From Antedon mediterranea (Eukaryota > Echinodermata > Crinoidea > Comatulida > Antedonidae), in assembly GCF_964355755.1 (NCBI RefSeq), contig NC_092672.1, positions 10,784,501 through 10,848,500 on the forward strand: DNA of 64,000 nt. The letters are read 5' to 3'. Under the pieces are notes generated by a model. It worked only from the letters and a program-made list of their open reading frames with translations, did no database searches and had not been told where the DNA came from. Of this stretch, positions 1 through 64,000 are shown in pieces (within the stretch, counting starts at the first letter, position 1; the number at the start of each line of letters is the position of its first letter). The position numbers and the translations under genes were made by a program.

Positions 1-1560
1 TGGAAATCGGAAATTCAAGCTCCTATTCAGTGAAAAATTAAACTGTAGTCTACCTAAATATTTAGGGCAAATCATCGGTTGTGGTGGTTGAAATTCCTGT
101 AAACATTTGTGTGAACCAAACTGGGTCGAATTTCTGTCATGAGTACTGATTTGTTGGCCTGTGATTTATGACGCCTAAGGGATCTATCTAGACTTATTTT
201 TTAGAATAATGTACGTACCTGTCAGATACAATTGTCTTGTGTCGTATAATAAATAAGTACTGTAATAGTTACTGAAGTTACTATTACAATCTCGTCAATG
301 AAAACACGAAAATGTATATGCACTTACTTATGAAAACGTATACAGTATTATACTCAGTTATTGAAACAGTAGGTTTAAAAAAGTTTCGTTTGTCTGTAAA
401 ATGATGTAATCAAGCTGTTTACATGAGTCTTAATTTATAAGCACATCAATAATAAAATAGTTTATCTATCCTGTAATTGGCGAGATTATGGTCGCTGTTG
501 AATGAAATAAAGCCAATCGGTATCATATTTGTACAGAAACGTTTTCGCGGCCGAAGGGTGTAACCTAAATTCGTTGTATTATCGTCAAGAACTAACTGTA
601 ACTAAACTTACATAGAAAGTAGGGTATCATAAATTTGGCCTTAGCACTCGGGGGAGTGGCTAAGATGTCCGTGGGACTACTAAATATAAATTGTAATGAA
701 CCTCGAGGGACATAAATAGGAATATTTCATGTTTCATTATCAATGTATAATAAATGGAAACTGTTTACCGATTCAAATAATATAAATTGGTTTTTAACAT
801 TTTTCGAACCTATTGCAAGTTTATTCTCAAAGGGCCCATATATTTACCTACCGTATGTGTTAAACCAAGGGCTCATAAATTTACCTACAGTACTTGTGTT
901 AAACCAAACTCTGGCAGACTGAGAGATTGGGATGTTCCATTCATCGCAAATCAATACATTTGTATAATCGTATATTAAATCTATCAAAATAGTATTTTTT
1001 AAAAGAAATCGGCCTGTCTTCAACATTATGATGGTGTACTCTAGCTGTTCAACCGGTTTTCAGCTATTAAAAACAATTATCGTAGGAGGAGATAGAAAAA
1101 TGCGAAGCCTCCTCGCATTTTTTTGGCGGGTATTTTTCAAGACGGACATTCATTAGACAGTGTATACCACGATCGGAAAACACCCCTATTTGGGGCAAAT
1201 CGTTGAACCTAAATTCGTTTTAATCGTCAATAACTAATTATCTAACTCAATTTAATTAGTAAACAGGGTTACATCAGGCGGTTAAAATCAGTACCGAAAG
1301 TACGAACCAACTTTACATACCATCGAGTGAAAATTCTAGAAGTAAGGCGCGATTTACCGAATTTTGCCCTTACGTAAATTTATATATAGATAATTATTAT
1401 CAGAATAATTTTCATCACATGACATGTTGCTACCACTACCATTGTTGTCTGAACAGACATCACCAATTAAAAACATCATCATCAAGTTAATAATTATTGT
1501 ATAGTACAATACTGTAAGTAAATTTAAAATTTTTGTTTCTAAATTTCTTTTCCATATTAG
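1..1560. other. Sequence upstream of the first recognised HPS3 exon
   Basis: No exon could be supported here. The HPS3 exon at 1,561 starts inside a codon (phase 1), so at least one upstream coding exon exists, probably left of the window. Positions 1145-1395 are a dispersed repeat that recurs inverted at 19,450-19,700. A weaker match to the same repeat lies around 545-640. The short ORFs here have no recognisable composition or motif. Confidence 0.5.
1145..1395 (+). repeat. Dispersed ~250-bp repeat, copy 1
   Basis: The stretch from the GACGGACATTCATTAGACAG motif to the TTACGTAAATTTATATATAG motif is matched, inverted and about 90% identical by eye, at 19,450-19,700 in SPCS1 intron 1. No coding content and no clear terminal repeats or target duplication were found. 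Confidence 0.7.
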
Positions 1561-4500
1561 GCAATTTTGTTGCAGCATTAGAAAGTAAAAGCCTGAAACA
1601 AAAATTAGTCACATTTACAAGAGTCTACATGAACTGGGCTAGAAGCGCACCAGGTCAACCAGGTCGTGTCAGGGTCGCAGGTCACAGCTTACGAAATAAG
1701 AAACTTACAACAAAAGGAGATCAGTTTGAAGTAATTGAAATACCAACGTTTAAATCTCCAAACTCAATACATTGTTGCAATCTAACGGGTAACATTGCTA
1801 TTGGTGTCGACACAAGCGTTTGCCTGTTCCATTTACGTGAACAGGGAACCGACAAAGTATTTTATGACTTTGAGCATCTTATAAACATTGATATGGGATT
1901 TAAAATTTTAAACTCTGCTATATGTTGCAATTATTTAGCTTGTATCTCGCAAAATGAATTACACATTTTCAAAATTGATTTTAAATCCAACCGAACAAAC
2001 AATTTACAAAATGAGGAAGTTGAAATGGGCCAGAAATTAGACAGAATTACGTCGGCTGCTGGCAAAAGTAATTCATTTTTTGTTGAGGATGATGATTATG
2101 TTTCTTGGTCATTTAATGACGTAGAAAGCTATTCTAGTTTCCAAGATTCATGTGATCATAATCAAGGGTTTGAAACACTGCTGGCAGCTGTCAAACTGGA
2201 CAATTTATCAACCAACAAAACATGCTTACTGCCTAGTGTCAAACTGGAAGAGATGTATATCGATAGGTCTTCTGACCCAATGGAAGTGCTTGGGCCAATA
2301 AAAAAGGTTAAAGGTCATCCATTGAAGGTTGATTTACCAGGAAATCTAAGGTATTTTTCTTTTTCAAGCTGTTCATCTCATCTAATGTAATATGAAAATA
2401 GAAGTCTTTTATTACCGTATTTATTTGAATAAATTCCCCCTCGAATAAAGGTCTCTCCCCCCACCCACCCACCCATAGAACAGCATTTTGAATAAACGCC
2501 TCACAAATAGTTTATTTATTTCCTCGAATAAACGCCCCCACATCAAATGTTTATGAGTGTAATAGTACAAATAATGGCATGAGGTGAATGATGAAAGGTA
2601 ATATTTCAACAAGGCGAAGCAAAATGCCATTATTTGCACCATTACACGAATATATTACATAGCCTATGTAAATACGCGAACATGATTGGTTGAAACTGCA
2701 TCACATGACTTCCACTGCGAGGATCGTAAATCGTATATATCCTCGAGAACGATGATATTGACTGAGTAATTTTCGCGTAATTATCGTGTCCGTGTCACTA
2801 ATCATATAAATTCTCGAGTACGATGATATTGACTGTAATTTTCGTGTGGCAACACTCGCGTTTGCCGATAAATAAACACAAGTCATCTACTGGGTCTTGA
2901 ACTCGCGATGAAATTGTCACTCCATAACAAAACAACGCTTCATGCGCTGCGCCACGGAACTTGCTTGACGAAATTAGTCATCTAAACTATTTAAACTATG
3001 CAAACATAGCGCGCTCATTTATTTTTAGTCCTCCCTAGATGTGATGAAACACCGTTTGTGATTGGTTAATGCTCATAGTAGTAACGGGTACGCACTGAAC
3101 ATCTGGTGATTCGGCTCGAAAGAAGACGAATTATTATTTATTTGGCCTACCTGATAATATTAGTATTATTAATGTAGGCTTACTGATGGAAATTCTTCTG
3201 TTATTATTTAAACGACCTAGGCTAGTGAATATGTTAATGTCAAGGAATCATTAATTAGTAATTATCTGTATATTATTCTTTGAAAGGTAAGGTGTCTGGG
3301 CAGCTTGTTTACATACAATACAAAAAGGAGGCCTACCTAGCCTAGCTACCCGACCCAGCAGATATTCTACTTGTTGTTGGCTATGTAATATAACAGATAT
3401 CGCCTTTTATATCGGTAAAATATAAGATTAGACATCCCCTCGGGAATGATATTAAGTTCTTGGGAATTATATATTCCCTCGAACATAATTTCATTCCCTC
3501 AGGGATGTCTAATCTTATATTTAACCTCTAAGCAGTCAATATCTGTATAATAAAACATTCATTATTTGTTTTATATAACAACTCGTTGATATATAACCTT
3601 TGATCATTTACCTCATGTCATTATTTGTACCATTACACTCATAAACATTATTAGTAATTTCACCCAAAATAATAAGCCTCCCTGAATAATTTATACTTCC
3701 AACAGTTGATTAACTTTTTTTTGTTTTCTTAGTTTAGGTGATGACCAGAATGATGTTGTTTTAACAACGTTAGTTTATCGTCGGTTTGAGGCACCTGAAA
3801 ATAATGAGGACGCTTTACATTCACTTCAGTTTCAGTCAACTTTTTCTGGCAAAGGTATGATAAACTTACATGTGATTCACATATAAAATAATGTTTTTAA
3901 AAGTATCCAATTTAGAACTGTCTCAAGATAGGTCTATTATTTTAGGTAATCTTACATATTATGTAAGTAAAATATCGCTAAAATAATAATATGTTGTGGC
4001 AGCAGGCAAGTGTAAAAAATGGAGACTTCTTTCCTCTTTAACAATTTTCTCTTAAAATTTTAATATTCAAATGTACATGTATTTTAAAGTAAAGTACTTA
4101 GTCCTTAGATTTATTAGATTTATCCTTATATAAATGTGTGTACAGTATGTACAACAATATTCATGTTAGTAATTTTATGACTCAGAAGGGTCCAGGGGTC
4201 ATGAATTTCACATGCAACCCTCCACAAAATTACAGTCCTGATTCATTTTTTCTCTGCCACATATTTAATAATAGTTTATTTGATTTTTACAAGATATTTT
4301 GAAATGTGACTTTGGATGTCTGGGTTCCAATGTAGAACCTGTTGGATTATGCTGCTTTGTCTCAACACAGACCACAGGTGCCCTCTATGATGTGCATTCA
4401 AACGTTCAACTCATTGCCACCTATCCTTACACAGCAGACACGAAGCTAGCTGTAGTAGGGAGAGACATGATTCATGTTGTAACAAAGAACGGTCTAGAGA

Positions 4501-7500
4501 CATACACTTCACGATCGTTTGCTGCAGCAATACCAAACATTGAGACGATTGATGACATTGATAATGTAAGACTTTACATGGTTCAATCCTGACCTAGTGC
4601 CATGGTTGTTACTCTCAAATCTCTTTCTACTCTACTCCATAAGCCTCAAATTAGACTTATACCCTTTTCACATCTGCAAAATGTAACAAACCTAACCAGG
4701 TTTGCGTAGCCAAAGACAATTTTGTGGAAAAGCTTCCGTGATTTTACAGGGGTCCCTTGTGAAATCTCGGAAGAAAAAAACACAAAACAAGACACCTGTG
4801 TTTTGGTTCCGAGATGTTCCGAGTTCTTATTGCGTGCACATGTATTGCCCTGGTATTAACTGATCAATCATAGTAATCAAATAGCATGCAACTATTCTTT
4901 CCTCCCGAGATTTCACAAGGTTCGCGTATGCGTGTGTGAAAACATGTAATAAGTCGGGAAATCACACCTGGTTACAACTTGTTACAATTTATGTAGATTT
5001 GAAAATGATATTAGTGTATAATACATTGTCAAACTAGTTTGACTAAAAAAGTGTGATGTGCCCAAATATGGTAGTGATATGACATCATCATGACCATATA
5101 TGGGCACATCCCATTTGTTTATCACATAAAGTTTGATAGTATAGACAAAGCTTTAGCATGATATAGACGGTCCTACAAACTTTGCTTTATTGGTTTTAAA
5201 ATGTCAACTGACATAAACTTGTACCAAATACATAGAGCACTCTCGAATACTTGTACAAAAATACTAAATCATTAACCTCTTTAATTTGTTTTCAGACATG
5301 TCCACCTGCTTCGCAAGAACCCAGTTTGATCGGTCTTCGACCTTTCATTGGTATATTTGACATGGCAAAGTCCGACAACCATCTTATTATGTTATCAAAA
5401 GACTCACAAGCCACGAGGTGACATTATCGCATTCATATATACGATATGTTTACTGGAAAGACTTGCATGAAGTAGCCAACCCTCCAAAATATTGAAATAA
5501 TTGGGCTGGCCAAAAATATCTGGGCTTTCAGAAATGTTGGTATTCTGAATTTATGAAATGTTTAAAATTCAATTTAGTGTTTACTTTAACTGAAAAAAAT
5601 TAAGTAACAGTAACATTTTTTTGGTGAGTATTACTCATAACAATATTTCTCCAATGGCAGGTTTCATAGTGTTTACCATTATTTTACACCTTTAATTTGT
5701 TTTCAGTGATGGAAGTTGGGGAATTTATATTCTGAAGGATGCCCGCATGGTTGACCTGTACACTGATATCATTGATTTAGCCTTTCGTTACCAGACATGT
5801 AATGTGCCTGCATATCTAGTTTTATTGGAAGAGGCACACTTGTTTCTGAGGTCTGCTATGTTTCATAGTGGAGCGGAGGATGATTTGTTTGAACGATTCA
5901 GGCGGACATGTAGATTACTTGGAGATCATTATGCTGGGTATCAATATTTAATTTCCTTCACTACATTTTAGCACCAAAAATAATGATGTTTTGCAATTTA
6001 AATAGTAAAAAATTGATATTATCGACAGCTGACTCGGTTGGTTTGTACAAAGGCTGTGGAATACAACACTTTGTAATCAAAAAAAAATCTAAAATTTGTA
6101 GAACAGAGGCTAATTATCAAAAACCACTATTGTGCTGTTATGGTACAAACAATTTTCATCAATGCAAAAACAAGAATACAAGCTTTCAGAGGTGATATAT
6201 CTATTATATTGGATCATCCATTTAGAATCTTGCATTTAGCTATCTTTCTGTCAAGCTTTGCTCAATCCACGATTCAAATAAATTATAGAAATTAAAAAAT
6301 GAAGAATTGCTTTTTAATAAGAAATATCAGACATAATGTGAGAACCAATTATATAGTTCAACCTAGTAAATATAATCAAAAAACATATATACTACAAAAA
6401 ACCTATTATTCATTGGTAATACAAAAATAAAGATTAGTTATACATTGGTAAATTTGATTGTGTTTTTTTTTTTCACAGGTCAGACTCTGAATGTCCTCAT
6501 CTAGCACTTCCATATTACAACATGTCTGGAAAAGAATTGTCTAGCATAGTAACAGATCAAGATGAAAAGCAAGTCAAACAGGTAAACTAACATTATAAGA
6601 TATAATCATTGTCCCCCTGAAAAACATTTTTGTTGTTGTTGAATATGCCATTTTAATGTCACATAAAAGTTATACACTTAAAAAAAGGATTTACCTGAAA
6701 AAAAAACCTGTATTTAAAGCAAACAAATGTGGCACATGCAAGCAAAATCGGACATAAGTCGCATGTGTAGATTTGTAGAAACAGCCAAAAACAATAAAAG
6801 GCTGAAAAATTACATTTATTTTATTTTTACAGAAAATGATAGCTAAAACAATATTTATTTACTTTACCTTGGTGTTTTTCTATTTTGAGAAAAATAAATA
6901 AATACAATTTAACAATTTGTGTGGTTGTTGGTTAAAAAGATGGTGTAAATTATGTATGATTTTTATAAAGAAACCTACAGTATCATGTTTATGCTTAAAT
7001 TGAAAGTGTTCCTTTGGGTTGATTTTAATGAAAATTGTTCATAATAATAGAACAATAGTTAATTAACAAAGGTATGAAGTTTCATTGAAATAAAACAATT
7101 AGAATACCCTTTTGCTAAGGCGTAAACTGAATTAAACGCCCTATTTATTTTTTTGTACCTGTCATTTCCTGTTTTTTAACTTTAAAATCATTTTTCTCAA
7201 ACACTGATTGTAACAGCCAAAACTTCAGTAGACATGGTATCAAGACATTTTTTTCAGCATTTTAAATCTAGGATTATGTAGTTTCAGTATTTGTGGAAAT
7301 CTCAATTTTGAAAATTCCAACTTACTGTATGTCTGATTTCCCTTGCATTTGTGCCACAAATATTCAAAATGAGTTTATAATTAAATTGTTTATCTATGGA
7401 AGCATGGAGATTATTTCTCCATGATGGAAGTGAATAACTTGATTCAACTGCAAAATGGCTTTACCTTTGAAGGTCTGATTTTATTAATCTTCATTTTTCA

Positions 7501-10500
7501 TGTTTTTTGGGAACAATACACCATTAAAGATTGACTAGCATAACATACCCGAAAGGAGAATTCAAGCCAATCCCTATCACCTATGATTTGGTTTTATTAT
7601 AAATGTAGAATGGATGAGAGTACAAAAACCTAGTTAAAACTGTCTATCATTAGTTTTACAAATTTAAGACTCCACTTATTGTACATTGTTTGGCTCTGCT
7701 AAAGATCTTAGAAGCCAAAGGCTAGATCCGTCATCTCCAATGCATTCGAATCACGAAACATGTCCATCTGTGGAGAGCTTCTCCAATATGGCTGCCGGCA
7801 AATCAACCAATCAGACACGGCAATATCACTACGCTGCGCAATATTTAAGTATTGTTTCCATTTGTCAAGCTCGAACTAGTTAATCTAAAAAATATAATAT
7901 ACATTTAAACTAAATATATGTCTTGTTTTTTATGTGTTTCTTATTGTTATTGATCTGTTTAAAAATTGTCGATCAAGCCCGGCAGCCATCTTGTAGAGAA
8001 CTTCTCCATAAGATCCTTCACTGCCACCTACTGTAGCCTTCAGCCTAATATTATTTCTATGAGCTCTGCTTATTGGCATGTAAATTTTAAATATTGTATC
8101 ATTCTTACAGTATATGCAGGTTGATGGAAATTCAATTGGTCTGTTATGTTATCTCAACCACCAACTATTTAACCAAGCAGGGAGTGTTACTCTAGATGAA
8201 CCTACTGCAGAGATCATTCTTGGCATTTACATGAGTGCTCAGCCAGACAAGCTTTCAAGTGTTATACTGGAGTCTAAATTAAAAGGCTATTCGCTTGAAT
8301 ATGCCCTACAGCTGGTAGAAAGTTTGAAGACATTGAGGAAGAATGATGGATCACAGTATATGTAAGAGAATTTCTGACAAATAATATTTGTATTTATTTA
8401 TTTTTTTTTTATTTTATACCATCTTCTGTATTATGATTTGACAGTTTATAAGTTTATATTTTACATCTTTACTGTTTTCTTTTTTAGTATTTATCTTTAA
8501 TATTAACAAATGTTTACTGTGCATACACAATAACATTTGATTGTTGACTGCTTTGTGATAACAATTAATACTGAAGTTTACTGGTTTTTTTCTGAGAACA
8601 CATCTGAGTGAGTGAATGGCCGAGCGGTTAAGAGAGTGGAACCGTAACACATAGCCATATATCGGCAAGGGTTCGAAGCTCACTCACTCCATGGTTCTAG
8701 TGGTAGAACAAGTTTTATCGAATAAACGCTATAAACCGTAGTACATCTTTTGAGACGATTAGGGAGTTAACCCTGGTGTACTAGCACACTACAGCCACTG
8801 TTGTGAACAGACTAAATAGCGCCTTAGTTGGCAGCAATGACATGACTCTAGGGGAGAAGCATGTAGTGTAACATCTAAACAACACACAAATGCGTTTCAG
8901 ATCAGTATAAGACCTTTGGTTTATATTTTTTTTCTAAAACAGATATGAAAACTAAATGCCAAAATGATTTTTTGTACTAAATTATCATAAATTGAATTCA
9001 TTACAAACAGTCCAACTGCTGTAGACATCATTTGTCAAGCTGTGATTCAGCTTAGCCTCTGTGAGCCAGACCAGGCTAGATTCTTGCTGAACAGTGTATC
9101 TGAAGTTGACATCATCAAAGTGTTCTTACATAGACCATGGTTGCTGTGCAAGGAAGGTCAATTTTCCTCTTTAGCACAGGTAGGTTATATTTTTATACCG
9201 TATAAAGTAGATTTTGCTATTGTTTTGATGTGTTTACCTAAATGATCATAAAATCAAAACAGTACTAGCGATCCTGTCACCAACTTATAGCCAACCATTC
9301 ATAGAAACTTCTGATGTAGGATCGAGTATATCTTTACGGCGACTGTTGCTACAGTAAAGTTAGTACTATATTGTTACTATATGACCCTTTCATAACAACT
9401 TAGCTAAAATAAATTAAATTACTTGTTTAGTTCAGTAAATCTCTATACATTGTTTTTCTTTTTTACTTTAGTTGATGCGACAGCATAATTCCAAGTTGTT
9501 TATTGAGGTTTTGATTGCATTGCACGATAATAAGTCTGTTAGCTTGCATACAACGTTAAAGCTCTTTGAGGTGAGTGATTTGCCTTTAAAGGGAAATAAA
9601 TTAAAGTAATAAGTAATTGAATTATAGATGGGTTTATCTGAGATTGTACTTAACAATTTTAGTAGTCTAACTCTACCTAGAACTCTCACCAGAAAGGAGT
9701 CATCGACCAAAAAGGGATTCCCTACCAGAATGCTGTCTTCTGCCAGAAAGAAATGGAGTCCTCTAAAAGAAATGAAGTCCTCTAGAAGCAATGGAGTCCC
9801 AAAAGAAATGGAGGCCTCTAAAAAAATGGAGTCGTAAAAAAGGATGGAGTTCATCACAAAAGATTCCTCTACCACAAATGATTTGTCTACCTGAACTGAA
9901 TCCTCTACCAGAGGGGTACAAATGTTATAGTGCATTCATATCACATCATGTTTTTGTTGATTCATGTTTTAAATAGGCAGAATGTGATTTATTTTTTCTT
10001 TAGGGAGACTCAGCATATCAGAATCCTAGTAACACACATTTAAGAGATTACCTAGAAGCAATTCTGAGTGCAAGAAATAGACAAGATTCACATGAACAAG
10101 CTGCAGTAAGTATTTTTGTTTCATAATTATGATGATGTCATACCACTACCATATGTGGGCATATCACTACCATATTTGGGCACATCACACATTTTTTGTC
10201 AAACTAGTAGTTTGATAGGGTAGACAGAGCTTTAGATTTTCTTCAGGCTAATTTTATTTTTAGACTTTAGAAACTGATGTGTGTGTTATGTTTTAATATT
10301 TAAGAGGTAATTTAGTTGAATATAGTAACTTTGATGTGATATAAATATTCCAAAGGTAAAAGAGTAGCAATTGTGATGAAATAAAAATTAGTGTATAAAT
10401 GATAAAGATGAGAAAGTTTGCACAAGACAAAAATGATCACCCAACTGAAATTGATACAAAATATTTGATGTTCACCCAAATAAAAAAATACCAGCATTTA

Positions 10501-13500
10501 ATTTTTTATTTATATTTCAGGAACTTTTAGTTAAAATATACATTCAGAGATTGAATGACTGGAAGCCAGCCCAATCAAGGATGGTGAAAGGAAGGGGTCA
10601 TGTTCATGTTGTAAGGATTGTTTAATAGTGATGGTCAATTTAATACCCTGAAAACTTGAAACTAGACTACCAGGGTCCAGGGCCAACCATACTATGTCAG
10701 TACATTCTGGAAACATTGACATAAATGAATGTCACTCATTCCAGGAGTAAATGAATCTCACACTCATTCCAGGAGTAAATGAATCTAACTCTCAATACAG
10801 GAGTAAATGAATGTCACTCTCATTCCAGGAGTAAATGAATCTCACACTCATTCCAGGAGGGAATGAATGTCACTCTCATTCCAGGAGTAAATGAATCTCA
10901 CTCTCATTCCAAGAGTAAATGAATCTAACTCTCAATACAGGAGTAAATGAATCTCACTCTCATTCCAGGAGTAAATGAATCTCACTCTCAATACAGGAGT
11001 AAACTAATCTCACTCTCAATACAGGAGTAAATGAATCTCACTCTCATTCCAGGAGTAAATGAATCTCACTCTCATTCCAGGAGTAAATTAATCTCTCAAT
11101 ACAGGAGTAAATTAATCTCACTCTCAATCCAGAAGTAAATGAATCTCACTCTCATTCCATGAGTAAATTAATCTCACTCTCATTCCAAGAGTAAATGAAT
11201 ATCACTCTCATTCCAGGAGTAAGTAAATCTCACTCTCATTCCAGGAGTAAATGAATCTCACTCTCATTCCAGGAGTAAATAGATCTCACTCTCAATACAG
11301 GAGTAAATGAATCTCACTCTCAATACAGGAGGGAATGAATCTCACTCTCAATACAGGAGTAAATGAATCTCACTCTCAATACAGGAGTAAATGAATCTCA
11401 CTCTCAATACAGGAGGGAATGAATCTCATTCTCATTCCAGGAGTAAATGAATCTCACCCTCATTCCAAGAGTTAATATTTAAAAATTCACACCAGCCAAA
11501 GGAAATTTTAGGATGTATCACAACTCTTAAGCTCTGTCTACACTATCAACGTTTATGTGACAAAAAAGTGTTATGTGCCCAAATATGGTAGTGATATGCC
11601 CAAATGTAGTAGTGATATGACATCATCCATATATGGGCACATCACATTTTTTTGTCACATAAAGTTTGATAGTGTAGACAGAGCTATAGAATACAGTAGC
11701 ATTAAATAAGCTTTTTTATGCACAATATATTCTCTCAATAGGAAAAAAGTTACACTTGAATATATTTTGATTAGCACAGATTGTTAAAGTTCGGTAAAAT
11801 TTAATGTCATTATTATTTTTGTTGAACAGGATGTCGGGGGATACTTCAGTTGTCGTTACGATTGGTTAGATGATATTCCACCCTTCAAAGGTAATTAAAT
11901 TGCCTACATTCAGTGATGCTATGAGCACATTGCATACTGTAGTTCATTGCATTACTTGATTTCCAAATCATGTTGTTAGAAAAAGCAGTACAGGGAATGA
12001 TTTTCCTTTTAAAAGTAAACCTCTCAACTTTTGAAAGCTTTACAATTTGAAACCTTTAAATCTTTCATGTACATAACAATACTGTAACTCTTGTCATGGA
12101 AATGAATGTAGTTTTTGTATAATAGAGAGAGTTCATTGAGAAACATATACCTCCTTGGCGGAGGTAAATTATTGAGAACTTTATAATTATTTACTGCTTT
12201 TATTCATTTTACGTGCAGGCCAAGAAGCCCTCAGAAAACCATGTTCCAAAATGCGTGTAAATGATCAAGTAATCAGAAAGCCTAGCCGTCAGATGTCAAG
12301 AAAGACAGAAGATTGTATGGACAAGGAGTGCCACTGCTGTTGCTGTTATGAGGACCTCATCAAGGCCCAGGTGAATATGGTTTTGGCAATATGAATTTAC
12401 CATTCATCACAGAAGGAATATAGCCAAATTAAACCACACTTTTTTAATTTCTATCGTAAATGGGTGCTATTTATTAATACAGGTATGTATAGTATATTTC
12501 AAAATATGTGAAGTATGTTATGGATGTACAAGAACAATAGTCCAGGAGGTTCTGGATGAGGGTCCAGGGTTTGGCATCTTGAGTAATTTACAGTAGGTCA
12601 TACCATGTAGATACGTATTCAAATTACTGTTTTGTATGTATTGCAAAATTTTTGCCATTTTTATGTCGAATTTAGTTTTAGTTTCATTTTTGTTTCAGTC
12701 TCTTTTGTGCACCACATCTATAAATCTAGGCCCACATAAGCTGATACTAGAAGCAAGTGATACAATGGATTTCATAGGCTTAGAATCATTGAAACTGTTG
12801 AGTCTATCAAGAACAGATCCAGGCCTAGCAGCTAATTTAATGTTAGAAAATTACCCTAACCTAACAGTGGCATTTGTGAAAGATACTTTTTTTTCCGATG
12901 CAAGTCTTTGGACTGATTTTCTGGAGACATTATTTGATCAAATACGAACATTAAAATCTGAAAAGGATAATAAAGACAATTTGAAAATGTATTCTAACAT
13001 ATTAAAAGGTAAGAAGTTCAAAAATGCATTTTCTAATTTTCATAATTCATTCACCCTTTGCTCTATTACAAATATGTATGATGTGCTACTGTCCAAAAAA
13101 CTTACCATGAACTGGCTTTCAATGTGTATAGTAGTATTGAAACTGAAATGTGAAGTGATAATATGGCATTCCCTATGGGCAAGGTTACAATATTAGATAA
13201 CGTCGTACTAAATATTACTATTTCAGGAGCACCCTATAGTTTTAATCAGAAACTTGCAAGGCCAAGTATATTTGTGTAATATTTTAATAAGTTTAAAAAG
13301 AACAAAATATTTTAATGTTATTATAATACCCTTTTAATACCCTTTATCTTTTATCAAGTACATTTGTGTAATATTTTTATAAAACAAGTTTAAAAAGAAC
13401 GAAATATGAGGGGTATTTTAATACCCTTTATCTTTTATTTTCAAAAGTAGACCCTTTGCTGTATTACAAATATGTATGATGTGCTACTGTCCAAAAAACT

Positions 13501-13836
13501 TACCATGACCTGGCTGTCACTGTATAGTTTATTGAATATAATATAATATTATACTGTAACCTTGTCAAAACTATAGTATGAATGCATTGCAAATACTCAT
13601 TACGTCTTAGTTATTATATTATTTTGTATCATTTTATAGGTGTGTTAGACTTGGCTATTTCATCTCTAAATCATGATGTCTTCATGAGTGTTCTACCAAA
13701 TGATGGCGCTATATCGTTCTTCCTTCCTTACATTGAGCGTTGTTGTCTCAGGTTAGAGGCAAGCAAGTTAAGAAACAGCATTGCGGCCGATCTTATTGCC
13801 AAAACAGAAATGACCCAACGTTCCCATTACTACTGA
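1561..13836 (+). CDS. HPS3: HPS3, BLOC-2 complex subunit (5' incomplete)
   Basis: HPS3 is a cytosolic subunit of BLOC-2 (with HPS5 and HPS6), which routes cargo from endosomes to lysosome-related organelles. Fifteen exons join in frame: 1561-2350, 3733-3854, 4294-4565, 5296-5417, 5707-5937, 6479-6581, 8111-8361, 9011-9179, 9472-9570, 10004-10105, 10521-10610, 11830-11890, 12219-12370, 12699-13008, 13640-13836 (TGA). All have AG acceptors and GT donors, and phases agree at every junction. About 1,022 codons are present; vertebrate HPS3 is about 1,000 residues. Diagnostic matches, from memory of the family, are RVYMNWA and SIHCCNLTGNIAIG (N-terminal domain), TTLVYRRF, HLALPYYNMSG (middle), and FMSVLPNDGAISFFLPY at the C terminus. 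The N-terminal ~75 residues lie upstream. Exon 12219-12370 carries an unusual CHCCCC cluster. The vertebrate clathrin box LLDFE aligns with FYDFE here. Confidence 0.93.
2640..3090 (-). mobile_element. tRNA-derived repeat (SINE-like), copy 1
   Basis: Read on the - strand, 2,885-2,965 resembles a tRNA: an A-box-like GTGGCGCAGCG and a B-box-like GAGTTCAAGACCC. The flanking body on both sides matches the + strand copy at 47,060-47,460, so the tRNA-like core sits inside a longer ~400-bp repeat rather than at one end. It is not a functional tRNA: the arms do not pair well. Confidence 0.6.
3418..3525. repeat. Foldback (hairpin) repeat
   Basis: Arms TATAAGATTAGACATCCC and GGGATGTCTAATCTTATA are perfect inverted repeats at the two ends of a ~105-bp segment. 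Further imperfect pairing of GGGAATGA/TCATTCCC lies inside. This is MITE-like in structure; no coding sequence. Confidence 0.7.
4665..5010. mobile_element. Small TIR element (MITE) in HPS3 intron
   Basis: About 27-bp imperfect terminal inverted repeats (TTTTCACATCTGCAAAATG at the left, CATTTATG-type reverse complement ending GATTTGAAAATG at the right) bound ~340 bp between the exons ending at 4565 and starting at 5296. Inside, CGAGATTTCACAAGG-type sequence recurs inverted. No ORF. The target duplication was not resolved. Confidence 0.5.
5025..5160. mobile_element. Hairpin MITE family H, copy 1
   Basis: This carries the family hallmarks: TGTGATGTGCCCAAATATGG with an inverted partner CCATATATGGGCACATC, and an end GTTTGATAGTATAGACAAAG. 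Three further copies lie at 10,120-10,235, 11,525-11,690 and 18,277-18,445. Confidence 0.7.
8605..8900 (+). mobile_element. tRNA-derived SINE in HPS3 intron
   Basis: Positions 8610-8685 form a tRNA-like head. It has a Leu/Ser-like A box (GGCCGAGCGGTTAAG) and a B box (GGGTTCGAAGC). Acceptor arms GAGTGAA and CTCACTC pair at 6 of 7 positions. A ~200-bp unrelated body follows, to about 8,890. The anticodon arm does not pair cleanly, so this is a SINE head rather than a working tRNA gene. Confidence 0.75.
10120..10235. mobile_element. Hairpin MITE family H, copy 2
   Basis: It contains repeated ATCACTACCATATTTGGGC and ends in GTTTGATAGGGTAGACAGAG. It lies just downstream of the HPS3 exon ending at 10,105, within the following intron. 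Confidence 0.65.
10722..11472 (+). repeat. 28-bp minisatellite in HPS3 intron
   Basis: About 26-27 tandem copies of a 28-bp unit whose core is CAGGAGTAAATGAATCTCAC followed by TCTCATTC. Two main variants alternate (CTCATTCCAGGAG and CTCAATACAGGAG). The array fills most of the intron between the exons ending at 10,610 and starting at 11,830. It is a minisatellite, not CRISPR: there are no unique spacers. Confidence 0.95.
11525..11690. mobile_element. Hairpin MITE family H, copy 3 (best preserved)
   Basis: Ends AGCTCTGTCTACACTATCAA and its inverted partner TTGATAGTGTAGACAGAGCT are perfect 20-bp terminal inverted repeats, and most of the 160-bp interior is also self-complementary. No ORF. It lies directly after the 28-bp minisatellite. 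Confidence 0.85.
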
Positions 13837-15243
13837 ATCTGGTTGTAAATGTAGCACAGTAAAGCAACTGTTGTTTTGTTCAATGCACTATGATGTGCCT
13901 CTCATATTTTTTTGATAATCAAATAATTTTTGTATAAAACATGCCAACAAATGAATGACATATTCTCTCCATTCAACAAATACAAGGCATTCATTATTTT
14001 TTTTATAACACACCTACTTTTATTACATTTTTGGAAATCAATCGTAAGTCATCAATGAATGCTAAGCTGAGAAGCTAGGCCATTAAAAAAGGCAATTCTC
14101 CAACTTTAGACGTGGAGTGGAACAGTTATAGACAGCTTGCACAACAAGTTGAACATGATCAATCAACACTATCTGGCCAAAATTTTCAAAATGTTTCGAA
14201 ACGCTGAAAACGTTCTTTAGTTATCACCATTAAATATAACTTTTCCGTGAGGTAGGGCTAATTCCAAGTGACATGTGATACGTACTTAACCAATCGAATT
14301 GCAACAATTGTTTTCTACGATGTTCCTACCAAATTTGTTCGACAATCTAAATAATTTTTATATTAAACATGGCAAACAAATTTAGTATGGTAAAAGACAA
14401 TAGTCAGCCCTGCCCACCAAGCCTGGGACAAAAAAATAATGTGCAGTGATAAATGAAAATAGAACATTTCATCTTGCACCAAATTTAATTATTTGTACCA
14501 TTGCATGAATATAAAACATTCATTATATGTTTTATAACTTGCCTATTTTTAACGAAAGTCTAGGCCATGACCATTTCAGAAGGCTGCAAAGCGTATAAAA
14601 ATTAGAGCAGTCTAGCCTCACGTCCTGGTTGCTCACTGTGTAACAAATAAGATGTCAAGTACTCATAAAACCTTGTATCAGTACTTCTTATATCTATACC
14701 TAGAAAAGCAATTAAAACATATAAATCAAATTTCCAAAAGTGTCATTTTATTTTAGCAAAATGCATCACGACACTTTTTTAAATTATACAGTAAATTCAA
14801 TAATTGAAAATAGTATAAGCTCCATCCTGTTTCTTTAACATAAAAAAAATGCTGCACTGTGATGTCAAAAAATATGATAAATAGAAGCACATGTATATTT
14901 TGTTTTTCAATGTATCACTTAATTATTATGGTAGCATTATTTCAGATTCTAGACATTGACATTACAACACCTTTCAGGTAACTGTAAATACTAATATGGT
15001 GTGGGGAGATGATGGTCAGATGTTTTGACCTACACAAAGTACAATTTATGTCTGACCATTAAAAGTATATTTTACACATATCACAAATACATATGATTAT
15101 TGATCATATATATTACAATATTTTCATATGGAATATGATATGGAACAATAAATAAAACAATTGTGTTGTATTTAAAATTTTACCCAGATGAATAAAATAA
15201 TGGAAAAAATAATTTAACAAATGTTATGTTTCATTGTTTGCAT
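13837..15243. other. Convergent 3' region between HPS3 and SPCS1
   Basis: It holds the 3' UTRs of both genes, whose lengths cannot be fixed from sequence. No canonical AATAAA lies close after the HPS3 stop; the first good one on the + strand is near 15,145. For SPCS1 (- strand) an AATAAA overlaps the stop codon, and another lies at about 14,746-14,751. No additional exon was seen. A fragment near 14,485 resembles the ends of the element at 2547-3655. Confidence 0.5.
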
Positions 15244-18200
15244 TTATTTTGATTTATCTTTCTTTTTTGTTTGTCTTTTCTCCTTAGCACCATCTTTCTT
15301 CTCATCTGTATGTTCTTCCTTCTTTTTTTGCCATGGTAGTGGATTTCTTCTAAACATTGGCCATGGTGGTAATGTGAGCTACAAGAAATTAAAAATCTAA
15401 TATGAACATAGTTACATAAAAACTGAAAGAGACCAAGTGAATGTTAAAGAACTTGGTAAACTATTCCAAAAGAGTAGTTGCACTTTTGCCGTCCGTGGGT
15501 CCCTATAAAAAGCGCATTCCAATTTCTCAGTTTCTAAGATTAAATTAAAATTTTTAACTGAACGCAACTGACAGCAACTCGAACACAGTTGTTCAAAATA
15601 TATCAACAAGAGGGCATTTAGGTTTATTTCTAGTGGACTTGCATTGTGTGTGTGGTATGACAGAAGTGGTCTTGTAGACTAGTTCCTCTTTGTATCATAA
15701 ACATGTGCATATTGGTAACTATAACAATCAGTTCCATGTTGACTAGTGTTCTTATGCTTGAACTTATCAGGTTATTTTAGTTCAGTTTCTTGAAAAGTGC
15801 TCTAGTTTTTTTTTGTTTTTTTCACAAACTCGTCAATTTAAGGATGGATAAACTATTTTACAATTGATAATGCTAATAAACTAAGTCTCATTTGAGACTT
15901 AGGGCCCCAAGGTGCTCGCAAACTCTCGCTCTGACCTCTAATGAAACATTGTATTTTTATTCAATATTTTATTATTCAACTTCTACTTTTGTATTTAATT
16001 TTTTTTCCCACTATTATTAAAAGTCAGTGTTATTTTTCACTGTTAATTGGTTGTACTTATAAATAATCACTATTCCATATTTATTATTATCATTATTGTA
16101 AATAATCACCTAAATAAACATATCTTATAATTAATATTTTTTTGTAAAAATCACGTTATTATGGTTATCATTATTATGACTAAAACAAAATGTTATGGCT
16201 GATTGAATAAAGTTCATAAGAAATAAGAAGTTGAAAGAGTCGTGAGGCACTACGTCAGGATTGAACCCTGGATCCTGGGATTGGAAGGCAATCATGTTAA
16301 CCACCAAGCTACTATACAGCTCCACTGCGCAACTATTTTGTTTTCAATCGAATTGCATTCAGTGTTAACTTAACCAAAACATAACTTTACAAGTTAAAAA
16401 AAAAACACAATTTGATTGTGGGGATCACAAAATACTTACTATACATGATAATATAAAGCCTGCACCAAGCATATAGACTGTCTGCACAAACTGTTGGACT
16501 AAATATCCCCAAATAAATCCTACAACCTTCAGTAGAAAGAAAACAAAATACTTTATTTTCTATTTTTAGGATTATTAAACATTATAATTTTAAGATACTA
16601 CAATTAGGAAGTGCAGGTTTTAAAAATACAGTGAGAAATAAGGAAAAACTGGTTAAGAATACACAGAGAAATATTCAATTAATTTATAATCTGCAGAATC
16701 AGCACTACCCTTCTTAAAATGGACCTGAAATGGATTTTCGATTTTTTTCATTTTAGAATGATGTTTTGGGGGCTATTAGGTGTTGCTAGAATGTATATTG
16801 TTACAAAATATAAATTGGCCCTTTTGGGGAAAGCCCCATTTGAAAATCAAAAAAATTCGCGGGTGACGTCACTTTGCGAATATATTCCTATCCCTCCAAT
16901 GGACAATTTGCAGTTTTTTTGCTATAACTCTTGAAATCTATGGAGTATTTTCTAAAAAATGCTTGTGCATATGCAGAAACGTATTTAGAATTTGTTTAGA
17001 TAAAATTATTACCGTATAAACGGTTATTCATCGAGTAAATGACGATTTAAAATCTTAAAATCAACGTTTTTTTTCTGGCAATACCGAAGTTGGCCTGGCA
17101 ACGTTGTCCGGGATACAGCTCCGTGCGCAATGATGATGCGTATCCATATTTTCCGTTCGTGTATTTTGTATATCGTTCGTAATTTATACTGCTAAAATGT
17201 GTTAGTTTCTTTAGTTTTTAGTTTAGCAGAATTAAATTAGTAATATGAGATGATAATTTATTTGTCACAAATCAGGCAGTTCGAAAACAAATTTTATTCA
17301 TATTTTACTTTGGCTTGACAATGAGCGTAGCACGTTGTTGATATCGCTTTGGTCCTTGGATGCACATGAAACGGAGCCTCGCCGCATGATGTGGGTGGTG
17401 GATCGACTCCGCGCGCTGGATTGGGGGACTAGGCCTAGTAAAGGTTTGGGAGGTAGGCCTTCTAAATTCGGGTTTTAGAACAAACGAAGTACATTTTAGG
17501 GACCTATATTTCAACAACATTAGATATTGAATAAATTAGTATTAGTGTCAACGCTTCGCGTATCTTTCCAGGCCGTCGATCATTCACTGACTATCGGGCG
17601 GCATACACGCTCTCGATATCATCGTGTGTATATGTGACGTCGTGAATATAGAGGCTTCCGACGGCCGTTGAAATAGAATATTGCAATGGCGTGAGTAATT
17701 TTCGCTAATTTACCATGGTATCTTAAAATTTCGTTTTTACTCAAAATACTATACATTTTGTTTTTATTTGTATGGGTTTGTGTTAATTTGATACATTTAA
17801 ATAACTTGTGTGAATTTCTTGAAAATCGAAATTCCATTTCAGGTCCATTTTAAATAAGGAAGGGAGGGGTGGTGCTGGAGCAAAATAGCCATATTTGTAC
17901 TGGAAAGGTTTTGATATATTTGAAAACTGTCACGGAAAGGGTTGTTAGATCAGTAATGGGATACAAACAAAACCAGAATTTATACTGGGAAGCTTTTAAA
18001 CTAAAATATTTGTTGGAAGAAGTGGGTGAAGGGTGTGGTAGGTGTGCTAATTAGAGAAATACTGGCCCCAGAATTTCACTGTGAAAGTTTTTAACTACAT
18101 TTATATATAAAATGCAAACATAAAGGGTCAGTCCGAGTACACATGGCTCAATTATTTAAAACTTTTCATACATATAACCTACCAAAATAAATGAACTCGT

Positions 18201-20434
18201 GCCAATAAAAAATGAAATACACACAGTCATTTATAATATTAAACCACCATACAACCCTTACACATTTTAAACATATCATCTAAAGCTCTGTTTACACCAT
18301 CAAACTATGGACATGATGATGCCATATCACTACCATATTTGGGAATATCACTACCATATTTGGGAATATCACTACCATATTTGGGATTATCACTACCATA
18401 TTTGGCCACATCACACCTCGTTTGATAGTGTAGACAGAGCTTGAATATTATAAGCATTGTTTCTTACAGCAAATAAAATAATAATTGCTTGAAAAACTTG
18501 CTCTGCCAGCTGCTGTCCTTTATAATCCTGAAGAAAAAAATTACAATATGAAAATTTATCATTTTTGGTCGGAAAATGTAGTAAATTATCACCAACTTTG
18601 CCAGTTCCTCTCTGCCAAACAAACTACTGTAGTTAAAACACTTTTTAATCTCAAAAACCATTTTTTGTATGTTTTTTAGATTAAAAAGTGTTTTAACCTC
18701 AATCAGTATTACGTGTATTATTTTTTTTAAGTAAAAGAAAAATTTGAATACGTTTATCTCGTATAAATAAAGTAATTGAAACCTGTAAAATAATGTACTT
18801 TTTGAAAATCATTAAGAAAAAATGTTTTTTTTTTTTTGCTTTCTACAAAAGATTACCACTTATTTAAAGTTTCAATGTTAATTATGATTTTAAAATTAGT
18901 TACCAGAGCCTGCCTACTATGTATTTAAATCACAATTTACGAAACTCTTTCGATGAATATGATATCTATGTTATGCGCAATTTGAATTTGTGCAAAGATT
19001 TCCTTGCACAATTTGAAATTGTGCTGCACAATTTGGACACTAATAACACAAAATTTAGTACAATTTATTATTATTTGCAGAAAGGGGAAGCCCTGTATTC
19101 ACTCTTCATAACACCCATGTGACGCAGCGGCAACAGGTATATTTTTGGTAGCAAAACCAACAAGAATTTAATAAAAGTACATCACTATATAAAGCCCATG
19201 ACTGCTGTTACACAGGAGGCACAAGTGGCAGGTACCCACACATATAATCAATAATGTGTACTTCATGGATGGATTAATAAATATTCATTAATCCATGGTT
19301 ACTGTAACAACACATTAGTTCACTTCATCCACTCGGTATGTATGTGTGACAGTATGACGAGAACTCAATTATAAACTTAACTATAACGGATTTACAAACG
19401 ATACTCTTGTTGGCTATCAGGCCCAAAATCTTAAGACTAGGCCTATAGTAATCTATATATAAATTTACGTAAGGGCAAAATTCGATAAATCGTGCGTTAC
19501 TTCTAGAATGTTTACTCGATGGTATAGAAAGTTGGTTCGTACTTTTGGTACTGATTTTAACCACCTGATTTAACCCTGTTTACTAATTAAATTGAGTTAG
19601 ATAATTAGTCATTGACGATTAAAACGAATTTAGATTCAACGATTTTCCCCAAATAGGGGTGTTTTCCGATCGTGGTATACACTGTCTAATGGATGTCTAT
19701 CTTGAAAAATAGTAATAATAATTTATTAGGAAATGACACCTTTGCATCGGTGGCACACACAGAAGTGGTGCATCCAATTTAACATAATACATCACATCAA
19801 AACAATACATTATAATTATATGACGGATACAGGTTCTTAAACTATTTGCAAAAATATAAAAGAAAAATCATTATCAACATGGTAATACAGGTACTGTATT
19901 AAATTGTCCTGGACAGTATCAATATATCATAGGTTTGAGTTGATAATTTAAAAAGGTATAAATAAACATAAAATATAGTAAAGAGTTACATTACAAACCA
20001 TTGTGTTTCAACATCAGGTACTGAAGACCTATAGTTGTTATCACAGGTGTATAATATTTAATAGTATCGAGCCAATTACTGTGTGTAAGACTGGGACCAA
20101 CGTCCAACCAACCAAGATGACGATCGGGCCCGTACGATAAAGAAATCGGCCCGATCGTCTCTATTATGATGGGCCCGATCGTCCGTGGACCCGACTGGAT
20201 TATCTCATCCGCCTACTAGACCTACTACTAGTAGTAGTAGGCGGCATAGCCTATAGGCCTAGGCTACTAGGTCTAGTAGTAGTAGTAGTAGGGAGGGCGC
20301 GCCGGCCCTCTCTAGCTAGTAGGCCTCTCTAGACCTCCTAGGCCTTAGCCTTAGGCCTAGGCCTAGCTTAAACTAAAATAATATTACCCACTACTAACCA
20401 TGTGTGTGGGTATTGACTTAAACATATCCAACAT
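15244..20434 (-). CDS. SPCS1: SPCS1, signal peptidase complex subunit 1
   Basis: SPCS1 is the small non-catalytic subunit of the ER signal peptidase complex, with two membrane helices and both termini cytosolic. Four coding exons on the - strand: 20434-20399 (MLDMFKSIPTHM, donor GTTAGT), 18527-18468 (DYKGQQLAEQVFQAIIILFA), 16526-16440 (VVGFIWGYLVQQF, then the second helix), and 15378-15244 (LTLPPWPMFRRNPLPWQ, then a lysine-rich tail and TAA). All joins are at codon boundaries with GT/AG sites. The product is 105 residues; the human protein is 102. The DYKGQxLAEQ and LTLPPWPxxRRxPLxW motifs are family-specific. The start is the ATG matching the family N terminus, with A at -3. The introns carry an intact-looking piggyBac-like MITE and SINE fragments. 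The gene converges with HPS3. Confidence 0.95.
16225..16330 (-). mobile_element. tRNA-derived SINE fragment
   Basis: Read on the - strand, an A-box-like TAGCTTGGTGGTTAA and a B box GGGTTCAATCC lie ~45 nt apart, in a tRNA-like order. It lies in the SPCS1 intron between exons 3 and 4. Arms do not pair as in a functional tRNA. Confidence 0.55.
16714..17853 (+). mobile_element. TTAA-flanked (piggyBac-like) MITE family P1, copy 1
   Basis: The element (16718-17849, 1,132 bp) begins AATGGACCTGAAATGGA and ends with the reverse complement of the same, about 28 bp of terminal inverted repeat. It is bounded on both sides by TTAA, the piggyBac target duplication. The internal ORFs are only ~70 codons, so there is no transposase and it is non-autonomous. 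An inverted, closely similar copy lies at 49,305-50,417, also between TTAAs. It sits in SPCS1 intron 2. Confidence 0.88.
18277..18445. mobile_element. Hairpin MITE family H, copy 4
   Basis: It starts AAAGCTCTGTTTACACCATC and ends GATAGTGTAGACAGAGCTT. The interior ATCACTACCATATTTGGGA is amplified about four times in tandem. It ends about 20 bp from SPCS1 exon 2 (18468-18527), inside the flanking intron. Confidence 0.8.
19450..19700 (-). repeat. Dispersed ~250-bp repeat, copy 2 (inverted)
   Basis: Reverse-complement match to 1145-1395 over its whole length. It lies in SPCS1 intron 1. No coding content. Confidence 0.7.
20130..20360. repeat. GC-rich palindromic block in SPCS1 intron 1
   Basis: GACGATCGGGCC at 20,129 and GGCCCGATCGTC at about 20,149 form a 12-bp perfect hairpin, and a third GGCCCGATCGTC follows at 20,172. 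Next come (GTA)n/(TAC)n tracts arranged as inverted repeats, then GGCCTAGGCCTA-type palindromes. The block lies 40-270 bp downstream of the SPCS1 start codon in transcript sense. It is the most GC-rich patch of the left third. Confidence 0.7.
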
Positions 20435-21150
20435 TATTACGTTGGTGATTTCTTATATCAGTAATAAATAAAATTAATATTATAACAAGAAAGGTCCAAT
20501 AAAACAGCAGGTTGTTGTGTTTTTAAATCGACGTTGCCTTCAGTTCTAGTTCATATATGGGACGCCGTTTGGGACTTCGACAAATAGACAAAGTCCACCA
20601 GTTGGGGGCGTAGTGTTTTTCTACCAAAGATAGTGTAGCCTTGTATTAACTACACTACGTTTTCAAAAAGTGTCATGAAATGTTATTGGTCTACTTAAAA
20701 TGGAAATTCATTTTGATTGGCAAATAAAACTACAAAGAAAAATACATCAAATTGCAAAAACGCTATAGGCCAATGTTATTTACTAGGCAAATGTGTTAAA
20801 ATACAGTAGGCCTAACTCTTAAAAACGCAGATTGCTAAAACGTAATGTGCCAATGTAAAATATTGTTAAAACGATTAAAAACGATGAAAATTTTAAAAAA
20901 ATACAGCATATTACAATATCTCTTCATATTTAAATCTACGCGCACTTCGACCAGGGAAGAGTGACTTTCACTCTTTCCATGCTTAGACTAACTATGAACA
21001 CATTTACTGATGATGTCGTTGAAAATTAATGACGAAATATGCTTGGCAATAATTCAAAGGTGTTTTTATTTCTGCTCGAAAGTTTGGCAGCCTAGTGAAT
21101 GACTTTACCCTGACAGTAAATTCACCAAGCAAGACTGTATACAGTATACT
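20435..21150. other. Upstream region of SPCS1
   Basis: This must contain the SPCS1 promoter and 5' UTR on the - strand. No confident TATA box or initiator stands out. No exon of another gene was found. It includes AT-rich sequence at 20,640-21,000 without recognisable repeats. Confidence 0.4.
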
Positions 21151-21156
21151 ATAGAG

Positions 21157-21500
21157 GGATGGTGTAATGATAATACCGGACTAGCATGTGGTAGGCATGG
21201 GTTCGAGCCTATCTGTACCATACTCACTGCATCCTGGATGGTGTAATGATAATACCAGACTAGCATGTGGTAGGCATGAGTTCGAGCCTATCTGTACCAT
21301 ACTAACTAATTTAATTAATTTAATTTCAAAGCCGTTGGTCCCGCGTACTTAATAGTGCACGTTAATGAACTTGGTACAATATTTGAAAAAAAAAGAGTAG
21401 GGGATCGTCTCCCCCGGTATGCTGATATGGTAGGCGCTGCACTGCCGTGAGAGTCTGTGGAGGCCATATCTAAATTTCCTAAGTTTTCAGTTAAGCTTGA
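21157..21500 (+). mobile_element. SINE with a doubled tRNA-like head
   Basis: Two 79-bp units start at 21,157 and 21,236. Each runs GGATGGTGTAATGATAATAC, then a B box (GGGTTCGAGCC or GAGTTCGAGCC), then TATCTGTACCATACT. They are followed by a body with CGTTGGTCCCGCGTACTTAA and ATAGTGCACGTTAATGAACT. The same body occurs alone at 37,140-37,240. So the tRNA-derived head was duplicated upstream of a shared SINE core. Confidence 0.75.
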
Positions 21501-23089
21501 GGACCAAGAGTAATACATTTAACATTTACAGAAGGATTAAACTACTCAGCAAGAAACTTGCAAGAGCAGACCCCGACACTAATTGATTTAACAATATCTT
21601 TATTTTTTTTTAATCATGGTTCGAGATAAAATTTATTTTGTTCTTCATCAATTTTAAAAAGTTTCTTTTTATAGAGACTTATAACTCTAATAAGCCGAAT
21701 ATATAATATGCGGTAACGTGTACGGCTTACCATTAACAAGATGTTATTGGTTGGTGTGTGATAATTGGTCAGTATGGGCAGGTGTCCTGGAATAATGTAT
21801 TTCCTCACATGTGATCTTGTGCAGATTTTGAACAAAGACAATAACATTAATAGGTAATCCTATGATCTTATTTTCCAAGATCAAGACGTTGTTTAAATCA
21901 CACGTAACTTCATTATTTGAGTGATAAAATCAGTAAGACGTTTACATTGCTTAAACGTGTAATTTCTGTTGACGCTAATTAATACACAAAAAGAATGAAT
22001 CATCACCGATATAGCAACTAAATCTACTTTATTTCTTGTGCTTATATATTTCAAAAACATTTTGAACTCAATCTCGTTGTTATAATACCATTCGTTGCTT
22101 TCTTCACTTAGCAAAAGGCATTGTGAAGTCAGCTTATAATGTCTTACACTTTACTTATTCAGTATAATAAAAATAATTATATTTTTATTTAAAATTGGTT
22201 TTCTCATTTTAATTTGAAATATATAAAATACATATTAAAATGTGCATCTAACAATGAAAATACAAATAAAAAAAACTATATTTGATATTTTAAATATTAT
22301 AATATGATGTTTTAGATCAAAGATGTATTGTCCCCAAAGACCATGAAAAATTAAGATTAATAAAATCGGACTTTAAATAGGCCATTTTGTAGTTTTAATA
22401 CATTTAATCAGTTCCATTGAAAAAAAGACGAAAAAGGTTTTTACTTATAAAAAAAATCTAGACAAAATAAACGGTTATATTTTTTGCTTTAAATTACAGT
22501 TTTTTTCAGGTAAATATTCTTTCAATCCAATTTTTGGTCTAAATGAATAACTATTATGGGACATTAAAAAGGCATATTAAACAACAACAATTTTTTTTAG
22601 GAGGACAATATTATTTTCAATCAAAAAACATAATTTATATTACCTATCTCTAAATAGTTAAAACTGATGATTTATTTTTTGTTTAATAGTTGAAATAGCA
22701 ATAAAAACATTGTACACTTTAAAATAAGATAAACACAATGTAAATAAATTATAACGTTTAGGCCTACAGCTTGTTTTAAGCAGAGCTGTTTATATATTTG
22801 TTATAATATCTTGTTTCTTTCATGTTCTTCATTCATTCATTATATCTGAACTTCATCTGAGATTCTCATTACGCACGTTCACAAGATTTTGTCGTTGCTT
22901 TCGTAACGTTTTTTTTTTTTAAACAATAATAATGAATTTTTTATATCTACGCCTATAATATTATTTAGATCGATTTCAATATAAAATATTTAAAGTAATT
23001 AGTATCGATATTTATAATCGATTAATTAAATCTTTAAAATACCTAATTCATTACAATTGGACCTACCATTTATGGCTGATCGTAAATAA

Positions 23090-23425
23090 TATTGATAATT
23101 ACGGGGAACAAAGTATACAATATCATTCGTTGCTTTCTTTACTTAGCAAAAGGCATTGTGAAGTCAGCTTATATTGATAATTACGGGGAGCAAAGTATGC
23201 ACTATCATTCGTTGCTTTCTTCACTTAGCAAAAGGCATTGTGAAGTCAGCTTATATTGATAATTACGGGGAGCAAAGTATGCACTATCATTCGTTGCTTT
23301 CTTCACTTTGCAAAAGGCATTGTCAAGTCAGCTTATATTGATAATTACGGGGAGCAAAGTATGCACTACCATTCGTTGCTTTCTTCACTTAGCAAAAGGA
23401 GGCATTGTGAAGTCAGCTTATAATG
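23090..23425. repeat. 82-bp tandem repeat, four units
   Basis: Units start TTGATAATTACGGGGAGCAA and end TTGTGAAGTCAGCTTATA. Each contains a small hairpin, CTTCAC...GTGAAG. Pairs of the same unit occur at 55,155-55,320 and 56,045-56,205 in duplicon B, and singles at 22,090 and 54,385. Confidence 0.9.
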
Positions 23426-24239
23426 TCTTACCCTTTACTTATTCAGTATAATAATAATTATAGGCCTATCTAATTAAATCTAACAATGAAAATACAAATA
23501 ACAAAAACTATATTCGATATTTTAAATATAATAAGATGTTTTAGATGTATTGTCCCCAAAAACCATGAAAAGTTAAGATTAATAAAATCGGAATTTAAAT
23601 AAGCCATTTTTTAGTTTTAATAAAGTTAATCACTTCCATAGAAAAAATGTTTTTACTTATAAAAAGGAAAAATACACGGTTACATTTTTTGCCTTAAATT
23701 ACAGTTTTTTCAGGTAAATATTTTTTCAATCCAATTTTTGGAGTGATTAACTATTATGGGACATTAAAATAGCATATTCAATAACAAAAATTGAGGATTT
23801 TAGGAGGACATGTTATTTTCAATAAAAATATATAATTTCTATTACCTATCTCTAAATATTTAGAACTGATAATTTTTATTTTTTTGTTTAAATAGTAGAA
23901 ATAGCAATAAAAACATTGTACATTTTAAAGCAAGAAAAACACCATGTAAACAAATTGTAACGTTTCTTTTTCTATATTACAATCGATTAATTAAGTTTTT
24001 AAAATACAAATCTATTAAAATTAGACCTACCATCTATGGTTGATCGTTAAATAATTAATAAGGATACATGGTGTTACAATCATTAAAATATGCCTTATAT
24101 TAAAATTACCATCAATTAGTGATGGTTTTTTAATGACAATAATTACAAAAGACATGCTTTCAATGTTTTAAATTAAAATTGATAATGACGAATCTATTAT
24201 ACTAAATTCAATATACTAATTCTATCTCAGTAATAGCTA

Positions 24240-25000
24240 AAAACTCTAAAAAAATGTAATTTTTAAAATAACATCGAACATGGAAAATACAAATATGCTG
24301 CATTGCTATATACAAGCGTTGAACCATGGTAAAACTAATTAATGTGCTACAAGGTAAAAAAGATAAGTAGAGCTATTTGCTCGTCGAGAAGGTTCCGTGT
24401 GCCCATTTGAGTAGGCCTGCGGTATGCCAACCTGGCAATATACGTTGCAAAACAATGTACTTTACTCAACACACCTACTAAGCATCAAAATAGTCTAATA
24501 ACTACAAACTCTGATGTAATTTTAAAAATAACATCGAACAATGGAAAATATAAATATGTTGCATTGCTATATACAAGCGTTGAACCATGGTAAAACCATG
24601 GAGTAAAGAATACTTTACTCCATGGTAAAACTAATTAATGTGCTACAAGGTAAAAACAAGTAGAGCTCGTCCAGAAGGTTCCCATTTTGAGTAGGCCTAC
24701 AGTATGTCAACCTGGCAATATACGTTGGCAAAACAATGTACTTTACTCAACACACCTACTTGGCATCAAAATAGTCTAATAACTACAAACTCTGATGTAA
24801 TTTTAAAATTAACATCGAACAAAGGAAAATACAAATATGCTGCATTGCTATACAAGCGTTGAACCATGCTAAAACTAATATGCTACAAGGTAAAACAATT
24901 CGCTCGTCGAGAAGGTTCCGTGTACCCATTTTGAATAGGAGGCCTACGGTATGTCAACCTGGCAATATACTACAAAGTATCAAAATCCACCAACTAAGTT
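24240..25000. repeat. ~265-bp tandem repeat, three units
   Basis: Units begin near AAACTCTAAAAAAATGTAAT and include GCATTGCTATATACAAGCGT and GAGAAGGTTCCGTGT. The second unit carries a 30-bp palindromic insertion at 24,597-24,626. Two to three units occur in duplicon B (57,345-57,840). Confidence 0.85.
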
Positions 25001-25148
25001 TACAGTATGTAAACAAAATAATGTTTTTGCACATTGTAACACTACGCGTAATCTACATTATTCGGGGAAGGTTTATCAAAATGCCCCAGCAAATAGATAG
25101 AAAGTGCATGGTAGTTGTGTGATTTGCTGTCACGCATGTAAACAAGTG

Positions 25149-25499
25149 TTAAAAGATAACGGTAGACTGGGTATGATTAAAGTCACTGACCAAATATAAT
25201 ATCATCTATAATCCTCCTCCAGCCTATCTATGAACCAATTGCCATCACAATAACTGGACACCAGCAACATAAATCGGCAAAAACTATGAACTCTAACTTT
25301 GTTGCGATTCTGATTATTTCTTCTTCTTTTTTAACTTTGATAACAATTGAATTACCAAAGATGATAATCCAATTAATAACAATACAGTACTCGTGAATCT
25401 TCTTTTTTTAATAAATCATCACACGAAAAACGATCAATTGAAGGCTCGCAGACATCGATTTCACTAAAAAGGCAACAAAGACTGAATAGGTCTGAATAT
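25149..25499 (-). pseudogene. GPCR TM5-TM6-TM7 segment, copy A (damaged)
   Basis: After an acceptor (CTCTTTTACAG) at 25,500 the frame reads IQTYSVFVAFLVKS (TM5-like) to VMIY, then TAA. It continues in the same frame with IKVKKEEEIIRIATKLEF and FIVFADLCCWCPVIVMAIGS (TM6, with the D..CW.P signature of LGR/relaxin-type receptors), then TAG at 25,228-25,230. A YYIWS-type TM7 start follows in another frame near 25,200 but degrades. Duplicon B has an intact codon where A has TAA and TAG, so the ancestor was open there. Confidence 0.65.
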
Positions 25500-28400
25500 C
25501 TGTAAAAGAGTCATATACATACAATTCAGTATTTTGTTGTAAACTTTGACATGTTAAGGTACGTTGACACAACTATGGCATAAATGGCAGTTTGAGACTA
25601 AAATTGACAATATGCTGGATACTTAGTCAATCTAAAAGGTTATTAGTATGACGGTTTGGAAATAAACAAATTAAATTATTGGCTTTAAGCAATTATTTAG
25701 CTTAACCAAAACTATGTTAATAAATGCCAACCCAGGCTTGCAGTTCAGAACTGAAAGACGGCTAAGGAGGTACGGACAGAATATTCTGTGCAGTTACACA
25801 AAGTGATAGAAACTGTAAAATGGACAGTATACTAGATACCAAAAATGATTAATGTTGCTTAGAAAATAATGCCTTCTTAGATATCAGTGCATATTAAATT
25901 GATTTGATAATAATGTTAAATTGTATTGGATTTTACAATTTACATTCGATATATAAATACCAGTAAATTACCATAGAAAAATACCTACAAATGAAACACT
26001 AATGAATTTCGTTTAAGAGAGTAACTTATTCTAAATTTGCTTACAATTGTTTTACGTTTTTCAGTTCTTCAAACATCTTGTATCCGTGAACTTGCAGCTT
26101 GTTGTCTTTTATGTTTCTGCAGAATATAATGCATTAACATATAAATGGCAACTTAATAAAACATTTAAAAAGAAGATTGAAGATTATTAAAAACTCCACA
26201 AGCTTTATATGATTGGCAAATTAACAGTTTATTATTATTATATAAACATTTCATTACTTACAAATATTGAAGTGATAACGTAAATGAAGAAAAGGCAGAT
26301 TGATCAATGGTACTGATATAATTGTTCTGTAATTCCCTACGTAACACAAAACGGAGAATTGTTAATTATAATAAATGTTTACTTTGGAAGATGTGTATGA
26401 CCTCTACCTTCCAACGTTTGACAACCTGGTCCAAAACATAATTAGGCTGATTTTTAATAGATTAATACGAAAATTGTAAATTGCAGAACTACGGTAATCC
26501 AAAGAAATTGCACTTTTATATGAAATCAAATTTTACTCATTTACACTCATACGTGTTTCCTGCACCGTGCGCGCGTAAAAATGTGCGCACCTGGTGGCAA
26601 TTTTTCAAAGGCTTAAAATGACCTGAATCGTGCTCTAATTTAATCAGAAATTGATTTGGAGCATTTTAAAATTTCAAACGCCGTTTACTCGCGCACTTTC
26701 CAATGTTACAAATTTCGGTAGCGATAAAAAAGTTAGCAATTGATGTGAAGCAAACGTGGCTGAAAATGACGTTAAAAAATATTTATCTGTTTCGAAGTTA
26801 TGATCAATTTAAGATTTTCTGAAAATCGTGCGTAACCTACGCTACGCGGCTCTGCCAGCGTCCAAAAGCTTGGCTGCACATCTTCAGTTAAATGTCTAAA
26901 TGTTTACAAAGTTACAACATGTTATGTTAACAGGTTGCAGAGAAAAGCTGAACACAAAAATCGGCGGAAATCCAGAAGAATAACTAGAACTTAAACTCGT
27001 CACCTGAGGACGAGTTTGGTTATCCGCCAGCAACAAAACGTATCTTGCGCATTCAAGTACTTTCCAGTTGTGATTTTTCAAAATAGTAGCCTATTCAAAA
27101 TTAAAACTTCCCTTTCAGTGTAATAACTAAACAAATCCTTTTAATTAATTGTTTTCCCGTGACGGGATTCGAACCCGGTACCTCTGATACCAAAGTCGGT
27201 TGCACTACACATCGAACCATATGAGCACCTGCTGAAGAAAATCCGAAGAAAGAGTCCTCGTTCATTCGGTATGTCGTGAACCCCCTCGATGCAAGTTGAT
27301 TATTACATATCGAACTTAAATCATAATTTTTACTATGATGAAATCTTCACAAATTTTAAACAGTTACATTTTATGAAAGTGCATACTTTCAAGTTTTATA
27401 TATTAACATGTAAAGAAAAAAGATAAACGTTATGTTTATTGTTTTACTCTTTGCATATGTTTATGTTTGTTTGTTGATAATTATTTCAAAAATTACATTT
27501 AATATGCAAATAATGTAGCTATCAAACACTTTTTAACATTCAAGACTATAATAAATTAGACCTATGATTAATACACTGCAAGAAAAAAAAAATGGGGGTA
27601 ACCTTGCATTCTGATGAACTGTTTCATTTTTAAAAGTAGACATATTTTGTAACATTTTCACAATTTGTTGACGTTTTCGTGCGCAACCTGTCATGTTTAA
27701 CGTGCTCGTAGAACGCCATTTCAAGTTGAAAAGTGAATAAAATAACGTAAAATTGTTAACCGAAGATTTAAAAACACAAATCGTGTAAAAGAAATGTTCA
27801 TACGTGTTTCCTGCGCCGTGCGCGCGTAAAAATTTGCGCACAAGTGGCAATTTTTTAAACGCTTAAAATGACCTGAATCGTGCTCTAATTTAATCAGAAA
27901 TTGATTTGAAGCATTTTAAAATTTCAAACGCCATTTACGCGCGCACTTTCTAATGTTACAAATTGCGGTAGCGTTAAAAAAGTTAACTATTGATGTGAAG
28001 CAAACGTGGCTGAAAATGACGTTAAAAAATATTCATTTGTTTCGAAGTTATAGCCAATTTAAGATTTTCAGAAAATCACGCGTAACTTACGCTACGCGGC
28101 TCTGACATCGTCAAAAAGCTTGGCTGGACAACTTCAGTATAATGTCTAAATGCTGAACAAGTTACAACATATTATGTTTACACGTTGAAGAGAAACAGCG
28201 TGCACAATATAAGAAGAGTAAAATATTTCAAACGCAATTTACGCGAAAACTTTCTAATCTCCAAAAATTTGTTAAACATTCCAAAAGTTAGCCATTGATG
28301 TGAAGAAAACGTGGCTGAAAATTTCGTTAAAAAATATTTATCGGTTTCGAAGTTATGACCGATTTAAGATTTTCAGAAAATCGCGCGTAACTTACGCTAC

Positions 28401-31400
28401 GCGGATCTGACATTGTCAAAAAGCTTGGCAGTACATCTTCAGTTAAAATGTCTATATGTTGACGAAGTTACAACATGTTATGATAACACGTTAAAGAGAA
28501 AACGCGTGCACAAAATCCGAGAAAGAAAGAAGAATAATAATAGCGGATAACCAAAAATAAAAAAAAAAGATCCTTACAATAACAAGGGCTTATCCGCTTG
28601 AGGCGGATAACCAAAAAAAAAAAAAAAAATCCTTACAATAACAAGGGCTTATCCGCTTGAGCCGGATAACCAATAAAAAAAAAGAAACACTACAATAACA
28701 AGAGCTTATCCGCTTGAGGCGGATAACCAAAAAAAAAAAAAAAAAAAGATCCTTACAATAACAAGGGCTTATCCGCTTGAGGCGGATAACCAATAAAAAA
28801 AAAGAAACACTACAATTCCAAGGGCTTATCCGCTTCAGGCGGATAACCAATTAAAAAAAAAAAGTAACACTACAATAACAAGAGCTTATCCGCTTAAGGC
28901 GGATAACCAAAAAAAAAAGTAACACTACAATAACAAATGTTTATCCGCTTGAGGCGGATAACCAATAATAAAGATTTAATACAATAACAATAGGTGATCA
29001 TTTTATTCTAAATGATCACCTAATTAAACAATTCTTACAGTTTGTTCAATGATGTTAAATCAGCAAATACGTTGTCTGGCAATGTTCTTATTTGGTTTTC
29101 GTTCAAAGACCTTAAAAGTAAAAACAATGCAAAGTAAGTACATTAACATGTCAACTTACATTTCATTCCTATGTCATATTCGTTGGTAGTCTGAATATTC
29201 ATAAAATATTATAAAAAAACAATGAAATTAACTTCACTAGAATTACAGACATACCACTGTCTGTAGATGACTCGACAATCACAGAATCCCTTCGTAAGTA
29301 TGGTTGTAAACCCAATATTAAACCACAGAACAACTTACTAATTGTTGTAATAGAGATAGAATCCTTTTTTTTCACTGCCATTCCGAGAAACATTAAAGCA
29401 AGGATTTGTTTTTATATTAATTGACAAGAAAATAAAACAAAATACATCTCTTTTGGAAGTAATTTCCAGGGTGCTAATTTTAGTTGAGTCACAGGTTTTG
29501 AATATAAACAATTCTTACAGTAGTAAACTATTTTACTGTGTTGAAGTCTATGTTTTGTTGTAATCACCATTATAAATAATTTAAAAGTGTTTGAAAATAA
29601 AACAATTCTCACAGTTTGTTCAATGATGTTAAACCAGCAAATACGTTGTCTGACAATGTACTTATTTGGTTTTCGTACAAATACCTTAAAAGTAAAAACA
29701 ATGCAGAGTAAACATTAATACATGTCAACTTACATTTTCATATAAATTAATTCTTTTGAGTATCTACAGAGTATCTTAGTCTGAATATTCATAAATTATT
29801 ATAATGTAATCACTAATTTCAGGATTGCCTGATTAGTAAAATATTTCATTTTAGGAATGTCGTGAATAATAATTAATTTGTCAATATATTTTTAATAGTT
29901 TTCAAAAAGTAACGTAATTTGAAACATTCTACAATATAAGTGCACACAATGTTTCTGACTTGTTTGTAATCATAAATATGTTACAAGTAGGTTAACATAA
30001 TACAATTCTCACAGTTCGTTCAATGATGTTAGACCAGCAAATACGTTGTCTGACAATGTACTTATTTGGTTTTGGCGCAAAGACCTTGAAAGTAAAAACA
30101 ATGCAGAGTAAGTACATTGATACATGTCTTTGTTTGTTGGTAGTCTGAATATTCAATAAAAATACACTACAGAGTATCTTAGTCTGAATATTCATAAATT
30201 ATTATAATGTAATCAGCGTTATCATTAATTTCAATAATTTCAGGATTGCTTGATTAGTAACATATTTCATTTTAGGGAAGTCGTGAATAATAATTATTTT
30301 GCAAGTAGCGCAATTCGAAACATTGTACAATATAAGTGCACACAATGTTTCAGATTTGTTTGTAATCATAAATATTTTACAAGTAGGTTAACATAAAACA
30401 ATTCTCACAGTATGTTCAATGATGTTAAACCAGCAAATACGTTGTCTGGCAATGTACTTATTTGGTTTTCGTACAAATACCTTAAAAGTAAAAACAATGC
30501 AGAATAAGTACATTAACATGTCAACTTACATTGCATTCCTATGTCATATTCGTTGGTAGTCTGAATATTCATAAAATATTATAAAAAAAACAATGAAATT
30601 AACTTCACTAGAATTACAGACATACCACTGTCTGTAGATGACTCGACAATCACAGAATCCATTCGTAAGTATGGTTGTAAACCCAATATTAAACCACAGA
30701 ACAACTTACTAATTGTTGTAATAGAGATAGAATCCTTTTTTTCACTGCCATTCCGAGAAACATTAAAGCAAGGATTTGTTTTTATATTTGATATAAAGAT
30801 GTATTGTCCCTTTGACTAATTCCCCCAAAAAAATTGTTTTTTTATATTTCGAAAAAAAGTGGGTCATTTAGAAGTACCATAATAGTTATTAACTTTCACC
30901 AAAAATTAGTTGAAAAAAAAATAATTTAACCGAAATACGGACGTTTTTTGGTTTAAAAAATAACTTTGACTTCCAGTCAAAGTTTTCGATCAAAACATAT
31001 CTCATAATGCAACGCGCTTGTTTGGCTACTCTGTATGCATAATCATAAAACTTGCTCGCGATCTGTGTGAAAACACATTTTCAACCGCGACGAGTTGTAA
31101 ACAATCCTAATTAGCATCATGCATAATGCATACTCGTGGTTTGAAATCTTTGTTTACTCGTGACGATTTTCCAGACGAAATGTAATCAAATTAATTTACC
31201 TGTTAATTACGTAAACTTGTTGTTTTTACTCAAATTTTCGACTTAAAGTGAATAACTTTAATATTACTTTGATATGGCCAACTTAAATTTAGAATATTTT
31301 GACCTTCATTTTTTGTGTTTCAATGGACAATACATCTTTAATTGACAAGAAAATAAAACAAAATATATTCCTCTTTTGGAAGTAATTTCCAGGGTGCTAA

Positions 31401-34400
31401 TTTTAGTTGTGTCATAGGTTTTGAATATAAAACAATTCTTACAGTAGTAAACTATTTTACTGTGTTGAAGTCTATGTTTTGTTGTAATCACCATTATAAA
31501 TAATGTATAGGCCTAAGTGTATGAAAATAAAACAATGCTTACAGTTGGTTCAATGATGTTAAATCAGCAAATACGTTGTCTGGCAATGTACTTATTGTGT
31601 TATTTGACAACCACCTTAAAAGTAAAAACAATGCAGAGTAAACATTAAAACATGTCAACTTACATTTTCATATGAATTTATTCTTATGTCTATGTTTGTT
31701 GGTAGTCTGAATATTCGATACAAAATACAAGTATCGTAATAAGCGTTATAATTATTTCACTAATTTCAGCATTGCCTGATTAGTAAAATGTTTCATTTTA
31801 GGATAGTCGTGAATAGCAATTATTTTGTCAATATATTTTAAACAGTTTTCAAAAAGTAATATAAATTCGGAAAATTCTACAATATAAGTGCACACAATGT
31901 TTCTGATTTTTGTTGTAATCATAAATATTTTACAAGTAGGTTAACATAAAACAATTCTTACAGTTCGTTCAATGATGTTAAATCAGCAAATACGTTGTCT
32001 GGCAATGTACTTATTTGGTTATTGTACAACCACCTTAACATTAAAAACAATGCAGAGTAAGTACATTAACATGTCAACTTACATTTTCCTATAAATGTAT
32101 TCTTATGTCTATGTTCGTTGGTAGTCTGAATATTCAATAAAAATACTCTACGGAGTATCTTAGTCTGAATATTCATAAATTATTATAATGTAATCAGCGT
32201 TATAATTAATTTCAATAATTTAAGCATTGCCTGATTAGTAAAATATTTCATTTTAGGAAAGTCGTGAATAATATTTATTTTGTCAATATATTTTGAATAG
32301 TTTTCAAAAAGTAGCGTAATTCGAAACATTCTACAATATAAGTGCACACAATGTTTATCATTTTTTGATCCTAGTTGTGTCATAGGTTTTGAATATAAAA
32401 CAATTCTTACAGTAGTAAACTATTTTACTGTGTTGAAGTCTATGTTTTGTTGTAATCACCATTATAAATAATGTATAGGCCTAAGTGTATGAAAATAAAA
32501 CAATGCTTACAGTTGGTTCAATGATGTTAAATCAGCAAATACGTTGTCTGGCAATGTACTTATTGTGTTATTTGACAACCACCTTAAAAGTAAAAACAAT
32601 GCAGAGTAAACATTAATACATGTCAACTTACATTTTCATATGAATTTATTCTTATGTCTATGTTTGTTGGTAGTCTGAATATTCGATACAAAATACAAGT
32701 ATCGTAATAAGCGTTATAATTATTTCACTAATTTCAGCATTGCCTGATTAGTAAAATGTTTCATTTTAGGATAGTCGTGAATAGCAATTATTTTGTCAAT
32801 ATATTTTAAACAGTTTTCAAAAAGTAATATAAATTCGGAAAATTCTACAATATAAGTGCACACAATGTTTCTGATTTTTGTTGTAATCATAAATATTTTA
32901 CAAGTAGGTTAACATAAAACAATTCTTACAGTTCGTTCAATGATGTTAAATCAGCAAATACGTTGTCTGGCAATGTACTTATTTGGTTATTGTACAACCA
33001 CCTTAACATTAAAAACAATGCAGAGTAAGTACATTAACATGTCAACTTACATTTTCCTATAAATGTATTCTTATGTCTATGTTCGTTGGTAGTCTGAATA
33101 TTCAATAAAAATACTCTACGGAGTATCTTAGTCTGAATATTCATAAATTATTATAATGTAATCAGCGTTATAATTAATTTCAATAATTTAAGCATTGCCT
33201 GATTAGTAAAATATTTCATTTTAGGAAAGTCGTGAATAATATTTATTTTGTCAATATATTTTGAATAGTTTTCAAAAAGTAGCGTAATTCGAAACATTCT
33301 ACAATATAAGTGCACACAATGTTTATCATTTTTTGTAATCATAAATATTTTACAAGTAGGTTAACATAAAACAATTCTTACAGTTTGTTCAATGATGTTA
33401 AACCAGCAAATACGTTGTCTGGCAATGTACTTATTTGGTTTTGGCGCAAAGACCTTGAAAGTAAAAACAATGCAGAGTAAGTACATTGATACATGTCTTT
33501 GTTTGTTGGTAGTCTGAATATTCAATAAAAATACACTACAGAGTATCTTAGTCTGAATATTCATAAATTATTATAATGTAATCAGCGTTATCATTAATTT
33601 CAATAATTTCAGGATTGCTTGATTAGTAACATATTTCATTTTAGGGAAGTCGTGAATAATAATTATTTTGCAAGTAGCGCAATTCGAAACATTGTACAAT
33701 ATAAGTGCACACAATGTTTCAGATTTGTTTGTAATCATAAATATTTTACAAGTAGGTTAACATAAAACAATTCTCACAGTATGTTCAATGATGTTAAACC
33801 AGCAAATACGTTGTCTGGCAATGTACTTATTTGGTTTTCGTACAAATACCTTAAAAGTAAAAACAATGCAGAATAAGTACATTAACATGTCAACTTACAT
33901 TGCATTCCTATGTCATATTCGTTGGTAGTCTGAATATTCATAAAATATTATAAAAAAAACAATGAAATTAACTTCACTAGAATTACAGACATACCACTGT
34001 CTGTAGATGACTCGACAATCACAGAATCCATTCGTAAGTATGGTTGTAAACCCAATATTAAACCACAGAACAACTTACTAATTGTTGTAATAGAGATAGA
34101 ATCCTTTTTTTCACTGCCATTCCGAGAAACATTAAAGCAAGGATTTGTTTTTATATTTGATATAAAGATGTATTGTCCCTTTGACTAATTCCCCCAAAAA
34201 AATTGTTTTTTTATATTTCGAAAAAAAGTGGGTCATTTAGAAGTACCATAATAGTTATTAACTTTCACCAAAAATTAGTTGAAAAAAAAATAATTTAACC
34301 GAAATACGGACGTTTTTTGGTTTAAAAAATAACTTTGACTTCCAGTCAAAGTTTTCGATCAAAACATATCTCATAATGCAACGCGCTTGTTTGGCTACTC

Positions 34401-37400
34401 TGTATGCATAATCATAAAACTTGCTCGCGATCTGTGTGAAAACACATTTTCAACCGCGACGAGTTGTAAACAATCCTAATTAGCATCATGCATAATGCAT
34501 ACTCGTGGTTTGAAATCTTTGTTTACTCGTGACGATTTTCCAGACGAAATGTAATCAAATTAATTTACCTGTTAATTACGTAAACTTGTTGTTTTTACTC
34601 AAATTTTCGACTTAAAGTGAATAACTTTAATATTACTTTGATATGGCCAACTTAAATTTAGAATATTTTGACCTTCATTTTTTGTGTTTCAATGGACAAT
34701 ACATCTTTAATTGACAAGAAAATAAAACAAAATATATTCCTCTTTTGGAAGTAATTTCCAGGGTGCTAATTTTAGTTGTGTCATAGGTTTTGAATATAAA
34801 ACAATTCTTACAGTAGTAAACTATTTTACTGTGTTGAAGTCTATGTTTTGTTGTAATCACCATTATAAATAATGTATAGGCCTAAGTGTATGAAAATAAA
34901 ACAATGCTTACAGTTGGTTCAATGATGTTAAATCAGCAAATACGTTGTCTGGCAATGTACTTATTGTGTTATATGACAACCACCTTAAAAGTAAAAACAA
35001 TGCAGAGTAAACATTAATACATGTCAACTTACATTTTCATATGAATTTATTCTTATGTCTATGTTTGTTGGTAGTCTGAATATTCGATACAAAATACAAG
35101 TATCGTAATAAGCGTTATAATTATTTCACTAATTTCAGCATTGCCTGATTAGTAAAATGTTTCATTTTAGGATAGTCGTGAATAGCAATTATTTTGTCAA
35201 TATATTTTAAACAGTTTTCAAAAAGTAATATAAATTCGGAAAATTCTACAATATAAGTGCACACAATGTTTCTGATTTTTGTTGTAATCATAAATATTTT
35301 ACAAGTAGGTTAACATAAAACAATTCTTACAGTTCGTTCAATGATGTTAAATCAGCAAATACGTTGTCTGGCAATGTACTTATTTGGTTATTGTACAACC
35401 ACCTTAACATTAAAAACAATGCAGAGTAAGTACATTAACATGTCAACTTACATTTTCCTATAAATGTATTCTTATGTCTATGTTCGTTGGTAGTCTGAAT
35501 ATTCAATAAAAATACTCTACGGAGTATCTTAGTCTGAATATTCATAAATTATTATAATGTAATCAGCGTTATAATTAATTTCAATAATTTAAGCATTGCC
35601 TGATTAGTAAAATATTTCATTTTAGGAAAGTCGTGAATAATATTTATTTTGTCAATATATTTTGAATAGTTTTCAAAAAGTAGCGTAATTCGAAACATTC
35701 TACAATATAAGTGCACACAATGTTTATCATTTTTTGTAATCATAAATATTTTACAAGTAGGTTAACATAAAACAATTCTTACAGTTTGTTCAATGATGTT
35801 AAACCAGCAAATACGTTGTCTGGCAATGTACTTATTTGGTTTTGGCGCAAAGACCTTGAAAGTAAAAACAATGCAGAGTAAACATTGATACATGTCAACT
35901 TACATTTTCCTATAAATGTATTCTTATGTCTATGTTTGTTGGTAGTCTGAATATTCAATAAAAATACACTACACTACAGAGTATTTTAGTCTGAATATTC
36001 ATAAATTATTATAATGTAAACAGCGTTATAATTTATTTCAATAAATTCAGGATTGTCTGGTTAGTAAAATATTTCATTTTAGGAAAGTCGTGAATAGCAA
36101 TTATTTTGTCAATATATTTTGAATAGTTTTCAAAAAGTAGCGTAATTCGAAACATTCTACAATATAAGTGCACACAATGTTTCTCATTTTTTGTAATCAT
36201 AAATATTTTACAAGTAGGTTAACATAAACAATTCTTACAGTTTGTTCAATGATGTTAAATTAGCAAATACGTTGTCTGGCAATGTACTTATTTGGTTTTT
36301 TTGCAAAGCCCTTGAAAGTAAAAACAATGCAGAGTACGTACATTAACATGTGGACTTACATTACATTCTTATGTACAGTATATGTTCGTTGGTAGTGAAT
36401 ATTTAATAAAAATACACTACAGACTTAGTCTGAATATTCATACATTTTTATAATGTAATCAGCGTTATAATTAATTTCACTAATTTCAGCCTGGCTTGTT
36501 AGTAACATATTTCATTTTAGGAAAATCGTGAATAATAATTATTTTATTTATATATGATTATATATGATTACCGCATGCCTTGGTTTATGACTGAATCTGG
36601 TTCTTTTGGCATTTTAAAGAATTTTAACGGTTTTTAATGATTTGATTTACTGTGTACTTGTATTTATAATATTGTTGTTAGAGTCTGTTGAATTTTTACT
36701 TTGTCGGTTGTTTGCAGAATTATTCAGCCGGTGGCTGCCTTCTGTTTGTACTATTTATGTGTTTTTTTATGAATAAATACCTACATACTTACTTACTATA
36801 AGTGCCCACAATGTTTCAGATTTGTTTGTAATCATAAATATTTTACAAGTAGGTTAACATAAAACAATTCTCACAGTTTGTTCAATGATGTTAAACCAGC
36901 AAATACGTTGTCTGGCAATGTACTTATTTGGTTTTCGTACATATACCTTAAAAGTAAAAACAATGCAGAGTAAGTACATTAACATGTCAACTTACATTGC
37001 ATTCCTATGTCATATTCATTGGTAGTCTGAATATTCAATAAAAATACACTACAGAGTAGTAGTAAAAAGTGGTGATTGTGTAAATTGTATCTTTAGACAA
37101 GATGCTTTACTGACATTGCCTCGTCTTTCGGATGGAACGTAAAGGCGTTGGTCCCGTGTACATAATAGTGCACGATAAAGAACTTTTCGAAAAGAGTAAG
37201 GGGATCTTCTTCCGGTGTGTTGATCTTGTAAGATACGTAGCAATAAAGTGAAAAATTAAAGAGCAAAATTCCACAATAAAAATGCATACAATGTCTCCGC
37301 TAATTTCAAAAGAAATTAAACAATGTTTCTGATTTTTTTTTTGTAATCATAAATATTTTACAAGTAGGTTAACATAAAACAATTCTCACAGTTCGTTCAA

Positions 37401-38307
37401 TGATGTTAAACCAGCAAATACGTTTTCTGGCAATGTACTTATTCTGTTATTGGACAACCACCTTAAAAGGCCTTGCATATAAATGTTGTGTACGCCCTCT
37501 ATTAGAGTATTCTAACACCGTCTGGGACCCATATAATTCCAATTTAATTGGTAAACTTGAAATGGTACAGAGAAGAGCGGCTAGATTTGCCTGCAACAAC
37601 TATAAGCGCACGTCAAGTGTAACCGAAATGATGAAGGTCCTTGGTTGGGAAACCTTGGAAGAGAGGAGGAGGATAGCTCGACTGTTAATGTTCCATAAGA
37701 TACACTACTGCAATGTAGCAGCCGATATGAAACTGGTCATGAAAAACACCTCTAGACCCAGTCGGAGAGAGAACAGTCAATCATACCATATTCCTCACTC
37801 AACAGTTGATTATTTTAGGTATTCATTCTTTCCACGCACTGCCATCGACTGGAATCATCTACCAGATAAGGTTGTAAATTGTACTTCTATTCTGGAATTC
37901 AAAACCCATATTGTCCAAACTTAATTAAATAGGGTACCCCTTGTCACAACTTACTCTCTGGGGGTCTCTGTCTTGGTGACAGCTCGCTGGGCAACTGGAT
38001 GGCTGAGGCGGGGTAAATGGGTATCCAGCTACTTTATTCTGCCTCCTAGGTAGCGGCCCAGGAAAGTGATAGCGGTTGGCACGGACGGTAGACTTCCATA
38101 GTGTTAATGTTGGGTACAGTTTACTCTTTTTTTTACTCTTTACAAGGTGTCTGAATACAATACAATTATATAATAGATAGGATAGATCCAATAATTATAT
38201 ATATTCATACTAAACATGTATATATAACTTTAAAAAAAGAGATAAGGCAAAGGGAAGAAAAGAGAGAAAGAAAAGTGAAAGGAGAAGTATGGGGAAAAAA
38301 AGAAAAG

Positions 38308-38343
<36 letters not shown>

Positions 38344-41300
38344 CAAAAATTAAAAAAATAATAATAATAATAATGATAATTAATAATAATAATTATAAAT
38401 AAATAAGGCAGTCAGTTTCTCTCTGTAAAAGAATAACTAAATAGAACAATAATACACAACCAAATACAGTAGAGCTAGCAAAACAGAGTTGGAGGAGCAG
38501 AGTCTTCACATATGAAGTTGGCTCCTAATACGAAGAAGAAGAAGAAAGTAAAAACAATGCAGAGTAAACATTGATACATGTCAACTTACATTTTCATATA
38601 AATGTATTCTTATGTCTATGTTTGTTGGTAGTCTGAATATTCAATACAAAATACACTACGGAGTATCATAAACAGCGTTATAATTAATTTCACTAATGCT
38701 AATTTAACATCATTGAACGAACTGTAAGAATTGTTTTATGTTAACCTACTTGTAAAATATTTATGATTACAAACAAATCTGAAACATTGTGTGCACTTGT
38801 ATTATACAATGTTTGGAATTGCGCTACTTGCAAAATGATTATTATTCACGACATTCCTATAATGAAATATTTTACTAATCAGGCAATGTTGAAATTAGTG
38901 AAATTAATTATAACGCTGATGACATTATAATAATTTATGAATATTCAAACTAAGATACTCCGTAGTGTAGTGTATTTTTATTGAATATTCAGACTACCAA
39001 CGAATATGACATAAGAATACATTTATAGGTAAATGTAAGTTGACATGTATTAATGTACTTACTCTGCATTGTTTTTGCTTTAAGGTGTTTGTCCAGAAAC
39101 AAAATAAGTACATTGCCAGAAAACGTATTTGCTAATTTAACATCATTGAACATACTGTAAGAATTGTATTATGTTAACCTACTTGTAAAATATTTATGAT
39201 TACAAAAAAAATCAGAAACATTGTGTGCACTTATATTGTACAATGTTTCGAATTGCGCTACTTTTTGAAAACTGTTAAAAATATATTGACAAAATAATTG
39301 CTATTCACGACTTTCCTAAAATGAAATATTTTACTAATCAGGAAATCCGGAAATCAGCAAATACGTTGTCTGGCAATGTACTTATTTGGTTTCCGTACAA
39401 AAACCTTAAAAGTAAAAACAATGCAGAGTACGTACATTAACATGTCGACTTACATTACATTCTTATGTACAGTATATGTTCGTTGGTAGTGAATATTTAA
39501 TAAAAATACACTACAGACTTAGTCTGAATATTCATAAATTGTTATAATGTAATCAGCGTTATAATTAATTTCACTAATTTCAGCCTGGCCTGTTAGTAAC
39601 ATATTTCATTTTAGGAAAATCGTGAATAATAATTATTTTGCAAGTAGCGCAATTCGAAACATTGTACAATATAATTTATATATGATTATATTATTACTGC
39701 ATGCCTTGGTTTATGACTGAATCTGGTTCTTTTGGCATTTTAAAGAATTTTAACGGTTTTTAATGATTTGATTTACTGTGTACTTGTATTTATAATATTG
39801 TTGTTAGAGTCTGTTGAATTTTTACTTTGTCGGTTGTTTGCAGAATTATTCAGCCGGTGGCTGCCTTCTGTTTGTACTATTTATGTGTTTTTTATGAATA
39901 AATACCTACATACTTACTTACTATAAGTGCACACAATGTTTCAGATTTGTTTGTAATCATAAATATTTTACAAGTAGGTTAACATAAAACAATTCTCACA
40001 GTATGTTCAATGATGTTAAACCAGCAAATACGTTGTCTGGCAATGTACTTATTTGGTTTTCGAACAACCACCTTAAAAGTAAAAACAATGCAGAGTAAGT
40101 ACATTAACATGTCAACTTACATTTTCTTATAAATGTATTCTTTTTGTTTTGACTTGATTAGTAACAAGGAAAGTAGGGAATATTAAATATGTTGTCAATA
40201 AATTGTTTAAAAGTTTTCAAAAAGTGGAGCATTTAGAAACATTAAACATTAGTGCATTCCATGCAATGTGTTCAATGATCTTAAACAGCAAATAAATTGG
40301 CTGGCAATGTACTTAAATGTTTTTCGTACATATATCAAGTTCGTTGGTAGTATAAATATTTAATAAGAATACACTACAAAGTATCGTAATCAGCGTTATA
40401 ATTGTATGGTTTTTTTATGTATAGGTTGGGAAAATAATTGTTTTTCTATAAATTAATTTGTTATGTCTATGTTCCCCGGTAGACTGAATATTCATAAATT
40501 ATTATAAATAAACAATGAAATTAACTTCACTAGAATTTACAGTTAAAGACATACCACTGTCTGTAGATGACTCGACAATCACAGAATCCCTTCGTAAGTA
40601 TGGTTGTAAACCCAATATTAAACCACAGGACAACTTACTAATTGTTGTAATAGAGATAGAATCCTTTTTTTGTCACTACCATTCCAAGAAACATTAAAGC
40701 AAGGATTTGTTTTTATATTAAAGATGTATTGTCCCTTTGACTAATTCCAAAAAAAAATAATTTTTTTTTATATTGCGAAAAAAAGTGGGTCATTTTGAAG
40801 TATCATAATAGTTATTAACTTTCACCAAAAATTAGTTGAAAAAAAAAATAATTTAACCGAAATACGGACGTTTTTTTGTTTAAAAAATAACTTTGACTTC
40901 CAGTCAAAGTTTTTGATCAAAACATATCTCATAATGCAACGCGCTTGTTTGGCTACTCTGTATGCATAATCATAAAACTTCCTCGCGATCTGTGTGAAAA
41001 CACCTTCTCAACCGCGACGAGTTGTAAACAATCCTAATTAGCATCATGCATAATGCATACTCGTGGTTTGAAATCTTTGTTTACTCGTGACGATTTTCCA
41101 GACGAAATGTAATCAAATTAATTTACCTGTTAATTACGTAAACTTGTTGTTTTTGCCTCAAATTTTCGACTTAAAGTGAATAACTTTAATATTACTTTGA
41201 TATGGCCAACTTAAATTTAGAATATTTTGACCTTCATTTTTTTGTGCTTCAATGGACAATACATCTTTAATTGACAAGAAAATAAAACAAAATATTCAAT

Positions 41301-44300
41301 AAAAATAAACTACAAAGTATCGTATTCAGCGTTAATTTCACTAATTTCAGGATTACCTGATTAGTAAAATAATAATAATTAGGTTGTCAATAAATGTTGT
41401 AATAGTTTTCAAAAAGTGGCGCAAAAATTCTACAATTTAAGTGAATATAATGTTTCTCCTATGTTATAATCATCATTATAAATATTTCACAAGAATTAAT
41501 ACATGTAAAAAACATTTTCCTGTAAATGTATTGTTATGTCTATGTAAGTTGGTAGTTTGAATATTGTAATCAGCGTTATAATATTGTATCGCCTTGTTGG
41601 TAAAATACACTAACAATAATAATATTGAGAATTATTTGAGAACTTTGTTGTCTCCCTATTTAAACGTCATGCTGAGGGTTGTCTCTGTTGTCAAGATTTC
41701 CAGAAAATAAAGACTACTAGTTCTATATAACGCAATATTGAAAAGATTTTTGTTGAGATCGTTGTTGAACCGAACGTAATGGTAAAATTCCGAGTAGAAA
41801 AGCGCCGAATGCTAAAGGAGCCGAATGTATTAATGATAAAAAGGCAATAAAAAATAACATTTTGACAATATATATTTCGACTTACTATAGGCCTTACTAT
41901 GCTATATAAAATACTATATTTATTATGTCTGAATTTCGACCTACTCTGGCGAAATTTCGACTTACTATATCCTGATACAACAATTTAAGAGATATGCAAC
42001 AAATTTAAGTTCTTTTGATCTTTGATGATTCGCCTCTTGGTGGTGAATTCATTGTTGCAAATCATGTGTTCGTCAGATGTAGTGTGTCATTTTGTAACGG
42101 CTAACTAGCTAAAAACACCAGTATCTGAGAACTTCGCAATTTCACTAAAAGACGCTCCAGTGTAATTGATGAATTTTATTATGATTGAATAACTATTTTC
42201 TGTATTTTGATGTACAATTTATGTTAAAAAGTAATTTATTTTTAATATGTGATTAAGTATGATTATTTTACTTATTTTATAGATACACCCTGTATTCACT
42301 CAAATCATTTTTCTTAGTGTAGGCCCAATGTCGTCGCATTGCCTTTTTTTAACCAGGGGTTAATCACATGGATTCACGTGCATTCATCGGCGTAATTTCG
42401 CTGGATTCTTTTCTTCATGTATCACTGAAGTTGAGTAAAAAGTACAAATTCGCCGAAAACTAATGAGTTTAGCTAAAATTTGCATAACAAAGACTAGACT
42501 TGCCCCAAGTCTGTATTTATTGTCTTTTTTTATTTATTTGTTTTTATTTCGACCACGATTTTTGTCTGAAAATACAGACTTGTGAAACACGTATAGAAAT
42601 CGATTTGCAAACCGCAAACATCCGATAAGAATGACGTAGGTTATCATACCGTACTTGGCTATATGGGGCGGGCGGTATGTAAATATGGATTTCGAATCAA
42701 CCAATGATCATTTTGTTTCAAAATGAAAAAGATCGAGTACGTACGTACAGTGTGCTGAATGTACGATCGAGACTGAAGAACTGTTGAAATATAAAATCGT
42801 GTTGCCAAGTTGTTTTGTTTATTAATTGTTCTGGCCTAGGCCTCCTTCGTAGGCGGGTTCGTAGGGCTACTCAACTCGTACGTATGACCTTCCAAATAAA
42901 ACGCCAATAAGGTACATACCACCACCGACCGGCACACAACAGGGCTACACCACCACACATAACAGGACAGGGTCTGGGTGGGAATTAAATCAAATTTTCT
43001 CCGCATAATAAATGATCCATTCAATGTTTGATTTGGCGGAGAAGCTAGCCTATCATATCACGACGAGTTTTCATGTTCTTGGGAAAAATCTCATCAAATG
43101 TTTACCAGACTACTAGGCATATAAAATCATTTTTAGCCTTCAGAAACTTTCATCAATGTACCCAATACCAAAGAATATATATAACAAGAATGAGTATTCC
43201 GCGATTTTCCCTGTAACAGTAATATTGTCCATGTGGTAGGGCGCCGCCATAAGTGTGGATGTATCTGGGATGTATACAACTTTTTGTGACGGTTTCAATA
43301 ACCAAAGGCTAGACCACCGGTAGTATTTTCATGATAAAAAATGTTATCAACTACATGCCAACATCATGTTAAATACTATTTGGATATTTAATTGTTCGTT
43401 TTATGCAATTTATTTAGTAAAAACTGCCGTATAAACAGTAATTTGCTTTATCTACGATAGCGTGACCGGGCGTGTTGGTGTTTATGCGTTTTCACGAAGG
43501 ATTGTTTAATAATATTCCTATATTTAACTTGTTTCTGGTAAAACAAATAAATGTTAATAACATTTAACATTTTGTCCTATTAATAACATGTATTTTATAC
43601 TAATTTATATCATAAAAACAATACTTAAAGACCCCTTCCCTGCAATTTTGGACGTTTTTTGGAAAATAATACATATATATCACTTTAAAAACATTAAACC
43701 ATGTCATTCCTTGTCTTAAATGTACGTTTTATGGTAAATTATGATAAAAAGTGAGAAACAATGCACTACCTAAGTAGCTCGCGGCGATCGACCTCTCGTG
43801 GACGGTCTTAGGCCTAGCCTAGCTAGGCTTAGTTTTGTAGGCCTAGCTGGTAAACATCGATAACGTACGAACATCATACGCTAGCTATATACCTAGCCTG
43901 ACGTTGTATAGTTGCTGCATTAATTGTCTTTCTATTTTTGCCAGACTCCGTTGATACAAATTGGGGAAAACCCGGTATTTTCGCTGAAAAGTTAAGAGTC
44001 TTCCATTTGTTTTGGCTTCACGATCGATCGAAAAGTGGGCGAATTACAGGTGAAAAACAAAAATATCAATCCGCGCGCAATGCATTTTGGGATTTATAGC
44101 GGGCCGCTATAATTATTAGAATCGATTTATTTTTCACATTTTTAACCGTTTAAAGACAAAAAAAGTTATCGCAATAGGACCATATAGTATTATTTTTACA
44201 TTAAATATAGTTTGTGATCTTAAATTAGATCTAAAAAACGTAGGGAATGGGGCTTTAATTTACCGGGCGTAGAGTAGTACACGGCAATGGTAAAGAATAG

Positions 44301-47300
44301 GCCGTGCTGAGTAACGATTCATTGATTTTTGGTGTTGCTGTGTTAGGCCTTTTTTGTGAACTAACTTAGCATGTTAGTAAATAATTGTCTGTAAAAGTGA
44401 ATGTACACTAGTTTGTTAATAAATATGTATTATAAAATAGTTTACAATTGCAAAAACTATTATCATAATTCTATTTAATGTGACATGTATAATATCTATT
44501 AAATCAAGTCTTATTTAGTATGTATACATCCGCCCTTATGAGGGCGGGCATCACTCACTGGAGCTCTCTGTTACAAATTTCTCATGCAAAAATCGCGGAA
44601 TACTCATTCTTGTGATATATATTCTTTGCCAATACCTAAACGTAACATAGCGCATGCGCATCGTCTTAGACGTTCAGTCTTTGAAATTCTGAAATATGAA
44701 TATTAAAACAACGTACGAGTGAGTAGCCAATGGCATGCGGCTGAAACTAGTCAACTGGATAATTTATGCACCAAGAATTCTTGGTGTCAAACCACGTGAC
44801 TTATGCGTGTTTCCCCCCCCCCCCCCCCCAGACGGAGTATCCAAACTCAAGTAATACACGTATGAAACGCCATATGTGCAAAAATATTTATATTTTTACA
44901 AAACTCCGTCTGGAGCCCAGACTAAACAAAGACGCACACGTGAAAACTGTCGGCAAGTGCGAAACAAAATGTTACCAATCTCTAGTAATTGGTGTCTCAG
45001 CTATAAACGGAATTTCGACATACTATGTCGAAATTCGGCTTACTATTTCTAAATAACATTTATACATATGTGCAATGATTAAGCTTTCGTAAAACAATTC
45101 TTACAGATATTTCAATGATGTTAAACCAGCAAATGCATTAGCTGACAATGTACTTATTTGGTTTCTGGACAAATACCTTAAAAATAAAAACAATATAAAA
45201 ATGTCAATAACTGTCTGTCTGTAGTCTGAATATTAAAAAATAAATACACTTAAAAGTATTTAATCAGCGTTGTAATTAATTTAACTAATTCCAGGATTGC
45301 CCCTTCAATACACGGCAATGGTAAAGAATAGGCCGTGCTGAGTAACGATTCATTGATTTTTGGTGTTGCTGTGTTAGGCCTTTTTTGTGAACTAACTTAG
45401 CATGTTAGTAAATAATTGTCTGTAAAAGTGAATGTACACTAGTTTGTTGATAAATATGTATTATAAAATAGTTTACAATTGCAAAAACTATTATCATAAT
45501 TCTATTTAATGTGACATGTATAATATCTATTAAATCAAGTCTTATTTAGTATGTATACATCCGCCCTTATGAGGGCGGGCATCACTCACTGGAGCTCTCT
45601 GTTACAAATTTCTCATGCAAAAATCGCGGAATACTCATTCTTGTGATATATATTCTTTGCCAATACCTAAACGTAACATAGCGCATGCGCATCGTCTTAG
45701 ACGTTCAGTCTTTGAAATTCTGAAATATGAATATTAAAACAACGTACGAGTGAGTAGCCAATGGCATGCGGCTGAAACTAGTCAACTGGATAATTTATGC
45801 ACCAAGAATTCTTGGTGTCAAACCACGTGACTTATGCGTGTTTCCCACCCCCCCCCCCAGACGGAGTATCCAAACTCAAGTAATACACGTATGAAACGCC
45901 ATATGTGCAAAAATATTTATATTTTTACAAAACTCCGTCTGGAGCCCAGACTAAACAAAGACGCACACGTGAAAACTGTCGGCAAGTGCGAAACAAAATG
46001 TTACCAATCTCTAGTGATTGGTGTCTCAGCTATAAACGGAATTTCGACATACTATGTCGAAATTCGGCTTACTATTTCTAAATAACATTTATACATATGT
46101 GCAATGATTAAGCTTTCGTAAAACAATTCTTACAGAAATTTCAATGATGTTAAACCAGCAAATGCATTAGCTGACAATGTACTTATTTGGTTTCTGGACA
46201 AATACCTTAAAAATAAAAACAATATAAAAATGTCAATAACTGTCTGTCTGTAGTCTGAATATTCAAAAATAAATACACTTAAAAGTATTTAATCAGCGTT
46301 GTAATTAATTTAACTAATTCCAGGATTGCCCCTTCAATAAACTTGTTATTGTAGTAAAGTCAGAAATAATAACTATTTTGTCAAATAAATTTATAAATAT
46401 TCAAAGTAAAGCATTTAGAAACATTACATTAGTGCAAATAATTTCACACGTATATATGATCATAAAACTATTCTTACAGATATTCCAATGATGTTAAACC
46501 ACGGAGGTAAAAATTGTTCTTTACCTCCATGGTTATAGCAGCATCAAATACGTTGGCTGACAATGTACTTATTGTGTTATTGTACAAATACCTTAAATGT
46601 AACAAGGCCATATATATGGCTGCAGTCGCGTGCTCAAATTTGAGTTCGTGTTTACCGACCGACAAACCGACCGACCGATATAGCGAGCCGTAGAGTAGCG
46701 TTTGCACGCGACTAAAAACAATGCAGAGAGTAAGTTTATTATTTAAGTCAACTTTCACTTTCTTATCAATTTATCTCCTATGTCTATGTTCGTCGGTAGT
46801 CTGAATATTCAATAATAAATACATTACAGGTATCGTAAACAGCATAATTATTTTGTTAATAAATTGTTTAAATGTTTAAAAAAAGTTGAGCATTCAACAA
46901 AGTGCATTCCATGAAATGTGTCCAATGATATTAAATAGCAAATACGTTGTTCTTATTCGGTTGTTCGTTGGTAGTATAAGTATTCAATAAGAATACACTA
47001 CAAAGTATTGTAATAAGCGTTATAATTGTATGGCTTAAAGTTGGGAAAATATTTATTAATTTGTTATTTGTATTGACCAATCACAAACAGCCTTTCGTCG
47101 CGTCTATAGAGGGCGAACAACAAATGAGGGCGCTATGTAGGCCTATGCATAGTTTAAATAGTTGTTTTATTTCGTCAAGCAACTTACGTGGTGCGGCGTG
47201 TAAAACGTAGTCTCGTGATGATGTGGATTAATCTACGCGAGTTCAATTCCCAGTAGAAGACTTTTGCCACACGCAAATTACACAGTCAATATCAAACTCC

Positions 47301-50300
47301 TCGAGAATTTACTGGATTTTATATGTTATATGGTACACGATAATCACGCGAAAATATCATCGTACTTGAGGAAATATACGATTTACGATCGTCGCAGCAG
47401 TAGTCATGTGATGCAGTTTCAACCAATCACGTTTACATATTTATTATATGTAATATAATAAAATACTGTACCGTATGCAGCGTTATAATTAATTTACTAA
47501 TTTCAGGATTGCCTGTTTAGTAAAGTACTTCATGGCGCAATTGGAAAATTCTACAATATATGTGCACAGAAATATTTCTGATTTCACAAGTATTTGTCTA
47601 TCTATCTATTCTTACAGTCGTTCAGTGATTTTAAACCAACAAATACATTGACTGACAAGCACTTATTATAGTAGAGTAATACAAGTCGAGGAGTTTATAT
47701 TCAAAAACCGATAAATGGCATTAAACAAAATCTAGATGTGCAAATTGCCAGAACGTTGCAAAAAATATCAATGTTTATATTGCGAATCAATTTCACGTTT
47801 TGTTGCCAAGATCGATAAGTACCATGATGCCAATGTTTCTTTATTCCTTAGTCACGTCTAAGAAATAATGACAGTGCTCTTTGACGTAATTTTAGTAAAC
47901 CTGGTGTTTACATATTATTGGTATTGTTATTCTTTTAAATAATTTCATATTCCAGTTAATTGTAACTATTACATGCAATAACATGATAAGAATTCTTAGA
48001 GATATTCCAATTCCAACCAATTAGGTTTATAGCCAATTTTAATGTTACTCAATAAAAGAAAGCTAATTATTTCTTCTTTTTGTGTTTTAATTGTTGTTTG
48101 TATGGTTACGGTCATATACCTAAATGAAGACTTATCAAAGTAGTATCACACTTACAAACGTTTTATTGGATGATATCGATTGTACTGAGTGATTTCAGCA
48201 GCTGTTTAATTACTCCATGAAGAGCACCGTACATGGTCGTCATAGTCTTGATAATTACAGTCACAAGCTCTCGGACATGCTGCGTCTGTAACATGTAAAC
48301 AATAATAAAAAATCTAAAATAGTCCAAACAACTCAAGAATAATAGTTTAAATAAATTGATAAATGAATAAAATTATAATTTGATTTTCAGTCAATTTTAT
48401 TTTTTATTACTTGTTCTTACTCACTAATAAATTATATGAATAGTTTTTAAAAACATATACCGTAATAATTACGATTAGCATTTTAAATTACAAATTTCGT
48501 AATAATGAAGTTGTGTGTATTGAAGATTATAAAAAAAAATGATATGCTCCCAACAAATTAAAAAAAAATATTATAAACTGAAAATAATAACAGGGATAAT
48601 AGTACATTGATGTGATTTCGCGCCGTTCAGCGGAAATTGCCTGGATATTTGGGCACATAGAGTACAAATAATTGTAATATTTGAAACCACTTAAAATAAA
48701 ATTAAGATGAAAAATAAGATTTTTTTATAATGAAGAATATTATGGAAACATAGAAAAGGATATAAATATGGACCGACACGTTATTGTATGGTGGTATTAC
48801 AAATGGAAATGATAACCTTATGAAGTTAAATTAATAGCTATCATAATTATAATTTGTCTTATGTAGCATGTTTTTGTAGACATATTTTAAAAAGGAATTA
48901 TGTTCTACATCAAATTAGTTGGGAAATTGAATATTGGTGAATCCCACAATGAGAAACAAAAATTGTACACGGTCGAAAGTAATGTGACGTGAGTAAACAA
49001 CATTATGCCTAGGCCTACTACTCAGGAAATTGATGCTTACATATTCTAGTAAAAATAATGTGTACAACCGTTTTGAGGACTGGCCTTCAGAAACATTTAG
49101 TGGTGTAATGTAAATCTATAAAGCGTCATATAATACGTTTAGTGGTGTAATGTAAATCTATAAAGCGCCCTATAATACGTTTAGTTTGTACAGTTCAGTG
49201 TTATAAAGCTAGGACTCAATTGGTCAAATTACTTGCGTTGCACAACGCTCTTGCGTTTCCCATGAGCGTGGAAACCAAGCTTTGGTATTTCATCATAAAT
49301 GCACTTAAAATGGACCTGAAATGGAATTTCGATTTTCAAGAAATTCACACATGTTATTTAAATGTATCAAATTAACACAAACCCATACAAATAAAAACAA
49401 AATGTGTAGTATTTTGAGTAAAAACGAAATTTTAAGATACCATGGTAAATTAGCGAAAATTACTCACGCCATTGCAATATTCTATTTCAACGGCCGTCGG
49501 AAGCCTCTATATTCACGACGTCACATATACACACGATGATATCGAGAGCGTGTATGCCGCCCGATAGTCAGTGAATGATCGACGGCCTGGAAAGATACGC
49601 GTAGCGTTGACACTAATACTAATTTATTCAATATCTATTGTTGTTGAAATATATGTCCCTAAAATGTACTTCGTTTGTTCTAAAACCCGAATTTAGAAGG
49701 CCTACCTCCCAAACCTTTACTAGGCCTAGGCCCCCAATCCAGTGCGCGGAGTCGATCCACCACACCCACATCATGCGGCGAGGCTCCGTTTATATCAACA
49801 ACTTGCTGCGCTCATTGTCAAGCCAAAGTAAAATATGAATAAAATTCGTTTTCGAACTGCCTGATTCGTGACAAATAAATTATCATCTCATATTACTAAT
49901 TTAATTCTGCTAAACTAAAAACTAAAGAAACTAACACATTTTAGCAGTATAAATTACGAACGATACAAAATACACGAACGGAAAATATGGATACGCATCA
50001 TTGCGCACGGAGCTGTATCCCGGACAACGTTGCCAGGCCAACTTCGGTATTGCCAGAAAAAAACCGTTGATTTTAAGATTTTAAATTGTCATTTACTCGA
50101 TGAATAACCGTTTATACGGTAATAATTTTATCTAAAAAAATTCTAAATACGTTTCTGCAAATGCACAAGCATTTTTTAGAAAATACTCCATAGATTTCAA
50201 GAGTTATAGCCAAAAAACTGCAAATTGTCCATTGGAGGGATAGGAATATATTCGCAAAGTGACGTCACCCGCGAATTTTTTTGATTTTCAAATGGGGCTT

Positions 50301-50679
50301 TCCCCAAAAGGGCCAATTTATATTTTGTAACAATATATATTCTAGCAACACCTAATAGCCCCCAAAACATCCTTCTAAAATGAAAAAAATCGAAAATCCA
50401 TTTCAGGTCCATTTTAAAGGATAAATTGGAAAAGGGCCAGTATGTAGGGCATAAATATCTGAACATGAAACATGCTATACAAAATATTTTTGTATAGGCC
50501 CTAGTATCATTTTAGTCTATAGACAATTATTAATAACATTTTAATCAACACTACTGAATATATAATTAATATGTTAATATTCTCAATAATACAGCTAACT
50601 GGAAATGTAACTCAATCCTACCTGCAACACAGTATACCGGGAACACAACCAACAGTAAGAGGATTTTAAAGATGGCCAT
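25149..50679 (-). CDS. Receptor gene 1: LRR-exon-array receptor, LGR/relaxin-receptor-like; possible pseudogene
   Basis: A multi-exon gene model built by eye. Order on the - strand: signal peptide exon (50679-50622), LRR N-cap exon (48285-48156), array of LRR exons (46591-29039), two terminal LRR exons (26336-26262, 26116-26045), then a TM5-TM7 GPCR segment (25499-25149). From the N-cap on, every LRR exon enters and leaves in phase 2, so any combination keeps frame. A membrane receptor with a very large extracellular LRR domain is implied. The GPCR part matches the LGR/RXFP pattern: VKKEE...FIVFADLCCWCP for TM6. TM1-TM4 and the exon joining LRRs to TM5 were not identified. An in-frame TAA in the N-cap exon, stops in TM5-TM6 and a frameshift before TM7 argue against a functional product. 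Which array exons are spliced is unknown. Confidence 0.65.
26045..26116 (-). CDS. Terminal LRR exon 2 of receptor 1 (72 nt)
   Basis: Acceptor TTCTGCAG, donor GTAAGC. Completing the split codon to L, it reads LNIKDNKLQVHGYKMFEEL, then KNVKQL. This is an LRR with the LxIxxNxL core but quite different from the array exons. Phase 2 in and out. A near-identical exon lies at 59,244-59,315. Confidence 0.8.
26262..26336 (-). CDS. Terminal LRR exon 1 of receptor 1 (75 nt)
   Basis: Acceptor TTACGTAG, donor GTAAGT. It reads ELQNNYISTIDQSAFSSF, then TLSLQYL, a 25-residue LRR one codon longer than the array type. Phase 2 in and out. The copy at 59,459-59,533 appears intact too, with the same splice sites. 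Confidence 0.82.
26545..28512. repeat. ~400-bp repeat, three diverged copies
   Basis: Copies at about 26,548-26,955, 27,799-28,207 and 28,226-28,512 share CGTGTTTCCTGCACCGTGCG, AAACGTGGCTGAAAATGACG and CTTACGCTACGCGGCTCTG in order; the third lacks the beginning. The copies lie in the intron between the terminal LRR exons and the array. No protein was recognised in any frame. Confidence 0.85.
27155..27240 (-). mobile_element. tRNA-derived fragment
   Basis: Read on the - strand it has an A-box-like ATGGTTCGATGTGTAGTG, an anticodon-like CTTTGGTAT (TGG), and a T arm CCGGGTTCGAATCCCG that pairs well. The acceptor ends do not pair, so it is a tRNA-derived SINE head or tRNA pseudogene rather than a working tRNA-Pro gene. 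Confidence 0.55.
28542..28966. repeat. ~60-bp minisatellite built on a hairpin, eight units
   Basis: Each unit carries the perfect inverted repeat TTATCCGC-TTGAG-GCGGATAA followed by an A-rich tract (up to 17 As) and CTTACAATAACAAG or CACTACAATAACAAG. The first unit is partial. The hairpin is conserved in units whose A-tracts vary in length. The - strand ORF over it is only repeat read-through. Confidence 0.93.
28991..29022. repeat. Perfect 13-bp palindrome next to the first array exon
   Basis: TAGGTGATCATTT and AAATGATCACCTA flank a 6-nt loop (TATTCT). It lies 17 bp from the donor site of the LRR exon at 29,039-29,110 and directly after the 60-bp minisatellite. Confidence 0.85.
29039..29110 (-). 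CDS. LRR array exon, SLNEN type
   Basis: 72 nt, acceptor TTTTAAG, donor GTAAGAATTG. Reads L-SLNENQI-RTLPDNVFADLTSLNKL with the leading L split across the junction. Last array exon in transcript order. Confidence 0.85.
29220..29375 (+). mobile_element. Relic of a transposon-like ORF, copy 1
   Basis: Reads DIPLSVDDSTITESLRKYGC, then KPNIKPQ, on the + strand. This is reminiscent of the N-terminal regions of some retroelement gag-like proteins (uncertain). Copies: 30,598-30,735, 33,961-34,100, 40,515-40,697 and 63,429-63,590. All are short and open only for ~50 codons. Confidence 0.4.
29613..29684 (-). CDS. LRR array exon, YLYEN type
   Basis: 72 nt, donor GTGAGAATTG. Reads L-YLYENQI-STLSDNVFAGLTSLNKL. 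The Pro of the LPxNxF core is Ser here. Confidence 0.85.
30013..30084 (-). CDS. LRR array exon, SLRQN type with Ser core
   Basis: 72 nt, donor GTGAG. Reads L-SLRQNQI-STLSDNVFAGLTSLNEL. The 5' half is identical to the exon at 33,382 and the 3' half differs from it, marking a duplication junction inside the exon. Confidence 0.85.
30409..30480 (-). CDS. LRR array exon, YLYEN/NIL type
   Basis: 72 nt, donor GTGAG. Reads L-YLYENQI-STLPDNVFAGLTSLNIL. Duplicated at 33,778-33,849. Confidence 0.85.
30797..31337 (+). mobile_element. TTAA-flanked MITE family P2, copy 1
   Basis: 541 bp with perfect 13-bp terminal inverted repeats AGATGTATTGTCC/GGACAATACATCT. The right flank is TTAA and the left flank has mutated to TATA. 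The interior is non-coding and includes TGACTTCCAGTCA. Duplicated with its surroundings at 34,166-34,706. Confidence 0.88.
31543..31614 (-). CDS. LRR array exon, WLSNN type
   Basis: 72 nt, donor GTAAGCATTG. Reads L-WLSNNTI-STLPDNVFADLTSLNQL. Identical copy at 32,511 and a near copy at 34,912. Confidence 0.85.
31962..32033 (-). CDS. LRR array exon, WLYNN type
   Basis: 72 nt, donor GTAAG. Reads L-WLYNNQI-STLPDNVFADLTSLNEL. Identical copies at 32,930 and 35,331. Confidence 0.85.
32511..32582 (-). CDS. LRR array exon, WLSNN type (968-bp duplicate)
   Basis: 72 nt, exact duplicate of 31,543-31,614, displaced 968 bp together with its flanks. Confidence 0.85.
32930..33001 (-). CDS. LRR array exon, WLYNN type (968-bp duplicate)
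   Basis: 72 nt, exact duplicate of 31,962-32,033. Confidence 0.85.
33382..33453 (-). CDS. LRR array exon, SLRQN type with Pro core
   Basis: 72 nt, donor GTAAG. Reads L-SLRQNQI-STLPDNVFAGLTSLNKL. First exon of the second 3,369-bp unit in window order. Identical to 35,783-35,854. Confidence 0.85.
33778..33849 (-). CDS. LRR array exon, YLYEN/NIL type (3,369-bp duplicate)
   Basis: 72 nt, same sequence as 30,409-30,480. Confidence 0.85.
34166..34706 (+). mobile_element. TTAA-flanked MITE family P2, copy 2
   Basis: Same element as 30,797-31,337, carried along by the 3,369-bp duplication, including the mutated left flank. It is therefore not an independent insertion. Confidence 0.88.
34912..34983 (-). 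CDS. LRR array exon, WLSYN type
   Basis: 72 nt. Reads L-WLSYNTI-STLPDNVFADLTSLNQL. It differs from 31,543 by one base, which changes Asn to Tyr at a variable beta-strand position. Confidence 0.85.
35331..35402 (-). CDS. LRR array exon, WLYNN type (3,369-bp duplicate)
   Basis: 72 nt, same as 31,962-32,033. Confidence 0.85.
35783..35854 (-). CDS. LRR array exon, SLRQN type
   Basis: 72 nt, same coding sequence as 33,382-33,453, but the sequence on its acceptor side diverges after about 30 bp. Confidence 0.85.
36239..36310 (-). CDS. LRR array exon, ALQKN type
   Basis: 72 nt, donor GTAAG. Reads L-ALQKNQI-STLPDNVFANLTSLNKL. Its neighbourhood, with a LINE tail at 36,546, is partly duplicated at 39,351-39,930. 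Confidence 0.85.
36546..36805 (+). mobile_element. LINE 3' end fragment, copy 1
   Basis: Non-coding segment containing GGTGGCTGCCTTCTGTTTG and ending in GAATAAATACCTACATACTT with an (ACTT)n tail. This is the pattern of a 5'-truncated non-LTR retrotransposon 3' UTR. Duplicated with its surroundings at 39,677-39,928. Confidence 0.6.
36875..36946 (-). CDS. LRR array exon, YMYEN type
   Basis: 72 nt, donor GTGAG. Reads L-YMYENQI-STLPDNVFAGLTSLNKL. Confidence 0.85.
37090..37260 (+). mobile_element. SINE core fragment
   Basis: It contains GCGTTGGTCCCGTGTACATA, ATAGTGCACGATAAAGAACT and TTCGAAAAGAGTA, matching the SINE body at 21,325-21,440. No tRNA-like head is attached. Confidence 0.65.
37390..37461 (-). 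CDS. LRR array exon, WLSNN/RIS type, with LINE at its acceptor
   Basis: 72 nt, donor GTGAG. Reads L-WLSNNRI-STLPENVFAGLTSLNEL. The AG acceptor remains, but the pyrimidine tract next to it has been displaced about 1.08 kb by the LINE at 37,470-38,545. Confidence 0.8.
37470..38545 (+). mobile_element. 5'-truncated non-LTR retrotransposon (LINE)
   Basis: Positions 37,472-37,924 are open and encode the C-terminal end of a reverse-transcriptase polyprotein, with LLEYSNTVWDPY, LEMVQRRAARF and AIDWNHLPDKVV (typical of jockey/CR1-like LINEs). A 3' UTR with poly-A and (TAA)n tracts follows, ending in (GAA)n. Flanks suggest a short target duplication AAAG, interrupting CCTTAAAAGTAAAAAC of the array unit. 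The ORF upstream of 37,470 is antisense LRR exon, not LINE. Endonuclease and the RT catalytic core are missing. Confidence 0.85.
38696..39352 (+). repeat. Inverted segment of the LRR array
   Basis: Array-type sequence lies here in the opposite orientation to its neighbours. It carries a truncated LRR exon end (ANLTSLNEL plus donor GTAAG at 38,696-38,723) and one full LRR exon on the + strand (39,085-39,156). Both junctions fall within LRR exon sequence. Confidence 0.85.
39085..39156 (+). CDS. LRR array exon on the opposite strand, CLSRN type
   Basis: 72 nt, acceptor TGCTTTAAG, donor GTAAGAATTG. Reads L-CLSRNKI-STLPENVFANLTSLNIL. Intact, but it cannot be spliced into the - strand transcript. 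Confidence 0.82.
39351..39404 (-). pseudogene. Truncated LRR array exon at inversion junction
   Basis: It retains the acceptor side (L-FLYGNQI-STLPDNVFAD) but ends at the inversion breakpoint (AAATCCGG), losing the last ~18 nt and the donor. Confidence 0.75.
39677..39928 (+). mobile_element. LINE 3' end fragment, copy 2
   Basis: Same sequence as 36,546-36,805, duplicated with the flanking array DNA. Confidence 0.6.
40000..40071 (-). CDS. LRR array exon, WLFEN type
   Basis: 72 nt, donor GTGAG. Reads L-WLFENQI-STLPDNVFAGLTSLNIL. Confidence 0.85.
40264..40336 (-). pseudogene. Decayed LRR exon
   Basis: It still aligns to the array type (YMYEK, STLPANLF), but both splice sites are gone and a stop follows. 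A sister relic lies at 63,177-63,245. Confidence 0.7.
40722..41266 (+). mobile_element. TTAA-flanked MITE family P2, copy 3
   Basis: 545 bp, terminal repeats AGATGTATTGTCC/GGACAATACATCT, with TTAA on both sides (40,718-40,721 and 41,267-41,270). The unoccupied site is visible at 29,417-29,420, where TTTTTATATTAATTGACAAG runs uninterrupted. Confidence 0.92.
41285..43130. other. Array spacer related to 60,640-62,340; no gene recognised
   Basis: Positions 41,530-42,440 match 60,700-62,260 in order: CACTAACAATAATAATATTG, GAACCGAACGTAATGGTAAA and CATCGGCGTAATTTCGCTGG. The copy at 60-62 kb has the extra 21-bp satellite. TTTCGACTTACTAT-type motifs recur at 41,876-41,965. No exon was found at 42,450-43,130; the short - strand ORF at 42,836-43,024 has no support. 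Confidence 0.6.
43160..44645. mobile_element. Inverted-repeat-bounded element with nested MITE
   Basis: GAATATATATAACAAGAATG and AGTATTCCGCGATTTT at about 43,170-43,215 are matched by an inverted counterpart at 44,575-44,640, about 70 bp of imperfect terminal inverted repeat around a ~1.47-kb interior. The right part, from 44,279, belongs to the 1,029-bp tandem unit. No transposase was recognised. Confidence 0.6.
43629..44254. mobile_element. TTAA-flanked MITE family P3
   Basis: 626 bp between TTAA at 43,625-43,628 and TTAA at 44,255-44,258. Ends are AGACCCCTTCCCTGC and the reverse complement of AGCCCCATTCCCTAC. The GC-rich interior includes a GCGGGCCGCTATAA motif. Non-coding, piggyBac-like by its target site. 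Nested in the element at 43,160-44,645. Confidence 0.85.
45105..45176 (-). CDS. LRR array exon, YLSRN/KYL type
   Basis: 72 nt, donor GTAAG. Reads L-YLSRNQI-STLSANAFAGLTSLKYL, a subfamily with an LSANAF core. Confidence 0.85.
46134..46205 (-). CDS. LRR array exon, YLSRN/KFL type
   Basis: 72 nt. Product of the 1,029-bp duplication. It differs from 45,105 by Tyr to Phe in the last variable codon. Confidence 0.85.
46478..46591 (-). CDS. LRR array exon with a 14-codon in-frame palindromic insertion
   Basis: 114 nt instead of 72. It begins L-YLYNNTI-STLSANVFDA and ends GLTSLEYL with a normal GTAAG donor. Between them lie 14 extra codons (AITMEVKNNFYLR region) made by a foldback, AACCATGGAGGTAAA against TTTACCTCCGTGGTT. 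The frame is preserved. On the acceptor side, beyond 46,600, a 90-bp TIR element interrupts the pyrimidine tract. Confidence 0.82.
46624..46713. mobile_element. 90-bp TIR element at an LRR exon acceptor
   Basis: Ends AGTCGCGTGC and GCACGCGACT are perfect 10-bp inverted repeats. It lies in the CCTTAAATGTA...AAAAACAATGC interval that in other units is the acceptor pyrimidine tract. Next to it is GGCCATATATATGGC, itself a palindrome. Confidence 0.75.
46905..46975 (-). pseudogene. Decayed, shortened LRR exon
   Basis: CCAATGATATTAAATAGCAA and ATACGTTGTTCTTATTCGGT match the array exon with an internal deletion. No splice sites. Confidence 0.6.
47060..47460 (+). mobile_element. tRNA-derived repeat (SINE-like), copy 2
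   Basis: Inverted counterpart of 2640-3090. A tRNA-like core (ACGTGGTGCGGCGTG A-box-like, GCGAGTTCAATTCCC B-box-like) is flanked by the same body, including CTCGAGAATTTACTGG and ATCATGTGATGCAG-type sequence. It lies in the intron between the N-cap exon and the array. Confidence 0.6.
47616..47690 (-). pseudogene. Decayed first LRR array exon
   Basis: Donor GTAAG retained. SVNVFVGLKSLN is recognisable, but a 1-nt deletion near the donor and further indels upstream break the frame. Confidence 0.7.
48156..48285 (-). CDS. LRR N-terminal cap exon of receptor 1 (in-frame stop)
   Basis: 130 nt, acceptor TGTTACAG, donor GTAAGTG. Joined to the signal peptide exon it reads D-AACPRACDCNYQDYDDHVRC, a standard LRRNT Cys pattern (CPxxCxC...VxC). 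SSWSN and a TAA stop follow, then in the same frame TAAEITQYNRYHPIKRL up to a phase-2 donor compatible with the LRR exons. The flanking frame is therefore coherent, with one nonsense codon. Using an internal donor instead (GGA|GTAATT) would need a ~40-nt intron, which is unlikely. Confidence 0.8.
49305..50417 (-). mobile_element. TTAA-flanked (piggyBac-like) MITE family P1, copy 2
   Basis: Element 49,309-50,413 (1,105 bp) between TTAA sites at 49,305 and 50,414. It is the reverse complement of the copy at 16,718-17,849, with scattered differences. It lies in the first intron of receptor 1. Confidence 0.9.
50622..50679 (-). CDS. Signal-peptide exon of receptor 1
   Basis: The start codon at 50,679 opens MAIFKILLLLVVFPVYCVA and then one G before a GTAGGATTG donor. 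That G plus AC of the next exon gives D, so cleavage after CVA followed by DAACP is plausible. It has a short charged N region, a hydrophobic core and small residues at -3/-1. A TATAAG motif about 60 bp upstream (near 50,740) is a weak promoter candidate. Confidence 0.75.
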
Positions 50680-53600
50680 CCGGACTGCTGTTTCACAATA
50701 GAAATGAACAACATAGCAGTGAGTTCGCACATTTAAAAGAAACTTATAATTATTTAATGCTTTTTTTAAATAAATTTATATTTTTAAAATTTTTTTTAAT
50801 AAACCATATTTCCAGATTTGATTGACATATCCAGATGTCATAATGTAGACGTGAAGTTCATGTATATACATGTTTAATGAAGTATTATTTTTATAACAGA
50901 AATTGTATCTCTCGAAGTTTTATCTTCGATTAAAATTTCCTTTTTTTTTCTTATAAGATGTATTTTTATGCAGATTGTCTTGTTGATATTCTGAAGTAAC
51001 CCTAGCCCGTATACATATTATAGTCTGTGTAATATTGTATGGGACTGTTAATGAATCAATATCCAAACACCATTAGATGATGACATTCAAGAAAGACATC
51101 ATCAAATCAATCAAATTTTAATTTTAAAATAATGTTGACTATTTTGTACCGGTAGGTTAAACAAACAAACAAAATGAATGAAAACAATCTCGGTTTGCAA
51201 CGCCCGGTAAATCCCGTTAGGATTTTAAGATATAAAATGTACCAAGTACAGGCTAATAACATGTTTAATGTTATCTGGATATTTAATTGTTTGTTTTATG
51301 CAATTCTAAAAGAATGAATACGCGTCAATTGTGATCTAAGTATAACATAAACATAAACATTTAAACCGATTCTCTGTAACATGTTATTTGCATGTAGGCC
51401 CTATTTTTTATTTAATAATTTTATATTATATCATACCAGGCGCTACCAAAGGTGGTTTGTAACCCTCATCAAGCTCCTCATCAAGTAGACATATTAATTA
51501 TGTTTATAGTATAATAGTAAAATAAAATAGTCTCATTACCAACAAAACCATAATTGGATCAGCTCTACAGTATCCGAACAGTTAAGTATTGGTAAAATTA
51601 CAAAAACAGATGCGATATATAGCAACGTATCCCATCCAATATCAGCTATTACATAAGTTCTGCTATATTCTTTTAACATTCTCAATTATTCTTTTCTGTT
51701 AAGTCGTCAGTTATTAAATATAATTTATTATTACAGATAAAGTCTGTACTAACCACAAGCTTTCCATCACAAGCTTTTTTAAAGGTGAACATTAAACTAT
51801 TAGCAGGGAGATTTTATACCCCATACTATTAGGCCTAGGCCTATATATCAAAATAAAAGAAACACAGACCCATATTAATTTAACGTTTTAAATTCATTAG
51901 TGAAGTTAAAACTTTGGAATGTTTTGCCTCTTTCGTTCCGATCCAAAACATACAAAATGTAAATAGTTTCAAAAAGATTGCAAAATATTATTTATTATCA
52001 AACAATACTTAGCGGCCATGTTTTTGTTAATATATTTATCTCTAGCAATGGAAGACGTATTGATATGATTTATACTACAATTGAAATGTACCGCTTTACG
52101 TTTTATTGTTATTTTCATTTATGTGTCTTATATATGTTTTGTTTGCTTTTGAATGTTTTGTTTTGGCGTCCCTGACACAAGCTTTTGCTTTTTTTGGTTT
52201 GATTGATTGATTAATAAAAAAAGAAAACGATATTTAAAAAAGATTCTAATCAATTTCAAGACACATAACGACCATATCAATTACGTTATCTTTTAAACTC
52301 ATATTGAGGGCGTTCTAAGTATTTACTTTTTTCCGTTTTTTTATATCTTGTTTTTCTTTTTTGATAGTAATTTTAACGTATCTCTCCATTTCGAGGCTTT
52401 TTAACATTGAATTAAATACATTGAATATTAGCTTAATAAGAAGAATACAACGAAACGATTGCATTTAAAAGCCGAATTGTTTCTAATGTTATTTATCTTT
52501 TTATATACTTTGGTAGCAGTATTGATGTCAAATTTGTGTGCCTTGAGATAAATATATTCATATAATGTATCTTTCAAATGACTTTTTACACGTTAATATT
52601 TACTAGTTCGTTTACTGTACTTTCAAAGTTGTTTTATAGCATAGGAATCGATGATTGCGAGAATAGGCTGATAGACGCTATTTTTTATGTACAAAAACAT
52701 ATGTGAAAGAAAATCGATGGTTTGGCAGGTTAGACGCTAACTTTATGTATAATTTATTACGAAAATCACAAAAATAGATGTAAAATATTTTATTTAAGAT
52801 ATGTTTCCGACGATTGAGTTTATTTAGACTGCACGTACACATGTTTTTACCCTTTAGTCTTATTTAAGTCGCCAATAATATTCAATGTTCTAGCTCTGTT
52901 AATAGCATCAAAATGCATTGTGGCAATAATGCGTCAATTTTTGTCGATAACAATTTAAAATAATTAAAATTATTCGTACTGTCTGTCTATTCGTGGATTA
53001 ATATACTCCATGGCCTATCCTAACTCAACCACTAGCTTTATTTAATCAAATGTTTGATACCGATAACTAATAATATAAAAACATACTCCAGACCGGGATA
53101 CCATAATATTATGGGGGAAAGAAGTTTTCACTGGGGAGCACCTCCCGAGAGACGTTCCCAATTTAAGAAAGCATGCATGTATTTAGTTCTTTGTTTTTTT
53201 ATTTGAAGAAAATCGACGACCCATTGCAGAAGAATAGACGATGCAATCATATTAAGAAATCTGTCATATTAGGAAATACCATTGTCAACACTGAGAGCAT
53301 TACTGTATGAGTCTCAGCTTGCGAAATAAGTTTTCGATAGACTTCTATCAACCAATGGGTGGTCGTAAATAAACTTTTCTTCTTGTGATCAAAATGCGTT
53401 AAGAACAAAGGTTGAACTCTACGTTCAGCTACTTTTATCTAAAGTAAGGGTCAAATATATGGGCCTAAGTTGATTTTTTTTCAATCCGAGATGTATTTGC
53501 CTCCTTCCATTTAGATAGAACCTTCTCTTGTGCCAATGATGAGTTATGTCAGTAACCGGGAGGTTAAGCTCTCCTCGTAAGGTCCTGGTATATCCCACGA

Positions 53601-54244
53601 CTAAGGAGATAAGCTGGTAATTCCTGAATATTAATAGGATCCTGTTGTTGAGAATGTGTAGGCAAATGTGACATTAAAATGGCATATTAAAAAAATAATT
53701 GTACAAATGGTTTAATCTTTTATGGTTCGCGATAGAGTTTATTTATTAATTTAAAAAGTTTCAATTCTGAAAAATATAAATTTGAAGTAGATTTTAAACC
53801 ATTTTATTTGGTCAATATTCGTATTATTATTATATTAGCCGAATTAATTTGAGTAGGATGAATATTTAATTTGGGTACGTAATATGGCTTACGGCTTAAT
53901 ATAAGAAAAACTAAGGAAGTTGGTGCATGGCAATTGGTATATGACGTCATGGAGGAATTTGTATTCCTCCAGATTTTCAAGAAAGAGAATAATTATAATG
54001 ATCCTTAACGAAGCGTTTTCCAAGATGTTGATATTAAAATCAATAAATGCATTTTAAGCGATAATCATTTATCATCCCCCATGAGGCAATTAAAAAAAGA
54101 AGAAGGAGAAGAATTATAAAATGTTTAAGTTAATGTAATATAAAGTTAAAATTAAATGAAAAGTTTATTTAATAGTCTGATAGCAACAGGCACAAATGAA
54201 TTTTTTTTTTTAGGCCTATATCGGCGGACACATTCAATAAATAC
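50680..54244. other. Intergenic region between receptor genes 1 and 2
   Basis: No gene was recognised. It contains a LINE 3' end at 51,890-52,225. The rest is AT-rich with no clear tandem repeats. Short ORFs, including 51,978-52,175, lie in or near the LINE relic and are not supported as genes. Confidence 0.5.
51890..52225 (+). mobile_element. LINE 3' end relic
   Basis: KLWNVLPLSFRS at about 51,909-51,944 is the typical C-terminal motif of LINE reverse-transcriptase polyproteins. It is followed by a decayed frame and ends with TTTGATTGATTGATTAATAA, a tetranucleotide tail typical of truncated LINE inserts. Confidence 0.6.
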
Positions 54245-57200
54245 GTTTACACTGCATTTGTGTTGACGCTGATTAATACAAATGAATGAACCACCATCAC
54301 CGATATAGCAACTAAATCTACTTTATTTCTTGTGCTTATATATTTCAAAACATTTTGAACTCAATCTGGTTGTTATAATACCATGCGTTGCTTTCTTCAC
54401 TTAGCAAAAGGCATTGTGAAGTCAGCTTATAATTTCTTACACTTTACTTATTCAGTATAATAAAAATAATTATATTTTTAATTAAACTTGCTTTTCTCAT
54501 GTTAATTTGAAATATATGAAATACATATTAAAATGTGCATCTAACAATGAAAATACAAATAACAAAAACTATATTAGATATTTTGAATATTATAATATGA
54601 TGTTTTAGATCAAAGATAGGATATTGTCTCCAAAAACCATGAAAAATGAAGATTAATAAAATCGGACTTTAAATAGGCCATTTTGTAGTTTTAATACATT
54701 TAATCAGTTCCATAGAAAAAAAGACGAAAAAGGTTTTTACTTATAAAAAAATCAAGACAAAACGGTTATATTTTTTGCTTTGAATTACAGTTTTTTTCAG
54801 GTAAATATTCTTTCAATCCAATTTTAGGTCAAAGTTAATAACTATTATAGTTTATATTTGTTATATCTTGTTTCCGTCATGTTCTTATGTTCCCTACAAT
54901 GTTCATTATATCTGAACTTGGGATTCTCATTACGCACGTTCACATAAGATGTTATCGTTGCTTTCGTAACGTTTCATTTTTTTTTAAACAATAATAATAA
55001 ATTTTATATGATATCTACGCCTATAATATTTAGATAGATTTCAATATAAAATATTTAAGTACGTAATTAATATCGATATTTATAATCAATTAATTAAATC
55101 TTTAAAATACCTAATTATATTACAATTGGACCTACCATTTATGGCTGATCGTAAATAATATAATTACGGGGAGCAAAGTATGCACTATCATTCGTGGCTT
55201 TCTTCACTTAGCAAAAGACATTGTGAAGTCAGCTTATATTGATAATTACGGGGAGCAAAGTATGCACTATCATTCGTTGCTTTCTTCACTTAGCAAAAGG
55301 CATTGTGACATCAGCTTATAATTTCTTACACTTTACTTATTCAGTATAATAAAAATAATTATATTTTTAATTAAACTTGCTTTTCTCATGTTAATTTGAA
55401 ATATATGAAATACATATTAAAATGTGCATCTAACAATGAAAATACAAATAACAAAAACTATATTAGATATTTTAAATATTATAATATGATGTTTTAGATC
55501 AAAGATAGGATATTGTCTCCAAAAACCATGAAAAATGAAGATTAATAAAATCGGACTTTAAATAGGCCATTTTGTAGTTTTAATACATTTAATCAGTTCC
55601 ATAGAAAAAAAGACGAAAAAGGTTTTTACTTATAAAAAAATCAAGACAAAATAAACGGTTATATTTTTTGCTTTGAATTACAGTTTTTTTCAGGTAAATA
55701 TTCTTTCAATCCAATTTTAGGTCAAAGTTAATAACTATTATAGTTTATATTTGTTATATCTTGTTTCCGTTCTTATGTTCCCTACAATGTTCATTATATC
55801 TGAACTTGGGATTCTCATTACGCACGTTCACATAAGATGTTATCGTTGCTTTCGTAACGTTTCATTTTTTTTTAAACAATAATAATACATTTTATATGAT
55901 ATCTACGCCTATAATATTTAGATCGATTTCAATATAAAATATTTAAGTACGTAATTAATATCGATATTTATAATCAATTAATTAAATCTTTAAAATACCT
56001 AATTATATTACAATTGGACCTACCATTTATGGCTGATCGTAAATAATATAATTACGGGGAGCAAAGTATGCACTATCATTCGTGGCTTTCTTCACTTAGC
56101 AAAAGACATTGTGAAGTCAGCTTATATTGATATTTACGGGGAGCAAAGTATGCACTATCCTTCCTTGGTTTCTTCACTTAGCAAAAGGCATTGTGAAGTC
56201 AGCTTATACTTTCTTACACTTTACTTATTCAGTATAATAAAAATAATTATATTTTTAATTAAACTTGCTTTTCTCATTTTATTTTGAAATATATACAATA
56301 CATATTAAAATGTGAATCTAACAATGAAAATACAAATAACAAAAACTATATTCAATATTTTAAATATAATATGCTGTTTTAGATCAAAGATGTATTGTCC
56401 CCAAAACCCATCAAAATGAATAATAATAAAATCGGACTTTAAATAGGCCATTTTGTAGTTTTAATAAAGTTAATCACTTCCATAGAAAAAAATGTTTTTA
56501 CTTATAAAAAGACAAAATAAACGGTTAAATTTTTTGCCTTAAATTACAGATTTTTCAGTTAAATATTTTTTTCAATCCAATTTTTGGAGTGATTAACTAT
56601 TATGGAACATTAAAATAGCATATTCAACAACAAAAATTGAAGATTTTAGGAGGACAATGTTATTTTCAATCAAAATACATAATTTCTATTACCTATCTCT
56701 AAATAGTTAGAACTGATAATTTTAATTTTTTTGTTTAAATAGTAGAAATAGCAATAAAAACATTGTACACTTTAAAGCAATTAGATAAACACCATGTAAA
56801 CAAATGATAACGTTTCTTTTTCTACTTGTTTAGATACCTTGTTTCCGTCTTCTTATGTTCCCTACAATATTCATTGTATCTGAACTTGATCTGGGATTCT
56901 ATAAAACGTTCCTTTTTTTAAATTGTTTAACAATAACATTTTTTATAAGTCTAGGCCTAAGCCTATATTACATTTAGATGTTTTCAATCTTCAAAGTACG
57001 TATTCTATTAAAATCTGTTTATCACCTATATTTAAATTGATTTCAATTTTAAATATTTAAGTAATTGATATCGATATTTACAATCGATTAATTAAGTTTT
57101 TAAAATACAAATCTATTAAAATTAGACCTACCATCTATGGTTGATCGTTAAATAATTAATATGGATACAGGGTGTTACAATCATTAAAATATGCCTTATA

Positions 57201-58329
57201 TTAAAATTACCATCAATTAGTGATGGTTTTTTAATGACAATCATTACAAAAGACATGCTTTCAATGCTTTAAATTAAAAGTGATAATGACGAATCTATTA
57301 TACTAAATTCAATATACTAATTCTATCAATCTCAGTAATAGCTAAAAACTCTAAAAAACGTAATTTTTTAAATAACATCGAACAATGGAAAATACAAATA
57401 TGCTGCATTGCTGTATACAAGCGTTGAACCATGGTAAAACTAATTAATGTGCTACAAGGTAAAAAAGAAGTAGAGCAATTTGCTCGTCGAGAAGGTTCCG
57501 TGTGCCCATTTTGAGTAGGCCTACAGTATGTCAACCTGGCAATATACGTTGACAAAACAATTTACTTTACTCAACACACCTACTAGGCCTCAAAATAGTA
57601 TAATAACTAAAAACTCTGATGTAATTTTAAAAATAAAATTGAACAATTGAAAATACAAATATGCTGCATTGCTATATACAAGCGTTGAACCAGGGAGTTG
57701 TAAACAACTCCCTGGTTGAACCATGCTAACTAATAATGCTACAAGGTAAATTAAAAAAATGTAGAGCTCGTCCAGAAGGTTCCGTGTGCTCATTTTGAGT
57801 AGGCCTACGGTATGTCAACCATGGCAATATACGTTGACAAAACGTACTTAACACACCTACTTTACTAGGTATTAAAATAATCTAATCATGTTAACTTACA
57901 ATAAAAATAGGTTAGTGTGTTTAATCCAAGCTTAAACTTAACATCAGAAATATAAAACAATAATAATTAGTACATAATATGTGAAACTTCTATTGTATTA
58001 TACTTGTTTTCCACATGAAAATGGGGTCTTCCTGGTAAAGTCTGACGTTGGAGTATACCATATTCCTGAAATGTCTACAATTATACTTTTGATTGGACTA
58101 GTTGGCAGTCACAAAGTATAATCAGTGACTTAGGGGTCCTTCTGGTTGTGACATTGTGCTAAATGTCTACAAAGTATCAAAATCCACCAACTAAGTTTAC
58201 AGTTTGTCAACAAAATAATGTTTTTCCACATTACGCGTAAAACTACATTATTCGGGGAAGGTTTATCAAAATGCCCCAGGAAATAGATAGAAAGTGCATG
58301 GTAGTTGTGTGATTTGCTGTCACGCATGT

Positions 58330-58699
58330 AAACAAGTTTAAAAGATAACGGTAGACTGCTGAGTTGATGAGTATGATTAAAGTCGCTGACCAAATATAAT
58401 ATCGTCTATAATCCTCCTCCAGCCTATCTCTGAACCAATCGCCATCAAAATAACTGGACACCAGCAACATAAATCGGCAAAAACTATGAACTCTAACTTT
58501 GTTGTGATTCTGATTATTTCTTCTTCTTTTTAAACTTTGATAGCAATTGAATTACCAAAGATGATAATCCAATTAATAACAATACAGTACTCGTGAATCT
58601 TCTTTTTTAAATAAATCATCACACGAAAAACGATCAATTGAAGGCTCGCAGACATCGATTTCACTAAAAAGGCAACAAAGACTGAATAGGTCTGAATAT
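58330..58699 (-). pseudogene. GPCR TM5-TM6-TM7 segment, copy B (damaged)
   Basis: Same acceptor and TM5 frame as copy A, here open through VMIYLKKKIHEYC to AIKV, then TAA. TM6 follows in frame (KEEEIIRITTKLEF, FIVFADLCCWCPVILMAIGS) and continues to EIGWRRIIDDI. A frame change then leads into TM7-like YYIWSATLIILINSAVYRYL (58,404 down). The INSAVxxYL motif corresponds to the NSALNPxLY region of LGR/relaxin receptors, with NP replaced by YR. Confidence 0.65.
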
Positions 58700-59243
58700 C
58701 TGTAAAAGAGTCATATACATACAATTCAGTATTTTGTTGTAAACTTTGACATGTTAAGGTACGTTGACACAACTATGGCATTAATGGCAGTTTGAGACTA
58801 AAATTGACAATATGCTGGATACTTAGTCAATCTAAAAGGTTATTAGTATGACGGTTTGGAGATAAAAAATTTAATTATTGGCTTTGAGCAATTATTTAGC
58901 TTAACCAAAACTATGTTAATAAATGCCAACCCAGGCTTGCAGTTCAGAACTGAAAGACGACTAAGGAGGTACGGACAGAATATTCTGTGCAGTTACACAA
59001 AGTGATAAAAACTGTAAAATGGACAGTATACTAGATAACAAAAATGATTAATGTTGCTTAGAAAATAATGCCTTCTTAGATATCAGTGCATATTAAATTG
59101 ATTTGATAATAATGTTAAATTGTATTGGATTTTACAATTTACATTCGATATATAAATACCAGTAAATTACCATAGAAAAATACCTACAAATGAAACACTA
59201 ATGAATTTCGTTTAAGAGAGTAACTTATTCTAAATTTGCTTAC

Positions 59244-59315
59244 AATTGTTTTAAGTTTTTCAGTTCTTCAAACATCTTGTATCCGTGAACTTGCAGCTTG
59301 TTGTCTTTTATGTTT
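59244..59315 (-). CDS. Terminal LRR exon 2 of receptor 2 (72 nt)
   Basis: Paralogue of 26,045-26,116 with intact splice sites. It differs at KNVKQL, which is KNLKQL here. Confidence 0.8.
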
Positions 59316-59458
59316 CTGCAGAATATAATGCATTAACATAAATGGCAACTTAATAAAACATTTAAAAAGAAGATTGAAAATTATTAAAAACTCCACAAGC
59401 TTTATATGATTGGCAAATTAACAGTTTATTATTATTATATAAACATTTCATTACTTAC

Positions 59459-59533
59459 AAATATTGAAGTGATAACGTAAATGAAGAAAAGGCAGATTGA
59501 TCAATGGTACTGATATAATTGTTCTGTAATTCC
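59459..59533 (-). CDS. Terminal LRR exon 1 of receptor 2 (75 nt)
   Basis: Paralogue of 26,262-26,336 with the same acceptor (TACGTAG) and donor (GTAAGT). Confidence 0.8.
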
Positions 59534-60556
59534 CTACGTAACACAAAACGGAGAATTGTTAATTATAATAAATTTTTACTTTGGAAGATGTGTATGACCT
59601 CTACCTTCCAACGTTTGACAACCTGGTCCAAAACATAATTAGGTTTTTAATAGATTGATACGAAAATTGTAAATTGCAGAACTACGGTAATCCAAAGGAA
59701 TTGCACTTTTATATGAAATCAAATTTTATAAGATTTTAGGACCAGCACACTATAGTTCGGGTGGTAGAGCTAAGAAAATATTGAAAACAGAGCTGCTAAG
59801 TCCCCAGAAATTGCACTTATTATACTTCGAAATATGAAACGATAGAAATTCTCTAGTACTAGCCTTACCATGGTTGGGTCTGAGCTAAAAAGAGCTGTTA
59901 GGTCCATGGAAATTGCACTTAGAACTATACTTGGAAAAAGCGAACCTTTTTTGATTTTTATATTTTGTATTATTGATATTTAAGTTTATGTTGACAAATC
60001 AACAAATACATTGACTTTCATATAAAACGAAAAGCTTATTTTAATTAGGAGAAACATTTCAAAATTAATCTCTCTTGAATTATTCAATTATTGCTTGTAT
60101 AAAATGCTTATTTGCTACCATACAAATATTACAGAACAAATAATCTGTAGTAGTAGTGTTCATCTTTCAACCAATATTATGTTCGGTAATTATTTTTTAA
60201 GTACCGTAAGTACTTACAGCTTCAACGATAGCATATCAACAAATGTTTTTTGCTGTCAATGTAAACAACAAACAAAATGTTCGTTAATGCTTCTCTTTCC
60301 ATATAAACTTTTTTATTGTATTAAAGTCGCAATAATAATTATTATAACTCCTGAGGACGATCAACGTATATTGATCGAAATTGTGTGTACCGCAAACTTG
60401 ATATCAATAAATAAAATCAATCAAATAATTTTTTTAATAATTGTTAAAAGTGAAGCATTTAAAAACATTCAATAATACAAATGCAAACAATGTTTTTGGT
60501 ACAGTATCCTGTAATCGTCAATCACTATCAATATTTGAAAATAAAACAATTCTTAC

Positions 60557-60628
60557 AGTTTTATCAATGATGTTAAATCAGCAAATACGTTGACTGGCAA
60601 TGTACTTATTTGGTTTTTGTATAACCAC
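60557..60628 (-). CDS. LRR array exon of receptor 2, WLYKN type
   Basis: 72 nt, donor GTAAG. Reads L-WLYKNQI-STLPVNVFADLTSLIKL. Confidence 0.85.
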
Positions 60629-60639
60629 CTTAAAAGTAA

Positions 60640-62340
60640 AAACAAGGCAGAGTAAGTATATTAATACAAGTCAACTTACATATCCCCATAAATGTATTGG
60701 TATACGTTTATGTAAGATGGTAGTCTGGATATTAAAATCTGAGTTATAATATTGTATGGCCTAGTTGGTAAAATACACTAACAATAACAATATTTATAAG
60801 TATTTGAGAACTTGCATGTTGTCTCCCTATATAACTTCATAATTAGGGTTGTCTCTGCTTACAAGATTTCTCAAAAATAGAGACTCCCTATGCTTATATA
60901 ACGAACTTTTCAGAAGTTCGTGCTGGGGTCGTTGTTGAACCGAACGTAATGGTAAAAGGTCGGATAGAAAAGAGCCGAATGATGAAAGAACCGAACGAAT
61001 TAATGGTAAAAGGGCGAAATAGAAAAGCACTGAATGAAAGGAGCCGAATATAATGGTAAAAGGGCCCTGTGGAAAAGTGCCGAATTATAAACATCGAGGT
61101 GAATTATTGAAATGTTCATAGTCGATTCTATATTTTGTTATGTCGACATTTCGACATAGTAACATCTTGATAATATTTCGACTTACTATCTAAATTTCAA
61201 TTTACTATGGTGAAATTTCGACTTACTATTATATACAACAATCCAAGAGATACTATATGCAACGAATATCAGTTCTTTTGATCTTCGATTCGCCTCTTGG
61301 TGAATTCATTGTTATGTAAATTACGTGTTCGCTTGGAGACCGCGTCGCGGTATAAACAGTTTGCCAGATGTAGTTCGTAATTTTGTAACGTTTAAACAAA
61401 TTAATAATTTGTTTAAACGGATTATTAATCTGTTTGAACAAATTATTAATTTGTTTAAACGGATTACTAATTCGTTTGAACGAATTAGTAATCCGTTTAA
61501 ACAAATTATTAATTCGTTTAAAAAAATTAGTAATCCGTTTAAACAAATTAGTGATTCGTTTGAACGAATTAGTAATTCGTTTGAACAAATTAGTAATCCG
61601 TTTAAACAAATTAGTAATTCTTTTGAACGGATTAGTAATCCGTTTAAACGAATTACAACATATACTTTAAATGGCACTTGTTGTATATGTTGCAATTCGT
61701 TTGAACGGATTACTAATTCTTTGAACAGATTATTAATCCGTTCAAACGAATTACTAATTCGTTAGAACGGATTACGTTCGAAAAACATATACTTCAAATG
61801 GCATTAATGGGCTTTCGTAAAAAGACGCTCTAGTGTAATTGATGAATTCTATTATGATAGAATAACTACTTTTCTGTGTTTTGATGCACAATTTATGTTC
61901 AAAAAGTAATTTTTAATATGTGATTAAGTATGATTATTTATTCTATAGTTTTCGCTGAATACATTTCTAAAATTGTATCACATTTGGAATAAAAAAAGCT
62001 CTATCGTATTTATGACATTGTGTCACTTACTTCGTTTTATTATTAGCTAAATAATTATGTAAATGTTGTTCTAGATGTATTTATTTTTTATTTGAAAAAG
62101 AAATACACCCTGTATTTACTCTAATCAATATTCTTAGTGTAGGTCCAATGTCGTCGCATTACCTTTTTTAACCAGGGGTTAATCACAAGATTAACGTGCA
62201 TTCATCGGCGTAATTTCGCTGGATTCATTTCTTCATGTATCACTGAAGTTGAGCAAAAAGTACAACTGCGCAAGCGCATATTCGCAGAGTTACCGATGAC
62301 CAATGAGTATTGCCGATGACTCAGCAAAATGCTTGCATAA
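60640..62340. other. Spacer of receptor 2 array related to 41,285-42,500
   Basis: It includes an imperfect ~50-bp tandem stretch at 60,940-61,090 (GAACCGAACGTAATGGTAAA units) and the 21-bp satellite at 61,390-61,775. No exon was found. Confidence 0.6.
61390..61775. repeat. 21-bp self-complementary satellite
   Basis: About 13 tandem units alternate GTTTAAACGGATTACTAATTC and close variants, including the reverse complement form (GAATTAGTAATCCGTTTAAAC phase). A second short block lies at 61,693-61,775. Because 21 is a multiple of 3 and the unit is near-palindromic, both strands are open in several frames and encode LFKRITN-like heptads. Absent from the paralogous spacer at 41-42 kb. Confidence 0.93.
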
Positions 62341-62492
62341 CAAAGATGCACATGTAAAAACTGTCGGCAAGTGCGACACAAATTATTACCAATCTCTATT
62401 AATTTTTGTCTCATCTACTATAACGGCTTACTATTTCTAAATAATATTTATACTTAAGTGCAATGATTAGGCTTTCGTAAAGCAATTCTCAC

Positions 62493-62564
62493 AGATATTG
62501 CAATGATGTTAAACCAGCAAATGCATTAGCTGACAATGTACTTATTTGATTTCTTGACAAAGAC
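62493..62564 (-). CDS. LRR array exon of receptor 2, SLSRN/QYL type
   Basis: 72 nt, donor GTGAG. Reads L-SLSRNQI-STLSANAFAGLTSLQYL. Same LSANAF subfamily as the exons at 45,105 and 46,134. Confidence 0.85.
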
Positions 62565-62917
62565 CTTTAATAGTAAAAACAATACAGAGTAAATATAAAT
62601 GAACATGTCAACTTACATTTTCATATACTGTAAATTTATTCTTACGTCTATGTTCGTTGGTAGTGAATATTCAATAAAAATACACTACAGAGTATGAATA
62701 TTCATAAGTCATTGTAATGTAATCAGCGTTATAATTAATTTCAATAATTTCAGGATTGCCTGATTAGTAACATATTTCATTTTAGGAATGTCGTGAATAA
62801 TAATTATTTTGCAGGTAGCGCAATTCGAAACATTATACAATATAAGTTCACACAATGTTTCAGATTTGTTTGTAATCATAAATATTTTACAAGTAGGTTA
62901 ACATAAACAATCCTTAC

Positions 62918-62989
62918 AGTATGTTCAATGATGTTAAATCAGCAAATACGTTTTCTGGCAATGTTCTTATTTGGTTTCCGTTCAAAGAC
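62918..62989 (-). CDS. LRR array exon of receptor 2, SLNGN type
   Basis: 72 nt, donor GTAAG. Reads L-SLNGNQI-RTLPENVFADLTSLNIL. Confidence 0.85.
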
Positions 62990-63176
62990 CTTAAAAGTAA
63001 AAACAATAAGTACATTAATACATGTCAACTTACATTTTCTTATACATGTATTCTTTTTGTTTTGACTTGATTAGTAACAAGGAAAGTAGGGAATATTAAA
63101 TATTTTGTCAATAAATTGTTTAAAAGTTTTCAAAAAGTGGAGCATTTAGAAACATTAAACATTAGTGCATTCCATG

Positions 63177-63245
63177 CAATGTGTTCAATGACTTTAAACA
63201 GCAAATAAATTGGCTGACAATGTACTTAAATGTTTTTCGTACATA
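63177..63245 (-). pseudogene. Decayed LRR exon (sister of 40,264)
   Basis: Same decayed sequence as 40,264-40,336 (GTGTTCAATGA, AACAGCAAATAAATTGGCTG), showing that this part of the two arrays is paralogous. Confidence 0.65.
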
Positions 63246-63628
63246 TATCATGTTCGTTGGTAGTATAAATAATTCAATAATAATACACTACAAAGTATCG
63301 TAATCAGCGTTATAATTGTATGTTTTTTTTTATGTATAGGTTGGCAAATAATTGTTTTTCTATAAATTAATTTGTTATTTCTATGTTCCCCGGTAGACTG
63401 AATATTCATAAATTATTATAAATAAACAATGAAATTAACTTCACTAGAATTACAGTTAAAGACATACCACTGTCTGTAGATGACTCGACAATCACAGAAT
63501 CCCTTCGTATGGTTGTAAACCCAATATTAAACCACAGGACAACTTACTAATTGTTGTAATAGAGATAGAATCTTTTTTTTCACTGCCATTCCAAGAAACA
63601 TTAAAGCAAAGATTTGTTTTTATATTAA

Positions 63629-64000
63629 AGATGTATTGTCCCTTTGACTAATTCCCAAAATTTTTTTTTTATATTTCGAAAAAAATTGAGTCATTTTGAA
63701 GTATTATAATAGTTATTAACTTTCACCCAAAATTAGTTGAAAAAAAAATAATTTAACCGAAATACGGACGTTTTTTTGTTTAAAAACTAACTTTGACTTC
63801 CAGTCAAAGTTTTCGATCAAAACATATCTCATAATGCAACGCGCTTGTTTGGCTACTCTGTATGCATAATCATAAAACTTCCTCGCGATCTGTGTGAAAA
63901 CACCTTCTCAACCGCGACGAGTTGTAAACAATCCTAATTAGCATCATGCATAATGCATACTCGTCGCTTGAAATCTTTGTTTACTCGTGACGATTTTCAA
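63629..64000 (+). mobile_element. TTAA-flanked MITE family P2, copy 4 (runs off window)
   Basis: It starts AGATGTATTGTCC directly after TTAA (63,625-63,628) and follows the same interior as 40,722-41,266. The insertion point is the same as in the other copies. Confidence 0.88.

Follow-up and report, generated by a model that had tools for sequence, protein, structure and literature searches.

The LRR-exon array and the two gene copies

The window (the whole 64,000 nt stretch of Antedon mediterranea DNA that was analysed) carries two gene copies on the minus strand, A and B. Copy A contains a long array of LRR exons. A border scan of both strands located 20 of them on the minus strand at 29039–46591, nineteen with a length of 72 nt and a single one of 114 nt, in agreement with the count given by the first-pass annotation. 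The scan sought AG, n nt and GT(A/G)AG with an open phase-2 frame, where n was 69, 72, 75, 114 or 144 only; longer frames across two exons already counted, and a few non-LRR rows, were set aside. Seventeen of the 72 nt exons, read from the scan and the letters, lie at 29039–40071, with starts at 40000, 37390, 36875, 36239, 35783, 35331, 34912, 33778, 33382, 32930, 32511, 31962, 31543, 30409, 30013, 29613 and 29039 (each extending a further 71 nt). The other two (46134–46205 and 45105–45176; together 45105–46205) belong to a 1.03 kb tandem duplication with 99.2% identity. Among the tandem duplications of the window, this one and two more (95.8 and 98.3% identical) bear out the earlier suggestion that the array can be lengthened by whole repeats.

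The 114 nt exon (46478–46591) consists of a 72 nt unit and a 42 nt in-frame insertion that is largely palindromic. A MITE was suspected, but the 26-base core of the insertion occurs at three places in the genome (up to two mismatches), all within the window locus, and a dispersed MITE is not supported. One further intact 72 nt exon is found on the plus strand (39085–39156), within an inverted segment at about 38697–39357, and truncated or decayed remnants lie at six places, 38697–38723 (plus strand), 39351–39404, 40269–40334, 46919–46950, 47618–47667 and 63182–63247; both the inverted exon and decayed copies nearby had been noted before. A seventh row of the remnant scan was a poly-T run and was discarded. 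The stretch 42510–42581 (plus strand), intact in a loose scan, is missing from the strict border scan and was treated as a chance match, as were three non-LRR window rows (10843497, 10833519 and 10810298) and a 78 nt row inside the 7TM of locus C3b in a wider scan of the loci. A tRNA scan found none.

The 21 intact exons described so far (20 on the minus strand and the inverted one) are phase 2-2 with AG and GTRAG borders resolved to the base. In each, the initial G completes a Leu codon begun by the preceding CT, and the exon ends in CT, as first described. Because the exons are symmetric, any subset of them stays in frame.

Upstream of the array, copy A has a signal-peptide exon (MAIFKILLLLVVFPVYCVA; 50622–50679, minus strand), located by tblastn with copy B, with donor GTAGGA and a phase 1 in-frame junction to the LRRNT exon. 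Its ATG is at 50,679, the gene start that had been proposed. The LRRNT cap exon (CPRACDC...RCSSWSN*TAAE...; 48156–48285, minus strand) contains an in-frame TAA, has donor GTAAGT and exits in phase 2. The LRRNT and signal-peptide exons came out of an all-against-all ORF comparison that was otherwise mostly noise. Downstream, the exon scan placed a constant part on the minus strand, formed by a penultimate LRR exon of 75 nt (26262–26336) and a last one of 72 nt (26045–26116). The final exon (25123–25499, minus strand) encodes a C-terminal cysteine cap and a broken 7TM domain, with a stop after ...VLYCY, further stops and a frame change; query residues 39–226 are unmatched, and most of TM2–TM5 is gone. 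Read from its letters, copy A is a pseudogene and not a working receptor. The first-pass annotation had proposed a receptor with an ectodomain changeable repeat by repeat. Its assignment to an LGR-type family with 72 nt phase-2 LRR exons holds, but the idea that this particular gene encodes a receptor fails on the LRRNT stop and the broken 7TM exon.

Copy B occupies the right end of the window and continues beyond it (L001). Three of its 72 nt array exons are inside (62918–62989, 62493–62564 and 60557–60628; together 60557–62989, minus strand) and ten more lie outside. The exon scan also found its 75 nt exon (59459–59533) and last 72 nt LRR exon (59244–59315), spanning 59244–59533 on the minus strand, and these are followed at 58313–58699 (minus strand) by the cysteine cap, a stop after ...VLYCY and a 7TM remnant in several frames, with query residues 39–249 unmatched. 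Both copies have a signal peptide and a cysteine-rich LRRNT cap (with the stop in copy A), and their SP–LRRNT–LRR and LRR–cap junctions are in frame. An intact 7TM domain is absent from both, through stops, frameshifts and the loss of most of TM2–TM5, and in each the last exon stops just past the cysteine cap. Copy B, the C-terminal LRR exons, the LRRNT stop, the broken 7TM exons, the genome-wide family and the three-codon diversification described below were all absent from the first-pass annotation.

The LRRNT exon of copy B (L002:810-693) is open. The signal-peptide exon runs into it in frame, and phase is kept through 13 array exons (two of 114 nt, the other 11 of 72 nt) and both constant exons. 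Copy B still has the open frame of a secreted LRR protein and may persist as a secreted ectodomain. An alternative is that copy B, and copy A before its LRRNT stop, turned into a secreted LRR protein after loss of the 7TM, acting as a soluble decoy or in an opsonin-like manner. The open frame of copy B and the position of the stop, directly after the cap in both copies, are consistent with such a change, as is the report of a secreted splice form of the Lgr4 ectodomain (PMC4154783). However, the same stop would arise by accident from a frameshift or a deletion in TM1, and copy A went on to acquire a stop in its LRRNT exon. We consider this conversion somewhat unlikely.

Related loci across the genome

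The genome search with the 72 nt exon pattern that had been proposed as a check was productive: a 31-base pattern matched 375 places in the 354 Mb genome (up to three mismatches), compared with one match of the reversed control, so that the exons are not a chance pattern. An earlier pattern built from two donor sites was uninformative (483 matches against 740 for the control). A Pfam PF00001 search gave none in the window among the 148 matches listed, which fall on contigs C1–C11; a query specific to the family was used instead. With this query, 53 of 56 near-full 7TM matches were without a stop, on ten contigs and with the query gene counted. Near-full matches were those with an identity of at least 58% over 290 or more residues of the 326-residue query, shorter or less identical ones being left out; 123 of 300 candidates were scored, so the figures are a lower bound. 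As the 7TM is open in one stretch at 53 loci, there is no intron in TM2 or TM5.

The same gene layout, n exons of 72 nt followed by a 75 nt exon, a 72 nt exon and a stop-free 7TM exon, recurs on different contigs at seven loci (C4, C7, C8, C9, C10, C6 and C2), and was partly read at two more (C3b and C1). The loci with an open 7TM on C4, C8 and C7 lie at 20.556–20.566, 24.386–24.400 and 4.055–4.086 Mb of their contigs. When the C4 gene was compared with PDB chains, its 7TM matched RXFP1 best (E 1.2e-47), then TSHR, FSHR and LHCGR, and its LRR part matched extracellular-type LRR proteins, with the IGF-binding acid-labile subunit best, then LGR4 chains and TLRs. LRRNT matches at C7, C8 and C4 were weak. 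A regular-expression search of six regions gave no full LDLa motif, and seven short partial matches were dismissed by eye; a split or upstream LDLa exon may still exist. Taken as sequence evidence, these results support the assignment of the exons to an expanded LGR-type GPCR family with an RXFP1-like 7TM. A family gene would comprise a signal peptide, an LRRNT cap and a variable number of interchangeable 72 nt phase-2 LRR exons, then a constant part made up of 75 nt and 72 nt LRR exons and a single exon for cysteine cap and 7TM.

The window locus differs from the others at its splice donors. Position +6 is never T in the 31 window-locus exons counted (GTAAGA 14, GTGAGA 11, GTAAGC 5, GTAAGG 1), whereas it is T in all 82 counted exons of other loci. 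This difference would suit an explanation in which the window array is plain pseudogene debris, the neutrally duplicating and now functionless DNA of a dead receptor. Also consistent with debris are the LRRNT stop of copy A, the wrecked 7TM exon of both copies, the recent duplications ongoing inside the array, and the six decayed remnants that the window contains along with 24 intact array exons. On the other hand, core codons of the window locus still show a dN/dS of 0.36, no stop interrupts copy B between signal peptide and cap, its 13 array exons included, and debris leaves the family as a whole unexplained. We rate it a little below an even chance.

Variation at three codons of the LRR exon

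Three codons of the exon are variable, codons 2, 4 and 5, corresponding to x5, x7 and x8 of LxxLxLxxNxL. In each of the four array sets tested, close exon pairs (flanking-intron difference of 10% or less) show 8 to 14 times as much difference at bases 1 and 2 of these codons as in introns. Differences in introns, in bases 1 and 2 of the three codons and in the rest of the exon were 6.5, 52.7 and 4.0% at C7 (288 close pairs), 2.8, 36.1 and 1.2% at C5 (12 pairs), 2.1, 28.6 and 3.2% at C8 (14 pairs), and 5.1, 44.4 and 4.4% at the window locus, C3 (77 pairs), the pair counts to be read with the caution that pairs within one array are not independent. Exons whose flanks ran off a locus were left out of these comparisons. 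Base 3 of the same codons is also above introns in close pairs (C7 21%, C5 11%, C8 14%, C3 35%).

For selection counts, 72 nt exons fitting a strict LRR framework were used (113 exons, 94 distinct, in seven groups), leaving out exons that failed the framework, 75 nt, 114 nt and last 72 nt exons, and the exons of L021–L025. The dN/dS at codons 2, 4 and 5 was 2.9 for C3, 10.3 for C7a, 4.1 for C7b, 4.7 for C8 and 4.8 for C4; the value for C5 (52) is unstable, coming from six sequences, and C3b (0.43) goes against the general excess. Other surface codons reach 2.6 (C3) and 5.8 (C7a), so the excess is not confined to the three codons, and core codons gave 1.13 (C5) and 1.85 (C7a). In a spanning tree of C7, whose steps only approximate events, 66 of 68 steps at the three codons were nonsynonymous and two synonymous (expected synonymous fraction 0.21, P 1.5e-5), with 22.7 steps per codon there compared with 3.35 in the rest of the exon. 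Taken alone, tree steps at the three codons were not significant for C5 (P 0.097) or C8 (P 0.055). In the rest of the exon, synonymous steps were also below expectation (C7 8/67, P 0.0025; C3 7/56, P 0.015), as if recent duplication or conversion had kept silent sites alike.

By pair counts, dN/dS and tree steps, amino-acid change at x5, x7 and x8 exceeds that in introns and in the rest of the exon. This diversification of three codons over introns in these exon arrays is presented here as new. From the LRR consensus, we take the three positions to line the concave face, where they would contact ligand.

The array shows mosaic flanks together with tandem duplication. Recombination is supported by an exon type (SLRQ) that occurs on two different upstream flank types, and by the number of distinct residue triplets, 31, which is lower than the 35.9 ± 1.6 expected under independence (P 0.004). 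The excess at the three codons could be mainly mutational, produced by targeted hypermutation or micro gene conversion and not by selection. In favour of this are the occurrence of one exon type on different flanks and two pairs, with flanks about 1% apart, that have 5 and 6 mismatches among the nine bases of the variable codons. In C5 and C7, the residues encoded by the variable codons are chiefly Y, D, N, S, G and R. The variation falls on bases 1 and 2, and base 3 is largely fixed: among 47 distinct exons it is T in 41 at codon 2, C in 38 at codon 4 and T in 37 at codon 5. At C3, base 3 is not fixed. Against a mutational origin, a duplicate 119 kb away has one mismatch in 10 kb, and no fast germline mutation is therefore visible there, unless it is an assembly duplicate. 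The variable codons are also identical in 16 of 22 pairs with a flank difference of 2% or less. The A-rich neighbouring codons 8, 10 and 14 (ATA 45/47, ACA 44/47, AAT 44/47) hardly vary, so that selection would be needed anyway. We consider a chiefly mutational cause improbable.

Two specific mechanisms were considered. AID-like targeting was dropped: in the WRC-like codon 4, it is the C that stays fixed. Adenine mutagenesis by a DGR-like retroelement was suggested by the variable bases 1 and 2 and mostly fixed base 3 of C5 and C7, but the same A-rich neighbours hardly vary. The 16 pairs with identical variable codons, and four C5 pairs at 4.9% flank difference in which these are identical too, also count against our preferred reading, given below.

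A candidate recognition repertoire and known systems

Our preferred reading, with a probability of about 0.75, is that the LRR exons of the window belong to two genes, dead or altered, from an expanded family of LGR-type GPCRs whose diversifying arrays would provide a recognition repertoire. Duplication, loss and recombination of exons would drive the evolution of the arrays under strong diversifying selection, and one kind of 7TM module would be joined to many different binding surfaces. The outcome would be a germline repertoire of recognition receptors, whether immune, self/non-self or chemosensory; the splicing and expression of the arrays are predictions from DNA. A bolder version is an antigen-receptor-like GPCR repertoire. 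Its exons would be copied, moved and changed at the three concave codons by a codon-focused process, either micro gene conversion or targeted mutation and perhaps active in somatic cells too; with splicing, one signalling module would serve many ligands. We regard this version as a long shot.

If diversification at the three codons reflects choice of ligand, the preferred reading would describe G-protein receptors whose germline recognition repertoire is built from exon modules. Our literature searches, which covered open-licence PMC papers, listed no such repertoire on an animal GPCR. If true, broad invertebrate receptor repertoires generated by exon turnover become a testable idea.

Agnathan variable lymphocyte receptors are built of LRR modules, with caps at the ends and hypervariable residues on the concave side, and are assembled somatically from cassettes. 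The exons described here share the modules, the predicted variable concave face and the caps, but are ordinary exons with introns, as seen in the DNA of a germline assembly.

Brown-algal ROCO (LRR-ROC-COR) genes carry one LRR per 72 bp phase-2 exon in tandem arrays, with exon shuffling, alternative splicing and pseudogenes, and positive selection on four concave-side sites (PMC11378527, which cites Zambounis et al. 2012). The tandem arrays of single-LRR 72 nt phase-2 exons are the same here, and a selected concave face may be common to both; here the excess at x5, x7 and x8 comes from counts and its concave placing from consensus. If the preferred reading is true, an animal surface receptor would parallel the algal arrays even in the length and phase of its exons. 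The algal proteins are GTPases, whereas the present family is predicted to be a secretory, membrane-anchored animal GPCR with an LRRNT cap, and the partner exon encodes 7TM instead of ROC-COR. Alternative splicing is shown in the algae and is a conjecture for the present family. That genes of the same exon format are alternatively spliced in brown algae (PMC11378527) lends some weight to the possibility that the array is a Dscam-like unit, with combinatorial choice of LRR exons as its main output. The likeness to Dscam seen in the DNA is frame symmetry alone, by which any subset of the phase 2-2 exons can be joined. Each paralogue has an array of its own, however, and diversity at the level of genes may suffice. 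We consider a Dscam-like unit doubtful.

In type C LGRs (RXFP1/2, LGR3/4 and GRL101) the LDLa module is described as distinctive (PMC11863921). The present family resembles them in joining an LRR ectodomain to a rhodopsin-type 7TM, with RXFP1 the best match among the PDB chains compared. It differs in that no full LDLa motif came up in the six regions searched by regular expression, although a split or upstream exon may encode one, in a signal peptide that can join the LRRNT directly in frame, and in the 7TM of one open stretch at 53 loci, the variable-exon arrays and more than 50 paralogues.

The SudRes2 region of Biomphalaria sudanica, associated with schistosome resistance, contains a GRL101-like cluster of 12 LRR GPCR genes (PMC12297450), and is similar in being a cluster of such genes. 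Its ectodomain adds LDLa and C-type lectin domains, and the available text of PMC12297450 does not describe a hypervariable LRR-exon array. In Ciona, the LDLRR-GPCRs are reported to include 14 confirmed members without LRRs, which have one to ten LDLa repeats instead (PMC2396169). These are another lineage-specific expansion of GPCRs with an RXFP-like 7TM, from which the present family differs by its LRR arrays.

Array exons and the two receptor-gene copies

A scan for AG/exon/GT(A/G)AG borders enclosing an open phase-2 frame, with five exon lengths tried, located 20 LRR exons on the - strand between 29039 and 46591, 19 measuring 72 nt and the other 114 nt, together with a lone 72-nt LRR exon in the opposite orientation (39085-39156, +). 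This reproduces the exon list of the first-pass annotation, and six remnants found in the window bear out its mention of truncated or decayed exons among the intact ones. Tandem duplication has enlarged the array, as exemplified by blocks of 2.9 kb (95.8% identity), 1.0 kb (98.3%) and 1.03 kb (99.2%). The genome-wide search for the exon profile, also suggested there, was run with a 31-base pattern taken from the exon's 3′ half over the 354 Mb assembly (18 contigs; the window is C3:10784501-10848500). It gave 375 matches with up to three mismatches and one for the reversed control, so the array is not a product of chance.

The 114-nt exon (46478-46591) carries a 42-nt in-frame, largely palindromic insertion, also seen at L001:8966-9079 and 9351-9464, in the locus continuing the second gene copy rightward. 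The core of this insertion occurs at three genome sites, all in the window locus and with both gene copies represented, and therefore it probably predates their split.

In the first copy (copy A, - strand), the signal-peptide exon starts at 50679 and has an in-frame junction with an LRRNT cap exon (48285-48156), which exits in phase 2, matching the array exons. Two constant exons of 75 nt (26336-26262) and 72 nt (26116-26045) lie 3′ of the array, and the last exon encodes a cysteine-rich cap that in relatives runs on into the 7TM. Copy B, to the right, has the same parts: its 3′ portion occupies 58.3-63 kb, and ten further array exons, then LRRNT and signal-peptide exons, lie beyond the window (L001 and L002). 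Identity between 24970-26535 (copy A) and 58167-59728 (copy B) is 96.5%.

Judged from their sequences, neither copy is a working receptor. The LRRNT exon of copy A is interrupted by TAA, and both copies reach a stop soon after the cap in the last exon (...VLYCY*). Against a 326-residue 7TM query from a gene on contig C4, copy A matches residues 1-38, and 227-322 in another frame with stops; copy B matches residues 1-38, then 250-322 fragmented over three frames. Matches are absent between these termini, so most of TM2 to TM5 has been lost, and the sole PDB match of the 7TM remnant is a class-A receptor chain (8w1z, E 0.62). The earlier reading as an LGR-type receptor holds for the exon type and for the family, with its RXFP1-like 7TM relatives, but not for an intact gene in the window. 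Copy B is free of stops from the signal peptide, across an array of 13 exons (11 measuring 72 nt and two 114 nt) and both constant exons, to the cap, so its product may be a secreted LRR protein.

Several other features lie nearby. A + strand ORF at 37373-37921 overlaps the - strand exon 37390-37461 and apparently stands in for its upstream intron, the AG acceptor being retained; by eye, this ORF resembles the C-terminal end of a LINE reverse transcriptase. A tandem repeat adjoining copy B exons (61256-61803) has several frames open on both strands, with units like NPFKQIS and RLNKLVI. By eye, + ORFs inside copy B (L001:6101-8109) and upstream of it (L002:8357-10000) resemble a LINE reverse transcriptase and a transposon integrase, respectively. 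Several exon-like + ORFs at 1518-13833, ahead of the receptor copies, look by eye like parts of a rightward-oriented HPS3-type gene.

The receptor family across the genome

The finding is of greater interest at the level of the family than at the window locus. The C4 gene has the same layout, with a 7TM frame open for 330 codons; its best PDB match is RXFP1 (1.2e-47), followed by glycoprotein-hormone receptors. With 123 of 300 candidates scored (making the counts lower bounds), the 7TM query gave at least 56 matches that span no fewer than 290 of its 326 residues and reach 58% identity, the query gene itself included; at least 53 of them are stop-free, on contigs C1 to C10. Below this cut-off, the scored matches include one at 52% and a group at 44-46%, and related 7TM matches at 44-47% identity form a separate tandem group at C3:6983505-7172982. 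The order n × 72 nt, 75 nt, 72 nt, 7TM is present at C4, C7, C8, C9, C10, C6 and C2; the exon scan recovered neither the last 72-nt exon at C3b, a separate exon group, nor the 75-nt exon at C1. One C8 gene fits 11 array and two constant exons into about 7 kb. A regular-expression scan of six regions turned up no full LDLa motif.

Probable selection at three codons

The window locus contributes 26 distinct exons of 72 nt, in which codons 1, 6, 8, 10, 11, 14, 16, 19 and 22 each specify a single residue, and codons 2, 4, 5 and 24 each specify 7 or 8; at codons 8, 10, 11, 16 and 22 the triplet itself is identical in 31/31 exons. We take codons 2, 4 and 5 to be x5, x7 and x8 of the LRR consensus, and codon 24 to be x3, all outward positions on the concave strand. 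In 47 distinct exons from C5 and C7, codon 2 is chiefly TAT, GAT, AAT or TCT, codon 4 TAC, GAC, AGC or GGC, and codon 5 GGT, AGT, TAT, AAT, AGG or GAT. Bases 1 and 2 are thus variable, with base 3 mostly constant (T 41/47, C 38/47 and T 37/47, respectively); C3 shows no such fixed base 3. Among the encoded residues, Y, D, N, S, G and R predominate at C5 and C7 alongside some W, a set resembling that of antibody and VLR binding sites.

Exon pairs with a flank difference of 10% or less differ at bases 1 and 2 of codons 2, 4 and 5 by 52.7% at C7 (288 pairs; introns 6.5%, rest of exon 4.0%), 36.1% at C5 (12; 2.8%, 1.2%), 28.6% at C8 (14; 2.1%, 3.2%) and 44.4% at C3 (77; 5.1%, 4.4%), which is 8 to 14 times the intron difference in the four sets. 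Base 3 of these codons differs by 21%, 11%, 14% and 35%, respectively. The dN/dS ratio at codons 2, 4 and 5 is 2.9 at C3, 52 at C5 (few sequences), 10.3 and 4.1 in the C7a and C7b groups, 4.7 at C8 and 4.8 at C4, with core-codon values of 0.36, 1.13, 1.85, 0.75, 0.17 and 0.26; the diverged C3b gives 0.43 and 0.28. Minimum spanning trees for the three codons contain 2 synonymous and 66 nonsynonymous steps at C7 (P 1.5e-5), 3 and 36 at C3 (P 0.012), 0 and 10 at C5 (P 0.097), and 0 and 14 at C8 (P 0.055). The synonymous deficit extends outside them (C7, 8 and 59, P 0.0025; C3, 7 and 49, P 0.015), while steps per codon are 22.7 versus 3.35 in the rest of the exon at C7 and 13.0 versus 2.80 at C3. 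The C3 statistics indicate that the window arrays bear the family signature despite their broken receptors. Donor position +6 is T in 0/31 window-locus exons versus 82/82 elsewhere in the selection set, which may reflect weaker splicing or a relaxation of constraint.

Proposed modular recognition, recombination and pace

The most fitting interpretation places the array within a modular recognition repertoire, in which modules would be supplied by exon duplication and recombination, concave residues diversified by selection, and binding reported by a common kind of 7TM; the phase-2 frame symmetry of the exons would permit exon skipping. The nearest published parallel appears to be the brown-algal ROCO family, which likewise has 72 bp single-LRR phase 2 exons, and these are shuffled, alternatively spliced and under selection at concave sites (PMC11378527). 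Other reports describe a snail LRR GPCR cluster linked to parasite resistance (PMC12297450) and an RXFP-like expansion in Ciona with 14 confirmed members without LRRs (PMC2396169). Among the papers listed by searches of open-licence literature, none was recognised as describing arrays of hypervariable LRR exons for any animal GPCR.

Six of the eight aligned units share near-identical downstream introns despite having different exons. The SLRQ exon type occurs on two distinct upstream flank types. At C5 and C7 there are 31 distinct residue triplets in 40 exons, versus 35.9 ± 1.6 under codon independence (P 0.004), a low count to which common ancestry may contribute. Where flanks differ by 2% or less, the variable codons are identical in 16/22 pairs and different in 6/22, two of the latter with 5 and 6 changes among the nine bases. 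C7:4055000-4064999 and C7:4174118-4184117, 119 kb apart, show one mismatch in 10 kb, and represent either a very recent receptor-gene duplication or an assembly duplicate. Change at the variable codons is thus strong, but not visibly explosive.
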